Assembly (NCBI GenBank): GCA_015179125.1
Contig: WHVA01000189.1
Location: forward strand, 124,001 to 188,000
Direction: 5' to 3'
Source: Gautieria morchelliformis
Lineage: Eukaryota; Basidiomycota; Agaricomycetes; Gomphales; Gomphaceae
DNA: 64,000 nucleotides
A model generated the notes under the pieces. It did not search any database. It was not told where the DNA came from and was given only the letters and a program-made list of their open reading frames with translations. A program made the position numbers and the translations under genes. Shown in pieces: positions 1-64,000 of the stretch. Each line of letters opens with the position of its first letter. Within the stretch, counting starts at the first letter, position 1.

Positions 1-277
1 CCTACCAGCCGAGGCCTTGCATTTACAGTGACTTCTACGGGCTCTTTATACTGTCCCTACGAAGTCTCGTTCTGTGAGTCCCCCGAAAGCTGGCCACACA
101 ATGTTGGCACGGTTCAAGTTTCCCCTACCCGGCGGGCTATCTTCGTGGTCCCTGTGGGTGTCTTTTTGGTGTTTCGCAGGTTGGACACCTCGGAGGTCAT
201 CCGTGGTGTTCACTCTCGGGCCACGTTGAGGCCCTGCGAGGAGGCGTGGCGCTCTTTTGGCCACACCCCCGCCGAGA
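1..277. other. No supported gene
   Basis: An open frame of about 98 codons runs from 28 to 324 on the plus strand, but it has no recognisable domain and its end lies in LTR-derived sequence. I see no promoter or splice pattern that would support it as a gene. Confidence 0.5.
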
Positions 278-648
278 GGTTACAAGTAGTTTTCAATCCA
301 TTAACTCACTATCTCGAACAATAGTAGTTACCACTAGTATAGTATAAGTAGCTACTATGAATGTATGAATCAATCATCCAGAATCAAACTGTTTCACCCC
401 TTGAAGTCACTGTAGCTTTATTTGATAGCTACAGAACTTAGATCTCGATAGTTTACTCCAATTCTTCGTTGAGAGTTCATATTACTGTTTACTCTAGACT
501 ACCTCAAAAGCGAAGCCTTTTGACTTAGTTATCCTTTAGATCGAGACCATTCTCTCGTCGACACGGTCATGTGACCTCCATCAATCAGTGCCGGACGCGC
601 CTCGAGAGGCTTAGTCAGCACACAGGAGAGGGACATGCATTAGATTTA
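278..648 (+). repeat. LTR fragment (family of the 781-1851 solo LTR)
   Basis: This stretch matches the second half of the two solo LTRs at 781-1851 and 54027-55077. Shared blocks include the run around the active TATA-like stretch (GTATAGTATAAGTAGC), the block with a GTCATGTGACC E-box-like site near 567, and the end block GGCTTAGTCAGCACACA. Similarity fades near 278 on the left and 648 on the right, and no target duplication is visible, so it is a truncated copy. Confidence 0.75.
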
Positions 649-780
649 CTGATGCGTGTGACCTTACCAAGGTGTTTGACCTACACCCCACGCAAAGCGC
701 AGGTATCCACCTAGTCTATAGTATAAAGTTGTTGGCATGGGTGGTTGTGGGCCTATTTTACGTAATCCTGACATAATCCT

Positions 781-1851
781 TGTTGTGATAAACACAATTA
801 TTTCACTTCAAATCATTTATATATAAAAAGAAACTAATAAAAGAAAGAAAGAAAAACAAAAGAAAAATCAAAAAGAAACAGAAATTATATTTATGATAGA
901 CGTCGGCGCAGACAACGATCACACGAATTTATGACATGCTATATTACTCATAGATCGGGTAATATACAGGAGTTCGAGCGTCGACCACGTGCGGTCGATC
1001 AGGGACAGCGCGCCTATCGAGTGATGGCATCGGCCATGACGTCGACAGGCGCCAGGCCATAGGCACCAAGGGGTGCGGGCACCAAACGCCGCAGAGAACA
1101 ATAGACTGCGCAGGAGTACAGGGTGCTGTGGAGCGACCTGAGAAAGTCACCTGCAGTATACAATACTCAATCAGCTGCCTCACAGGAAGGGCACAGAGAC
1201 AGTGGCCCCATCTCCAAGCCCAGCATATATGCTGGGCAGGGTAGACTCAGATCCATTTTCTATTTGAATCCCATGACACGTCTGACTGATTACTATCTAA
1301 ACACCATGTGGACAGGGGCTTTGTATACTAGGTACAGATCTCTATTCCAAGGCCCAGACAATCCTAACACCATCCCCATCACCCCATGACTTTATGACTA
1401 TAAATTAGTCACCCCTTAGTTACAAAGTAGTTTTTCGACCCATCCATCCAATATCTTGAACACTAGTAGTTACTATCAATATAGTATAAATAGCTAGTAC
1501 AAATGTATGAACGAAATCATCCAGAATCAATTATTCTGCCTCCTGAAATTACTGTAGTCTTGTTTGATAGCTACAGAGCTCAGATCTTGATAGTTTATTC
1601 TAAATCTTCGTCAAGGGTCTACTATCACTGTTTACTCTATACTACCTTAAAAGCAAACACTTTTGATTTGACTATCCCTTGGATCGACACCGTTCTTCTG
1701 TCGACGCGGTCACGTGACCCTCATTCATCAGTGCAGGACGCGCCTCGAAAGGCTTAGTCAGCACATAGACGAGGGGCGAACACAGTGATTTCAATCACTG
1801 AGCAATAGATTCTACTTGTTAAAAGGCACTAATTGACACCTTAATCTAAAA
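781..1851 (+). mobile_element. Solo LTR with 5-bp target duplication (ATCCT)
   Basis: The element starts TGTTGTGATAAACAC and ends TTAATCTAAAA. It is flanked by ATCCT at 776-780 and again at 1852-1856, the 5-bp duplication expected of LTR integration. A homologous copy with its own duplication lies at 54027-55077. There is no internal coding region, so it is a solo LTR left by LTR-LTR recombination. Near 1460-1495 it has a TATA-like stretch, and near 1708 a palindromic CACGTG site (GTCACGTGACC). Start and end resemble TGTTATGAT/ATCATAACA termini of fungal LTRs; the terminal CA has mutated to AA. Confidence 0.85.
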
Positions 1852-1856
1852 ATCCT

Positions 1857-2360
1857 GACTAAGATGCTGTGCACGATGCGTGTTCTCTCCCCCTGCCATC
1901 ACGCTCTCCCAGCATGCAGAAGCTTTTAATTCACTGGTGTGTCTCTCATTTAATTTTCGCTTTTTTAGCTCATTTTTGGCCCCTTTTTAGGCCAGATTAC
2001 ACCTCTCAGCTCCTTCTGCACTGATTTATCGGTGTGTACCTAAGTTAAGTGCCCAGTCTTCCTGCAGTGACCACAGTGAACATGCAGGAGTGTCGCTAGT
2101 GCGCGCATTATCGCACAAGCCAACACTAGATGCACAGCCGATCAACATACTGCTACGATGTCGCTCCTAATCTCAGATACCATTTACAGTGTACAAACGT
2201 GCAATACCTGGGCTGGACACGAAACCCCAACCTGGGGGTTTGCAGAGTGGCTGTCGTCGTGAGAAACGACTAGGCTCAAACTAACAAGGGGGTTGTTCCA
2301 CAATCGCTTGTGGGACCGCTAAGAAGTAAAGAAGGGGGAAAAAAGCAAACTGTTAGAAAT
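1857..2360. other. Intergenic, no feature recognised
   Basis: No ORF with a recognisable domain, no tRNA box pair and no repeat partner elsewhere in the window were seen here. Confidence 0.5.
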
Positions 2361-3785
2361 TAGAGCTCGAGGCGGCCGCGTTGAATCGATCTGTTACCGT
2401 TGTCCATGTCGTCCATGTCCGAGTTGACTCGGAAAGATCGGGAGCAAGAGGTCTGTACGTTGAGGAGAGCGGGAAAATGTTTGGGAGCAACGACAGGACC
2501 GTCGAGGAAAAGGCCGAAGTTAGATGGGCGCAACTCCCGGTGACGAGACCAGTGACCCGCCTGAGAACCGACGCTGACATGGAGCCTGCGATCGCGCTAC
2601 TCGCCCCGGTCCACGAACGACGTGGGGCAACCTTTGATTTTGGTTTCATCCATGAGACGACACCGTCAGACCTGGGGAGGACCTAAGTACCTTCCAGCTG
2701 CAGCGGTAGAGGGTCAGCCACACAAGCATATAGTATATCACATGCATGTTCTCCCGTGAACTGAAACAAGATGTCTGACCACAACGTCCTGGTCAGAAAC
2801 GTTCCACGAAGTTAGACAGTGTCCGGCCGGGAACCTGAGTACTGACCTGCAAGTGGCTCCAGCGCATTCCTGTCATTATCTTCCACCATGACTGATGCAT
2901 CAACCCACGGTCCGAGTCAGCAGCTGTATAGAAGCAGCCTGAAATAGGGACGGAATATGGCCAACAGTGCTGGATTTGATTCAGTTTCCAGCACCCGAGA
3001 CAAGTAATTTCACCAGGATGTCTCTGGCAGTGCCCAGATTCCGAGTCGAAGTGTTCTATACCAGCCACCCTCCCACTTTTGGGTCCTCTGTAGTTGCGGG
3101 GGACGCACAATGAGGCCTTCGTTGGCACCTTACTTGCTAGTAGCTTCAAGCTATTTCATGAACAGATACATTCCGAAGGCAACGCTGTAAAATCACACAA
3201 CATATCAGACCAGAAGACGCCTCACCCTGGTCCAATTCGGCATCTACGTCTCCTGCCTCACTCAACATGTCATCAATCAGTGCGGTCGTGGCATCAACGA
3301 CAGTCTCGACTGGGCCTCGAACGCAAAATCACGAGCCAGAACCTGCCCAGGTATGCGTAACGGCCGAGGAATCCCCTTCGCTTCAGGTGCCTGCCCTTCG
3401 GCGGGTGCCGCCCCCACGGGCGCGGGTATTGCTCACCGTCCCTTCCTGCGCGGCCGCATTCGTCTCCATCGGATCCCTTTGTGAGGAGATGAGCGTCGCT
3501 CATCCTGACTCATCTTCACAGGAAGACAGTCATCGCACTGGGAATCCGCCGCCGGCTTCGACTGGGGCTGACATCGGGAGTCCCCTGGCTGTGCCGGATG
3601 CTCATATCAGCACTGAGATACATGGTATTCGTGCAAGCTCGTCCATCTATCCGTGGAGATGGATAGTGTGCTGGGGAATGGATAGATAGGATCATCAGGA
3701 TCACCGGTGAATAGTCACCTTGACACCCTTCTGGTCATAACTCCGTTCCCGCGCCCCATGCCCTCTTCCCCTTGTTCATTGCGTT
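2361..3785 (+). repeat. Left arm of a long inverted repeat (partner 60725-62081)
   Basis: Most of this segment reappears in reverse complement at 60725-62081. Conserved peptide strings in translation make the match visible: VEESGK.FGSNDR and RTDADM on one side, CFYTAADSDR and HQSWWKIMTGMRW on the other, with matching non-coding spacers. I estimate 80-90% identity. Short ORFs inside (for example 2381-2686, 2793-3149 minus, 3267-3689) are shared by both arms but show no known domain and many indels, so I do not call them genes. The sub-block 3400-3690 matches the other arm in the SAME orientation (see findings). Confidence 0.8.
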
Positions 3786-6010
3786 GAGGTGACCCAAAAC
3801 TCAGCAGGTCCTAGGTCACAGCACCGGCTAAGCGCAAGGAAGCAACCATAGAGCGTGCTCTCAGCCTCAGCACGCTCAGATGGGAGCTGGTGTTGGTTGG
3901 GTTGAGAAACAATACAGCCCAGTTACCGCGCAACGCTGGGAAAGTGTCGGTGCGAGGGTTGAGTGGAAATATGTATACGAGACTGAGTACAGATTATAGT
4001 CAGAAAGCTCGAAGACAGTAACGACAACAATGCTGCCAAGAGACGAGAGAAGAGCGAGGTACGGCGTATGTATATAAATAGACCGATACATAGACGATCG
4101 CATCATCACGGCGTATCACAGCACCACCCACACGGTCACACATGCACAAACTTCACTAAAGTCTGCTTGCACCGGGAGTCTGGCGGCGAGTGCGGGTGCC
4201 TGGCTGCACGTTCTGCTCCGGAGACGTGGGTGTGCCCATTGCGTCACTGCTTCCGCTGACAGCGCTGCCACACTCGCTGCCAGTCTGTAATTCTGAGGTT
4301 AGTCTCGTTTCTACACTCACTCCGTCATGAGAATAGAAGCGTCCTCCGCCCGCAACGTCAACCCCCCGAGTCTCAATTTCTCAGAAGTGGTCAGTGCAAA
4401 AGTGCGAAGCTCCCAAGCTTACCCACGTGGCGGCGCGCATCGGCGATCTTCCACGCCATTCCATCATTGACGCTGCTTCACGCTTGATCCACCGGTGAAT
4501 AGTTGAGTCACCGTGCGCAGTCCCTCCCTACCCTCGAATAACCTTAACACCTTCCCAATTGCCTTTAGTGCCGCCCATCACCGTGGACATTCGGGGCTCC
4601 ACCTTCAGCTCAGACACTTGCATCGCTCACTAAATCTTATACCGTAATCAACGCTTCGGAAGCTCCCCCATCTACATCATGCCCGGGGCAGATCTCCACT
4701 CAACGGAACACGCCTCGCGCATGCTCAACAAAGTTTTCTTCCCCATTCCATCAACCCTAACTGAGCAGATCCCCCCCTGTTCCACTGCACCCCACCTCGT
4801 GATTGCCTATTGCCTGTCCATTCCATCACCCTCGCTCAGCCGAATTACCTAACCGCCCCCCGCATACGCTGCTGCAGCACGCTAACAATAGCACCGCGGA
4901 GCGAAGTGTTCCAGCCCCTACGTCCAGGTACCTGGGCGTCCCTACAATACATACGTACCCTCAAATCTACTTACCCTAACACCGTCCCAATGCCTTTAGT
5001 GCTACCCTTTGTGACCGTGATCACTCAGACGTCACCACTTCGCTACAGCGCTCGTCGTCCCTCCCGAAATATTATCCCGTAATCAACGCCGCTGAAGCAT
5101 CTAGATCACGATCACGCCCAGAGCAGATCTCCAGCCGTCTCACTGCACCACGTCTCGCCCAAATATATTATTCCTTGTCCACGCCGAACACATCGCTTAC
5201 AGGAATTTACTTCGCTATTCCATCTCCACCGCCTGCGAGTCCCTATCAATAGCCGATGCAGAATCCGACGCGTTGGTTCAACTAGGACGTGGCGTGTGAT
5301 GGCTTCGATTCAGGACTCCGCAGACCGTTGTGCGCGATGGACCATTGTCCAGGAGAGGGGTGCACGTCCGATGTACTGTCGATGTTCTGGTGCGTCTCTG
5401 TCGATTTCTCTGTGGAGCGGATAGCGCAAGGTGTAAGAACATTGGATCACGCTGGCAGTAACACAGGTGGGCGATTTTCACTCCATTTCTGGTCATCGAC
5501 CTTGATGATACCTATATGCATCTGGATTGTATCATATCATGACGGCATACATCAGAATCGGCCTGAGCGCAACTCTCAATAATTGCACCCTATCCTATTT
5601 ATCACCTAATTGCTGTTTTATTCAGGTCCCTCATCGTGACCAGTCGAACTTGTTCTTGTAATAGTTGTAGTAATATTTTACCTTTTCATGCACGGAAGAT
5701 AATGATGATGCATAATCCCACCAGCGATCTACTTCAATGTAGCAATTCTGTACTTGAACTTGAGCAGGCGAGGCACCTTCCGCCGCACCTGTGCCGCCTG
5801 GATCACCTGTATCTACATACCGCCCGCACAAGCGTCGGGATCGTCTCTGTTCCCCAACCCGCGCAATCCGCAAAAACAACTGCTACAGCCGCTATAGCCG
5901 ACCCAAGCACCCTAATCGCCTCAACCAGCCGAATCCCCACGACCTGTGGACATCAGCGGTCGGTTGGTGTAACGACTTTAGAGTCGGAGCTCGAAGCGAA
6001 CGTGATAGAC
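3786..6010. other. Gene-poor stretch with a decayed tandem duplication
   Basis: No convincing coding region. The part 4520-4830 reappears, strongly diverged, at about 4935-5230. Examples are the blocks CCTAACACC..CCCAATGCCTTTAGTGC, TATACCGTAATCAACGC / TATCCCGTAATCAACGC and GGCAGATCTCCA / AGCAGATCTCCAG. ORFs at 5289-5582 and 5636-6013 lack domains and are probably chance. Confidence 0.5.
4520..5230 (+). repeat. Degenerate tandem duplication (two units of roughly 360-410 bp)
   Basis: Unit 1 spans about 4520-4830 and unit 2 about 4935-5230. Matching words occur in the same order in both, with indels between them. No function is apparent. Confidence 0.5.
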
Positions 6011-6199
6011 TGAGGAATTGAGTTCTTAGGGTGAGGGGACTCGATATAACCAGTCTTTATCAACGATAGATTGGGGTGCTAGGAGTCTCAAGTATTTACA
6101 GGATAATTGGTCTCAGCTTATATACGTCTTTCTTGTTCTAAATTTGGCCCGGTCGGTCTGTAAGGTGTCGGCGTTAGTAAGCTCGCCCGGTTCCTTACA
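6011..6199 (-). repeat. 3' LTR of Gypsy 1
   Basis: 189 bp, nearly identical to 10772-10962. On the plus strand it runs from TGAGGAATTG to GTTCCTTACA. The preceding GATAGAC is shared with the other LTR, so the true boundary may lie up to 7 bp further left. Confidence 0.85.
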
Positions 6200-6275
6200 T
6201 TCGCCCTCCTTCGCTACAAGGTAGTGAACAACAAATCCCTGTGTGCAAACATTGTGAGTCACTAACCAACTATGT

Positions 6276-9200
6276 CTAATCCGCAGTCTCTTGCATCTCA
6301 TCAGCCGCGCCGCTGGTGGCCAGTCCTGCGACGCCGTTGATCAACTCCTGTACTACAAGTTCGAAGGCTTGTTGGTCAGCCGCGGTGAGAGTTGTTCTGT
6401 GGTGATCAGGAGACTGACCAGGCTCTTGAGAGCTTGTGCTCGCGATTGGCTGGGTAGGGGGAGGAGGGGTGGAAGCGGAGGGGGACGTGGCGGGGGCGGC
6501 CGTGGGCTGACTAGGGCCCGCGCCCGTCCTCTGCACCTTCCGTGGAGGTCCCCCCGTTGCTGGAGCCGTGCCGTTGGTGGCCCCCCTTCCCCTGCCTCTC
6601 CCTCGTCGTCCACCTCTGTAGGCCCTTTGGCCGTGGTCGAATGCCGCGCTGTAAGTCGCCACAGCTTTGTCGTTTATTTGCTGAAACAGGTTGTAGGAGG
6701 CAAATCGCTCCATGAACAACTCGTCCGGCATATCATACCTCCCGTGCGGCCTAGGCGGTACGTAGTACGGCGAGTAGGATTCGGCGTGACGAGTGGGGGG
6801 GTATCCATATTGCACAGAGCGGTGGGACCGCGTCTGGTGAGCCGGCGCGCCATAGTAGCTTGGCGGGTACGTGTGCGCGGCGGCTACTGACGCTGAGCGA
6901 CTGGCGTGTGGCGTTGCGGGGGCGAGGTTCGTTTCCGCGTATTGGGACACAGAATCAAAATTACTGAAAGCCTCGGATATTTCAGAGATAGCGTCGTCAT
7001 TGGCATCACGGGGGTGCTTGTTTGCAACGTAGAACGACTGGGCCACCAGCCAAGTCTCGTAGCCTTGTGGCGCAGGCCCAGGATCAGGCCCGCCCGCATG
7101 TTGGTATAGGGTGAAGCCGTTGTGCCATAGTTGGTAGGCAGCGGGCGTGAGGGGAGCGTTGGCAGCCGCGGTGTCGGTGGACATAGGGGTGAGTGCTACA
7201 CAAATTTTTACCAGTGTCTTGACCCCTGTTTTATATGTTTTCTCAGACCCATCGATCGGTACTAGTATCGTGATCGCGTTGTTGCCGATTGGAGACATCG
7301 CTCTCTCCATGTCCGGTAGGTCTATCAAATGTTCGATGTCCGGCAGAGGCTGACCGGATCCCTTCGGCAAGTCTTTTACAGATGTAACGTCCTGCCCTTC
7401 GAGGTAGGTGTCGATTGCGGCCAGGTGCTTGACAGACAGGTAAGGGAGCCAAGTCCTGTCCCTGCTCTGCCATAGCACCTGGAACCACGCGTTTTCGCCA
7501 GAGCTACAGTGAGTGTCTATTCGCCGCACGTGCCATTCTAATGGTGCATCCCCCAGATCAGTTACCTGTCTAACCGCACGTCCGGGGAACCGGCGGTCAT
7601 CGTTTGCCATGTGGATTCGCAGCAGGTTGGCATGAAATATTGGGTGTATGCCTCGTGCTAATAGCTTGTCCGGTAACGCAAGTTTGTATGTTGTCCCTGT
7701 TACTACTTCTTTCGTTATTCTATAGGGACCAATGAATTTGGGCGACAACTTACGTGCTCTCCCTTTTGGCAGGTTGAGATTCGCCGTTGATAGGTATACC
7801 AGATCCTCGACTTTAAAAGGAGCGGGTCGTCATTTTCTGTTTGCCAGGTGCGTTTGCTTTACTCGTTGGGTGAGTATTGAGTCATGTGCAGCGATCAGGG
7901 TGTCCTTTAGCCTTTGTGCAAAGCGTCGTACACCCGGAACTTGCTCCTGGTTGGAGTCCCAGCTTCCACAGTTCAGGAAGAATGGCGTGAAGCCCGTTGT
8001 GTCAGAGTGTGCGCTGTTGAAGGCGAATTCAACGGCTGGCAGCTTCTGTACCCAGTCCTTCTGGTCAGCCGCCACTGCTATGCGCAGCATCTGAGTTATC
8101 GTCCTATTTGCGCGCTCGGTAGCCCCATCGGTCTGTGGATGGTAGGCCGTGGAAGTTCTTATTTCTACCCCTATCAGTGAGTGCAGGGATTCCCAGAATG
8201 TGGATGTAAACAGGGAATCTCTATCACTGATTATGATTTCAGGTACACCGTGCAGCTTGTAAATTGTGTCGAGTACAAGTTCAGCGATTTCCTTGGCCCC
8301 GTACGTCTTTCTGGAAGGGGTAAGATGCACCATTGACGACAGGTGGTCTATGATTACGCATATCATGTCAAAATCTCCGTTCTGGTTACTCGACGTCGGC
8401 AAGGGACCTACGAAGTCAATTCCAATCTGCTGCCAACGACGGGCAGGCACTGTGAGTGGTTTCAGGTTCCCGTATACCTTCTGATTTCTAGGTTTTACCA
8501 CGGCGCAGGTGTGGCAACTGTCACAGTAGTCTTTTATGTCCGTGAAGATACCAGGCCACCACACGTGATCCCTTAAGTAGTAGAACATCTTGTGTCCTCC
8601 CAGGTGCGCTAGCAGTGAGTGTGCGTGGCCTATAATCGTTTCTCTAATCCCTTTGCTCTTATGCGTTCCGTTAGGTACGCAAAGTCTCATGTCCCCTCGT
8701 ATTCTTACGTATAGCAAGTCGTCTTGCTTTAGGAAGTTCTCATGGTGATGTAAGTTTTCCATGATGCCTCGGAAAAAATCATCCTGACTATAGTATTCCT
8801 TTAGGAAACCGGGGAACTGGAACGACGGGTCGAACATAGATATGAGTTCCCCAAAGCTGGGGGGGGAATAATAATGTTGGGAGTTGTCCTGTTCAGGACT
8901 GTTATCCTCGAGGTTGGTGCCTTCTTCAGCGTCCTCTGGGTAAGTCTGTTTTGCCTCATTGCGCGCCCTCCGCTTACGTCCTGTAGCCCTTATCTTTGTG
9001 GATCTCTCATCGGTCTTTTCAGTTCGCGGGCCTATCGCGGTGGCGTTATCGTCATACCTAACCGGTAACTTTATTGTGCGTCCTCTCCGAGTCGTTTTCG
9101 GAGTGACTTCAATGACGTCAGTGGCGTTTAGGTGCATTTCGAGGGATGCATCGGCTTCGTGGCCTGTTCTCAAAGGGCAGAGGCTTCTTGATATTGTCTG

Positions 9201-10754
9201 CGTGGCTGTGGGTACGTCATCCTCTTGTATGTATTCTGAGGCAGCTCTTACTGTCCCAGCAGGTTCGGCGTTATACATCCTGGACAGCGCGTCTGCAACT
9301 ACGTTGGTTTCTCCTGGGATGTAGTTTATTTCAAAGTCAAAATCGCTGAGCACATCTATCCACCGATGTTGTCTGGCGGACAGATTTCTTTGATTCAGGA
9401 TGTGTTCGAGTGGCTTGTGGTCCGTGAAGATATGGAACCTCACCCCTTGTAGTAGGTGTCTGAATCTTTTTAGAGATTCTATTATGGCTAATAACTCTCT
9501 TTCATGTACCGGGTAGTTTTGCTGGGCCGGATTGAATTTTGCCGACCAGAAAGCTACGGGCGTCGAAGTGTGCGGATCCTTCCCCTGCGATACGACACCT
9601 CCTGCTCCCCCGAGGCTCGCGTCGCATACGAGATTAATGGGCGGGGCGGCGCTTCCGTAGTCCAGGACGACTCTGTGTGAGTCGCTATGTTCCTGCACTA
9701 TTCTTTTCACGTCCTCAAATGCCTGTTGCTCCGTAGGGCCCCATCGCCATGTTGCAGTTGATCCCGTTCTTTCTGTTAGGACCCCCATGGGGGTCCGAAT
9801 CCCTTTGCAGTTCGGTGCGATGTAGCTCACTGTTCCTATGAATGCCGCTAACTGGTCTCTTCCAGAAGGCGTCTTCCAGTTGATTATCTTGTCGACTTTT
9901 TCAGGGTCGATAACTAGTCCGCGACTGTTTATTATGTGGCCTAAAATTTTTAATTCTTTAGCAAAGAACTGAAGCTTATCTGGGGTTGATAAGTATAATT
10001 TCTCTTTGCGTAGAATGTCGATTATTAGTTTGCAATGTTCGACATGTTCTTCTATACTGTCCGAGTATACTATTATATCATCCAGATAAACATCCATAAA
10101 AATGCCGATGTAAGGCCCGAATATGTGGTTCATTAGCGCCTGATAAGTAGCGGGGCCGTTGCAGTCGCCTTGCTGCATTACTAAGCTCTCCATCGTACCA
10201 TCAGGTGTGTTGAAGGTCGTGCGGTGTACGTCCCTGTCTACTACATGAATTTGCTCGTAAGCATCCCTTCCATCGATTAGCGTCCGGAAGGGGTGTCTTA
10301 GGACATTCGTGAGTATTGATTCCATATTCGGCAGGGGGCTCGCCAGTTTTCTTGTATTCTTATTCTGTTCTCTTTTGTCAAGCACGGTTCTGATCCTTGT
10401 TTCACCATTCTCGCCAGGTTTCTTTAGCACTATTAACATTGGCACCGCGTTTCGACCTGGCCTGAACCGCCATCTGCCCGTATTTATGTATGAGTCGCGT
10501 TTCTCCCGCCATAGGTGCTTTACCGCTTCCGGGCACTTTGAAGGCCACCAAGGGTAAGTTTTATTCTCATCTATTATCGGTATCGTATGGTTGATGTCCC
10601 TAAACGGTGGGAGAGGCGTCTGTCCTGCGGGTTTGCATATATCGCTTGCGTATGATCTTAGCTCTGTTCGTAGGTTTTCCAAGCCATTTTCTACCACGTC
10701 CGCAGCCATCGAGCTGATCTGCGCTACTTCAGGACCAGAGATATCTTCCGACAT
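6276..10754 (-). pseudogene. pol: Gypsy 1 polyprotein RT-RNaseH-INT-chromo-like plus RGG-rich tail, one in-frame TGA
   Basis: One frame of 1,493 codons is interrupted only by TGA at 7830-7832. Order: RT with IFMDVYLDDIIVYS; RNase H with VCDASLG, HERELLA, TDHKPL and VADALSR; integrase HHCC zinc region (AHLGGHK...CDSCHTC); DDE core (GIDFVGPLP, SDRDSLF, ATERANR); GPY/F segment (FIGPYRI); chromo-shadow-like end (WFQVLWQSRDRTWLP). A further 300-plus residues follow, rich in Pro, Tyr and Arg/Gly (RRGRGRGRG). The 28 codons between the TGA and the next methionine (AFKVEDLVYL-type sequence) are intact pol, so the TGA is a point mutation, probably CGA to TGA. No protease or zinc knuckle is seen. The Arg/Gly tail could serve as nucleic-acid-binding Gag, but that is inference. 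Confidence 0.85.
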
Positions 10755-10771
10755 TGGGGATACCGATAGAC

Positions 10772-10962
10772 TGAGGAATTGAGTTCTTAGGGTGAGGGGA
10801 CTCGATATAACCAGTCTTTATCAACGATAGATTGGGGTGCTAGGAGTCTCAAGTATTTACAGGATAATTGGTCTCAGCTTATATACGTCTTTCTTGTTCT
10901 AAATTTGGCTCGGTCGGGGTCTGTAAGGTGTCGGCGTTAGTAAGCTCGCCCAGTTCCTTACA
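10772..10962 (-). repeat. 5' LTR of Gypsy 1
   Basis: 191 bp, near-identical partner of 6011-6199. It contains the presumed promoter (TATATAAGC on the minus strand). The pol start codon at 10754 lies 17 bp from the TG/CA boundary. I found no tRNA-type TGG primer-binding site directly after it. Confidence 0.85.
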
Positions 10963-11220
10963 GTTGGCCCGGGCGCTAAAGAACTCGAGGAGATGCTTGG
11001 CCGTTTCGTCCACCGTGGTGTCATTCGCGCTGGCGTAATGGCAAATCACGCTGAGGATCTATCTACAAGTCATGCTACGTGTGAACACTGTGCTCACAAT
11101 AATAAAAGGCCTACCAGTTAGGTAGGGGCGCTCCGAGGCTCGTAGTGCCTGTCAAGTCTTCTCATTCCCACGTTCTCACCGCAGTTCCCTCGCACTGCCT
11201 CCTTCGTCCCTCATACTACC
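10963..11220 (+). promoter_or_regulatory. Probable 5' region of the NLR gene
   Basis: This is the short space between the Gypsy 1 LTR and the NLR start codon at 11221. It is pyrimidine-rich just before the ATG (context CATACTACCATGA). No clear TATA box was identified. If Gypsy 1 is inserted here, the native promoter may be truncated. Confidence 0.3.
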
Positions 11221-11418
11221 ATGACCTCTAACTCCTCAATGGGCCACGATGAGCAGGTCGCCAAACCCTTTCCTTCATCTGGGCATGACGAAACGCCGCC
11301 GCCGATCGTAGAACGGTCTTTAGTACCCTCGAAGGTAAGCAAGGTTTATTCCAGGAGGCTAAACAATCAACGGGACTGACTATTTGACGAATCTTCATGA
11401 ATAGGTTGAATCGCTGTC

Positions 11419-11641
11419 TGTTAGTAATCGGAACGATGACACTGCCGAGGCAGAGCCGGCACGCATTTAGCCGGAGGTTCGAGATCGCTCTCGACCCCGG
11501 GTTGCTGGTGCGCCGGCATCGCATCGGCACAGCAGCTCGAAGGGATTGGTAATATAATGGACATTATAATTTGTATATAAAGGAACGATCTACTTGAGAT
11601 CAATATAGAATAACAGATTATTATATCTCCTTCGTTCCACA
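11419..11641 (+). repeat. 5' LTR of Copia element
   Basis: 223 bp, with a TATA-like GTATATAAAGG near 11572-11582. It appears identical to the 3' LTR. It starts TG and ends CA. Confidence 0.95.
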
Positions 11642-11653
11642 GGTTATGGGCCC
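11642..11653 (+). promoter_or_regulatory. Primer-binding site matching the initiator-Met tRNA anticodon arm
   Basis: The sequence GGTTATGGGCCC lies directly after the 5' LTR. It is complementary to the anticodon stem-loop of initiator tRNA-Met (GGGCCCATAACC), the half-tRNA primer known for copia-type elements, rather than to a tRNA 3' end. Confidence 0.75.
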
Positions 11654-11732
11654 CGACCATAACTAAACTATTACACATCTAGCTTACTCCAAATCACACT
11701 CTATACTCCAACGACTCAATAACCGATCGACG

Positions 11733-14700
11733 ATGTCGAGTAGCAACAACACGTACAAGATCGACCCCTTGAACGGGGATAACTACGCGGCGTGGCGCCG
11801 GCGGCTCGAGTGGATACTCGATGACTCAGATCTGTGGGACGTGGCTATCGGCAGGGAGACGGAACCGAGACCGGCAGATGCCGACAACGTCACTGCGACC
11901 GAACAGCAGGAGATCGACGATTGGAGAAGGAAGGACAAGAAGGCTAGAAAAGAAATTTGCCTCAGAGTTGCCGATGAACAACTAGTTTACATCAATCAGA
12001 CGATGTCTGCGTTTGCTGTATGGACTAGTCTACAAGCTATATTCGAATCTAAGGGAGCAGTGGGGATTGTAAATCTCCGAAGAGATTTCTTCCGGACGCT
12101 TGCCGAGGACGGCGCGAACATGGAGGAGCACGTACGCAAGCTCCGCGGCATTCAACAGGAATTGAATGCGCGGGGACATTACATCAGTGACACCGAGTTC
12201 TCGAACACGTTGCTGACGTCATTACCAGATTCTTGGTCGGCGTTTATTACGGCAGTAAACGCCAGTGGAGCCGGGACAACAGCTGATATATTAATAGCTC
12301 GGGTCCTCGATGAGGATCGAGCACGGAAAGCTGGATCGGCACGGCAGACGGCGCTTAAGGCGCAACAACGTCACAGACCTAGGAAAGATGACTCAGGAGC
12401 AACAAAGGGAAAGTGCCGAAATTGCGGCAAGAAGGGTCATTACGTGAAGGACTGTTGGGCGAAAGGTGGCGGCAAGGAAGGCCAAACACCGAAATGGTTC
12501 AAATCAGGGAACAAAGAAACGGTCAAACAAGCAGAAGAAAAAGACTTCGCATTTGTATCTAAGGAGGTAGCATACAGTGCTATATCCGCATCCGACTGGT
12601 TAGCCGATTCAGCGGCAACAACACACATAGCTAGAAGCCGAAACGATTTCGCTAGCTATGCCGAGGAACCATCAGAGATTGAAGGAATTTCACCCGGTGC
12701 GGTACTACATACACAAGGCCGAGGCACTATATACATGGAATTCAAGATCGGCGCCAAGACGAACACGATCGAGCTACGTGACGTCAAACATGCACCGGAT
12801 GCGCCGAACAACCTTATCAGCGTAGGGCGTTTAACTGATAAGGGTAACACAGCCACATTTTCAGGCACCGGCGTCGAATTCAAATCACGCGCCGGAGTTA
12901 CCTTCGCACAGGGACAGAAGCGTGGGCGGCTATTCTGTATGAAGGCACGGGTCACTCGATCAGTCGAGGCACGGGACTTTGCCGCAGCGGCAAAGGGACG
13001 GTCATGGGACAAATGGCACAGGATACTAGGGCACGTCAATATAAACTCCATAAAATTGTTGAAGTCTAACGACCTAGTCACCGGACTTGAGATCGACGAG
13101 TCAAACGAGCCGAGCCAGTGCAAGGCATGCATACAAGGCAAACGGCATGTGGAGCCATTCCCCAAAAGAGCCGAGGACACTGTAGAACAGGTCGGTGACC
13201 TGACAGTATCCGATGTATGGGGACCTGCCCAGACCGAGGGACCATCACGTGAAAAGTATTTTTATTCTTTCACGGACATCAAATCCAGGTACACGGTCAT
13301 CTATTTTGGGAGCGCCAAAGATGAAGCGCTCAAACACTTCGAGACGTACAAGGCATTCCTCGAGACCCAAACAGGTCAGAAACTGAAGAGGTTTCGCTCA
13401 GATAATGGAGGGGAATATATCAATAAGAATTTCAAGGAATTTTGTGCAAAATATGGCATTATCATGGAGACTACAGCTCCATACTCCCCAGCCCAGAATG
13501 GAATCGCTGAACGACTCAACCGAACCTTACTCGAGCACGCACGGGCAATGATATTTTCCAAGAACCTGCCTAAAATACTCTGGCCCGAGGCCGTGGCTTA
13601 CGCGTGTTACATCAAAAACCGATCACCCACGCGAGCGCTTGGAGATGACGCAACGCCGTTCCAGGCACTATTCGGCAAGAAGCCGAACATAGCACGTCTA
13701 GAGGAATTCGGGACAAATTGTTGGGTTATGGTGCCGGATCAACGACGAGCTAAACTTGATCCAAAGGCAGAAGAACACATCTTCGTCGGAGTAGCAGAAC
13801 ATGCAAAAGCATGGAGGTATTACAATAAAGCCTCAAAACATGTTCAAATTTCGAGAAATATCACATTCGACGAAAATGACAACCGACTCTACCCTATCCC
13901 AGACAACGACGATGATGACACGGCACCGCTCGAGGGGGAGAACTCACCGCGCGAGCATGTGCCGGACCCGATCACATCTACCCCACAGACGTCATCACCC
14001 CACACGACACCCGTTCCTGATCCACCTGAACAAGCGCCAGCTCCAGAGATCCGACGGAGCGCGCGTATCACTCAAAGGCCGGATTACCGGAAACTGAATA
14101 ATTCAGGACGCACCGAGCAGGTTTACATAACGAGAGAAATCGTCACTGAACCTGAGAATTACAGAGCGGCGGTATCACGTGATGATGCGCCGATCTGGGA
14201 GAAAGCGATGGAAATTGAGATGGAACAACACAAAACGTTAAGAACATGGGAATTAACAGAACTACCACCCGGACGAATAGCTATCGGTTGCCGATGGGTA
14301 TACGCCGTCAAAACGCAACCGGATGGACAATTTGATAAAGCTAAAGCAAGGGTCGTGGCTCAAGGATTCACACAGAGGCCAGGAATGGACTACTACGAGA
14401 TAACTTCACCCGTGGTCAAATTCGATTCACTACGTGTTCTATTGGCGATCGCAAACACACTCGATTGGGAAATCGAAATGATGGATGTCAAAGGCGCCTA
14501 CCTCAATTCAACTATAGATGAGGAGATCTACATGCGCCAGCCCGACGGATTTGATGATGGATCTGGACGCGTTCTAAGAATATACAGAGCGCTCTACGGA
14601 CTCAAGCAATCGGGACGAGCTTGGCATCAGCGCTTACGCAAATTACTACTCGATCTCGGCTTCCATCAAAGTACAGCCGATGAATGCGTCTACATCAGAC

Positions 14701-15755
14701 AAGATAAGGATTCAATCGAAGTCATATCTGTATATGTGGACGACTTCGGACTATTTGCTGACTCCAAGGGAGGGATGATTAAGCTCAAGGGGGAGCTTCA
14801 TGGAAAATTCCCCTTAACAGATTTAGGAGAAATGAAGAAAATATTGGGAATTAGAGTTGAGAGGAATAGGGATGAGGGAACGCTGATCATGTCTCAAGGA
14901 CATTACATCGACATCATACTCGATCGATTCAACATGACAACGGCTCATTCGGTATCTACACCCCTGCATAAAATGATCAAACTCACGACACCCATGGACT
15001 CAACAGGTCCAACTGCCGAAGTACCCTATGCCAAAGCGATCGGATCACTCATGTATGCAGCACTCAGCACGCGACCTGATTTGGCTTTTACCGTACAACA
15101 CTTGAGCCAATTCACTACTACTTATGGACCCGAGCACTGGACGGCGATCAAACACGCGCTCAGGTACCTCAAAGGGTCACGTGACGACGGCATAACATTC
15201 CGACGAGACGCTGGTCTCGACCTCGAAATATTTGTCGACTCGGATTATGCTAATAGAAACGACGCACTATCTATTAGTGGCTATGTAGCTATGCTAGGAG
15301 GAGGAACCATTGCATGGAGCTCGAAGAAGCAGCGAACGATAGCGCTATCTACCACGGAGGCCGAATACATGGCACTTACCGAGGGCGCCAAGCAATTAAT
15401 CTGGCTGAGACGTTTCATCGAGGAACTTGGAATCGATCAAACCCAGCCCACGTCACTTCGATCAGACAATCTAGGCGCCATTACACTATCGCATGACGCA
15501 ACGTATCATGCGCGTACCAAACACATCAATGTCGCATATCATTTTATCCGTGAGAAAGTGGCCTCTCACGAGGCATCACTTACATACGTACCGACGAAGG
15601 AGAACGTAGCGGACATATTTACAAAGGGATTAGACATGCACCAACATAGGTATCTATTAGGGAAATTGGGATTTTACCGAAGGGACTTCTCGCTGAGGGG
15701 GAGTGTTAGTAATCGGAACGATGACACTGCCGAGGCAGAGCCGGCACGCATTTAG
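11733..15755 (+). CDS. gag-pol: Copia Gag-Pol polyprotein, intact
   Basis: 1,340 residues in one frame. Residues 1-225 form the Gag (UBN2-like) region, with a CCHC knuckle CRNCGKKGHYVKDC near 228. The protease motif is DSA (WLADSAATTHI, near 290) instead of the usual DSG. GAG-pre-integrase has WHRILGHVN (near 428). Integrase has D (DVWGPA), D (RSDNGGEY) and E (NGIAERLNR). RT has ISVYVDDFGLF (near 1001). RNase H has VDSDYANR, STTEAEY and RSDNLGA. The gene order PR-INT-RT-RH defines Copia. The last 17 codons lie inside the 3' LTR. No frameshift separates Gag and Pol, so the Gag:Pol ratio would have to be set by processing or splicing. Confidence 0.95.
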   Translation: MSSSNNTYKIDPLNGDNYAAWRRRLEWILDDSDLWDVAIGRETEPRPADADNVTATEQQEIDDWRRKDKKARKEICLRVADEQLVYINQTMSAFAVWTSLQAIFESKGAVGIVNLRRDFFRTLAEDGANMEEHVRKLRGIQQELNARGHYISDTEFSNTLLTSLPDSWSAFITAVNASGAGTTADILIARVLDEDRARKAGSARQTALKAQQRHRPRKDDSGATKGKCRNCGKKGHYVKDCWAKGGGKEGQTPKWFKSGNKETVKQAEEKDFAFVSKEVAYSAISASDWLADSAATTHIARSRNDFASYAEEPSEIEGISPGAVLHTQGRGTIYMEFKIGAKTNTIELRDVKHAPDAPNNLISVGRLTDKGNTATFSGTGVEFKSRAGVTFAQGQKRGRLFCMKARVTRSVEARDFAAAAKGRSWDKWHRILGHVNINSIKLLKSNDLVTGLEIDESNEPSQCKACIQGKRHVEPFPKRAEDTVEQVGDLTVSDVWGPAQTEGPSREKYFYSFTDIKSRYTVIYFGSAKDEALKHFETYKAFLETQTGQKLKRFRSDNGGEYINKNFKEFCAKYGIIMETTAPYSPAQNGIAERLNRTLLEHARAMIFSKNLPKILWPEAVAYACYIKNRSPTRALGDDATPFQALFGKKPNIARLEEFGTNCWVMVPDQRRAKLDPKAEEHIFVGVAEHAKAWRYYNKASKHVQISRNITFDENDNRLYPIPDNDDDDTAPLEGENSPREHVPDPITSTPQTSSPHTTPVPDPPEQAPAPEIRRSARITQRPDYRKLNNSGRTEQVYITREIVTEPENYRAAVSRDDAPIWEKAMEIEMEQHKTLRTWELTELPPGRIAIGCRWVYAVKTQPDGQFDKAKARVVAQGFTQRPGMDYYEITSPVVKFDSLRVLLAIANTLDWEIEMMDVKGAYLNSTIDEEIYMRQPDGFDDGSGRVLRIYRALYGLKQSGRAWHQRLRKLLLDLGFHQSTADECVYIRQDKDSIEVISVYVDDFGLFADSKGGMIKLKGELHGKFPLTDLGEMKKILGIRVERNRDEGTLIMSQGHYIDIILDRFNMTTAHSVSTPLHKMIKLTTPMDSTGPTAEVPYAKAIGSLMYAALSTRPDLAFTVQHLSQFTTTYGPEHWTAIKHALRYLKGSRDDGITFRRDAGLDLEIFVDSDYANRNDALSISGYVAMLGGGTIAWSSKKQRTIALSTTEAEYMALTEGAKQLIWLRRFIEELGIDQTQPTSLRSDNLGAITLSHDATYHARTKHINVAYHFIREKVASHEASLTYVPTKENVADIFTKGLDMHQHRYLLGKLGFYRRDFSLRGSVSNRNDDTAEAEPARI

Positions 15756-15926
15756 CCGGAGGTTCGAGATCGCTCTCGACCCCGGGTTGCTGGTGCGCCG
15801 GCATCGCATCGGCACAGCAGCTCGAAGGGATTGGTAATATAATGGACATTATAATTTGTATATAAAGGAACGATCTACTTGAGATCAATATAGAATAACA
15901 GATTATTATATCTCCTTCGTTCCACA
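15704..15926 (+). repeat. 3' LTR of Copia element
   Basis: 223 bp, preceded by the polypurine tract and followed by the CTGTC duplication. The polyprotein stop codon lies within it at 15753-15755. Confidence 0.95.
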
Positions 15927-18555
15927 CTGTCTACTTCTACAGGGGTAATGGGCATCGAATCTAACCCCACAACGCAAACCGATGACCATCGAGGTACCGG
16001 GCTCAGGTTGCTGTCACTCGGTAATGTTTTGATGCTTGTTATACGACACCTTCTGACTCCCTCAGCAGATGGCGGTGGCATCCGTGGCTTGTCCGAACTT
16101 ATCATTCTACAAGAAATCATGCAAAGAATCCAGCGCCAAGAAGGGCGACCCACGGTGCCCCGTCCTTGCGAATATTTCGACTTAATCTGCGGTACGAGTA
16201 CAGGGGGGCAAGTTACTTCCTTAACGATCGCCGTCGCTCTCTAATACAGTCAATGCAGGCTCATAGCACTTATGCTGGGCCACCTCCGCCTGCCCGTAGA
16301 GAAAGCGATCGAAGCCTATGCCAATTTCTCCTCGAAAGTGTTCTCCGAAAAGAAACCATTTTGGAAGGATGGAATGTTCAAGGCCAGCAATTTGGAGAAA
16401 GCTATCAAAGCGATCATCCAAGAATCGACTGGCGACCCTGACGCACGCATGCTCGATCCAAGGCCGAGCAGCGAAGTGTGCAAAACGTATGTTCACGTTG
16501 CCGCTCTTTCTTGACTTGGCACATAGCTGACCGTCACCCAGTTTCGTCTGCGCGATGCCCGCAAATAATATGAGCACACCCCGCCTCTTTCGTACGTACA
16601 CCGTAGACAAATTCGAATCACTCGACTGTGCTATATGGGAGGCAGCTCGTGCCACATCTGCCGCTCCTACCTTTTTCAAGCGGATTTTCATCGGCATTCC
16701 ACTTATGCGTGAATCCTTCGTCGATGGCGGCCTGGGTTGCAACAATCCTATCAAGCAAATGCTCAACGAAGCAGAACACATATTTCCACACCAGCATATT
16801 GCTTGCATTATCAGTATCGGCACTGGACATGTCACCACTGCCGGCCTGCCGGCACCCAGTCTGCGTAACAATGTCATACCTTTAGGGGTGGTTGAGGCAT
16901 TGAAGAAGATCACCACAGAATGTGAGACAACAGCAGAGGAAATTGAGCGGCGTTTCAGATCTGCACTGAATGTTTACTTCCGGTTCAACGTGGAGCAAGG
17001 ATTGCAGAGTGTAATGTTGGCACAGTGGGAAAGGTTACCTGAGGTGAAGACACACACATTGCAGCATCTTCAGCGGGGAAAAGTAGATGAGATGGTAGCA
17101 GCTGCTGTGACTGCTCTCAGGGAGCGCCGGGAAGTAATAGCTGCCACACACCTCAGTGCGTACAACTTGCAATGCCTCACAGCTGATGACATATGTGTTA
17201 TGGTAGACACTGTAGGAGCAGGCACTATTGGCCAGCTGTCAAGGCAGCCTGGAGCTCGCCATAAGGGTTGTCCTCCACCAACAAGGAGATTTACTGGAAG
17301 AGTAGATATCCTTTTGCAACTGGAGGGATACTTCTTCCCAGGCCAGACATCCACTGTTAAGGAGGAACAGCACATCTTTCTCTTGTATGGGCTTGGTGTG
17401 GCCGGGAAAACACAGATTGCATTGACATTCATTGAAAAGTTTCATCAACGGTGGGTAGTTGAGCAGGTCTGTTATGTCTGGACTAACTTGTGTTATGTTT
17501 AGTTTTTGGAGAGACTATTATGTTGACGCAAGTAGTGTGACCACTATGGAGTCTGGGCTTGAAGATATTGCACGGGAAGAGGGTATTGGTGAGACTGCCA
17601 AAGATGCTCTTCTCTGGCTCTCTCAAAAACACCAAGGGTGGTTGCTCCTCCTGGACAATGCTGATGATCATGACATAAACCTTCAAAAGTACTTCCCACC
17701 GTGCAAGCATGGAAATATCATTGTGACAAGTCGCAATGTGGAGTGTCGTGTGCATGCACCGGACTCCTGCTGTCATGTGTCAAGTATGAATGCTGAGGAA
17801 GCTATTCATTTGCTTCTTGTGTTCTCTACAGTCAAAGATTCTGCAAAGAATGTTGCTTTGGCATCTCTGATTGTCAAAGAACTTGGCTATCTTGCCCTGG
17901 ACATTGTACAGGCTGGTGCCTATATCTCAAAGGGATGCAGTCTAAATGAATACCTGAAGATTTTCCAGAAGGATCGAGCTCAACTGATGAGCAAGCACTC
18001 AGTACAAAGGGTGGATGACTATGCATGGGCAGTATATGCAACATGGGAGATTAGCTTTAAGAAGCTAAGTCCTATAGCAGCAACCCTGCTACACCTGTGT
18101 GCATTTTTGCATTATAGGGGGATTTCCAAAAGCATGTTTCAAAAGGCTTCTCTCATGGATCTAGATGGACCATTTGATGATGCAAGACAATTTTTGCATA
18201 ACTTTCAAACCACAGATGGGGGCTGGAGTGACTTTCAGTTTCAGGAGATCATTAATGAATTAGCTTCATACTCGTTAATTAGTACTGATGGAGAAGACAG
18301 TGCTTTTTCTCTTCATCCACTAGTACATGCCTGGGCTCAAGATAACATAGAGGTGGCAGAGCAGGAGAATAAGCAAGGCTGTACAATGCAGATACTAGCA
18401 CTTTCTATCCCAGATGAATATAGTACAGAGGATTATGCCTTTAGGAGATCTCTCCTGTCTCATGTCAATGAGCTTCATACAAAAGCTATAGATTCAAACA
18501 TGGTGGCAGAAAAATTTGCACAAGTTTTCAAAGAAGCAGGATGGTGGAAGGATGC

Positions 18556-20490
18556 TGAAGTGCTGGAGGTTCAAGTGATGGAGGCAAGGAAGAGGGTCCT
18601 TGGTGAGGAGCATCCTGACACCCTGAGGGCCATGGGCAACCTGGCCTCAACCTATGGGAATCAGGGCCGGTGGAAGGATGCTGAAGAGCTGGGGGTTCAA
18701 GTCATAGGGACAAGGAACAGGGTCCTTGGTGAGGAGCATACTGAAACCCTGAAGGCTATGGGCAACCTGGCCTTAACCTATTGGAATCAGGGCCGGTGGA
18801 AGGATGCTGAAGAGCTGGGGGTTCAAGTCATAGGGGCAAGGAACAGGGTCCTTGGTGAGGAGCATACTGAAACCCTGACAGCTATGGGCAACCTGGCCTT
18901 AACCTATTGGAATCAGGGCCGGTGGAAGGATGCAGAAGAGCTGGGGGTTCAAGTGATGGAGGCAAGGAAGAGGGTCCTGGGTGAGGAGCATCCTGACACC
19001 CTGTTAACCATGGCAAACCTTGTCTTAACCTATGTGGATCAGGGCCGGTGGAAGGATGCTGAAGAGCTGGGGGTTCAAGTCATAGGGGCAAGGAAGAGGG
19101 TCCTTGGTGAGGAGCATCCTGAAACCCTGAGGGCCATGGGTAACCTTGCTTCAACCTATTGGAATCAGGGCCAGTGGAAGGATGCTGAAGAGCTGGGGGT
19201 TCAGGTGATGGAGGCAAGCACGAGGGTCCTTGGTGAGGAGCATCCTGACACCCTGAGGGCCATGGGTAACCTTGCTTCAACCTATCGGAATCAGGGCCAG
19301 TGGAAGGATGCTGAAGATCTGGGGGTTTAGGTGATGGAGGCAAGCAAGAGGGTCCTTGGTGAGGAGCATCCTGACACGCTGAGGGCCATGGCTAACCTTG
19401 CTTCAACCTATCGGAATCAGGGCCGGTGGAAGGATGCTGAAGAGCTGGGGGTTCAGGCCATGGAGGCAAGGAAGAGGGTCCTTGGTGAGGAGCATCCTGA
19501 CACCCTGAGGGCCATGGGTAATCTTGCTTCTACCTATTGGAATCAGGGCCGGTGGAAGGATGCTGAAGAGCTGGGGGTTCAGGTCATGGAGGCAAGGAAG
19601 AGGGTCCTTGGTGAGGAGCATCCTGAAACCCTGATCACCATGGACAACCTTGCCTCAACCTATCGGGATCAGGGCCGGTGGAAGGACGCTGAAGAGCTGG
19701 GGGTTCACGTGATGAAGGCAAGGAGGAGGGTCCTTGGTGAGGAGCATCCTGACACCCTGAGGCCTATGGGCAACCTTGCCTTAACCTATCAGAAACTAGG
19801 CCAGTGGAAGGATGCTGAAGAGCTGGGGGTTGAAGTGATGGAGGCAAGGAAGAGGGTCCTTGGTGAGGAGCATCCTGAAACCCTAAACACCATAGGCAAT
19901 CTTGCCACAACCTATTCCAATCAGGGTCGGTGGAAGGATGCTGAAGAGCTGGAGGTTCAAGTCTTGGAGGCAATGAAGAAGATCCTTGGTGAGGAGCATC
20001 CTGACACCCTGAGGGCTATGGGCAACCTTGCCCTAACCTATCAGAATCAGGGCCGGTGGAAGGATGCTGAAGATCTTGCAGTTCATGTCATGGACACAAG
20101 TAAGAGAGTCCTTGGTGAGGAGCATCCTGACACCCTGAGGGCTATGGGCAACCTCGCCTTAACCTATCAGAATCAGGGCCGGTGGAAGGATGCTGAAGAT
20201 CTGGCAGTTCATGTCATGGACACAAGTAAGAGAGTCCTTGGTGAGGAGCATCCTGACACCCTGCTCGCCATGGCAAACCTTGCCTTAACCTATGTGGATC
20301 AGGCCCGGTGGAAGGATGCTGAAGAGCTGGGGGTTCAAGTGATGGAGGCAAGCAAGAGGGTCCTTGGTAAGGAGCATCCTGACACCCTTAACGCCATAGG
20401 CAATCTTGCCTCAACCTATTGCAATCAGGGTCAGTGGAAGGATGCTGAAGAGCTGGAGATTCAAGTCATGGAGTTAACCAAGAGGTCCTG
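18556..20490 (+). repeat. Tandem TPR array, 15 units of 126 bp
   Basis: Each unit encodes about 42 residues with the pattern RVLGEEHPDTL.AMGNLA.TY.NQGRWKDAEEL, the kinesin-light-chain-like TPR (TPR_10/12) seen in fungal NLRs. Units 12 and 13 are almost identical at DNA level, and most others are close. Variable positions cluster at the residue before NQG (G, W, R, Q, S, C) and after VQV. The last unit loses the frame (KRSW then stop). High internal identity implies unequal crossing-over or gene conversion. Confidence 0.9.
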
Positions 20491-20494
20491 GTAA

Positions 20495-21609
20495 GCAGCA
20501 CCCCCAAACACTGAGTCAGCCATTTTTAATATACAATGATATATAGACTTAGTTTTCAGTACCTGTATGCTAATCTATTGTTACATATCATGAAATCTTC
20601 TGTCAGGACTAGAAAGGGCTGAGGATTCAATGTATATGTAACACCCCAATGAACTACTGATCCTAAGTATTTTGGAAGTCACAAGTGTCGGAAGAGTTAG
20701 AATTGAGGTTGACAAATATTTGAGGTTTCAAAGTCAAAGTCAATATTGGAAGTCAAAGGTTAGGAGTGGGAGATGGAGTGGGAGGTAGAGTGGGAAGGCA
20801 GCAGGGGGCATAGAAAACTTAGAGACACAGATCATGCAAGGGTTCACTGCACTAACAATAGGAGGCTTCAGTGAAGGTAGCACATATTGAAGTCAATAAT
20901 CTGATCACAGAATGAAGCTCATACGGGAGGGCCTTTTATATGAAGAGCTGCAACAACATATAAGGCAGAGGTACTAAGCAAGGTTTCATGAAAGTGGCTG
21001 AAATATACAGGGCAAGCAACTAATACTGAACAAGGGAATTACAAATGGCGCAAGAGCAGGTCACAAGTCAATAGAAAACTAGACAATGTTAAGAGTGGTC
21101 ATCATGCTGAGACTCAGCCCAAAATGTGGGCCAATCCAAGGTTTGGAATGGAGGGCTTGGCTTCAACTTCATAGGTAGCACCCACTCAGTATTCGGCCCT
21201 GTATTTTGGGATGGGATCTTGGCTTCAAGCCAAGGGTTCAGAATTGGGTGTCAGATGAGGGACTTCAGTTCATGAGGATCTTAGTTGATATTTGAACTGA
21301 GGGATAGCATACATGTCTAGGGGCTTTATATACAAAAAGTTGGGATCTGGAAAATGGCATCAATGCCCAGATAGAGCTGATAAGAAAGATAAGGTTGATT
21401 GGACAGGAATGGTATGAAACTAACTAATAATGGAAATCAGGGTAGGTACGAAAGGCTGAGCATTACCGAGTCATCCCAAATGACCAAGCATTTGGAAGTG
21501 AGTGCCACAAACTATTTATAATGAAGAGACGGAACATCTCAGCAAATGGGAGAGAGGCCATTATGGGTCAGGAGAATACAGGAGGTGTGGAGCTGAGAAG
21601 CTGAGATAC
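20495..21609 (-). repeat. Non-coding stretch with LTR-like relic
   Basis: From 20637 the sequence TGTAACACCCCAATG looks like an LTR terminus. Around 20932-20980 the words CTTTTATATGAAGAGCTG, CAACAACA and GTACTAAGCAA align in order with the Gypsy 3 LTR (36015-36062). This suggests a diverged LTR of the same clade in minus orientation. A second TATA-like block (GGGGCTTTATATACAAAAAG) is near 21320. The outer boundary is unclear; no gene is seen. Confidence 0.4.
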
Positions 21610-23290
21610 TTTTTTTTTTTTTTTTTTTTTTTCCGATTTTACGTCTTTTGGGGCATGGCCCTATATAAGATGGTAAATACAATTTTCCTCCCGTGTTCTT
21701 CCCTTCTCGCCTGTAGATCTCTATCGCTGCTTATGCTCTTAGGGCAAGGCCCTGAGAAGTCCCATGCCTATGTGGGTGAGGTTTAGCATCATCTTGTTCT
21801 GTGTGCATCTCTGTCTCTCCTCTTCTCGCCTTCCTTTCCTTTGCTTATCCCTGGTGGCGGAGCTAAGTCCCCAAAAATCTCCTTGAACCTCCCTGTGATG
21901 TTTATGTACCTGAACAGGTGCTCCATCGCCTTGTTCCCTCCCAGTAACGGTTTCACTGACTTTGCCCCCTGCCTTAGTTGTTTCTCCATCCTCTCCCGCT
22001 CTTTCTTGTACTTAGGGCATCGAAATAGGTAGTGATGTACCATTTCGTCTGATCTTCCGCATGCTGGGCACATCGGCGCTCCCACCTTTCCTATCTTGTG
22101 CAGATGCTTGTTCAGCGCAACGTGCCCCATCCTGAGCTGGACCAGTAGGCTGGCATGTCGACGTGGCATATTATGTGTAATCTTGGAGAAGGTCGCTGAG
22201 GGTGTGCTAGGGTCAATCTCAAGCACGAAAAGGGCTCTGGGGGACTCAGCAAATATTCTCCTTGCTTCTTGCTTGAGCTGTTTTGCATGTCTCTGCACTT
22301 CAGCCATCCTGCTTATCGGCATCATGCCTCCACATTCGACGGATATGTATCGTTCTGCACTGGTTGTGCCTCGTGCTCCCTTTTTGGCCTCCTCATCCGC
22401 ACGCTCGTTTCCTTTGACCCCCTCATGACCTGGCACCCATCGCATGATTACTTCCGTCTCAGGCTGTAAGTCGATGATCCCCTGGACTTGTCTGTGCAGT
22501 GCATGAATGAGATATTGCCCCGGTATGGCTCTCTCCCTTCAGGTCGTTTGTATTGCCGCTTGGTTGTCGATCGCCAGCATGTATCTCCTCCCCCTCTCCG
22601 TATTCAGCAAATTGGCTCCCATTATCCCCCACTAGCTCAGCTTCCAACACTGTATGCTCGTGTTCGGTGCCCATGTAAACACTTACCGGCCGCCGTTCCA
22701 CTCCATTCTGGTTCAACACTGCTGCCGCCCCCACCCCACCATCTATGCACGATCCGTCCGAGTACACCACCACATCAGCTGTTTCTGCTCTCATCTCTTC
22801 GATGGCATGGTTCCTGCTCTGTGGGATCTGTACCTTGAATGCAGGGGCCCACTTTGGTCCGAATTCTACTGTCTTGATTTTCTCCATCCTCTCAGGCTTC
22901 AGACTGTAAATGTGCATTAGCTTGTGGAGGGGCATGCTGTGCCTTTTCACGTATCTCCTCACCACTCTGCTTGCTTTTGCTGCGAGGGGATGTTCATTCG
23001 GCAGGCAGGTGATCCGTACCGCCGCTCTGTGCGGTATCTTAGAGACTAAGAGCGAGAACGGGAGAAGGTTAGCATGTGCGTCCAGGGTGTCAGTTGCGGT
23101 GGTTCTCATCGCTCCTGTTATATCCAGGGCAGCTTGCCACTGTATTCGAGCCAGTTTGTTCACATGTCCCTTAGTGCCCTTGCTACATTCGGTGTCTGGT
23201 ATGAGGAAGACATCAGCCACATATAACATTTTTGGCACCGCCACTGTCAGATAAAAGGTTCTCATATGCCTAGCTTGTAAGGGCAACCCT
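21610..23290 (-). mobile_element. 5'-truncated LINE (non-LTR retrotransposon) with poly(A) tail
   Basis: On the minus strand the end of an RT region leads into an RNase H domain, then a CCHC-type C-terminal motif, then a 23-nt homopolymer (T on the plus strand, 21610-21632) that marks the 3' poly(A) tail. The reverse-transcriptase core is missing, as expected for target-primed reverse transcription that stopped early. I could not find a secure target-site duplication. Confidence 0.8.
21789..23286 (-). pseudogene. LINE ORF2 C-terminal part: RNase H and zinc motif
   Basis: Two frames are joined by a frameshift near 22450-22600. The upstream part (22459-23286) has the post-RT segment (QWQAALDITGAMRTT) and RNase H D and E residues (VVYSDGSCIDGG, VLEAELVG). 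The downstream part (21789-22445) has RNase H His/Asp (RWVPGHEGVKGNERADEEAK) and a C-terminal CPACGRSDEMVHHYLFRC zinc motif. This layout matches Tad1/I-like LINEs of fungi. The copy is dead: truncated and frameshifted. Confidence 0.8.
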
Positions 23291-23316
23291 AGCTGGCTGT
23301 GGAGATCACACTACCA

Positions 23317-23673
23317 CACAACTGACAAGGGGAAATCCGAAGTATGTATAAATGAACAAAGTATACAAGAGAGGGGAGTCTCACCTGACAAGGGGAAATC
23401 CAAAGAGAAAGGTCTAAGGACCCCCAATGTCAGCGAGCCCGTATTATACTATGCTGCGTGAGTTGCTTGACTTCCGACACTGTTCCGAGAGCAGAAGTCG
23501 GAAAGTGGAGTGGAATTGGCAAAGCAAACAGACCTGGTGGAAGTTCTGCTAGAAGCGGAATCATTTCCGAAAGCGGAAGCGGAGATGGAATGGAACACGA
23601 AGGGGAGTCGGAAATGGAGTCGGAACTGGGTGTGTGTTGGAAATGGAAATGGAAAGCAGGGTGTCCCCTGACA
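23317..23673 (-). repeat. Candidate 3' LTR of Gypsy 2
   Basis: On the minus strand a polypurine tract (AGAGGGGGGGTGA, about 23674-23687) is followed by TGTCAGGGGACACC, a plausible LTR start; Gypsy 5 uses the same TGTCAGGG start. A TATA-like GTATAATAC lies near 23450. The end is uncertain: CCCCTTGTCA occurs twice on the minus strand (at 23317 and 23384). No second LTR copy remains for comparison. Confidence 0.4.
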
Positions 23674-24387
23674 TCACCCCCCCTCTAGCGTGCTGCGTCC
23701 TTGAAGCACGGGACACGATGGATTGAAAGGCCAGCGAACAGATTCGGTGAGGGGCACCAGGGTGTGTCCTATAGAATTTGTGGAGTGTGTCTGGAGCAGA
23801 AACATCTTGCTCCAGGACCCACGAATTCTCCTCATACCCATACCCTTGCCATTTCACGAGGAATTGGAGTCGTCCTCGCACAAACCGGCTGTCCAGGATC
23901 TGTTCCACCACATAGTGCTCTTCCCCATCTACAATTTCTGGTGGAGGTGGCGGATGAGCCTTCCAACCTGGAATTGGGTCCTCAAGCACAGGGAGCAACT
24001 TCACTATGTTGAAGACGGGGTGGAGGCAGGACATGGAGTTTGGAAGTTGGAGGCAGTATGTGTTCCGTCCAACCCTTCGCATCACTGTGAAGGGCCCAAG
24101 GTAGGGTGGGCAAGCTTCTGCGAGGGGCGTGTGGTGCGGATGTCACTTGCATCTAGATACACCTTGTCTCCAACTTGGTACTCTGGGGCAGGAACCCGGT
24201 GTTGGTTGTGGTACCTTGCCATGTCATCCTTGGCCTTCGCAAGGGCAGACTTGGCTTCTGAAAGGGTGGAGTCCATGTGGTCTCGGAACTCATTGACTGT
24301 CTCGAGTCGGGACTCTGCCTGGTGTGGCTCGAAGCCCATCCGTGGGTGTCATCCAGAGTCAAGCATGAAGGGAGTCTGCTGTGTGGC

Positions 24388-25801
24388 TGTTAGGGATCGT
24401 CCACAAAGTAGCTACCTATTTATGAACATTTACTAGGTAGTTAATTAGTTTCAAATGTCCTCAAGAAAGGTTGTATTAATATTCCTATGCTACACTCACA
24501 TTGGGTCCACAACATACAACAATCTCTCTGGATAGTTTAGCTAAGAATCACCCATGGTCACATGACTATCACATGACCTCAAAAACAGCTCAAAGTCACC
24601 TGATCATCCACAGTCACCTGACAATCACCTGACCTCAAAGTCACCTGATTATCTACAGTCACATGACCTCAATCCAGCTTGAAGTCACATGACTTTCCTT
24701 TGTCACATGATAATCACATGAGCGTGGGAGTTTCTTACATACTCTTAGGTTTACTGTCACAGAGCTGTGACTTTAACCCAATATAGCAATAGAACCTTCC
24801 ACAGCCTTCCAATAGTTTCCAAACCTTTCCTGAAGCTTCTCTAAGCTTCCACAAGGTTCTTCACAGTCGTAGAAGCCTCTACAAGGTTCCTAGCAGTAGT
24901 TACATAAGCTAGATAGATGCAGTATAAATAGCCTGCAGTTTTAGCAGTGAAGCAATCAATCATCTTTCACCCAAACCACTCATACCTTGAGTAACTGAAG
25001 TGTGACTTCAACACAGCCTTGTACCGAAGTACTGGCTCACTGACTTGGTTACAGTCTAAGATTGCAGCAACTCTGATTGGCTCTGAGAAGTACAAGAGTG
25101 CTCTATTTTAATTGCAGCAGGCTCTGAATAATTGCGCTGCGAACAGCAACATTACTAAGAGTAACTGATTAGTAATCCTGTAACATTAGACGCCACTCTG
25201 AGCAGTGATCTAATAGACTTGGTTATTAGTTATTCAATTCATGCAATAGTTTATTAACTTAACTCTGAGTTAAGTGGGTTAATAGCCTTTTGAGTAATTG
25301 ATCTTTCTTGATCAATCAACGCACTGCAGATATTAACCTAACTCAGGGTAAGTGAGTTAATATCCTATGTTTGTTGAGTTGGAAAACCAGAAAAGCCACA
25401 AGAATAGTGACATACTTGAACTGGGGAAGAGTTCAAGTGCAGAACTATCTTTTCACGTCTTGGGGATTATTGTTGTCTTTCAGTCACTTGACCCGCGGTC
25501 CTAAGACTCTAGGTAGCTTTCCCCCTTAAAGTATCTGGACCCTTGGACGCCTATAAACATTCTTTGACCTCACAAAGTATTGCACAATCTAAGAACTACA
25601 CATGTTCAGTTAAATCTCTATTGCTACACTTCCTGTACCAATACTGATTCTGATTGTTCACTGGAGTATAATTTCTTAATTGGGTTCTCCGTTAAAATAG
25701 TTTCGAAGCTTGCATGTGCTTGTAAAGTCAAATCTCTGATTGAACTTTAGAATTGTGTTTAACACCACAGTTTTACGTTTAGTTCAACAGGTTCCAAAAC
25801 A
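24388..25801 (+). mobile_element. Solo LTR, 1,414 bp, with GTGGC duplication
   Basis: Begins TGTTAGGGATCGTCC and ends GGTTCCAAAACA. It is flanked by GTGGC at 24383-24387 and 25802-25806. Removing it with one GTGGC copy restores the reading of the host integrase (HSAT next to QQTPFMLDSG). A TATA box (GTATAAATAGCC) lies near 24922, so the promoter reads plus-ward. No internal ORF with a domain. No second copy of this family occurs in the window. Confidence 0.88.
24555..24722 (+). promoter_or_regulatory. Array of about ten TCAC(A/C)TGA sites in the LTR U3
   Basis: Within about 170 bp I count ten copies of TCACATGA or TCACCTGA, E-box-like octamers, some 200-370 bp upstream of the TATA box. Spacing is irregular (about 9-30 bp). 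The arrangement looks like a multimerised bHLH-type binding region controlling element transcription; the factor is unknown. Confidence 0.6.
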
Positions 25802-28407
25802 GTGGCGGAATGTACGTGGTTGTTGTATTGGAATTCCGCCAGTGGAAGTAGCTCGTCCCAGTCATCCTGCCTCTCGTTGACAAAGAGGCCAAGATATTGC
25901 TCCAGCTCCTGATTGACCCATTCCATCTGTCCGTCACCCTGCGGATGGTATGCTGTGGTGGTAGCCAGCTTTATTCCGAGCAGGCGGTAGAGCTCCCGAG
26001 TCAGTTCTGCAATGAACTGCGGACCTTGGTCGGAAACAACTTGCTTTGGGAGCCCATGCAACTTCCAGACATGTGCAAGGAACAGGCAGGCGTCTCCAAG
26101 GGCTGTGATCGTTGTGTGCATCGGAATGAAGTGGGACACCTTGCTTACCGAGTCCACGACATTCATGATTGCATCGTAGCCATAAGACTCTGGGAGTTCA
26201 ACAATGAAGTCGACACTGATGGTGTCCCAGCGGGATTCTGGAATCAGGAGTGGAACAAGCTCTCCGATGGGTGGATGTTGCTGTGCTTTGGTCCAGAGAC
26301 AAAGGTCGCATGTCTTCACGTACTGTCCAATGTAATGGGACATCTGAGGCCACCAGTAGTTCCGAGCCACTAACTCCAGCGTCTTCCACCTGCCAGCATG
26401 TCCTGCAACCCAGGTGTCATGGTGCTGTGACACAATGCGGTGGTGGAGTCTGCCCCATCTGGAACATAGACCTTGCCCCTGAAGTGGAGCAACCCATCGC
26501 ATTCTGACCACTCTGCTGCCCGCACTGACCGTGAATGCCCTTTCCGCAGCTCCTCCACCGCCTTCACCACCAATTCCTCCTTCTCTCCATTCTGGTACTG
26601 CCTCTGGATGTCTCGGAGCATTTCTGCTTCCGCCCCCACTGCGGTCACTCCTTCAAGGGCACGGATTGCAAAGAGGCTTGGGCGGAGCAATGTCATGTCC
26701 ACATTGTCTCTGCTTCCACTTCCATGATCCACACGGCGGGATAGGGCATCAGGCTTGCCCATGGTGCAGCCGGGGCGATGATGGAGCGTGAAATCGAACC
26801 GAGACAGGTATAGGGACCACCGTGCTTGTCGTCGGTTTAATGTCTTGGACATGCAAAAGTACTCTAGGTTCTTGTGGTCCGTCCAGATCTCTAACGGACA
26901 CAGAGCACCCTCAAGGAAGTGTCGCCACTCCGTAATTGGATGCCACCTGCCACCATCTTCCAATGACTGCTGTGACAAGACCGCTCCGGTGGCTGCATCG
27001 GAAGAATCTGCCTTGACTCAATAAGGGCAGGAGGAGATCGAAGAGGGCATGGGCATGGCAGGAGAAGTCCTTGATAAACCACCGGTAGAAATTGACAAAC
27101 CCAATGAAGGACTGGACCTCTTTCTTATTCCATGACGCAGGCCATTCTGACACACCGGAAGCTTTGACCGGGTCCATTTCCACCTTTCCTTCTGATAGGA
27201 TCACCCCAAGATACTCTATTCACGTCCGCTCAAATTCGCACTTCTCCGGCTTGAGACACAGGTTGTACTCCCGGAGCCGTTCCAACACTCTCTGCACGAC
27301 CTCCCGATGTTCCGACATTGTCTTTGTGAAGATGAGGATGTCATCGAGGTAGATGCAGACAACCCCTTCAGCTATCATGTCACGGAAGATGTCATTCATC
27401 ATCGTCTGGAAAGTGGCAGGACTGTTGGTGAGGCCAAAGAACATGACCCGTGGCTCAAAGAGTCCTCGGTTGGTGCGGAATGTGGCCTTCCACTCATCTC
27501 CTTCATGGATCCGAACATTATTGAAGCGCCAGTGGACATCCAGCTTAGTGAAGTACCTTGCCCCGCGGAGTTGTGTGATCAGTTCGGAAATGAGTGGAAT
27601 GGGGTACCGGTTCTTGATCGTGATCGCATTCAAGGCCTGGTAATCCTGCACAAGCCTGAGCAAGCCATCCTTCTTCTTGATGAAGAACACCGGAGATGCC
27701 ATGGGTGACTTGGAGGGGCGGCTCCTCCCTGTACGGAGGTTTTCCGCAAGGAATGCATCGAGCTCTACCTGCTCCTTGGGTGACAGCGGGTGGACTTTGC
27801 AGTTGGTGGGCTTTGACCCAGGCTCCAACTCGATGGCATGGTCCCACAGCTTCCGTGGAGGCAGGGCATCAAATGACTCCTTGGAAAAGACGTCCTCGAA
27901 CTCCCATAGGTACTCCGGAATCTCCACCTCCACTCTATCATGCTTCCTGGAGGCTTCGGCAAGGGGTTGTGAAATATTTCCGGTGGCACGGATGTGTTCT
28001 GCTTCTGATGGAAGGGTTACGTACAGCAAGTGCTCCCCCTCCGCCAGAGTGTCTTCTGGGCCAAGTCGGACGATGTCGGAATCTGAATCGGAATCCGAAT
28101 TGGAAGTGGGAGCTGGTTCAAATTCCGCTTCCAAATCCTCTTCTGCAAGCAGCGGATGGGGGCCAGAACGACATGTCTGTATGAGCCACTTGGTCTTCCG
28201 CTGCTCCTGGCGCTCCCTCCGCACTTCCGACCAGCACATGTGACACTTGGCTGGGTAACTCATCCGCACCTTCCGAGTCTGCCAGTTGATCTCTGGGTTG
28301 TGCTCCTGCAGCCAAGTAAACCCGAGGATGATGTCTTGCTTCCCCAGGCTGGTGACTGCAAAGGAAGTGTGTTCCGTGTGTCCATCGTAGTGGAGAATCG
28401 TGTCTAC

Positions 28408-28571
28408 TACTACAAGGGTGACCGGATATGTGGTCTTGATGAGCGATGAAGAGTAATAGAGTCGAAAGACCAAGGTAATAGAACAATGGGCGGAATGTTG
28501 GAAATATCGGAGGGGCGGAAAGTGTTGCGGAACTGAAGGTCGGAAGTCGGAAATGAACGATGGTCGTAACA
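28408..28571 (-). repeat. 3' LTR fragment of Gypsy 3
   Basis: The first 164 bp of the LTR (minus strand, starts TGTTACGACCAT) match 36215-36378. The match ends at CACCCTTGTAGT, where Gypsy 2 protease sequence begins. An open frame crosses this junction, so the apparent N-terminus of the 28704-27220 frame is LTR-derived, not protein-coding in origin. Confidence 0.8.
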
Positions 28572-28691
28572 GTATCTCCCTTCTAAGGTCGAGCCCCGCA
28601 AGACCACAGGTCGGATCACGTGACCTGTGAACAAACGCGTCGGAGTTTAAAAATAGGCTGAGGAACAAACGCATCTTCTTTCCAATCCAAC

Positions 28692-29701
28692 ATGAGTGCC
28701 CCAATTGACTTCTCCAAGATGACGAGTGCCGAGATGAAACAGCATTTCGCTGACATGCTCACGCAAAAGGAACTGGCCGAAAAACGTGAGGCCAAGGAAG
28801 CTGCGCGGAAAGAGAAGGAACGTTGGGAGAAAGAGTGGAAAGAACAGGAGAGGAAGGACCGCGAGCGCCGCGAGGAGGAGGACCGCGTCTGCGAAGAGAA
28901 ACGGAAACGGAACGCGGCTAAGAAAGCTGCTGAGGACAAGGCTGCTGCAGAGAAGGCAGAAAAGGAACAGGTGAGTCGGGAATGTCCGGCGGAAATGTCC
29001 TTGTATTAACTGAAAAATTCTTCCAGAAAATTGTTCAGGACGAGTCTGAGTCAGACTCGGAAGGTTCAGCGGAAAGTACACCGTCTCCCGAAGGAAAAGG
29101 GAAACAAAAGGAAACCGCTCCTTCGGTGAACCTTGTGGCGGAACGGAAACAGCGGGCGGACGAATTCCAGAAGGCTCGAAAGAGCAAGTTAAATTGGATG
29201 CTGGAGTTGCATGAACTAGGATCGAAAAATCCCACGACTAAGAAGCGGAAAATGCGGGACGGCGATGAAGAGGAAAAGGCTCCTTGCGACCCATGCGAAT
29301 CTAGGGGGCTGGATTGCACGTGGTCGAGTAATCCACGGGAAACTTCGTGCGATCAGTGCCGTGACAAGAAAAAACGCTGTGTCGTGGACGGGTGTGCCTC
29401 GAGGGTGGAGCGAAAGAAACAGAAGGTTGAGGAGTCGATTCCAAAGTCGGAACCGGGACCGAGCGGAGGTAGGTCCAAGGAATCATTTCCGGTTACCGGA
29501 AAATCGGGACAGGCGGTGTTGAACCGGTTTACTATGTCTTATCCCCTCCTTGACATTGCCGGGTCGCTGAGGGCCATGCGGAAACAGCAACGCGAAATCC
29601 GGGACATAATGATTGATATGGCAGAGGATCAGCAGCATCAGGTTCTGTCAATTCAGAACCAGATGACTGTTATGTCCACAGTCCTGGAACAGGGTTGGTG
29701 A
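28692..29701 (+). CDS. Antisense gene inside Gypsy 3: coiled-coil protein with Zn2Cys6-type cluster
   Basis: Exon 1 28692-28970, intron 28971-29026 (GTGAGT...TTCCAG, 56 nt), exon 2 29027-29701; 317 residues, phase 0. Residues 1-93 are a highly charged coiled coil (KEKERWEKEWKEQERKDR). An acidic Ser/Glu stretch follows. Residues 180-211 have six cysteines spaced CX2CX6CX10CX2CX6C, exactly within the Gal4-type Zn2Cys6 rule. Next is a basic Lys/Arg patch, then a C-terminal helical region (MRKQQREIRDIMIDMAEDQQ). Zn2Cys6 proteins are fungal transcription factors that bind CGG triplets; here the cluster is unusually central. A TATA-like TTTAAAAATA lies about 45 bp upstream, and an ATCACGTGACC box lies near 28613. 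The gene is intact and convergent with pol. DNA binding is inference. Confidence 0.75.
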
Positions 29702-29907
29702 GTGTCGAGGTAGGAGAGGCGGAAAAAGAGCCGGAAGCAGAGAAAGAGGTCGAGGCGGAGACAATGAGGGAGGAGTAGGGGCCTAAAAGACTTGTATATA
29801 ATTTCTTGAAATGTCGGGAATAGTATAGTGGAAATTAATCGTATTTTGACAATGACTTGAGAACTTGTAAGAAAACAATGGGGGATCGGAAATGAGGTTG
29901 GATTTGA
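29702..29907. other. Convergent spacer between antisense gene and pol end
   Basis: About 206 bp separate the two stop codons. The spacer presumably holds both 3' ends; no clear polyadenylation signal was identified. Confidence 0.4.
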
Positions 29908-32900
29908 CTAGGGCGCGGAAATGGGGCCAGGCTTATCGGGATATGACTTGTGAAAATCAGAGACGAGGTCAGAGGTGTGATCAAGTTCCGTGGCGGAAAT
30001 CCAGGAAGTCTCTTCGTCAGTGTTTTCATAGCCTGCCCACTTGACTAGGTACTGGAGTTGGCAGCGGTATCGTCTGTCGAGCTTGGAGTTGAGAATTTCC
30101 GAGATTTCATATTCCGGTTCTCCGTCGATGATTACCGGTGGAGGCGGAGGTTGTTGTCGATTCGGAATTGTATTCGGAACTGCGGGCTCAAGCATAGAGA
30201 CGTGGAATACCGGGTGTACTGGGCGCATATTGTCAGGAAGTCTGAGGGTGAAAGAACGACTGCCGGCCTTAGCGATGATCTCGTAAGGTCCAAGGTATTT
30301 TTCAGAGAGTTTCTTCGAGGGGCGAGTGGTGCGGAAGTTTTCAGCTTTGACAAAGACTTTGTCGCCTATCTTGAATGCCGGTTGCAGAAGTCATTTCCGA
30401 TTGGCGGAAGTTTGGTATCTCTTCTGGGCAGTGGAGATGTTCTCTCGGAGGTGCTGGTGAAGATCATTGAGTTCCACAACGAAATCTCGGGCTCTTGCAG
30501 AGGCAAGGTCGCGTTCAGGGTGGATGGCGAGATTCGGGTGGTAGCCCTTGTTGGCGTAGAAAGGCGAAATTCCGGTGGTAGTGGAAGGTGCATTGTTGTA
30601 GGCAAATTCCGCGATCAGAAGGAGGTCGGACCAATTGCTGTGTTGGTAGTTGCAATAGACGCGGAGATACTGCTCAAGGGTCTGATTAGTACGTTCTGTT
30701 TGTCCGTCTCCTTCGGGATGATAACCGGAAGTGAAGTGGAGCTTCATGTCGAGAGCCTTGCCAAGTGTGCGGAAAAAGGAGGACATGGATTCTGATCCAC
30801 AGTCGGAAGTGACATGGGAAGGAATTCCGTGCTTGGAAAAGACGTGGAGCATGAAGAGCTGTGCGAGCTGGGTGGAAGTGATGGTGTCGTATGTCGGAAT
30901 AAGATGGACTGCTTTGTGAGGCGGTCAACGATCACTAGAATGGTATCATAGCCAGATGACTTAGGAAGTTTCTCAATGAAATCCATGGATATCGAATTCC
31001 ACGGTTGTTCCGGGATCGGAAGTTGCTTCAGGAGGCCGTAGGGTTTGTGACGTTGAGGCTTGGCTCGCATACAGGTGGTGCATGACTTGCAGTAGTCTTG
31101 GACCGTCGTGCGGAGGAGAGGCCAAGTATAGGTATGTCGGATTATGTCGAGGGTTTTGTTCTGGCCTTGGTGTCCTGAGAGCGGATGATCATGGCTTTGC
31201 TGGAGTACGCAAAGTCGTAGATCGTTGGCATCCGGAACGTAAATCCAGGACTTGTACCAGAGAAATCCGTCGGAATCAAGGGACCGTCCAGGACTGGTGG
31301 GGTCATCGAGGTGGGCTGCGGAGATGGGGTCGGAATGGAGTGCGGAACGGATGTCGGAATGGAGAGACTCGGTGTCCATAATAATTGAGGCGCGGAGTAG
31401 CGGAAACTGCAATGCTGTGGCACGCAGGGATGATGCCAGTTTCTCAGTGGAGAATACTGGGCGGAAGTTGTGCGGATTAACGCTGGCATAGTCGCTACTT
31501 CCCTCTTTTGGGTAGATGTCCCAACGTCTAGTGAGTGCGTCGGGTTTTGCTCCGAGCTTTCCGGGGCGGAAGCGGATCACCATGTTGAACTGTGAGAGAT
31601 ATTCAGACCAGCAGACTTGACAGCGAGTCAAAATCTTAGTAGTTGCAAAATACTCAAGGTTCTTATGATCCGTTACAACGTCGATGGATAAGTTGGACCT
31701 TCAAGGTAGTGTCTCCAGATTTTGAACACTTCAAAAATCGCAAGTAGTTCCTTATCGTGGATGTTGTAGTTGAGTTCCGGGGCGAAAAGGTACGGGAATG
31801 AAAGGCGATCGGATGAATTTCTCCATCGTCGGGGGAAATGATGGAAAGAATGGCGGCTAGTGCATAGTCGGAAGCGTCGGTTTCGAGTACAAGTTGCGCA
31901 TCAGGAATCCAGAAACCGAGTATGGGAGCCGTAGTGAAGGCCAATTTGAGAGCTTCAAATGAGGAACGGCATTCCAGAGTGAAATTCCATGGGGCACCCT
32001 TCCTGCTGGTGAGACGCGTGAGCGGAACAGTAATGTCGGAAAAGTTATAAATGAAACGTCAGTAAAAGTTGGTGAAGCCAAGGAAAGACTGTACATCCTT
32101 AACACGTCGGGGTTCCGGCCATTCTTGAATTGCCTTGACCTTGTCCTCTGCCATGGTAAGACCTGTTGGAGAGAGGATGTAGCCGAGGTATTCGACCGTG
32201 TCGCGATGCCATTCACATTTCTCTGCTTTTGCGTAGAGATGGTGTTTGCGTAGACGGCAGAGTACTTCGCGGACATGTTCCCGATGTTTTTCCGGTGAGT
32301 CGGAATAGATGAGGATCTCGTCAATGTAGACTAGGACGTATACGTCGAGAAGGTCGGAAAATACGCCGTTCATGAATTGCTGAAAAGCGGCGGGAGCATT
32401 GGTTAGACCAAAAGGCATGACAACCCACTCAAAAGCACCGTAGCGGGTGCGGAAAGTGGTTTTCCACTCGTCACCTTCCCTGATGCGGACAAGGTGATAA
32501 GCGTGCCGGAGGTCAATTTTGGTGTAGATCTTCGCCCTGCGGGGAGTGTCGAGTAGGTCGGAAATGCGCAGAAGCGGATATTTGTCCTTTTTAGTGAGGG
32601 CATTGAGTCCGCGGAAATCGACGCAGAGGCGGAGAGATCCATCCTTCTTCTTGACGAAAAGGACCGAGCGCCGTGCGGAGACAGCGAGGGGCGGATGAAG
32701 CCCATGTTGAGATGTTCATCGACAAACTCTCGCAGAGTCTGGAGTTCACTTTGCGAAAGGGAGTAGATCAGTCCAAGGGGCGGAGATGCTCCTTCTTCCA
32801 AATCTATCTTCAAATCGTAAGGTCGATGTTCAGCGGGTTTATCGGCTTTGGCCTTATTGAACATGTCCGGGAAGTCACGATATTCTTCCGGAACTGAGCT

Positions 32901-33570
32901 CATGTCAACCGGAGCGGAAGTCGAGGCGGAACAAGCCTTGACTGAAGCCGAGTCGGAAAGGGGAAACTGAAAAACGGTTGTATCTTCTTGCCGTTGCAAT
33001 ACCGGAAAGCGGTGGCGGAAACGAGCGCAATTTGAGGAGCTTCGAGGGCGGAGGTGCTAAAGCGGGACCGGAGTGCGGAACTGAATCCACGAGCGGAGTT
33101 GCAGAAGAGGCTTGAGCCATCTGTGCGGACGACGTCGGAATAGACGGAAGATGATCCGGTGTATGGAACTGTATTTGACCCAATGCCCAGTTAATTGACG
33201 GATTATATCGGGTGAGCCAATTGTGTCCTAGTACAACAGAACAGCTAGCATCTAGTGGAGTAACGTAAAACGTAACTTCATGGTTGTCCCCAGTAGCGAA
33301 ATGGATAGACAGGTCCACGACTTGGGAAATTGCCGTGTTGTAAGACCCATCGAAAAGGCGGAGCGGAATTGTCGGAATGTTGCGGGTCGGAAGTTTATGT
33401 TTCAAAACAAAGTCGGAATCGAGGAAACAATGAGTCAACCGGAGTCGATCAATGCTGTGAACGGGGGTGCAGAAATTGTGTCGGAAGTGAGCGGAACAGA
33501 GAGGGAGTGGAGGACGAAAGAGCGGATGCGTTGAGTTTAACCTCGTTTGTCGCACGAATGGGGTCAACAC
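29908..33570 (-). pseudogene. pol: Gypsy 3 pol: PR-RT-RNaseH-INT-chromodomain, frameshifted
   Basis: The protease (32905-33570) has a frameshift just after its DSG active-site motif. RT spans about 32059-32900; the catalytic motif reads VYIDEILIY, so the second Asp of YxDD is Glu. RNase H begins near 31930 ([13 protein letters not shown]). Integrase (30744-31631, 30391-30852) has the zinc region HPLSGHQGQNKT...CTTCMRAKP and core residues SMDFIEKLP, TSDCGSE and GQTERTNQ. TGA at 30391-30393 follows ANRK. The GPY/F segment and chromodomain (EPEYEISEILNSKLD, LQYLVKWAGYENTDEETSW) end at 29908. At least four frameshifts are present. It belongs to the same clade as element C (same MLEP.PPNTIPNR..PPPPPVIIDGEPE linker). 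Confidence 0.85.
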
Positions 33571-33606
33571 AGCCCTCAGCTCATGCGGAGGCCGGAGGAC
33601 TGCTGA

Positions 33607-35691
33607 CTATTTTTTTGCATCCCTAGCAGGAGCTGCTTCGGATTTTTCTTCCGTCTTCGCCGCACGGCCCTTGGCCTTTGCAGCGGAAGCGGAAGCTCGA
33701 GTGCAATCGCGAGCAACGTGACCTCCCTTGCCGCAGAAGAGGCAAAGGTTGTTGTCCATGCGACGCTGGCGTTCTACAGGGGTAAGTTTTCCATCCTTCC
33801 CAAGTTTGTCGGAAAGGTCTGGAGTGCTCTTCCGGGCGTTGGTGTTGGAACCAGAGGCCTGGTTATTGCAAGGGGTGGAGTTGTTGTTCCGGTTGCCGGA
33901 GTTGGATCCGGAACTGTTGTTGTTGTTTTTTCCAGAGTTGTTGTTTCCGGAATTAGTCTTCTTCTTGTCTTTGTCAGACTTCTTGTCGGAAGACTTGTCG
34001 TTCTTGCTCTGGGCGGAAGTTTCGCGAGCGATCTCAGAATGTCTTTCCCAGTAGCGTGAATCGATGGATTGGGCTAAATTGCGAAGGTCGGTAAGGGTGG
34101 CGGGTTTTCCGACGCGGGCAATTTCATCCTTGATCCGGGATGGCAAGCCCATGTAAAACTGGCATCGGAGTGCGGCTTCTCCCCATTGGACTTGAGGAGC
34201 GAGCTGCTGGAATGTGACCATTGTTACGACCGTTCATTTCCAACTTCCGACCTTCAGTTCCGGAACACTCTCCGCCCCTCCGATATTTCCGACATTCCAC
34301 CCATTGTTCTATTCCCTTGTTCTTTCGACTCTATTACTCGGACCCACCGGACCCGCTTCATCGTTCATCAAGACCATATATCCGGTCACCCTTGTAGTTC
34401 GTTGTCAGACATGTTTTCCCGACCCCTTGTCCTTTGCCATTGTTTTACCTTACCTTGAACCTCCCTTGTAGTCCTATTGTTCCCAATTAGTTAGTTCCCA
34501 TGCATTGTCTACTCGACTTCCGCTTCCCCGGAAATTGCTTAGTACTACCCCATTACCTGTTGTCTCAGCTCTTTGTATAAAAGCCTGTCATGCATGTCTG
34601 TTATTTTGCAATCAGATAATCACCTTCGATACTTGATTTTCTTCGCTCCATCTCCTGTTCTTAGCACAGCGAGTCTAGCAAGACCTCAGTCTATCCACCT
34701 TCCGTCTTCCGCCTCAATTCCGCCTCAAGTTCCGACCAACCTTCAGTTCAGTACATTCCGACTTCCGACCCATTTCCTAAATACCTAGGACAATAGTTCA
34801 TTGGGGGCGCAACCTACAAGTTGAAGCCGCTGTCCTTTCCAGTTCCGACTTAGCGGAAATCTCGATACGTAACAATGATATATTTAGCTATCTTATGAGT
34901 GTCTTTCATACGAAGCTTATCGAGTTCATTTTCCGCATCGGCTTCCATATCAAATGGTCCGAAGTTGCTGCGGAGTTCAGAAACGAAGTTGTGGTAATCG
35001 TTGGCCCAGTCGACGAGAGCGAACAGATCCATGAGGGCGGGTTCGAAGTAGTCAAGAGCCGTGCCTCGGAGATAGGAAAGGGCGTAATTGACCTTTCGTT
35101 CGTCATCGGGAAAGGCGTCGGGACGATCACGGAAGTTGAGTTGAAGCTGGACCAGAAATGGCTGGAGCTTCTTGGGGTCGGAACCGTCGAATTGATCTGG
35201 TTCGCGGACCTTTGTCTTGGGGCGTGGTGGTGCTTGGGCCAGGCGCTGGAGTTGTCTGGCTAGCACGGCGATGGCTTGTGCAAGATCTGGAACTGGCGCG
35301 GGCGGAACTGGGTTGGCGGGAATCTGAGGTGGGATTGGAGGTGGAGGACCGCCTGGGGGACCGCCGGGTGGGCCGCCATGAGGCCGCCTGGAGGTGGTCC
35401 TGGTGGAGGTGGTGGTGGTGGAGCTGGGCGTCGGAATGACGCTGCTGTTTGTTCACTGCTGCTACTCGTCGAGTTTCCATCATAGTCGGGATTGTCGTTG
35501 GGATTAGCGTCAGGATTAGCGTCGGGAACTTCTTCGAAGCGTTGCGGAATAGCATCGGAGAGCTCATCGTCGGCACGAGAGCTGCCGGAGGGTTCCGCAT
35601 GTCTTGGTGCTGTGGATCTAAGACTGCCAAAATAAGAGAGAGCTTCGACAGCTCCTGCTCGAGCTGAAGTAGCTGTGGTATGAGGAGGCAT
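33607..35691 (-). pseudogene. gag: Gypsy 3 gag, split by an inverted solo LTR
   Basis: The N-terminal part (34875-35691) is Pro/Gly-rich (PAPPPPPPPGPPPGG) and leads into a Retrotrans_gag-like domain (FDGSDPKKLQPFLVQLQLNF, ALSYLRGTALDYFEP). After the 653-bp LTR the frame resumes (VTFQQLAPQVQWGEAALRCQF), has an Asn/Ser/Lys-rich linker (NSGNNNSGKNNNN), and ends with a CCHC knuckle CLFCGKGGHVARDC (near 33730-33770). One frameshift lies near 35260. Upstream sits the self-complementary primer-binding site. Confidence 0.8.
34222..34874 (+). mobile_element. Solo LTR of the Gypsy 3 family, inverted inside gag
   Basis: 653 bp, starts TGTTACGACC and ends TACGTAACA, about 95% like 35725-36378 but in opposite orientation. 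It interrupts gag between AKYI and VTFQQL. The flanks ACCAT and ATGAT agree at only three of five positions, which could be a decayed duplication. TATA box GTATAAAAG near 34574. Confidence 0.85.
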
Positions 35692-35711
35692 AGCGATAGT
35701 TATCGGGTGGG

Positions 35712-35722
35712 AATCAGATAAT
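35712..35722 (-). promoter_or_regulatory. Self-complementary primer-binding site of Gypsy 3
   Basis: Two nt after the 5' LTR the element sense strand reads ATTATCTGATT, the exact complement of AATCAGATAAT at the predicted first 11 nt of the transcript (35978-35988). This is the layout of Tf1/sushi-type self-priming, where the mRNA 5' end folds back and primes minus-strand synthesis. No TGG-type tRNA site is present. Confidence 0.65.
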
Positions 35723-35724
35723 AC

Positions 35725-36378
35725 TGTTACGTATCAAGATTTCCGCTAAGTCGGAACTGGAAAGGACAGCGGCTTCAACTTGTAGGTTGCGCCCCCATGA
35801 ACTATCGGCCTAGGTATTTCGGAAATGGGTCAGAAGGTGGAATGTACTGAACTGAAGACTCGTCGGAACTTGGGGCGGAATTGAGGCGGAAGACGGAAGG
35901 CTGAGAGACTGAGGTCTTGCTAGACTCGCTGTACTAAGAACAGGAGATGGAGCGAAGGAAATCAAGTATCGAAGGTGATTATCTGATTGCAGAATAACAG
36001 ACATACATGACAGGCTTTTATACAAAGAGCTGAGACAACAGGTAATGGGGTAGTACTAAGCAATTTCCGGGGGAAGTGGAAGTCGAGTAGACAATGCGTG
36101 GGAACTAACTAATCGGGAAACAATGGGACTACAAGGGGGGTTCAGGGTAAGGTAACACAATGGCAAAGGACAAGGGGTTGGGAAAACATGTCTGACAACA
36201 AACTACAAGGGTGACTGGATATGTGGTCTTGATGAATGATGAAGCGGGTCCGGTGGGTCCGAGTAATAGAGTCGAAAGAACAAGGTAATAGAACAATGGG
36301 CAGAATGTCGGAAATATCGGAGGGGCGGAAGGTGTTGCAGAACTGAAGGTCAGAAGTCGGAAATGAATGGTCGTAACA
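35725..36378 (-). repeat. 5' LTR of Gypsy 3
   Basis: 654 bp. In element orientation it runs TGTTACGACC...TACGTAACA. TATA box GTATAAAAG (plus-strand complement at 36015-36023). The predicted transcript start, about 34 nt downstream, falls on AATCAGATAAT (35978-35988). The flank 36379-36383 is ATAGT. Confidence 0.88.
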
Positions 36379-37656
36379 ATAGTCGGCCACTACGGCCATC
36401 TGAAGACTTCGAACTACGTTCGAAGAGCATATTGGTGGCCGGGCATGAGCCCAGACATAGAAGTGTTCTGCACATCGTGCGCGAGGTGTCAGATGATGAA
36501 AACCGGACCACAATGGCCCAAAGGCCTACTACACAGCCTACCCATTCCGGATAGGCCGTGGCAGTTGATTGGCATCGACTTCATGGGGCCTCTGCCCAAA
36601 TACAACGACTGTGACTACCTGATGGTAGTCATCGACCGACTAACGTCGCTCGTACACCTCGTACCAACCACGATGAGCGTGTCAGCCAAGGGAGTAGCCT
36701 GGCTGTTTCTGAAGGAGGTCGTTTGACTCCATGGAGTTCCCAACTCCATCATCTCGGACAGAGACTCGAAGTTCACGTCGATCTTCTGGCATGAACTACA
36801 GCGACTCATGGGGACTAAGCTCCTCATGTCAACTGCCTTCCATCCCCAAATGGATGAAGCCACCGAGCGGGCAAACCGCTCGATCAGCCAGATATTGCGC
36901 GCGGTCATCAGAGATGATCAGAAGGATTGGGCATTGAAATGCCCAATGGTTGAGGTCGCCCTCAACAGCAACATCAGCGCAACCACAGGGTTCACACCTT
37001 TCGAGCTGAACCACGGCTATATGCCGCGGATAGACCTCCCCATAGCCGTGGACACCCCGTTCAAGGGGGTAGCCCGGTTCGCACATCAGGCAAAATGGAA
37101 CCTGATGGCGGCACACGATGCAATCATAGAGCATCGAGTGACGCAAACGTTTCATGCAAACAAGAAACGTATGGTGAGCGACAGGTACGCGGCCAACGAC
37201 CGCATCTACCTTTCGACACAAAACCTAACTCTCCCGAAAGGAAGAGCCAGAAAACTAGTCCCGTGGTACATTGGACCGTATCGCGTCGTTGAGGCTCACA
37301 ACGACGCCTCGACGGTGACCCTTGATCTTCCCGACAAGCTGAAAAGCCGTCGCATTTCACCGGTCTTCCATTCAAGCCTCGTACGGCGATACGAGGCTAA
37401 CAACGACGAATTGTACCCTCGTCATGAGGCCAAGTCATTTTATGACTTCGGAGCGAATGACAACGAGGAGTGGCTCGTCGACGAGATTATCGCACATCGA
37501 TGGATAAACTCGATGGACCTGGAGTTTCAGGTCCGTTGGACCCTAGGCGACGTGACATGGGAACCCATGTCGTCCTGCAAGGACCTTGAAGCCCTAGATA
37601 TCTATCTAGAGCTTCGGGGGGTGAGCAAGCCACGTGACCTCCCCAGACGCAGCTAG
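36379..37656 (+). pseudogene. Element A integrase with chromo-like C-terminus
   Basis: Zinc region end (HYGHLKTSNYVRR, CTSCARCQ), DDE core (GIDFMGPLP, SDRDSKF, EATERANRS), GPY/F (YIGPYRV) and a chromo-shadow-like end (DLEFQVRWTLGDVTWEP). The TGA at 36724-36726 corresponds to CGA in element B, so a C-to-T change broke the frame. Otherwise the frame is open to TAG at 37654-37656. Confidence 0.85.
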
Positions 37657-37791
37657 ACATGTCTGTCACGTGCAGACCATGTGATGCGCCAGCCACGGCG
37701 CGGTTAAATTTTCACCTCGGATCTTTCCAAGGGTGCATCGCTGGAAGCCTACCCCCATCATCCCCACAAAGATGATGCCCCCAAAGATGGG

Positions 37792-39755
37792 ATGGACATT
37801 GATCCGTCAACGTCCACAACGCAAGCAACGTCCCCGAGACAGGGGGCCGCAGATATTCTCCGTGCTCCAGTAGACCAGGAGCACTGGATGATCATGGGAT
37901 GGGAGGACGCCTCGCCATCGTCCACCCAGACGATTGTGCAACGTGTGCGGACTACGCCGCACACTTAAGGGCCGTGACAGGCACCCGCAAGGTCAAATTG
38001 CGGGACGAAGACATCGGCGACACCGTCGATGCAGCCTGGGGATGGCTCCCAAGGGGCATTGCGCGTGACGCGCGAGAAGAGCTCCTCTGGGACATCCACG
38101 ACCTCAAAAAAGAGGTCAAGGAGTTGGAACGCGTGGTTGAAGACCATGACGATGCACTCGAAGCTGAGCATGCCAAAATAAAAGAGCTCGAGGAGCAGCT
38201 GAGCACAGCCCAGCTCCAGCTCAAGTTCGCCCACGCTGCCTCAAAAAGTCTGCGACATGACCCGGCCACGGACCCAGTGGCCGGGCCGTCATCACCTCGC
38301 GCGACGGTGCCTTTGCCAGCCCGCGCAACATCGGGGCTAACGTCCCGATTGTCGGCGCCAACCCCGACGAGGACAATGATGGAAGGGCATAGCACGCCTT
38401 CCGACTCTGCGTACGGCGTCCCAGAAGGATGGGAGTCAGACTCGTCCATCTGGAAGACGTACGACCCGGAAAGGGCACAGCGGCTGGCAGAGCAGCCAAA
38501 GAAAAAGCGCAAGAAATTGCGCGGCACCCCCAACACCGTCAATGGGCTAGCCATTGCGAGGGAAAGCGCGATTAGCGCTTACCTAGCGGCATCATCGTCG
38601 CACACTATCAGCGACCCCGCCCTTCAACGGCGGATAGCACAGGTCAAGGCCCAGTACATCGGGCCTGGCGTGGCCCTGCCTCCACCGGCAGGGACAGTTC
38701 ACCCTCCCTACCCGGGGGAGGGGACGCTCATCCCACTTGGAGATCCACCGATCTCCGAGATAGGCCTCCTACCACGGCCGGTAGGGAAGGCCCAACAGCG
38801 TCGTACTCACTGGTACGACGTCTGCCCACTCGACGACCCACGCTTCGTCGAACTCCTAGCGCGGGCAAAAGAAACGCCACAGCTCGCGCGTACGCGCGAG
38901 ATGATCGGCGTATTTAAACGCATCGAGCGTGAACAACGCGCTCGCAATCCCAAAAGGGATTGTCTCGTGATAGCGGGCGGTACCCCGCACGATATCACGG
39001 CCATCCTAAAGGGTTGGATACACAACCCTGAAGGAATCCCATCAGCCATCCATGACAACGCAGATGGCACCTTCAACCTAGACGACATGGACGTCTGGAT
39101 GTGGTTGAAGGCCCTTGCACCCCGGGTCAAAGGGGTCGCATCACCTCTCAGGGCGAGGCTACTCAACCTATTCGGCTCGACAGACCAATGGTCGAGCCTC
39201 GTCGACGCCAGGGAAGTGCTGACGCCTCAGAGCACCACCCTGCAGCTCTCCATCACGGGCCCATTCCCCGTGGGGGGCCAAGCCGGCCCTGACATCCCCC
39301 TCGCCGAGATCACAAGATGGTTGGCCCGCTACGTGGGGGTCACTGGCAAGCGAGTGGCATGCATTGAACACTATGTTCAATGCAGCATCACCGGCGCGGC
39401 ATTCAGTGCTGCCGCCTGCAAGGGCCAACAAAAGGTCCTCGAGACCAGCCATGTGAGGGCCGCGGTGCTGCAACCCCTCACTCACGCTCAGCTCGACCAA
39501 GAGCTGGCGCGCTTCCGGCCCCCTCCTCAGACTGAGGACCCAGCCGTTGAGGCCATGCTCCGCAAGGACGCTGGCCTCATCACCCAAGCGGATACCGCCG
39601 CTAGTGGTGAGGCTGACCAGCCTCACCCAATCACCACCGATGATGCGGAGGTGCCCCCGGAGGAGTCACGTGCTCCACCGGCCCCGTACGACGACGACAT
39701 CATCGTATCAGCCACTCTAGAGGACTCCATTATGGATGACCTCTATGAGTCATAG
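37792..39755 (+). CDS. Element A post-pol ORF (gag-like, coiled coil), one frameshift
   Basis: The main frame 37899-39755 encodes 618 residues. A shorter in-phase start (MDIDPSTSTTQATS) lies at 37792 but in another frame, so a frameshift near 37890 probably separates the true N-terminus. Features: coiled coil (LKKEVKELERVVEDHDDAL...KIKELEEQLSTAQ), a Ser/Pro linker, a basic patch (KKKRKKLRG), then a globular part (DDMDVWMWLKALAPRVKG, LARYVGVTGKR) and an acidic tail. No zinc knuckle or enzyme motif. Position between integrase and 3' LTR, size and coiled coil suggest a Gag-type structural protein; I do not recognise the family. Confidence 0.6.
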
Positions 39756-39788
39756 TTGACCCCTATAGTTGTCTATAGAGGGGGAGGG

Positions 39789-40003
39789 TGTAAATAACCT
39801 ATGTATCTACATGTACAATAGTTATTACATAATCCCAGTGGGCCCCTTAGGGACCCACTGTATAGTTTATGCGTGGGAACCGGACAGTGGTCCCCATCGC
39901 ATCTTACTCTTACCTGTCACTATGTAGCATTCAGAATACCACTCATTGGTCAAGTTCTGAAGTGCCCTTGTGATACAAGGTCCTAAGATCGACATCCTTT
40001 ACA
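39789..40003 (+). repeat. 3' LTR of element A
   Basis: 215 bp, begins TGTAAATAACC after the purine tract AGAGGGGGAGGG (39777-39788) and ends CATCCTTTACA. It abuts integrase codons of element C. Confidence 0.7.
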
Positions 40004-40756
40004 CGTGCTAACCAGACCTTGGAACAGTACCTCAGGAGTTACTGCAACTATCAGCAGTCCAACTGGGCTTCGCTCCTTCCCCTAGCCGAGTTCGCTTACA
40101 ACAATGCGCCTAGCGCAACCACTGGTATATCCCCGTTCTTGCTAACAAGGGTTACCACCCGAACCTCGCGGTTCACCCGAGCATGACCTCGCCTCGGCAC
40201 AAGCTCAAGACTTCGTGGTTGACCTGGACGAGCTTCACCAAGAACTTCACCGCACCATCCTCGAGGCTCAGAAGACCTACCAAGCCTCGGCCGATGTTCA
40301 TCGCAAGCCCGCCCCTGATTTCCAAGTAGGATCCCTCACATTTGTAAAGGCACAGTACTTCAGGACAACTCGGCCCACCAAGAAGTTCGCCGAGAAGTTC
40401 TTGGGTCCTTTTGAGATCATTTCCCGAGCGGGTACTCACTCCTTCACCCAGTATTCCATGTATCCATGCTCGAACCAGCCCCGCCCAACACCATCCCGAA
40501 CCGAGTTCAGCCTCCTCCGCCCCCAGTCATCATCGATGGCGAACCCGAGTTCGAAGTCTCAGAAATCCTCGACTCCAAGATCGATAATAGACGGAAGAGC
40601 TGCAAACTGCTCTATCTCGTTCGGTGGACTGGTTACGAAGGTACCGACGAAGAATCCTCGTGGATCCTCGCTTCCGATCTTGATCATACCTTGGAGCTGG
40701 TCACTGACTTCCACGAGTCTTATCCAGGCAAGCCGGGACCTTTGACTGCTCTATGA
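40004..40756 (+). pseudogene. Element C integrase end and chromodomain
   Basis: The integrase C-terminal part ([19 protein letters not shown], then a frameshift near 40140; VDLDELHQELHRTILEAQKTYQ; FLGPFEIISRAG) is followed by a proline linker and the chromodomain (GEPEFEVSEILDSKID, LLYLVRWTGYEGTDEESSW), stop at 40754-40756. At least two frameshifts. Confidence 0.8.
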
Positions 40757-40876
40757 TCCTTTCCTTGTTTAACCCCCATGACCCCCAGTAGTTAGATAAC
40801 AAAAAATCCTCGCAATCGAACAACAAACAAAAAGAAAAGAAAAACACCAAGAAATTACATTATTCCCTTAGTTAGT

Positions 40877-41895
40877 TTACTCCAACATCCTCATATCTTC
40901 CCCCTCGCTTCCCTCGCTATTCTCGCACGACTCCTCCTCATTACTACTACTACTTCGCTCCACTAGACCCCCATGTCCCCCATAGCTCGCCAAATCCCTC
41001 GCCACCTGCATCCGCTTCAGATAGTTCCGCCGCCTCCTTATCCTCATGAATTCCACGTCCGCCCTGTTCATCCTATCATTTGCCGCCCTAAACTCCCCCA
41101 ACAACTCACAAACCCTCTCCCCAACCTCGCCAACCTTCTGTCCCACATCCCTCACCGCCGCTATCAACTCCCTCATCTCAGCACTTCGCTCCGACCTTTT
41201 CGTTTTCTTGTCCTTCTTCGCCCTCCACCTTCCTCGACCTCGGTTTCCTTTCCCTCACTCTGCCTCCTCACCTCCTCAACCTCGCTCCCCTCAGCCTCCT
41301 TTCCCTTCTCCTCGCTCAACCTCGCTTCCATCCGCTCCACCCTCACCTCCAAGTTTCGCTCGACCCAATCACTTGAGTCATCGTCGTTTTCAACATCGTC
41401 CCGAACCTTGGTCTCTTTCTTCGGCCTCGGTCCGTCCTCGCTGTCCTCACTCCTCGCCCACTTCCTGCCCACCTCGCTCGCCTGACCTTTCCCTGGTTCA
41501 CCTTGCTGCGACTACCATGGGCTATACTACAGCCCAAAGATCGCATCCTGCACCACACGCAGGCACCCTGGTCGGCGAGGCCGAAGTCGAGGCTAACGGC
41601 CCAAAGGCACGTATAGTCGCGCTCTTCGCAGCGCACGCACCTCGCCTCGGCCTTGGTCGCGAGTTGCCACTCACAAGGTCCTCCGTCGGCGAGCTTGTAC
41701 CCGTATAGGGACAAGTCTGTGGGGTGGTACGAGAACAGCATGCGTTTATACTACACAAGTCAGCAGCGTCCATGACGAGACTATGACGGTACTCACCTTC
41801 TTGCCTTTCGGCCCTTCCTGCCACGGCTCCCGCATATCTATGGCCCCCGCATCCTCGATGGGCCACGGTACCACCTCGGGTTGAACCTCGGGCAT
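40877..41895 (-). pseudogene. Second antisense Zn2Cys6-like gene, in element C
   Basis: Minus strand. Exon 1 is 41797-41895 (33 codons, starting MPEVQPEVV). The intron is 41751-41796 (GTGAGT...TGTGTAG, 46 nt). Exon 2 continues from 41750. It encodes six cysteines spaced CX2CX6CX15CX2CX6C (CVRCEERDYTC ... CVWCRMRSLGC), like the cluster in the Gypsy 3 antisense gene but with a longer middle loop. Then come a charged region (SEDSEDGPRPKKETKVRDD, ARLSEEKGKEAEG), a basic KRKGRSE patch and a helical C-terminus (MRELIAAVRDVGQKVGEVGE) ending in an acidic tail at 40877. Two one-base frameshifts (near 41490 and 41180) break it. Its position, between chromodomain and 3' LTR and convergent with pol, is the same as in Gypsy 3. 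Confidence 0.65.
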
Positions 41896-42173
41896 AACCT
41901 CACCCAGGGACCATCCTCCTCAGACAGCAGGGTCTGGTCGAACGCGTTATTCACACTGCTTTCCTCAATAGCAGAGTTGAATAGTGGTTGAGGGCGCACC
42001 ATATTCGTTGGCACTTGGGTTTGCTGCCTCCTACCCAGCCTTTTATCTAACCTCGGCTACGATTTAAGCTTTGCCTTTCCGCTACTTAACATTGGGCCGG
42101 GATCTAGATTCAAGGATAGGCGAACCTTGTTCATATTACGGCCTCAAGGGTCTTGGCCATAAGGGGGGGATAC

Positions 42174-42722
42174 TGTAAGAACCCGCCTTTGGCCGGTTAC
42201 TTACCGGTATAACCTTTCTTCCGAGCCCGAGCCTTGTGATACTCGTGCCCAAGTACTGGTGATTCTAATCCCGCACCCAAGCCCGAGCTAGAGCTAGAGC
42301 TCATATCCAACTCTGACCCCATGCCCGAATCCCCTTAGTTACTGATTCCGCTCCATCACGCATCATTCGTATATTACCTCACCCTGACCTCGCCCTGACC
42401 TTCCCCCGCATTTGCTCGCCCCTGACTCGTACCCTCGCTCGTATATAAACCCCCTTGTATGCATTCCTACTCCTCAGTCTGAAAATCAACTATGTATACT
42501 TTGATTCCTAGTTAGTTTCTAAGCCTTGCCCCCTAAGCCAAACCTCGCCTCTTATTCGTTTGCCTCCGAAGTTGGGACTCGTGCGTAGGGTTGGTGCAGC
42601 ACATAAGCTGAAGCCTAGTCCCTCTCGGACTTCCCTATCAGAACCTCACCCCGTAACCTCGGACCGTACCTCGGGTTTCGCCCCCGAGCTTGGCCAACCT
42701 TACGAAGGATCGTATCGTAACA
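42174..42722 (+). repeat. 3' LTR of element C
   Basis: 549 bp, from TGTAAGAACCCGCC to ATCGTATCGTAACA. TATA box GTATATAAACC near 42440. It follows a purine tract and abuts element B at 42723. Confidence 0.75.
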
Positions 42723-42759
42723 CCCCCGGCTTAAGTCCAGTATCAGGACAGCGGCCACG

Positions 42760-45700
42760 AGGCACGAAGAAGAGACCGAGGATCCGGAGACAGATCTCAG
42801 TCAAAATTCTCTCCATCAAATTGATGAAGAGGGGGAGGGTGATCCCCAACCCAACGACTCTCCGGACAACGGAGACGCGCCCGCTGAAGAGTGGGATCCC
42901 GAGCCGTCCCAATATTACAAATGGGACGAAGAGGCGGAGGACACCACCTACAGGTCCAGCGCGATCAGATTCACGCCGGAGGACAACACCGCCACTAAAC
43001 TCATGGCGGCACGCACGTCGGTCACGCCAGACAAGGCAGCCGAGCCGGTGTATCACCACAGAAGCAAGCATAGGACGCGGCCAACGCGCCCACGCAGTGA
43101 GAACCGTACCCTGTCGGGGTACTGGGAAATAAACGGCATAAAAGCCCACTGTCTGCTAGATACACTGCAGGCATATAACAATTTTTTCAACAGTTTTTCA
43201 GACCAGAAAATCTTTATATGCCTCTAGTGATAGCGGCAGCGAAGGGGTACTGCTATCCCCTGAATTCACGCGAGCTACAGGGATGAAGACATTCTCCCTG
43301 CAGCAACCAATCGCGCTGCAGCTAACCTGCATAGGCAGCCGTTCCACGATCAACTATGGAACGAACACAACCATTAAATTTGGTCGTGAAACGTATGACG
43401 AATATTTCGATGTGGTGAACGTCGAATATTACGATGCGATCTTAGGGACACCGTTCCTAAGGAGATTTGGAATAACCCTGGACTTCTCAAGCCCAGGGAC
43501 GATCCGCAAGGGGAACGAAGTAATCCCCATGGGCACACATGGGAAAGGTCTCTTCAACGATGATGGATCGACAAACAAGGACAAGGGGCCACGGGTGAGT
43601 AGGATCACCCGGGCACCGAAGCCTAGCCTGGCTCATTGAAGCCAGGAGGACGAGTCTCCCGCCCTACAATCATAGGGAGAGGCGCTCTCACCTAATGGTG
43701 AAAGTGATGGGAAAAAAGAGAGTGGTTCCATGTGCCGCGGGACCTACACACAGCGCCTAATGGCTTCTAAGCCAACCACCACCATCATCCTCACGGATGA
43801 TGACCTTCCTCACCTCCACAAGGAATGGATGGAATGAATCACTGACCTAGTCAGTGGAATTCCATTAGAACTCCCGCCACTACAGGAGATCAACCATGAG
43901 ATCAACCTCATCGATCCCAACAAGCACATGCGGTATCGACTACCGAAATGCCCCGAACACTTCCAAGAGGAACTGTCGGCTAAGATAGAATGATACACCA
44001 CTGCAAAGTGGTGGATTCCGGCAGTCGCGCAGCAGGCCATGCCCATGCTGTGTGTGCTGAAAAAGAACGGTACATTACGAACTGTCTTCGATCTGCGCCA
44101 GCAGAACAAGAACACGGTGAAGGATGTCACACCCTTCCCAGATCAAGATATCATCCGCAGCGACATGGCTCGCTGTCGGTATCGCACGGAACTCGATATG
44201 TCAGAAGCATAGAAGCAGATCCGGATCCATCTGGATCACGTAGCAAAGACTGCCTTTGCCACAATCCTTGGCACGTTTAGGAGCCAGGTGATACAGATGG
44301 GGGACTGTAACTCCCCATCAATGTTCCAACGGCTGATGACAGCCATTTTCCGCGACTGCATAGGTCGCTTCGTCCATGTATACATGGATGACATCTTCAT
44401 TTTCTCGCTCTCAATACAAGAGCATGAAGAGAACCTCTACATTGGCTTTGACAGACTGAGGAAGAACCACCTCTTTCTGAGCAAGAAAAAGGTGGACCTC
44501 TATTCCATCCGAATGGAGTGTCTCGGCCACATCATCGATGGCCGGGGGGTACATGCCGACGAGGACAAGATGCAACGCATCCACGAGTGGCATAGGCCAT
44601 GGACGTTCAACGACGTCCAGCATTTCCTTGGGCTGGTACAGTATCTGGCACACTACATGCCAGATGTTAGCACATATACCACCCCACTATCGGGCTGTGC
44701 GCCTAACAACCGTCCATTCGAATGGACCCCACTACTGGACAAATGCTGGCAAAGCATTAAGGCGTTGACCTGTAAGGCCCCGATCCTGCGTCCTATAGAC
44801 GCACGGTGCCCAGAGCCGATCTGGGTGATCACCGACGGGTCAAAAGCCGGCGTCAGTGTGGTCTAGGCCAAGGCCCCGACTGGAAAACCTGTAGGCCTGT
44901 CGGCTTCTTGTCAAAGAAGTTCAGTGTTGCTCAGCAACACTACCGGACTCACGAGCACGAGACAATCATGGTGCTCGAGGCTCTCATGAAATGGGAGGAC
45001 AAGCTGCTGGGACGAAGGTTCACCCTTGTCACAGACCACAAAGGGCTCAAATACTTCAAGACCCAAAAGAGCCTATCTGACCGCCAGGTCAGATGGTGGG
45101 AGTTTCTCTCACGGTTCAACTTCAACACCATACATGTTGACGGTGTAGAGAACAAGGTAGCAGACTGCCTGTTGCGCTACTATGAGAGTGACATGAGTGA
45201 TGACAATCACCCAGATCACGTCTTCGTGAACGCAGACACACAGTTAGACCCAGACGGTGAGCTATTGCCCACCAACCGATATATCAAGCTGCGAGCAGCG
45301 GCAACGAGACGCTCTAAACGCCTCGCTGAGAAGACAGAGGCGAGAATAACGGAATCCGCCGCATTAAACGAGGGCTCACCAGAGCCCACAAGTGTCACCG
45401 CATCACGCAACGACAACAACGATGACGTCAGAGTAATCGCCGCAGGATATGACGGCGCACCCCTGCGCCGGGTCGTCGAGCAAGGCATAGACCTGTCCAA
45501 GGTCCTACGAGACGTGTACCACAGGGACGCCATGTACACAAAGATCATGGCGCACCCGGACACGCACCCGAGATCCGGGATCCGGGACGGGATGATCTGG
45601 ACAAAGAACCAGCTCAAGAGAGACGTCATTGCCGTCCCCCACTCTGTTCTTCAAGGGGGAAGGAAGCTGATCGAAATCATCATCGATTGGGCACATCAGA

Positions 45701-46576
45701 TAGTCGGCCACTACGGCCATCTGAAGACTTCGAACTACGTTCGAAGAGCATATTGGTGGCCGGGCATGAGCCCAGACATAGAAGTGTTCTGCACATCGTG
45801 CGCGAGGTGTCAGATGACGAAAACCGGACCACAACGGCCCAAAGGCCTACTACACAGCCTACCCATTCTGGATAGGCTGTGGCAGTCGATTGGCATTGAC
45901 TTCATGGGGCCCCTGCCCAAATCCAATGACTGTGACTACCTTATGGTAGTCATCAACTGACTAACGTCGCTCGTACACCTCGTACCAACAACGACAAGCG
46001 TGTCAGCCAAGGGAGTAGCCTGGATGTTTCTGAAAGAGATCGTTCGACTCCATGGGGTTCCCGACTCCATCATCTCGGATAGAGACACAAAGTTCACGTC
46101 GATCTTTTGGCGTGAACTGCAGCGACTCATGGGGACTAAGCTCCTCATGTCAACTGCCTTCCATCCCCAAACGGATGGAGCCACCGAGCGGGCAAACCGC
46201 TCGATTGGACAGATATTGCACGCGGTCATCAGAGACAATCAGAAGGATTGGGCATTAGAGTGCCCGATGGTTGAGCTCGCCCTCAACAGCAACGTCAGCG
46301 CGACCACAGGGTTTGCGCCCTTCAAGCTGAACCATGGCTATATGCCGTGGATAGACCTCCCCATAGCCGTGGACACCCCGTTCAAGGGGGTAGCCCGGTT
46401 CGCCCATCAGGCAAGATGGAGCCTGATGCCGGCACATGATGCAATCATAGAGCATTGAGTGACGCAAACGTTTCATGCAAACAAGAAACGTATGGCGAGC
46501 GACAGGTACGCGGCCAACGACCGCGTCTACCTCTCGACCCAGAACCTAACTCTCCCGAAAGGAAGAGCCAGAAAAT
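42760..46576 (+). pseudogene. pol: Element B pol: PR-RT-RNaseH-INT with several stops
   Basis: An acidic linker (EEGEGDPQPNDSPDNGDAP, YYKWDEEAEDTTYRS) precedes the protease, whose CLLD-SGSEG active site is split by the 67-bp insertion; YYDAILGTPFLRRFGI follows. RT (about 43830-44860) has LPPLQEINHEINLIDP, MLCVLKKNGTLRTVFDL, QMGDCNSPSMFQRL and VHVYMDDIFIF. RNase H has ITDGSKA and LVTDHKGLKYF, with a frameshift near 44870. Integrase runs from HQIVGHYGHLKTSN to GATERANRS. In-frame stops include TGA near 43836 and at 43991-43993, TAG at 44210-44212, and TGA at 45958-45960 and 46456-46458; the last two are CGA in element A. Confidence 0.85.
43163..43229. mobile_element. 67-bp CACTA-like miniature element in the protease motif
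   Basis: The insertion begins CACTGCAGGCATATAA and its other end, reversed, reads CACTAGAGGCATATAA (14 of 16 identical). The flanks are ATA at 43160-43162 and 43230-43232. CACTA-type termini with a 3-bp duplication are the hallmark of the CACTA (EnSpm) superfamily. Deleting 70 bp restores the Asp-Ser-Gly protease motif in frame, which confirms the insertion. The inner sequence is also largely palindromic. Confidence 0.75.
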
Positions 46577-46951
46577 TACTTATGTAATCAAAGCTTTGCA
46601 TGTACCATTGTCAAGCCCTTTGTTCTCCTTTTCTCGTTGTTTCCACTTTCCTATTTTTCCGAGAACATATATAAATCTTTACATTTCATGTATGTATCCA
46701 TCCATTTGCCCCAATGAGCTCACAGGACAAACAATCCAAATACACTCTCTCGTGTTCTTACTCGTGCGTTTCACTTATTCTAACAGGGGAACCCTCTTCA
46801 GAGACCAATTCCATGCTCAGCCACGGTCGCTTTCCAGCACATCCCAAACCACTGAGGTGTCCTTACCTCTCTGTCCTGGTCCCCAGGGTGAGATCCCAAA
46901 CCTTTGGCTTTCTTTGGTGCCCGTCCAATGGTGTCAGGGTCAGAACGTGAC
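46577..46951 (+). repeat. LTR-like segment of unknown family
   Basis: From 46583 (TGTAATCAAAGC) to 46785 (ATTCTAACA) the segment has TG/CA ends and a TATA box (ATATATAAATC near 46667), so it may be an LTR. No second copy or target duplication is seen. 46786-46951 shows no feature. The last five bases GTGAC form the Gypsy 5 duplication. Confidence 0.3.
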
Positions 46952-47224
46952 TGTGAGGGCAACACTGGTGATGAAGCCACAACCCAAAGATACTCAAGGA
47001 GATAAGAGCCGATACTAGGACACCAACTGTGCAGTGGTAATCCTCAGAGATCAAGCTGAGGAAAAGCCACCACACTGGCTACAACCTTATCACTGTGCTG
47101 GCAGTGATTACATAATCAAAAATGGAAACTTACAGAAGATCACGAAACACCCAGAGATGTGGATGAAACAACATGAACAAACATGAACAAACATGGACAC
47201 ATGCTGAGCTCACAAACCCTGACC
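46952..47224 (-). repeat. 3' LTR of Gypsy 5
   Basis: 273 bp, homologous to 54016-54026 plus 55083-55393. The polypurine tract on the minus strand is AGAGGGGGGTGA, just beyond 47224. The first base pair is mutated (GGTCAGGG instead of TGTCAGGG). Confidence 0.8.
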
Positions 47225-47940
47225 TCACCCCCCTCTCAATGCTTGTTGTCCTGACAAGTACAGCTGCCACCTAGCCCCCAACATCTACTGAGACATCATT
47301 TCCAAGTACACCACAGGCGGGACCACTGTCTCTCCTGGCCCTTACAGTTCCCCTCCTGGTAGTGCAGGTCGATGATGAGCTCAGGGGGATTGGGGTCCAT
47401 GGGCAAGTGCAGCCCTCAGAACCTTGCTCGACACAGTCCCTCTCCTGTCATGTTACAGAAACGCCGCCCCACCCAGCCTTTGAAAGTGTAAGGGGTTCCA
47501 CAGGGGGGAGGGGGGGTTCCATCATTGAGGAAGACAGGGTCACCAACATAGTACATGTTCTCTCATCTGTGTTGGGGCCTGAGGAATGCGAGTACAGGGC
47601 AAGTGGGCACCTGACTCGTTGCGGGCATGAGGTCCTCAGAGCTGACGGACCACTTTGAAGACCATGTGGCGTTGAGATAATGACAGTCAAGTGTGCTTTG
47701 TAGCTTGGCTTCACTGGCTGCTATGGATGATGAGAAGCCGGAGAAGTACAGGAGGGTGGGATCAACACGTGACATGTTTGGCAGGTCAGAGAGGTTTCGG
47801 GTGAAGCTGGGGAGGGCAACAAGCTCAATGGCAGGTGAGGACATGGTTGATGGACGTGGTAGGGTCGATGCAGTGTAATTGAGTGGTCACAGGTGGGAAG
47901 AGTTAATATATAGCTTATTGGAATAAATTGGTTAGGCATC
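47225..47940 (-). other. Gypsy 5 region between chromodomain and 3' LTR
   Basis: About 700 bp. A minus frame of 93 codons (47563-47844) and a plus frame of 98 codons (47362-47658) exist, but neither shows a domain. I do not see a Zn2Cys6 pattern here, unlike in Gypsy 3 and element C. Confidence 0.4.
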
Positions 47941-50456
47941 AGCCAATATCGCTTATCTCCTGGACCCTTGACATTATGAGTAGAAGCCCCGGTTTGTCTG
48001 GAAGGTTCTGTGAATTTCTGAAATCTCTGGAAAGGGAGGGACATATATGTGGCTGCTGAGATACGCTGAGGTGCCTCTGGATTCTGCCTGTGAAATTCCC
48101 TGACGAGTCACCTTGCCCCAGAGACATCTTTTGCGGTAGCCAGAGATCATCAGCAGCTCCATAGCCCTTCCAGCGCACAAGATACTCCAACCTTCCACGG
48201 AACATCCTGCTGTCTAGATTCCTTTCAACTTCATACTCTCCAACTCCATCCCATATGACAGGGGAAGCTGGTAGAGGGGCATGGCATTCAAGAATTGGAT
48301 CATCTTCATATGGCCGAAGTAGGAGGACAGAGAACACTGGATGTGTGCAACCCAAGGATGCAGGAAGATTTAGACCATAGGCATTTCATGAGACCACCTT
48401 ATTAACAGTGTAGGGGCCCAGCCACTTGTGGTCTAGCTTCTTCAGTGGGTGAGTGGTTGTGATGTTCTGTGCATTGAGCCAAACCTTGTCACCAAGTTTG
48501 TAAACTAGGGCTGCTTTATGGTGCACATCATAGAAGCATGCCATGTCCTCTGCTGCCTTGGACAGGGCTGAACGAGCTTCCCTTGTGGCCACTTCCATGT
48601 GTGTCATGAACTCATCCAGTGCCTCAAGTCCAGTTTCCCAGACTGCTTCCAGTCCCAGCCTTGGATTTTGGCCACTGTCCAATATGAAGGGTGTAGTATG
48701 GGTCAAGGCATGGATTCGGTTTTTATAGGCAAACTCAGCCAAGGATATCCATTCGAACCAGTCATCTTGATGCTGGTTGATGAAGAGTCGAAGGTATTGC
48801 TCAATATCCTGATTAACCCTTTCTGTCTGTCCATCAGTTTGGGGGGGTGATAAGCAGTAGAGGCAGCAACCTTGACACCAAGAAGTTTGTTCAGTTCACG
48901 CATGAACTGGGAGATGAACTGTGTGCCACGATCGCTGATGATTTCTTCAGGGAGCCCATGAAGTTTCCAAACATGATCATGGAAGAGTCTGGCAACTCCC
49001 ACTGAAGTTACATCTGAAGTGGTGGGAATGACATGCGCATGCTTTGTTTGAGAGGTGATCAGCGACAACAAGGAGAGCATCATAGCCATGACTGGTAGGC
49101 AGTTCTATGATCAAGTCAAAAGACATAGCCTGCCATCTGTGGTCTGGGATACAGTTTGGAAGGAGCTTTCCAACAGGGGAAGCAGGAAAGGTCTTTGTCC
49201 TGTTGCACAGGTCACAGGCCTTCATGTACTTTGCAATATAACGTCCCATCCCAGGCCACCAGTAGCTTCGAGAGACTAGTTCAGTTGTCCTCCAGCGGCC
49301 AGGGTGACCCACAAGAGGTGTCATGATGTGCCTTCACTATGTCATGTTGTAGTTTTGCATCAAGAGGGATATACACCTTGTTGTGATGGAGGACCAGCCC
49401 ATCCTGTTCAGACCACTCTTCTCCTTGCAGATTTCTGGAGGAGCCAGTTCCTTGAGAGCTTTGACAACCTTTTCATCTCTGTCCCTGCAGTTCCTCACTC
49501 GATTGAGAAATGCATCACATTTGCCTAAAACTAACTGTGCGCCAGCCTGGGTGGTGTTTTCATTGACCTGGAACAAGTCAGGGGTGAGTAGAACTTGATT
49601 CTGATTGTCTTCCTCCCCCCGCTTATGATCCACATGTCATAAGAGTGCATCAGGCTTGGCTGAATGATGACCAGGACGATGGATCAGCTCAAAATCAAAG
49701 TGAGAGAGGTAGAGTGACCAGCATGCTTGACAACGGTTCAGGTTTTGCACAGTGCGGAAGTAGGTGACATTTTGATGGTCATTGAGAATCTCAATCTTGT
49801 GCTTCATTCCCTCTAAGAGGTGGCGCCATTCCTCTAATCCCCGAATAACAGAAAGAAGCCCCTTGTCATGGATGGCATAGTTGCATTCAGCATCATTGAA
49901 GCTTTTGGAGACAAACCCCACAGGCCACCATTTGCCATCGTCACATAGCTGGGACAGTACTGCTCCTGTGGCATAGGCCAAGGCATCTGTTTCAAGATGG
50001 ACATGTTTGCCTTGATCAGGGAGGACAAGGATCAGTATTGAGGTGATGAGGAGTTTGAGCTTGTCAAAGGATGCTTGTTCTGGGCCGTTCGGATCCCAAG
50101 ACCATTGGCATCCTGTTTTGTCAACTTGTTGAGGGGCTTTGCAATGTGTGAGAAGTCTTCTACAAATCGACAGTAGAATTTGATGAAACCAAAGAATAAT
50201 TTGACTTCAATGACATTACGTGGTATTGGCCAGTCCCACACTCCTGCAACCTTGACCAGGTCCATGGCAACCTGTCCTTGATAGAGGATGAGGCTGAGAT
50301 ACTCCACCTCTAGTACCTCAAATAGGCATTTTTCAGGCTTGAGGTACAGATTGTGGGTGTGAAGGATTTCAAGGACACGTCGTACAATCTTATGATGTTC
50401 TTCAAGTGACTCTGTGAAGATGAGGATGTCATCCATGAACACCACCACAACCCCTT

Positions 50457-50870
50457 AGCAAAGGAATTGGATCACTTCCTTGAGGAGAATTTGGGGAGCC
50501 ATCGCATACACCCTTCCAAGTCGCCCATAGCATCCCTGGTCTTCTTTGTGAAGAAAAAGGATGGCACTCTCAGATTCATGCAGGACTACCGCAAACTCAA
50601 TGACATAATGATCAAGAATGCCTATCCTTTGCCCCTTGTCCCAGACATCATGAACAAGATCGCTGCTGGGAAGGCTAAATACTTCACAAAGCTTGATGTA
50701 TGCTGGGGGTACAAAAATGTGCACATCAAGGAAGGAGATGAGTGGAAGGCAGCCTTTTGAACAAATAGAGGCCTGTATGAACCTCTAGTCATGTTCTTTG
50801 GACTCACAAACAGCCCAGCCACCTTTCAGACGATGATGAATGACATTTTCAAGGGCCTCATCAATGAAGC
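50457..50870 (+). other. In-place inversion of the Gypsy 5 RT core
   Basis: This block codes on the plus strand, from KELDHFLEENLG to [23 protein letters not shown]. The sequence on both sides codes on the minus strand and supplies exactly the missing neighbours: KVYPMSP upstream and VVVVFMDDILIF downstream. Confidence 0.88.
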
Positions 50871-51310
50871 ATTTGGAGACATTGGGTAAACCTTGGTGCT
50901 AAAGGGTTGTGCACCCAGTGTTAGCTCAATCGCATGGTCCCAGGGCTTCCGAGGGGGCAGCTAGCTGGTCAAATGACTCTTTCGAGAACACATCCTTGAA
51001 CTCCTGATATGGCTTAGAGACAAGGTCCTCAAAGCATTTGACTGGAGTAGACTTGGAGGCTCATTCAGCAAGCTGCTGGGAGACTGTGAAGCCTGTGCTA
51101 ATTGTCTCAGGCCTCCTGTCAACAAAAACAACCAAGGTTCTGTCCCCGTCCTCAAGTAGGGTATGTGCAAGCTGCACATGAGTGTCTGTTTGGTCTATAC
51201 CCTCTTGAATAGTTTCAACATGGGGCCCTCTGCTGACGGGTTTACCTCCACATGAGTCAGGACAGCATGTCATCTTCACATCCCCTGTGCGCCAGTTAAT
51301 TTCTGTGTTG

Positions 51311-51735
51311 GGGGCAGGTTAGCGCAGGTGGAACTGACCCAAACCAAGCGCCCGTTTGGGATCACGTGAAGGGAGAGCCTCCAGGTTCAAATCCCCCCCT
51401 CCCCATTTGTAGCAGTAATTACTACAATGGTTCACCCCACCGATAGATGTCAATAAGTGTTAGGATTACAAGGCTCCTGGACTTCCATCTGGCATATAAG
51501 ACCTACTGAAACTGACCGGTACTGAGATGTATCTAAGGTGATTAGGCATTGTAAACAAACAGGAAGTATCCTATGTTGGTGCCAGCATATCTCTGGCTTA
51601 CTTTGGTAACTATGATGCCCTAGCATGTAAAACACTTTGATTACTCTATTCTGCGTTCTGGGTAGAGACTGCCTATATAGGGCCCCGCCCCAAGGTGGCA
51701 GTATAATAAACGGAATTTAAAATAAATAAAAAAGA
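51311..51735 (+). mobile_element. tRNA-derived SINE with Pol III boxes and target duplication
   Basis: The head starts GGGGCAGG. An A box (TAGCGCAGGTGG, 51320-51331) and a B box (GGTTCAAATCC, 51384-51394) lie 52 bp apart, as in tRNA genes. The body is followed by an A-rich tail (AAAATAAATAAAAAAG). Flanks AATTTCTGTGTTG (51298-51310) and AATTTCTGGGTTG (51736-51748) form a 13-bp duplication. The homologous site in Gypsy 2 (about 28278-28300) lacks it. It lies between protease and its upstream RT junction. Confidence 0.85.
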
Positions 51736-52409
51736 ATTTCTGGGTTGTGCTCAACAAACCAGGTGTGACCAAGGATGATAGCAAGTCACCCTAGGCTTGT
51801 GACAGAGAGTGTGGCACGTTCTGTATGATCCCCAAAGGTGCAAATGAGGTCAACTTCTTCCTTGATTGAGCCAGCCTCATTTGGGGTACCATCAATATTG
51901 TAGATGGGAATGGCACAGGATAGGGGACGGGTCCGAAGTCTGTGTTCCCTTACAAACTCCACATCAATGAACATCCCTGTAGCATCACTGTCAAGGAGGG
52001 AGTCAATTGCAAGTGGATGACCTGTGTCCACAGAGTGGACCTTGAGAGGTACTTTGGTGCATCGGCGGAGGTCAGCAGTGCAGATATATAGAGGGAGCGG
52101 AAGGTTTGCATCAGCAGCTGGAGTGGTGGGTTGGGTTTTTGGCATGGCTGGTTTGGTTTCAGTTTGATCAGGGGTAGGAGAAGGATGTATCCTATCGCCT
52201 GTAATCCTATTGTACATGTTTCGAGAACTGAAAACCAATTCGTCAAGTGGGACATGCCTTTCACCGCTGACTGGCCTAAAAACCCTTTCCTTCCTCTTGG
52301 ACAGGGGCTTCCACCTTCTGTTTAGGTTCCTCCATTGCCACTGCTACAGATTCAGAGACAATTGCTGCAATGTCGGCCTCTGTGAGGTTTGCACAGATTC
52401 ATGGCTTGC

Positions 52410-53835
52410 AAGGTTCAGGACAGTCTGGTGAAATGTGACCAGGTCTCTTACAGTTGTAGCAGGTTCGTGTTTCAGTGTGGCAGCGGGATGAGTCAATGTC
52501 CATAGGTGTTTCATTACTGGGTAGTGTTGTGACAACAGGCGCCGTAGCAGGAGTGTGGTGTGGTCAGGCAGGGAGGATGTTTATAAATGTCATATATATG
52601 TATATATAGCTTAGCTCATCTATATTTCATAAAATATATCAAAATTGAGGCAGTTGCCAGCAATTGTAAGGCATGCTTAATCCTAGCCCCAATGTTCTTT
52701 CTCACAGTCTGCTGCTCCCCCAGGAAAGGGTGTATACCCCATTGTCTAAACATCAATAGTTACATATCTTTGTACTATACATGCATATTATTTTAAACAT
52801 ACCTTCTAATCAGATCTCTCAACCATATATAATAATATAGTATAGGTATTGTCCATACTTGCTTCTATATTCTGTGATTGTACATCTAACATGTTTCATG
52901 TATACTTTTAATATATAGTCATCCACATCCTCTCTGAAATTGCTCTGTTATATCAATACACACCATGCTTTAGCACATACAACCATATTTTTAAAATATC
53001 AGAACATTCAAAAAAATTTAGAATGTCCACAATATACAAGTTGCTCAAAATGATGGATTATGAATTTGGTTAGGGTTGATATTTTAAAAGATATCTAATA
53101 TATCCTAGAAGAATATACATTGTTGTCAATGTGAACATCCTCCCAGGAGGAGGGCAATTAGGAGCATGGGGTGTTTGCACCTTCCTGACCTCCAGCAGAC
53201 GGTGATGGTTACGGTCAATCTGACAAGCTGTATCCTTCCAGCCCTTCAGGTCGGGTGGGAGTGAGGGCTGTGCATGTATTTTGTCAAGGATACCTGATAG
53301 GAGGCCACAAGCATAGGCATCCTCAAGTGCCTCATCATTAAAGCCTGTCCTGCCTGCCAAGATCTCAAACTGAGCTGTGTACTCATCTGCCGACATTCCT
53401 GACGTCATCCTAAGGTCATGCAGTTTGGTGCAGCTGTCCTGGCACAATATGGGTCCCCTAAGGCCTCCTCCACACATTTGATGAATGCCTGCAGTGTGGA
53501 TATTGAGGAGGTACCATCAATGACAGCCTGAGTCTTGTTGTGTGCCCATATTTCAGCAGAGCCTCCCGTCATGAAGGAGAGCGCGTATAGAATCTTTGTA
53601 TGCTCATCTGGGAGGATGCTGGCTGGACAGTGATGGACAACTTGATAGACCTGATAAACCCTTCAGTCTCTGCATGGTTTCCACTGAATTTCTCCAGTTC
53701 CGCTGCATTGATAGAGCAAGTGGATGGAAGGACACTGTGAAGTGCTGAGGGTGCAAGGGTTTGGGCAGCAGCAATGGCGGCGGTGGTGGCAGCATGGGCT
53801 AAGTTGTTGTGAACATTAGCAATCTGATTGTGCAA
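52410..53835 (-). pseudogene. gag: Gypsy 5 gag remnant with CCHC knuckle
   Basis: The N-terminal part (53569-53835) has an Ala-rich start and ELEKFSGNHAETEGFIRSIK. The Retrotrans_gag-like part (53130-53477) has YTAQFEILAGRTGFNDEAL. A 570-bp AT-rich insertion follows. The CCHC motif CYNCKRPGHISPDC is encoded near 52424-52465. Several frameshifts are present. Confidence 0.75.
52571..53144. mobile_element. AT-rich insertion with imperfect terminal inverted repeats
   Basis: The block starts GGGAGGATGTTTA and its other end, reversed, reads GGGAGGATGTTCA. The sequence between is very AT-rich and has no coding potential. It splits gag just before the zinc knuckle. I found no clear target duplication, so the superfamily is unknown. 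Confidence 0.5.
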
Positions 53836-54002
53836 CTCCTGATTCTGCAGTTGAAGTTGCTGCAGCTGCTGTGCTTGACTGGAAAGGAGGCCTCGAAGAA
53901 ATGGCCCATGTTCACCCAGGGAGTCCCAGTATGCATCTGGGAGTTGGTCTGCCTTAGGCTGAGATGAAGGTTGGTTAAGAAAAGTGTGTGGGTTTGTCCT
54001 AT

Positions 54003-54012
54003 GAGCTTGATC
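54003..54012 (-). promoter_or_regulatory. Candidate self-complementary primer-binding site of Gypsy 5
   Basis: Three nt after the 5' LTR the sense strand reads AGATCAAGCT, complementary to AGCTTGATCT in the LTR (55232-55241). That LTR site lies about 34 nt after a TATA-like TGATAAGG. Both LTRs keep the site (47045-47056 in the 3' copy). Confidence 0.5.
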
Positions 54013-54015
54013 TTC

Positions 54016-55393
54016 TGTGAGGGCAATGTTATGATATACGCAATTATTCTATTTTAAGTCATCTATGTACACAAAGAGCTAATAAAAGAAAGAAAGAAAA
54101 ATGACTAAAAAAGGATAGGAACGACACTCACGACGGACATCGACACAGACGACAGATATACAACATCACGAACAGCTATCTTATCTACATATTAGATAAG
54201 ATACAGGGATACGGGCATCGACCCCATGTGGCCGATCAGAGACAGCGCACCTATCGACTGATGGCATCGGCAATGATGTTGACAGGCACCAGGCCACAGG
54301 CACCGAGGAGGTGCGGGCACCACATGCCACAGAGGAGTGTAGACTGCGCAGGAGCACCGGACATCGCAGAATGACTTCAGAGTGTCATTCCTAATACGTG
54401 TGCTCAATCAGCTGCCCCACAGAAGAGGCACAGAGACAGCGGCCCTATCACCAAGCCTAGCATTTATGCTAGGCAGGAGAGATTTAATTTCTATTTTCTA
54501 TTGAGCTCCATGACATGACCAGCTGACTACTATCTTGACACCATGTAGACAGGGGTTTTGCATAATAGGTACAAGACTCTATTCCAAAGCTTAACAACTC
54601 TGATACTATCCCCATCACTCCCATGACTTTATGATTAGAATCAGTCACCCCTCTAGTTACAATAGTTTTTCGACCCATCGACTCACTATCTCGAACACTA
54701 ATAGTTACCACCAGTATAGTATAAGTAGCTACTACAAATGTATGAATCAATCATCCAGAATCAACTGTTTTTGAAATCACTGTAGTCTTGTTTGATAGCT
54801 ACAGAACTTAGATCTCGATAGTTTACTCCAATTCTTCGTTGAGATTCACTATTACTGTTTACTCTAGACTACCTCAAAAGCGAAGCTTTTTGACTTAGTT
54901 ATCCCTTAGATCGAGACCATTCTCTCGTCGACACGGTCACGTGACCTTCATCCATCAGTGCCGGACGCGCCTCGGGAGGCTTAGTCAGCACACAAGAGAG
55001 GGACAGACATAGGGTCCCAACCGCTAAGCAATAGAAATTGTTTGTTAAAGGCACTATCTAATATTTTAATCATAAAAGGCAACACTGATGACGAAGCCAC
55101 AACCCAAAGATACTCAAGGAGATAAGAGCCAATACTAGGACAGTGACCAACTGTGCAGTGGTAATCCTCGGTCTATAGGTCCACTAGTGATAGATACATG
55201 GGAAACTTGCCTGTGCAGTGGTAATCTTCAGAGATCAAGCTGAGACAAAGCCACCACACTGGCTACAACCTTATCACTGCGCTGGCAGTGATTACATGAT
55301 AAAGAAACTCATAGAAGATCATGGAACACCCGGAGATGTGGATGAAACAACATGAACAAATATGGACACATGCTGACCTCGCAAACCCTGACA
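54016..55393 (-). repeat. 5' LTR of Gypsy 5 (interrupted by a solo LTR)
   Basis: The native LTR is 54016-54026 plus 55083-55393 (about 322 bp). It is longer than the 3' LTR because of a roughly 60-bp tandem duplication around 55155-55225 (CTGTGCAGTGGTAATC repeated). Starts TGTCAGGGTTTG in element sense. The predicted R start AGCTTGATCT (complement at 55232-55241) is complementary to the primer-binding site. Confidence 0.8.
54027..55077 (+). mobile_element. Solo LTR with GGCAA duplication, nested in the Gypsy 5 LTR
   Basis: 1,051 bp, TGTTATGATATACG to TTTTAATCATAAAA, flanked by GGCAA at 54022-54026 and 55078-55082. The Gypsy 3' LTR at 46952-46975 (TGTGAGGGCAACACTG) is the uninterrupted version of the same site. 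Same family as 781-1851. Contains GTCACGTGACC near 54937. Confidence 0.92.
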
Positions 55394-55398
55394 ATGAC

Positions 55399-55959
55399 CC
55401 AGGGATCACCAGGCAGGTCAGGGCTGATGTTGGGTGGGAACCTGCCTGTGGTCAGGGGACTTTGGCAGTGCATAGTATATAGGTAGTTCACTGGCAGGTG
55501 GGGATCCTTAGCTTTTCTCTTTGGATTGCTCTCTGCCAGGCCACATGATATTCTGCTGTCTTGCAGGGAGTTGCCCTTACAGACATGTTATATTGCCATT
55601 TCATTATAGGCTAAGTCTAGATATTCCACATATGTTTTCTTTCATCAGAGATTCCACAGTAGGCTGAGGATCAAGCTCACAAGTTGGGGACAACTACCAG
55701 ACAACTGATCTATTTGCATGGAAAGATGTCACAGATTCTCCACTGGAGTGATTTGGAGAATAAACTGTAGTGACTGGCTTCATAACAAAGAGACTACAAT
55801 ACCATTTCTATCCACCCTTACTCTCATTGAACTTCAGGAAACATATACTGGTTCATCCATTGTGGTTGAGATTTTGACAAAGAACACTATAGAGGTGTTA
55901 TTAAGGTATTGAGACTTGAGTCCCAACTATAATTGAATCTGTTAAATCTGCACTGTGTA
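55399..55959. other. Intergenic, no feature recognised
   Basis: Flank of the Gypsy 5 insertion and 3' region of the kinase-like gene. No coding or repeat signal was found. Confidence 0.5.
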
Positions 55960-57275
55960 TTAACCCTTCAAAAGTGCAAGTGCTTCTGCAGCAGTAGGTC
56001 TCCTCTGAGGTTCATCATGTGTAATGGTATCAATCAGCTGCTTGTATGGCAGGCAATTCATCAGGATAGAAGCAGGGCTTTGTGGGTACTTCAGATACAT
56101 CATTAACTAGCATAAAGCAAGAGCAAAATGGGGCTACTTACTGCATTTGCCCAAGGTTGAATATGTTCCCTCAAAAGGGCACCAACAGCATACACATCAC
56201 AGGAGAAGAGATTGACAGGGTCATCCTTGAGGAGCTCTGGCGCTGGGGCTTTGGGATGGAAGCTTACTTCATCAGGGTGCCGTATGGCCTCGTCCTCCGT
56301 GCGCACGATGTGGGACTCGCCAAAGTCAATGAAGGCGTACTTGGCTCCACATGGACCGAAATCTCTTGGTGTCGAATCGAACGGGCCAAAGGGGTTGCCT
56401 TCAAGCATGTTTATGACCACATTCATATCGTGGACATCCTGTTCCACTGCTTTTCACAAGGGGAGCTTATAAACAGACTGATGGCACTCACGCCGTGAAT
56501 TATCCCGTTCTGGTGCATGAACGCTAGGCCCTATGTAATTGTGGCGGTGAATCTGCTTAGCCCACGAAACAAGTTAAAGCTTATTCACCTCGAAGAGCTG
56601 TCGCGCATATTCAAGATATTCCTCAATGGATGCACATTGATCCAAGTTAGCGGTTCCCCATTCGGGAGTTACAATGATGGACCACTCCCTCGCGTCAAGG
56701 ACCTCCAAGAGAGGGATGGTGTGATTTCGAGGGTCCGCGCGTAGCGGTGCAGATGACAGGAGTTGAATAACTTTGAGCTCCATGCTTGAGGCGGGAACAG
56801 CCTTGAGAATGACCCGGCGGCCACGCGAGTCGAGCGCGGGGTGCGCGTAGGGTGTCTGGGGCGCGACGCTTTCGATCAGAGTGCGTTGTGAATGAACAGG
56901 ATTCCCATACCGGATACAGTGTGCCCGCAACGTTTTCCGGTTCTCGGATTGCTTTGAATCTGTCTTGGATGAAGCAGAACGCCTCATCGTACTGTGGATG
57001 AAAGGGATCCTGAGGCGCTCTCCTGGGTATGGCAGAGTAGTCCTGGTATATGGAACGGTATGCTTCCGAACCAGGATATGCGAGCGTATAGCCGCGAGAA
57101 TGAAGATATGACTCGCAGTGCAGCCAGACCTTTCGAAAGAGTTTGACGTCGATCGAGGAACTTCAATGTCAGAAGTTTAGCGTTGACATCGTAACTGAGC
57201 TTCATTGCACAGTACAAACCTGTCAATCATATCCCATGTTTCCTCAAGGAGAGGAAACTCTAAGCTCGAAGTCAT
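55960..57275 (-). CDS. Protein-kinase-like gene, multi-exon
   Basis: Minus strand. First exon 57220-57275 (MTSSLEFPLLEETW...), intron 57161-57219, then LFRKVWLHCESYLHSRGYTL. One junction between about 56880 and 57120 is unresolved. Clear exons follow: to 56589 (VILK with the ATP-anchoring Lys, helix C Glu in SSMELKVIQLL, then ADPRNHTIPLLEVL), 56492-56530 (GLAFMHQNGIIHG), 56142-56438 (DVHDMNVVIN, DFG in YAFIDFGESH, APE in KAPAPELL, CDVYAVGALL) and the last exon to TAA at 55960 (DTITHDEPQRRPTAAEALALL). The HGD, N and DFG residues are present, so activity is possible. It resembles the expanded FunK1-like or orphan kinase-like genes of mushrooms. The final intron may end at 56107 (35 nt) or 56092 (50 nt). 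An alternative start lies at 57422. Confidence 0.7.
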
Positions 57276-57500
57276 ATGTCTACGCGTTCTCCAGCTAGTC
57301 GAAGTCACGTGGCTGTTTGTTGTACGGTTGAACGTACATAAAGGCCGCGTATATACTTGGCTAGCTAAGACAGAAAGGTGATTATCATACCATTCTCCCC
57401 TTCGCTCCTCCAATGGGAACATCGCGAATTGGTTCTCTATGGTTCTATCCTCAGCACGACCTCCTCAAAGTGTAACAGCGAAAACGCCGGAAAGTCTTAA

Positions 57501-58137
57501 ATCCCCACCCCGACGCGACGCTTCGGACTCCGACGCACACGCTCGCGTAAGTTCTCCACATCGCAATGAGGTTTATGTATAAAGAAAAACATGATATAAT
57601 GGCAATAAAATGCGTCAGAAACATTCTGAAAGATTAAAACATGTTACATTTATTGTAACTATCCGTGTCTCAGATCTGAATATATAATGTTTATAGAGTA
57701 TGTTGTGATATAAAGTGGGCTTAATGCAGTGGTTAAGTCTTTAACTGTGTGAGGCGGGGTGTAGGTTCGAGCCCTGCTCAGTGCAAAAGTTTTCTCGGCC
57801 CTTTATTGGGCTTTTTTTCTCTACTTTCTTTCTATAACTCAATGTGGCATTTTGATTGTTGTCATGAAATTCACGATACACATATACTATTTTGGATGCA
57901 CGAACGAGGCTTTAGCGTGCCGACCTGAACTGACCCGGTTCGGGGGACCCCCCGAGCGTAGCGAGGGAGGGGAGGGTCGGTGAATGGTCGGTCCTCTTCA
58001 TGCGCCCGGGAGAAACAGTAAAATTTACGCTGAACAATTTTTTAATCTCTTAATTGGTATTTTTCTAATTACTCATGTACACGAAGCCTTGTGGGTGGTG
58101 AGGGGTGCGTCGGAGTTTGAAGCGTCGGGGTGGGGAT
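57501..58137. mobile_element. TTAA-flanked terminal-inverted-repeat element (637 bp)
   Basis: The left end ATCCCCACCCCGACG (with GCACTCCGACG-type continuation) and right end CGTCGGGGTGGGGAT are inverted repeats of about 35 bp. Both are flanked by TTAA (57497-57500 and 58138-58141), as for piggyBac-type insertions. No transposase is encoded. Inside are a tRNA-like unit and a strong hairpin (CGGGGGACCCCCCG near 57940). The words CGAAAACGCC also occur directly repeated just outside both TTAA sites. Confidence 0.6.
57715..57818 (+). ncRNA. tRNA-like Pol III unit (probable SINE head)
   Basis: An A-box-like TTAATGCAGTGG (57721-57732), a B box GGTTCGAGCCC (57764-57774) with a matching T stem (GTAGG / CCTGC), a short GC hairpin (GCCC/GGGC) and a T7 terminator (57812-57818). 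I could not pair an acceptor stem, so it is not a functional tRNA; a short tRNA-derived transcript is likely. Confidence 0.55.
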
Positions 58138-58141
58138 TTAA

Positions 58142-58429
58142 GGTCACCCGAAAACGCCTCCTGGGCGCGTAAGCCCGAACCTACGCGCCGCGGAGCGCAA
58201 TACCCCTGCATGTGGCGACATCGGAGGGACGGGACATGGGTATGCATGTGTGCGTTTGGAGCATGCGTCGAGCAGAGGGATGATTAAATAATAAAGATTG
58301 GCACCTTTCCTTACCATTACTTGCGCATAAGTACCCCGACTCGTGGTACTGGGAGCAAAGACCAGTTCATATACTGGATTTACCGCAGCGTGCTTCTACT
58401 TGGAAAAATTCTCACTATCATTGTGATGG
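58142..58429. other. Intergenic, no feature recognised
   Basis: GC-rich just right of the TIR element. No ORF with a domain. Confidence 0.4.
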
Positions 58430-59890
58430 ACATCAACTTGTAAGTTTCGTACCCTACTGAAACATCTAAGCATCGGATAACTGACTAGTCAATCCTGGAC
58501 GTCCATCCGAGAACCAATATTCAGCGGCAATCAGGTGTCCTGCCTACCAGTAAAGTCGTATATTTAACACCCTATGAATGTGGAGGCGTCATAGTGAGTT
58601 GGTGCGCTGGGATTTAACTCTTTTTCACTGATCATATACAGGCGATGGCTATCGCTGGGACCGTCAGTTGTGCTCTCCTGTCCTCACTCCTGCTGGCAGT
58701 TGGTCTTCCGACTCTCTTAAATGGGCGGCGTAAATCTCCAGACGCATCCGCTACCTTTGCTCGTTAACAGGTCGCGTGAGTGTTTCCATCATGTTTATCG
58801 TCTCTCACTCATTCCCTCTTACAGTATTTGTGATCTGCCTCCTTTGTTCAGACTTGGTCCAAAGCATTTCTGGTAATTTGATCCAACTATGTTAACCTAA
58901 CTTATAGCTACTGCTCTGGTTATTGGCGACCTAGGGTCAGCTGTATGGTATCGCGTGTCTTATTGCCACGAATTATTACACGACTAAGTCATATATCTCT
59001 TAGGCACTGTGTCATCACAGGTCATATTTTCAGCGTCCTTGCGCTCGAAAGGCAGTGGTCACGAAAAGTTGTCGTGTCAATTGTGGTAACTGGCTGGACA
59101 TTCGTGACATCACAGAGTGAGTATGCGCCGATTATCGTCCTTAATCAGGCAGTCTTGAAGCGGCTTTTGCTCCCTGGTCCTAACGAATCAGCGCAATGGA
59201 TCTTTCTGTGAGTTAATTGACGACCGATGATCCTCATATCACTCCACTCAGCTTGAAAACCCAGCTTCCGTTGCCGGCACATGGTATGTATTAGGCACCT
59301 CAAAGAAGCAAATCACTAACATGTCGTGTGCATATTATTACCCGGCAGGTGTTGCAAAACTTGGGATACACTACATCCCGGTGAGTGATGGCTCCACCGC
59401 GCTTCTGGGATAACTGATAGAGGATTTCCTATCAGCTGTTGATCGCCGCCACAGTGATCGTGATGCTTTGCCGGTTAGTTTTTCTAGTGTTATTAGGAAC
59501 TATCAGCTTCGCGCGCCATCGTTCACTTGGCCCTCTGAGCAATAAAATTTCTCGCCAACGAGTAAACACATGTGCCGTCTTATATGTTGTTCCATCCAAT
59601 GTTCCTTATACCAGTCTTACCTGAGGCATCCATTCGATGAAACAGCTATTGCCTGGAATGACATGAACTGCACAGCGTATCTCACTTGCATTCTCCCCTC
59701 CTGCCTATTTCTGTCACGCGTCTTATTGGCCTGCGAGGCGATTCCAGAGGTTATCTTGATAATTGGGATAGTCCTATTTTGGCTTGGCCAAGTATTACAA
59801 TTCAAAGGTCTGGTTATTACAGTTTATTCTCCAAATCACGGAGAATCCGTGACATCTTTCCATGGAAATAGGACACGCGTCCTGTAAGCG
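58430..59890 (+). pseudogene. Multi-exon membrane-protein relic, possibly GPCR-like
   Basis: Several short hydrophobic stretches on the plus strand are separated by intron-like gaps: AIAGTVSCALLSSLLLAVGLP (58648-58710 region), FVICLLCSDLVQSIS (about 58828), ALVIGDLGSAV (about 58913), HIFSVLAL and VVVSIVVTGWTFVTS (about 59020-59110), YIPLLIAATVIVMLCRLVFLV (about 59370-59490) and IPEVILIIGIVLFWLGQVL (about 59730-59800). The CLLCSDL..S and IGDLGSAV motifs resemble TM2-TM3 of fungal cAMP-receptor-like GPCRs. I cannot assemble one uninterrupted frame, so it is probably a decayed gene; the identification is tentative. Confidence 0.35.
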
Positions 59891-60724
59891 TCCCCAACTC
59901 GTATAGCAACAACCCCGATCTTGATCTTTCGCCTACCGCGAACCCTCTGATGAAGGGAAACATAGGTGAGACATGTAGACTTAACTTGAATGAAATGACA
60001 ATGTACCGTGGTTGAAAATCCATATGAATAAAAGGTTGCTTGGACCCAGTCTTGAGAGTCTGGGTATCTCACCCAGATGATTTCCCCCGCCTGCACAGCA
60101 TCACATTAAGTCAAGTATCATCCACATAAACTTCCTTGCCTTACTGTAAAGCTAGCATTGGTTGCATCAATTTCTCTGGGCATGATTTGTAATTGTGATA
60201 GGACTGATGGATGGAGGACAGATACGTATGTGGTCAAGTCCAAACTGTGAAGCTTGAAGTTTGCAGAGCTTTGAGTGGGGCTTAAATGATGGAGCCTGTG
60301 CGTAAGATAGCCACCGCGCGCATGATAACAGTTCAAAGTTCCAAGTGCCGCTTGCCGAAAACCACGTGAAGCACCCTTGGCTATTCAAAAGTCGATCACA
60401 GCTTCTTTTACAATCAGACCACACCTTATTGAAGCTAATCACTAACATAATTCAACTCAATCTATTGCCAAAAAATACTATCTCACCCGGCAGTGAACTT
60501 TAATTCAACGTCATCGCTGAGGATAGCGCACCAGCCACGCGCACGGACTGCAGACACCTTTTCAAACCCCACAAGAATCCAGGAGGTTTACGGCACCCGC
60601 AAGCAATGCTGAAGAAGTCGAAGAGTCCGAGGAGAGACCCTTTGTAATTACCTAGGATTTCAATTTGCGCGTTGACAGCGGACATAAACTACAGCATATG
60701 CAACGCAGACGTGAGCAGTGACAT
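59891..60724. other. Intergenic, no feature recognised
   Basis: Only short frames without domains (for example 60167-60448 minus). Confidence 0.5.
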
Positions 60725-62081
60725 CGGTATGAACAAGGGGAAATAGGGCGCGGGAACGGAGATATGGACCAGAAGCATGTGACTATTTACCAGTGATCCT
60801 GACGATCTTGCTCTTCGAGAAGCCTCCCCCACTTGCGTGGGTATTCCTCACCGTCGCTTCCTACGCCGCCGCATCCGTCTCCATCGCATCCCTTTGTGAG
60901 GAGATGAACGTAGCCTCATCCTGACTCATCTCCGCAGGAAGAATTGCAGTCATCGGACTGCCAATGGGGATCCGCCGCCGGCTTCGACTGGGGTTGACAT
61001 CGGGAGTTCCATGGCTGTGCCGCGATGCCCATATCAGCACTAGGCATGGTATTCGTGCAAGCTCGTCCATTATCCGTGGAGATGAATATATATATGTATG
61101 GTCGGTGCTGGAGAACGGATAGATAGGCACCTGAGCGAAGGAGATTCCTGGGCCGTTACGTATACCTGGGCATGTCCTGGCTCGTGATTTTGCGTTCGAG
61201 GCCCCAGTCCAGACTGTCGTTGATGCCACGACCGCACTGATTGATGACATGTCGAGTGAGCAGGAGACGCAGATGCCAATTGGAGCAGGGTGAGGCGTTT
61301 CTGGTCTGGTATGTTGTGTGATTTTGCAGCGTTGCTCTCGGAATGTATCTGTTCATGAAATAGCTTGAACTTCTAGCAAGTAAGGTGCCAACGAAGGCCT
61401 CATTGTGCGTCCCCCGCAGCTACAGAGGCCCCCAAAGTGGGAGGGTGGCTGGTATAGAACACTTCGACTCGGAACCTGGGCACTGCCAGAGACATCCTGG
61501 TGAAATTACTTGTCTCGGGTGCTGGAACTGAATCAATTTCAGCACTGTTGTCCATACTCAGTCCCTATTTCAGGCTGCTTCTATACAGCTGCTGACTCGG
61601 ACCGCGTGTTGATGCATCAGTCATGGTGGAAGATAATGACAGGAATGCGCTGGAACCACTCGCAGGCCAGTACTCAGGTCGAGGACTCCCGCGGGACACT
61701 GGCTAACCTCGTGGAACGTGGCTGACCCTCTACCGCTGCAGCTGGGAGGTACTTAGGTACTCCCCAGGTCTCATGGTGTCGTCTCGTGGATAAAACCAAA
61801 ATTAAAAGTTGCCCCACGTCATTCGTGGACCGGGGCGAGCAGGACGCGATCGCAGGGTCCATGTCAGCGTCGGTCCTCAGGCGGGTCACCGGTCTCGTCG
61901 GCGGGAGTTGCGCCCATCTAGCTTCGGTCTTTTGCTCTACGGACCTGTCGTTGCTCCCAAACACTTTCCCGCTCTCCTCGACGTACTGAACTCTTGCTCC
62001 CTTTTCATCCAAGATCTTTCCGAGTCGAGTCGGATATGGACGACGCGGGCAACGGTAACGGATTCGACGCGTCGAGCTCTA
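60725..62081 (-). repeat. Right arm of the long inverted repeat
   Basis: Reverse-complement partner of 2361-3785. The outer edge (62072-62081, TCGAGCTCTA) matches 2361-2370; the inner edge near 60725 matches about 3785. The block 60815-61113 is in direct orientation relative to 3400-3690. Confidence 0.8.
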
Positions 62082-63059
62082 TAGCGTATATCCACTGGGC
62101 CCTGTCCTTTTTCAAGTCTGGACGGGCCGCCTGCTTCACCAACCGGTGCTGCGCTCCAAAGCAAGATCCCAAGCCCGCACTCTGGAACCTGGGCAGACTT
62201 TGAGAAGGAATTCGTCAACCATTTTTTGATGGTTTGAGCGGGAGTTGTTTATTGACCAACCCGTGTCTAGTATATATACGATTGGAGGACCAGCCGATGA
62301 TTGAAGAAGAATGTCCACATGCAAATCTGAAGGTTCTGTCGACTCGGAGCAAATTTACCGGCACATCGAAGTCGCCAACTTAGTATACTTGCACATGACC
62401 CTCACAGCCGTTCTATCGCGCAAATTCTGCGTGTATTTTTTGCCGGCACGGAAAGAATGATTGTAAGCGCAAGGGTGCCTTTCGGAATCGTCGATGAGAA
62501 TGGTGGTATAAGTAGACATCCGGCAGAGAGTCAAGTACGCACAGTAATTAAGGTCGCACAGGAATTGGTCGTGCTCCCGCAACGCGGGTTTTGCAGTAAG
62601 ACGGCTAAGGAGAGTCCAATTAGGTCATTCATGTCAAACATGAACAGTTTTCTACGGGATTAAGAGTATGCTGCACGTAGGGAGACGGAGTAAGCAGCAG
62701 TAAGATATCACGGACAGCCGAATTGGTCGAGATGATGACATAGGCTCTGAAGACGACTCGTCTGGTGAAAACGAATGCGATTACTTTAGTTTGCTTTAGG
62801 GATTTCGAGCATGCAAAGACTGGGTACACTATATGGGTAGACAAATCATTCGGAGGCAAAGAGCATGCCTCACGCGTGACATCTTGTGATTTCAATCGCT
62901 CGTCACACCGTGACGTCAGGTGCTCATATTTTAACTACTAGAGGCGCGGCGTTGCCGGCGAAGCCCTTGATCGAGGACTGAACGGTCTGTGATATGCGTT
63001 TTAACCTTAAATTTGGTGTGGTGTTGCCGGTCTCATTGTCTTGTCCTTCCTTCTCACAA
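62082..63059. other. Intergenic, no feature recognised
   Basis: Short frames only. I saw no repeats, RNA boxes or domains. Confidence 0.5.
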
Positions 63060-63240
63060 TGTTTCTCTCTCTCCGAGTACGCTGTAATCCAGGTCCCTAC
63101 CGTTTTCCTGTTTCCCCTCCGTTACTCCTGTTTTGCATGCCTCCGTACGACCTTTCCTCTGATATGTTTCTCTCTGTCTGACTAGGCCGCAATCCAGGTC
63201 CCATTCAGTGTTTTCACCTCGCTTATTTCCTCCCTTTCCT
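63060..63240 (+). repeat. Diverged tandem duplication (about 108-bp period)
   Basis: The block GTTTCTCTCTC..GTAATCCAGGTCCC..CCTCC at about 63061-63125 recurs at about 63169-63235 as GTTTCTCTCTG..GCAATCCAGGTCCC..CCTCC. The coding frame of the neighbouring minus-strand relic runs into it. Confidence 0.5.
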
Positions 63241-63711
63241 TCGGGACGATGATCAGGATTGAACTTGGCCGGTTTCAGCATCTCTTGGTGAGGGATGTCC
63301 TTCACTTTACAATACAGGGTTTTCTTCTGTCCGACGAGCGCATACGTAGCAAAAGGCTTGTTGGACATACTTGTTAGACGATTTATCGATGAATTTCCCC
63401 AAACGCTCCAGGTCCACTGGTTGCAAATAATCCAAATCTTCCTCCATGGAATTCCACAGACATTGTCGTTTCGACTCGTAGTAAGCCTCATCCTGCTCTC
63501 TTTTCCTGTTTTTGGAAATATCGGCGAGCAAAAGTTGTCGAATTGATTTTTCGTTGAGCTCCTTCTTCTTCCTGCTTCCAGCTTCAAAGACACGTTGCTG
63601 CAGCTCAATTCCCAACAACGATATCACCTTCAATACTTCTTGCCTATTCTCAATTACCCTGGCTGCCCAGTTAACCTCAGGCAACAGGCGCACCAGTTCC
63701 AAGACAGTCAT
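63241..63711 (-). pseudogene. Fragment resembling the N-terminal region of a Helitron protein
   Basis: Minus frame 63307-63711 (134 codons): a helical, charged stretch (SRKKKELNEKSIRQLLLADISKNRKREQDEAYYESKR), then AFCYVCARRTEE. After a one-base shift near 63320 it continues YCKVKDIPHQEMLKPAKFNPDH. A CXXC followed by a D(I/L)P...L.P.....H string is typical of the region preceding the helitron-like domain in fungal Helitrons (DUF6570-like). The rest is missing. Recognition is from memory of the motif and uncertain. Confidence 0.35.
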
Positions 63712-63727
63712 GGAGGACAGTCCGTAG

Positions 63728-64000
63728 TTGATACTGGAACCATCGTAAAACGAATATCGACAATCTGAAAGTCAAAAGAAACGTTCACCAGAGGACTCCT
63801 CAAAGCCTCATGTGCGATAACCCGCCTTTATGCTGCATGGTTTTGGACACGTCCTGCATTGAAATCCCGTCGCAGTACCACATTTGTCATCTTAACACCC
63901 CTGTCTACTCGACAGCTACAAAGGACGAACACCACGGAGATTACAAAAACATAGACGGAACTCGTTTAACGGCTACATTGACGGGCACATTCCTACAGTG
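63728..64000. other. Window edge, no feature recognised
   Basis: No ORF with a domain; may contain the upstream part of the Helitron-like relic. Confidence 0.4.

Follow-up and report, generated by a model that had tools for sequence, protein, structure and literature searches.

The question raised by this locus is what a spliced gene, read from the strand opposite gag-pol, does for the retrotransposon that carries it. The gene, called ag here, lies in the window (the whole 64-kb stretch of Gautieria morchelliformis DNA that was analyzed) within a Ty3 element that spans 36384-28409 on the minus strand (Table 1). A sequence-only reading had taken ag for an intact gene encoding a Gal4-type protein that could control the element through CGG-type sites.

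The antisense gene and its element

The element is a chromovirus, with reverse transcriptase, integrase and a C-terminal chromodomain between LTRs, and the Pfam matches were RVT_1 (3.7e-38), Integrase_H2C2 (2.2e-18), SH3_Tf2-1 (9e-21) and Chromo (4.1e-08). Its pol is broken into several frames. Its 3' LTR is cut at 28409, where another Gypsy element (23564-28408) starts, and what had been read as the 3' LTR is only a remnant. Since pol is split over frames and ag is truncated, this copy is dead. The element's own gag is interrupted by a solo LTR from its family, inserted in reverse orientation.

The two-exon structure of ag, with its ATG and its GT-AG intron, was confirmed, as were its position inside the element, between the chromodomain stop (29908) and the LTR end (28571), and the six cysteines in the pattern CX2CX6CX10CX2CX6C. 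The gene is not intact as had been claimed, because about 130 bp are missing from the window copy near 29693 and this leads to the early stop at 29701. Other ag copies run about 75 residues past the position of this stop, and the C-terminal reading frame of the family is visible in the window to 29779, in another frame. The ag proteins of the family are about 390 aa long and end in ...VSVEVGEAEKEPEAEEEVEAETMREE. The intron is 53-56 bp long across the 30 copies in which the gene was traced, and an A-rich box resembling the TATA-like sequence of the window copy is found in most of the ag leaders compared. When all six reading frames of the window were searched by regular expression for CX2CX6C-X4-40-CX2CX6C, only two matches were obtained, ag and the gene of a sister chromovirus (41529-41639). 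Both are antisense beside a chromodomain, and for this reason a chance occurrence of the pattern was rejected.

Table 1. Positions of the features of the ag element and of the sister chromovirus in the window
Feature	Position	Strand	Remark
ag exon 1, encodes N-terminus with charged coiled coil (MSAPIDFSKM...)	28692..28970	+	ATG at 28692
ag intron, GT-AG, 56 bp	28971..29026	+	
ag exon 2, ends at premature stop in window copy	29027..29701	+	
Cluster CX2CX6CX10CX2CX6C of ag	29285..29380	+	
TATA-like TTTAAAAATA in ag leader, within element	28646..28655	+	
5' LTR	35725..36384	-	660 bp, 11 CGGAA/TTCCG
Leader and 5' gag segment (DUF4939)	34875..35724	-	
Solo LTR, same family, nested in gag	34216..34874	+	93% to 5' LTR
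Rest of pol plus 3' gag segment, frames broken	30394..34215	-	integrase H2C2, RVT_1, zf-CCHC_5
Pol end: SH3_Tf2-1 and chromodomain	29908..30390	-	ORF stop at 29908
3' LTR remnant, 163 bp of 660-bp LTR	28409..28571	-	
Polypurine tract AGAAGGGAGA, element sense, adjoining LTR	28575..28584	-	read directly
Array of 106 CGGAA/TTCCG (nested LTR not counted); 83 are TTCCG on gag-pol strand	28409..36384	-	
Sister antisense gene exon 2, C-terminus frameshifted	41346..41750	-	cluster 41529-41639
Sister antisense gene intron	41751..41796	-	
CCTCG-dense stretch, coincides with sister element	40001..42700	+	

The cluster of ag reads CDPC-ESRGLD-C-X10-CDQC-RDKKKR-C. The conserved cysteines of the PF00172 type, CX2CX6C-Xn-CX2CX6C, are present in 31 of 31 intact ag frames, and to this extent the Gal4-type assignment stood. 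The order of the halves did not agree with it: in PF00172 the basic half comes first and in ag the halves are swapped. Scanned alone, the first half of the ag cluster matched Zn_clus at 15-35 (17.4 bits) and the second half at 1-13 (9.7 bits). The Zn_clus match that had been expected was obtained with the window protein at 13.9 bits (E 0.06), and with the cluster alone at 19.6 bits at best, against a gathering cut-off of 21; in three of the four ag family members scanned the scores were weak. Because the halves are swapped and the Pfam score is below the cut-off, ag is not a plain Gal4-type cluster. It looks Zn2Cys6-like in pattern, and we do not assign it as a member of PF00172. In an AlphaFold model of ag exon 2 alone (mean pLDDT 61) helices 36-67 and 173-222 were confident, the long C-terminal helix having a pLDDT above 90, and a confident cluster was absent from this model. 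Among 116 candidates scored from a protein database, no relative of window ag residues 126-317 was found at E<=1. Wider database searches, each over about 8000 candidates sharing most words, gave only two partial relatives, both of them Gautieria gene models that cover 28% and 7% of the query, and there was no credible relative by sequence in the PDB. A Gautieria gene model, P0002, matches ag exon 1 over its first ~65 residues and continues as an unrelated protein with PF20414; it is possibly a host gene model that has taken the promoter and first exon of the element.

Conservation and selection in two families

Searches of the genome with ag gave 76 pieces by DNA and 660 candidates by protein, of which the best 150 were scored. 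From both searches 60 loci were taken, which represent 46 distinct places; all 46 were found through their ag match and family copies without ag are therefore uncounted. Within this set ag is present in 46 of 46 copies, and a refuting condition of the sequence-only reading, a lack of the gene in most copies, did not apply. The order chromodomain (on the opposite strand), ag and LTR was seen in 45 of them, the exception (L021) having no chromodomain in reach, and an LTR in element orientation lay on the other side of ag in all 46. The alignment shows the GTGAGT donor in 44 of the 46 copies, and a strict gene pattern predicts a spliced product longer than 250 aa in 30 and of at least 370 aa in 22 of them. 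Only an antisense gene could keep its intron in an element that is copied via sense RNA, and the orientation of ag fits this. Among the 150 scored protein matches, which were ranked best first and hence are skewed to intact ag copies, 126 were counted by eye as having no stop, down to 63% identity. One ag match of 66% identity (G000:C139:94515-95183) is within an open frame of 1298 aa and is a possible fusion.

The ag frame is under purifying selection, so that a second refuting condition of the sequence-only reading, neutral evolution, did not apply either. Its pooled pN/pS was 0.217 in 31 intact exon-2 frames out of 46 (29 distinct proteins), the frames having been picked for intactness and the pairs being pooled and not independent. 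The two remaining frames of the plus strand gave 1.35 and 1.53. On the minus strand the values were 1.45, 0.35 and 1.72, and the frame with 0.35 is the complementary codon register whose third positions pair with those of ag. Of the 218 sites at each codon position of exon 2, 46, 39 and 101 were variable at the first, second and third position, respectively. The six cysteines of the cluster and a seventh downstream of it are invariant in all 31 of these frames. The idea that ag is a captured passenger gene was rejected in view of the selection on it and its many copies.

The antisense gene of the sister chromovirus has the cluster pattern CX2CX6C-X14-CX2CX6C, and an intron was found just upstream of its exon 2 in all 20 loci read. 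Its pN/pS in frame was 0.204 over 80 codons in the 16 of 20 loci that have no stop; the first four cysteines are kept in 16 of these 16 and the last two in 15. A chromodomain lies opposite the sister gene in 17 of the 20 loci. In one of these loci, L032, the chromodomain is of another Gypsy type: here a sister-type relic adjoins a chromodomain with 88% identity to that at 23564-24142, both CGGAA and CCTCG are raised, and the locus is either a recombinant or has a nested neighbor. When the ag and sister proteins were compared by hhalign, they aligned at the cluster only, in register (E 0.015, probability 2.9). Since the profiles align there only, common descent of the two proteins is likely and unproved.

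Words multiplied along the elements

The proposal of CGG-type sites fits the enriched word of one family: no other 5-mer is as enriched in the element and in the ag family as CGGAA. The proposal does not extend to the sister family, whose word, CCTCG, contains no CGG. In the 7317 bp of the window element there are 106 CGGAA/TTCCG, where 13.2 would be expected at the density of the remaining window sequence. Dinucleotide-shuffled versions of 28409-34215 contained 17.8 +- 3.9, and 88 were seen. Trinucleotide shuffles of the sense strand gave a z of 9.4 for TTCCG and 3.2 for CGGAA, and when gag-pol was shuffled among synonymous codons, TTCCG was found 51 times against 17.1 expected and CGGAA 18 times against 7.2 (z 5.0). 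Tandem repeats were rejected as the source of the whole excess, as the element contains no more than four short arrays. In 500-bp bins the word rises at 28.4 kb, falls at 36.4 kb and flips its strand over the nested LTR. The coverage between these ends is even, the largest gap being 274 bp and the variance/mean in 250-bp bins being 0.69.

CGGAA/TTCCG occurs at 7.1-20.0 per kb in the 46 ag loci, and in the 20 loci of the sister family the range is 0.9-7.1. Genome-wide, 24098 triple TTCCG clusters were counted against 1418 for a backward control without CpG, a roughly seventeen-fold excess. In the listed part of contig C1, for which cluster positions were compared, the three ag copies, which include one at 64% and one at 68% identity, lie within TTCCG clusters with ag on the opposite strand. 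Of the other TTCCG clusters on C1, many are without a listed ag in their vicinity and are solo LTRs or unlisted copies. In the sister loci CCTCG was counted 806 times where 198 were expected. Triple CCTCG clusters genome-wide numbered 3581 against 2037 in the control, which is only 1.8-fold, and on the contigs for which CCTCG positions were listed, all three sister copies lie in such clusters in the right orientation.

In three other Gypsy stretches of the window (6279-10817, 36385-37653 and 42500-46578) no comparable enriched word was found, and in the Gypsy at 47942-54048 only ATATA was enriched. The Copia element of the window (11667-15752), which has a single intact gag-pol frame of 1362 aa, showed CGGCA at a z of 5.5, and the region of a gene with long regular TPR repeats (17459-20491, units of ~126 bp) showed its own repeats at z values up to 8.2. 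Repeats of this type occur in fungal NLR-like proteins. In the Gypsy at 23564-28408 CGGAA is enriched as well, more mildly (z 4.8 and 7.6) and with no bias between the strands. When 150 of 3673 candidates of its family were compared by eye with the listed ag copies, they did not lie beside them, with one exception (L032, C249). This excess in an element without a known ag suggests that the link between word and gene is strong but imperfect, or that the ag protein is exploited in trans, and the family of this Gypsy could use the ag protein in that way.

The two families share the spacing of their different words. Pairs of words in the same direction are commonest at 12 bp in the ag family and in the sister family alike. 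In the window element, with one LTR counted, there are 7 such pairs at 12 bp, two of which are supplied by a 12-bp tandem array (31317-31364); the mean after jitter was 0.9 (P 0.0016 over all spacings 5-40). Eight independent alignment positions of the ag family have this spacing against a mean of 2.0 (P 0.001). In the sister family, for which the spacing was preset by the ag family, there are five against 1.0 (P 0.004).

Possible functions and known systems

The reading that we prefer, and to which we give an even chance, is that the element addresses itself: the ag protein, probably as a dimer, would bind the family-specific word along its own element and would plausibly help it to resist silencing. 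The gene would be transcribed antisense from a putative promoter just inside the 3' LTR and then spliced. Its product would bind DNA and would combine a permuted Zn2Cys6-like cluster, predicted to hold zinc, with basic patches and a C-terminal coiled coil through which it may pair after entering the nucleus. The dimer would read direct repeats of the family word, favoring those 12 bp apart, along its own copies, and the word, CGGAA in the ag family and CCTCG in the sister, would have been spread by the element over its whole length. Binding would mark these copies and shield them from heterochromatin or methylation, as VANC does for VANDAL. This anti-silencing effect is the least certain step of the self-addressing reading. 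That the coverage is even and not clustered in the LTRs suggests an action on the chromatin of the whole copy more than a promoter switch. The wider idea, that permuted Zn2Cys6 dimers and words which diverge together, the words being spread at a 12-bp geometry along the whole element with the synonymous sites of gag-pol included, form a self/non-self address throughout the lineage and allow a family-specific escape from silencing, is tentative and falls somewhat short of an even chance.

DNA binding does not require a strand bias, and the bias that was found is a real point for a role at the RNA level. On the sense strand TTCCG outnumbers CGGAA 2080 to 476 in the ag family, and in the sister family the counts for CCTCG are 667 to 139, mostly in the pyrimidine form on the sense strand; this four- to five-fold bias is seen within the LTR as well (9:2). 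It could be that UUCCG, or CCUCG in the sister, is bound on the sense RNA by the zinc knuckle of Gag (zf-CCHC_5) or by another RNA-binding protein and serves in packaging, export or protection from splicing, and that ag is independent of the word and has a different task. The whole internal element is genomic RNA, which would suit such a role. We nevertheless consider it unlikely, because several other Gypsy stretches of the window, which need Gag as well, have no such word, and because a 12-bp spacing common to different words fits DNA dimers more than RNA. In addition, the opposite orientation is also above chance in the window element (19 against 6.6, and in gag-pol under the synonymous shuffle), although this excess is weaker and is not found at all loci (5 against 3.0 in L028).

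It is more doubtful still that ag represses its own element, as copy-number control or as immunity against further copies. Antisense retroviral proteins can be repressive, and the saturation together with an antisense promoter would serve a repressor equally well. However, self-repression alone gives little reason to multiply sites through coding sequence, and the most recent copies hold more sites, 20.3 per kb in nine near-identical young copies against 15.1 in the 35 others. The lower density in old copies is partly due to CpG decay.

HTLV-1 HBZ is the product of a spliced antisense gene read from the 3' LTR side and is a nuclear coiled-coil regulator of its own provirus. Like it, ag is antisense, spliced, adjoins the 3' LTR and encodes a coiled coil, and since the 660-bp LTR holds 11 sites, ag could be a transcription factor restricted to the LTR and its own promoter, the remaining saturation having another cause. 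HBZ is a bZIP protein, unlike ag, and we know of no saturating target word for it. Such a restriction is improbable because the sites are evenly spread, gag-pol (15.6 per kb) being as dense as the LTR (16.7 per kb). Very improbable is the explanation that the word reflects a composition or mutation bias of the elements and not selection. The related words GCGGA, GGAAA and TCCGA are enriched in the ag family too, and the mild CGGAA excess in some Gypsy elements without ag would also fit a bias. Against it, the excess survives dinucleotide, trinucleotide and synonymous-codon shuffles, most of the related words overlap CGGAA itself, the neighboring sister family has a different word, and CGGAA ranks second among 116 CpG-bearing 5-mers in retention between copies (0.74; median 0.60). 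That the active product is an antisense RNA and not a protein, as has been proposed for plant aORFs in PMC7264820, is hardly credible in view of the frame-specific purifying selection in two families.

The sister pair with its different word, together with a candidate target, makes the function of an antisense gene testable by one in-vitro binding experiment. If the self-addressing reading is true, sequence-specific self-recognition would extend from plant DNA transposons to retrotransposons, selection would write the address of a protein into the synonymous sites of a whole mobile element, and the two natural pairs of protein and word would allow swap experiments. In the open-access papers searched we found no LTR element that combines an antisense gene with its own multiplied word, and no fungal element with either a saturating word or an antisense gene of the Zn2Cys6 type.

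Antisense genes of LTR retrotransposons were first described in plants and their function is called unknown in PMC7264820, according to which they are known between pol and the 3' LTR in plants and, as brtn, in Botrytis. The brtn gene of Boty from Botrytis cinerea (Zhao et al. 2011, as cited in PMC7264820 and PMC8365987) is, like ag, an extra antisense gene between pol and the 3' LTR of a fungal Ty3/Gypsy element. It comes from an ascomycete, and its likeness to ag is one of place and orientation. The antisense ORFs of the plant element Retand resemble ag in place, in orientation, in being present in most copies, and in that a nuclear or DNA-binding-type product is suspected. They carry TRP28, which is thought to bind DNA (PMC11963269, where HTLV-1 HBZ is also mentioned), instead of the cysteine cluster of ag. 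Retand is not a chromovirus, and in the accessible part of that source tandem repeats are mentioned and a family-specific word, such as the ag element has, is not.

With the Zn2Cys6 proteins of the Gal4 type ag shares the two CX2CX6C halves, one of them basic, the coiled coil downstream and, in the ag family though not in the sister, a CGG within the word. It differs in the swapped halves, in the score below the cut-off and in being encoded antisense in a retrotransposon. Fungal DNA transposons have captured TET/JBP genes (PMC12730594), which like ag are genes of fungal transposable elements and are suggested to oppose silencing. They encode an enzyme, they are in DNA transposons and, as far as that source describes them, they have no sequence word.

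The likeness to VANC of the Arabidopsis VANDAL elements (PMC5735166, PMC10398659) is one of arrangement, and no homology is claimed. VANDALs are DNA transposons, unlike the LTR element with ag. For VANC, binding and demethylation have been shown, whereas the ag protein is proposed to bind its word. The words of VANC are in noncoding tandem repeats (PMC5735166), whereas the ag word is mostly interspersed and also fills coding sequence, as its density in gag-pol shows. In both systems a protein encoded by a transposable element is found together with a short, family-specific word multiplied in its own family, and in both, related families differ in their proteins and in their words, which in VANDALs evolve in parallel.
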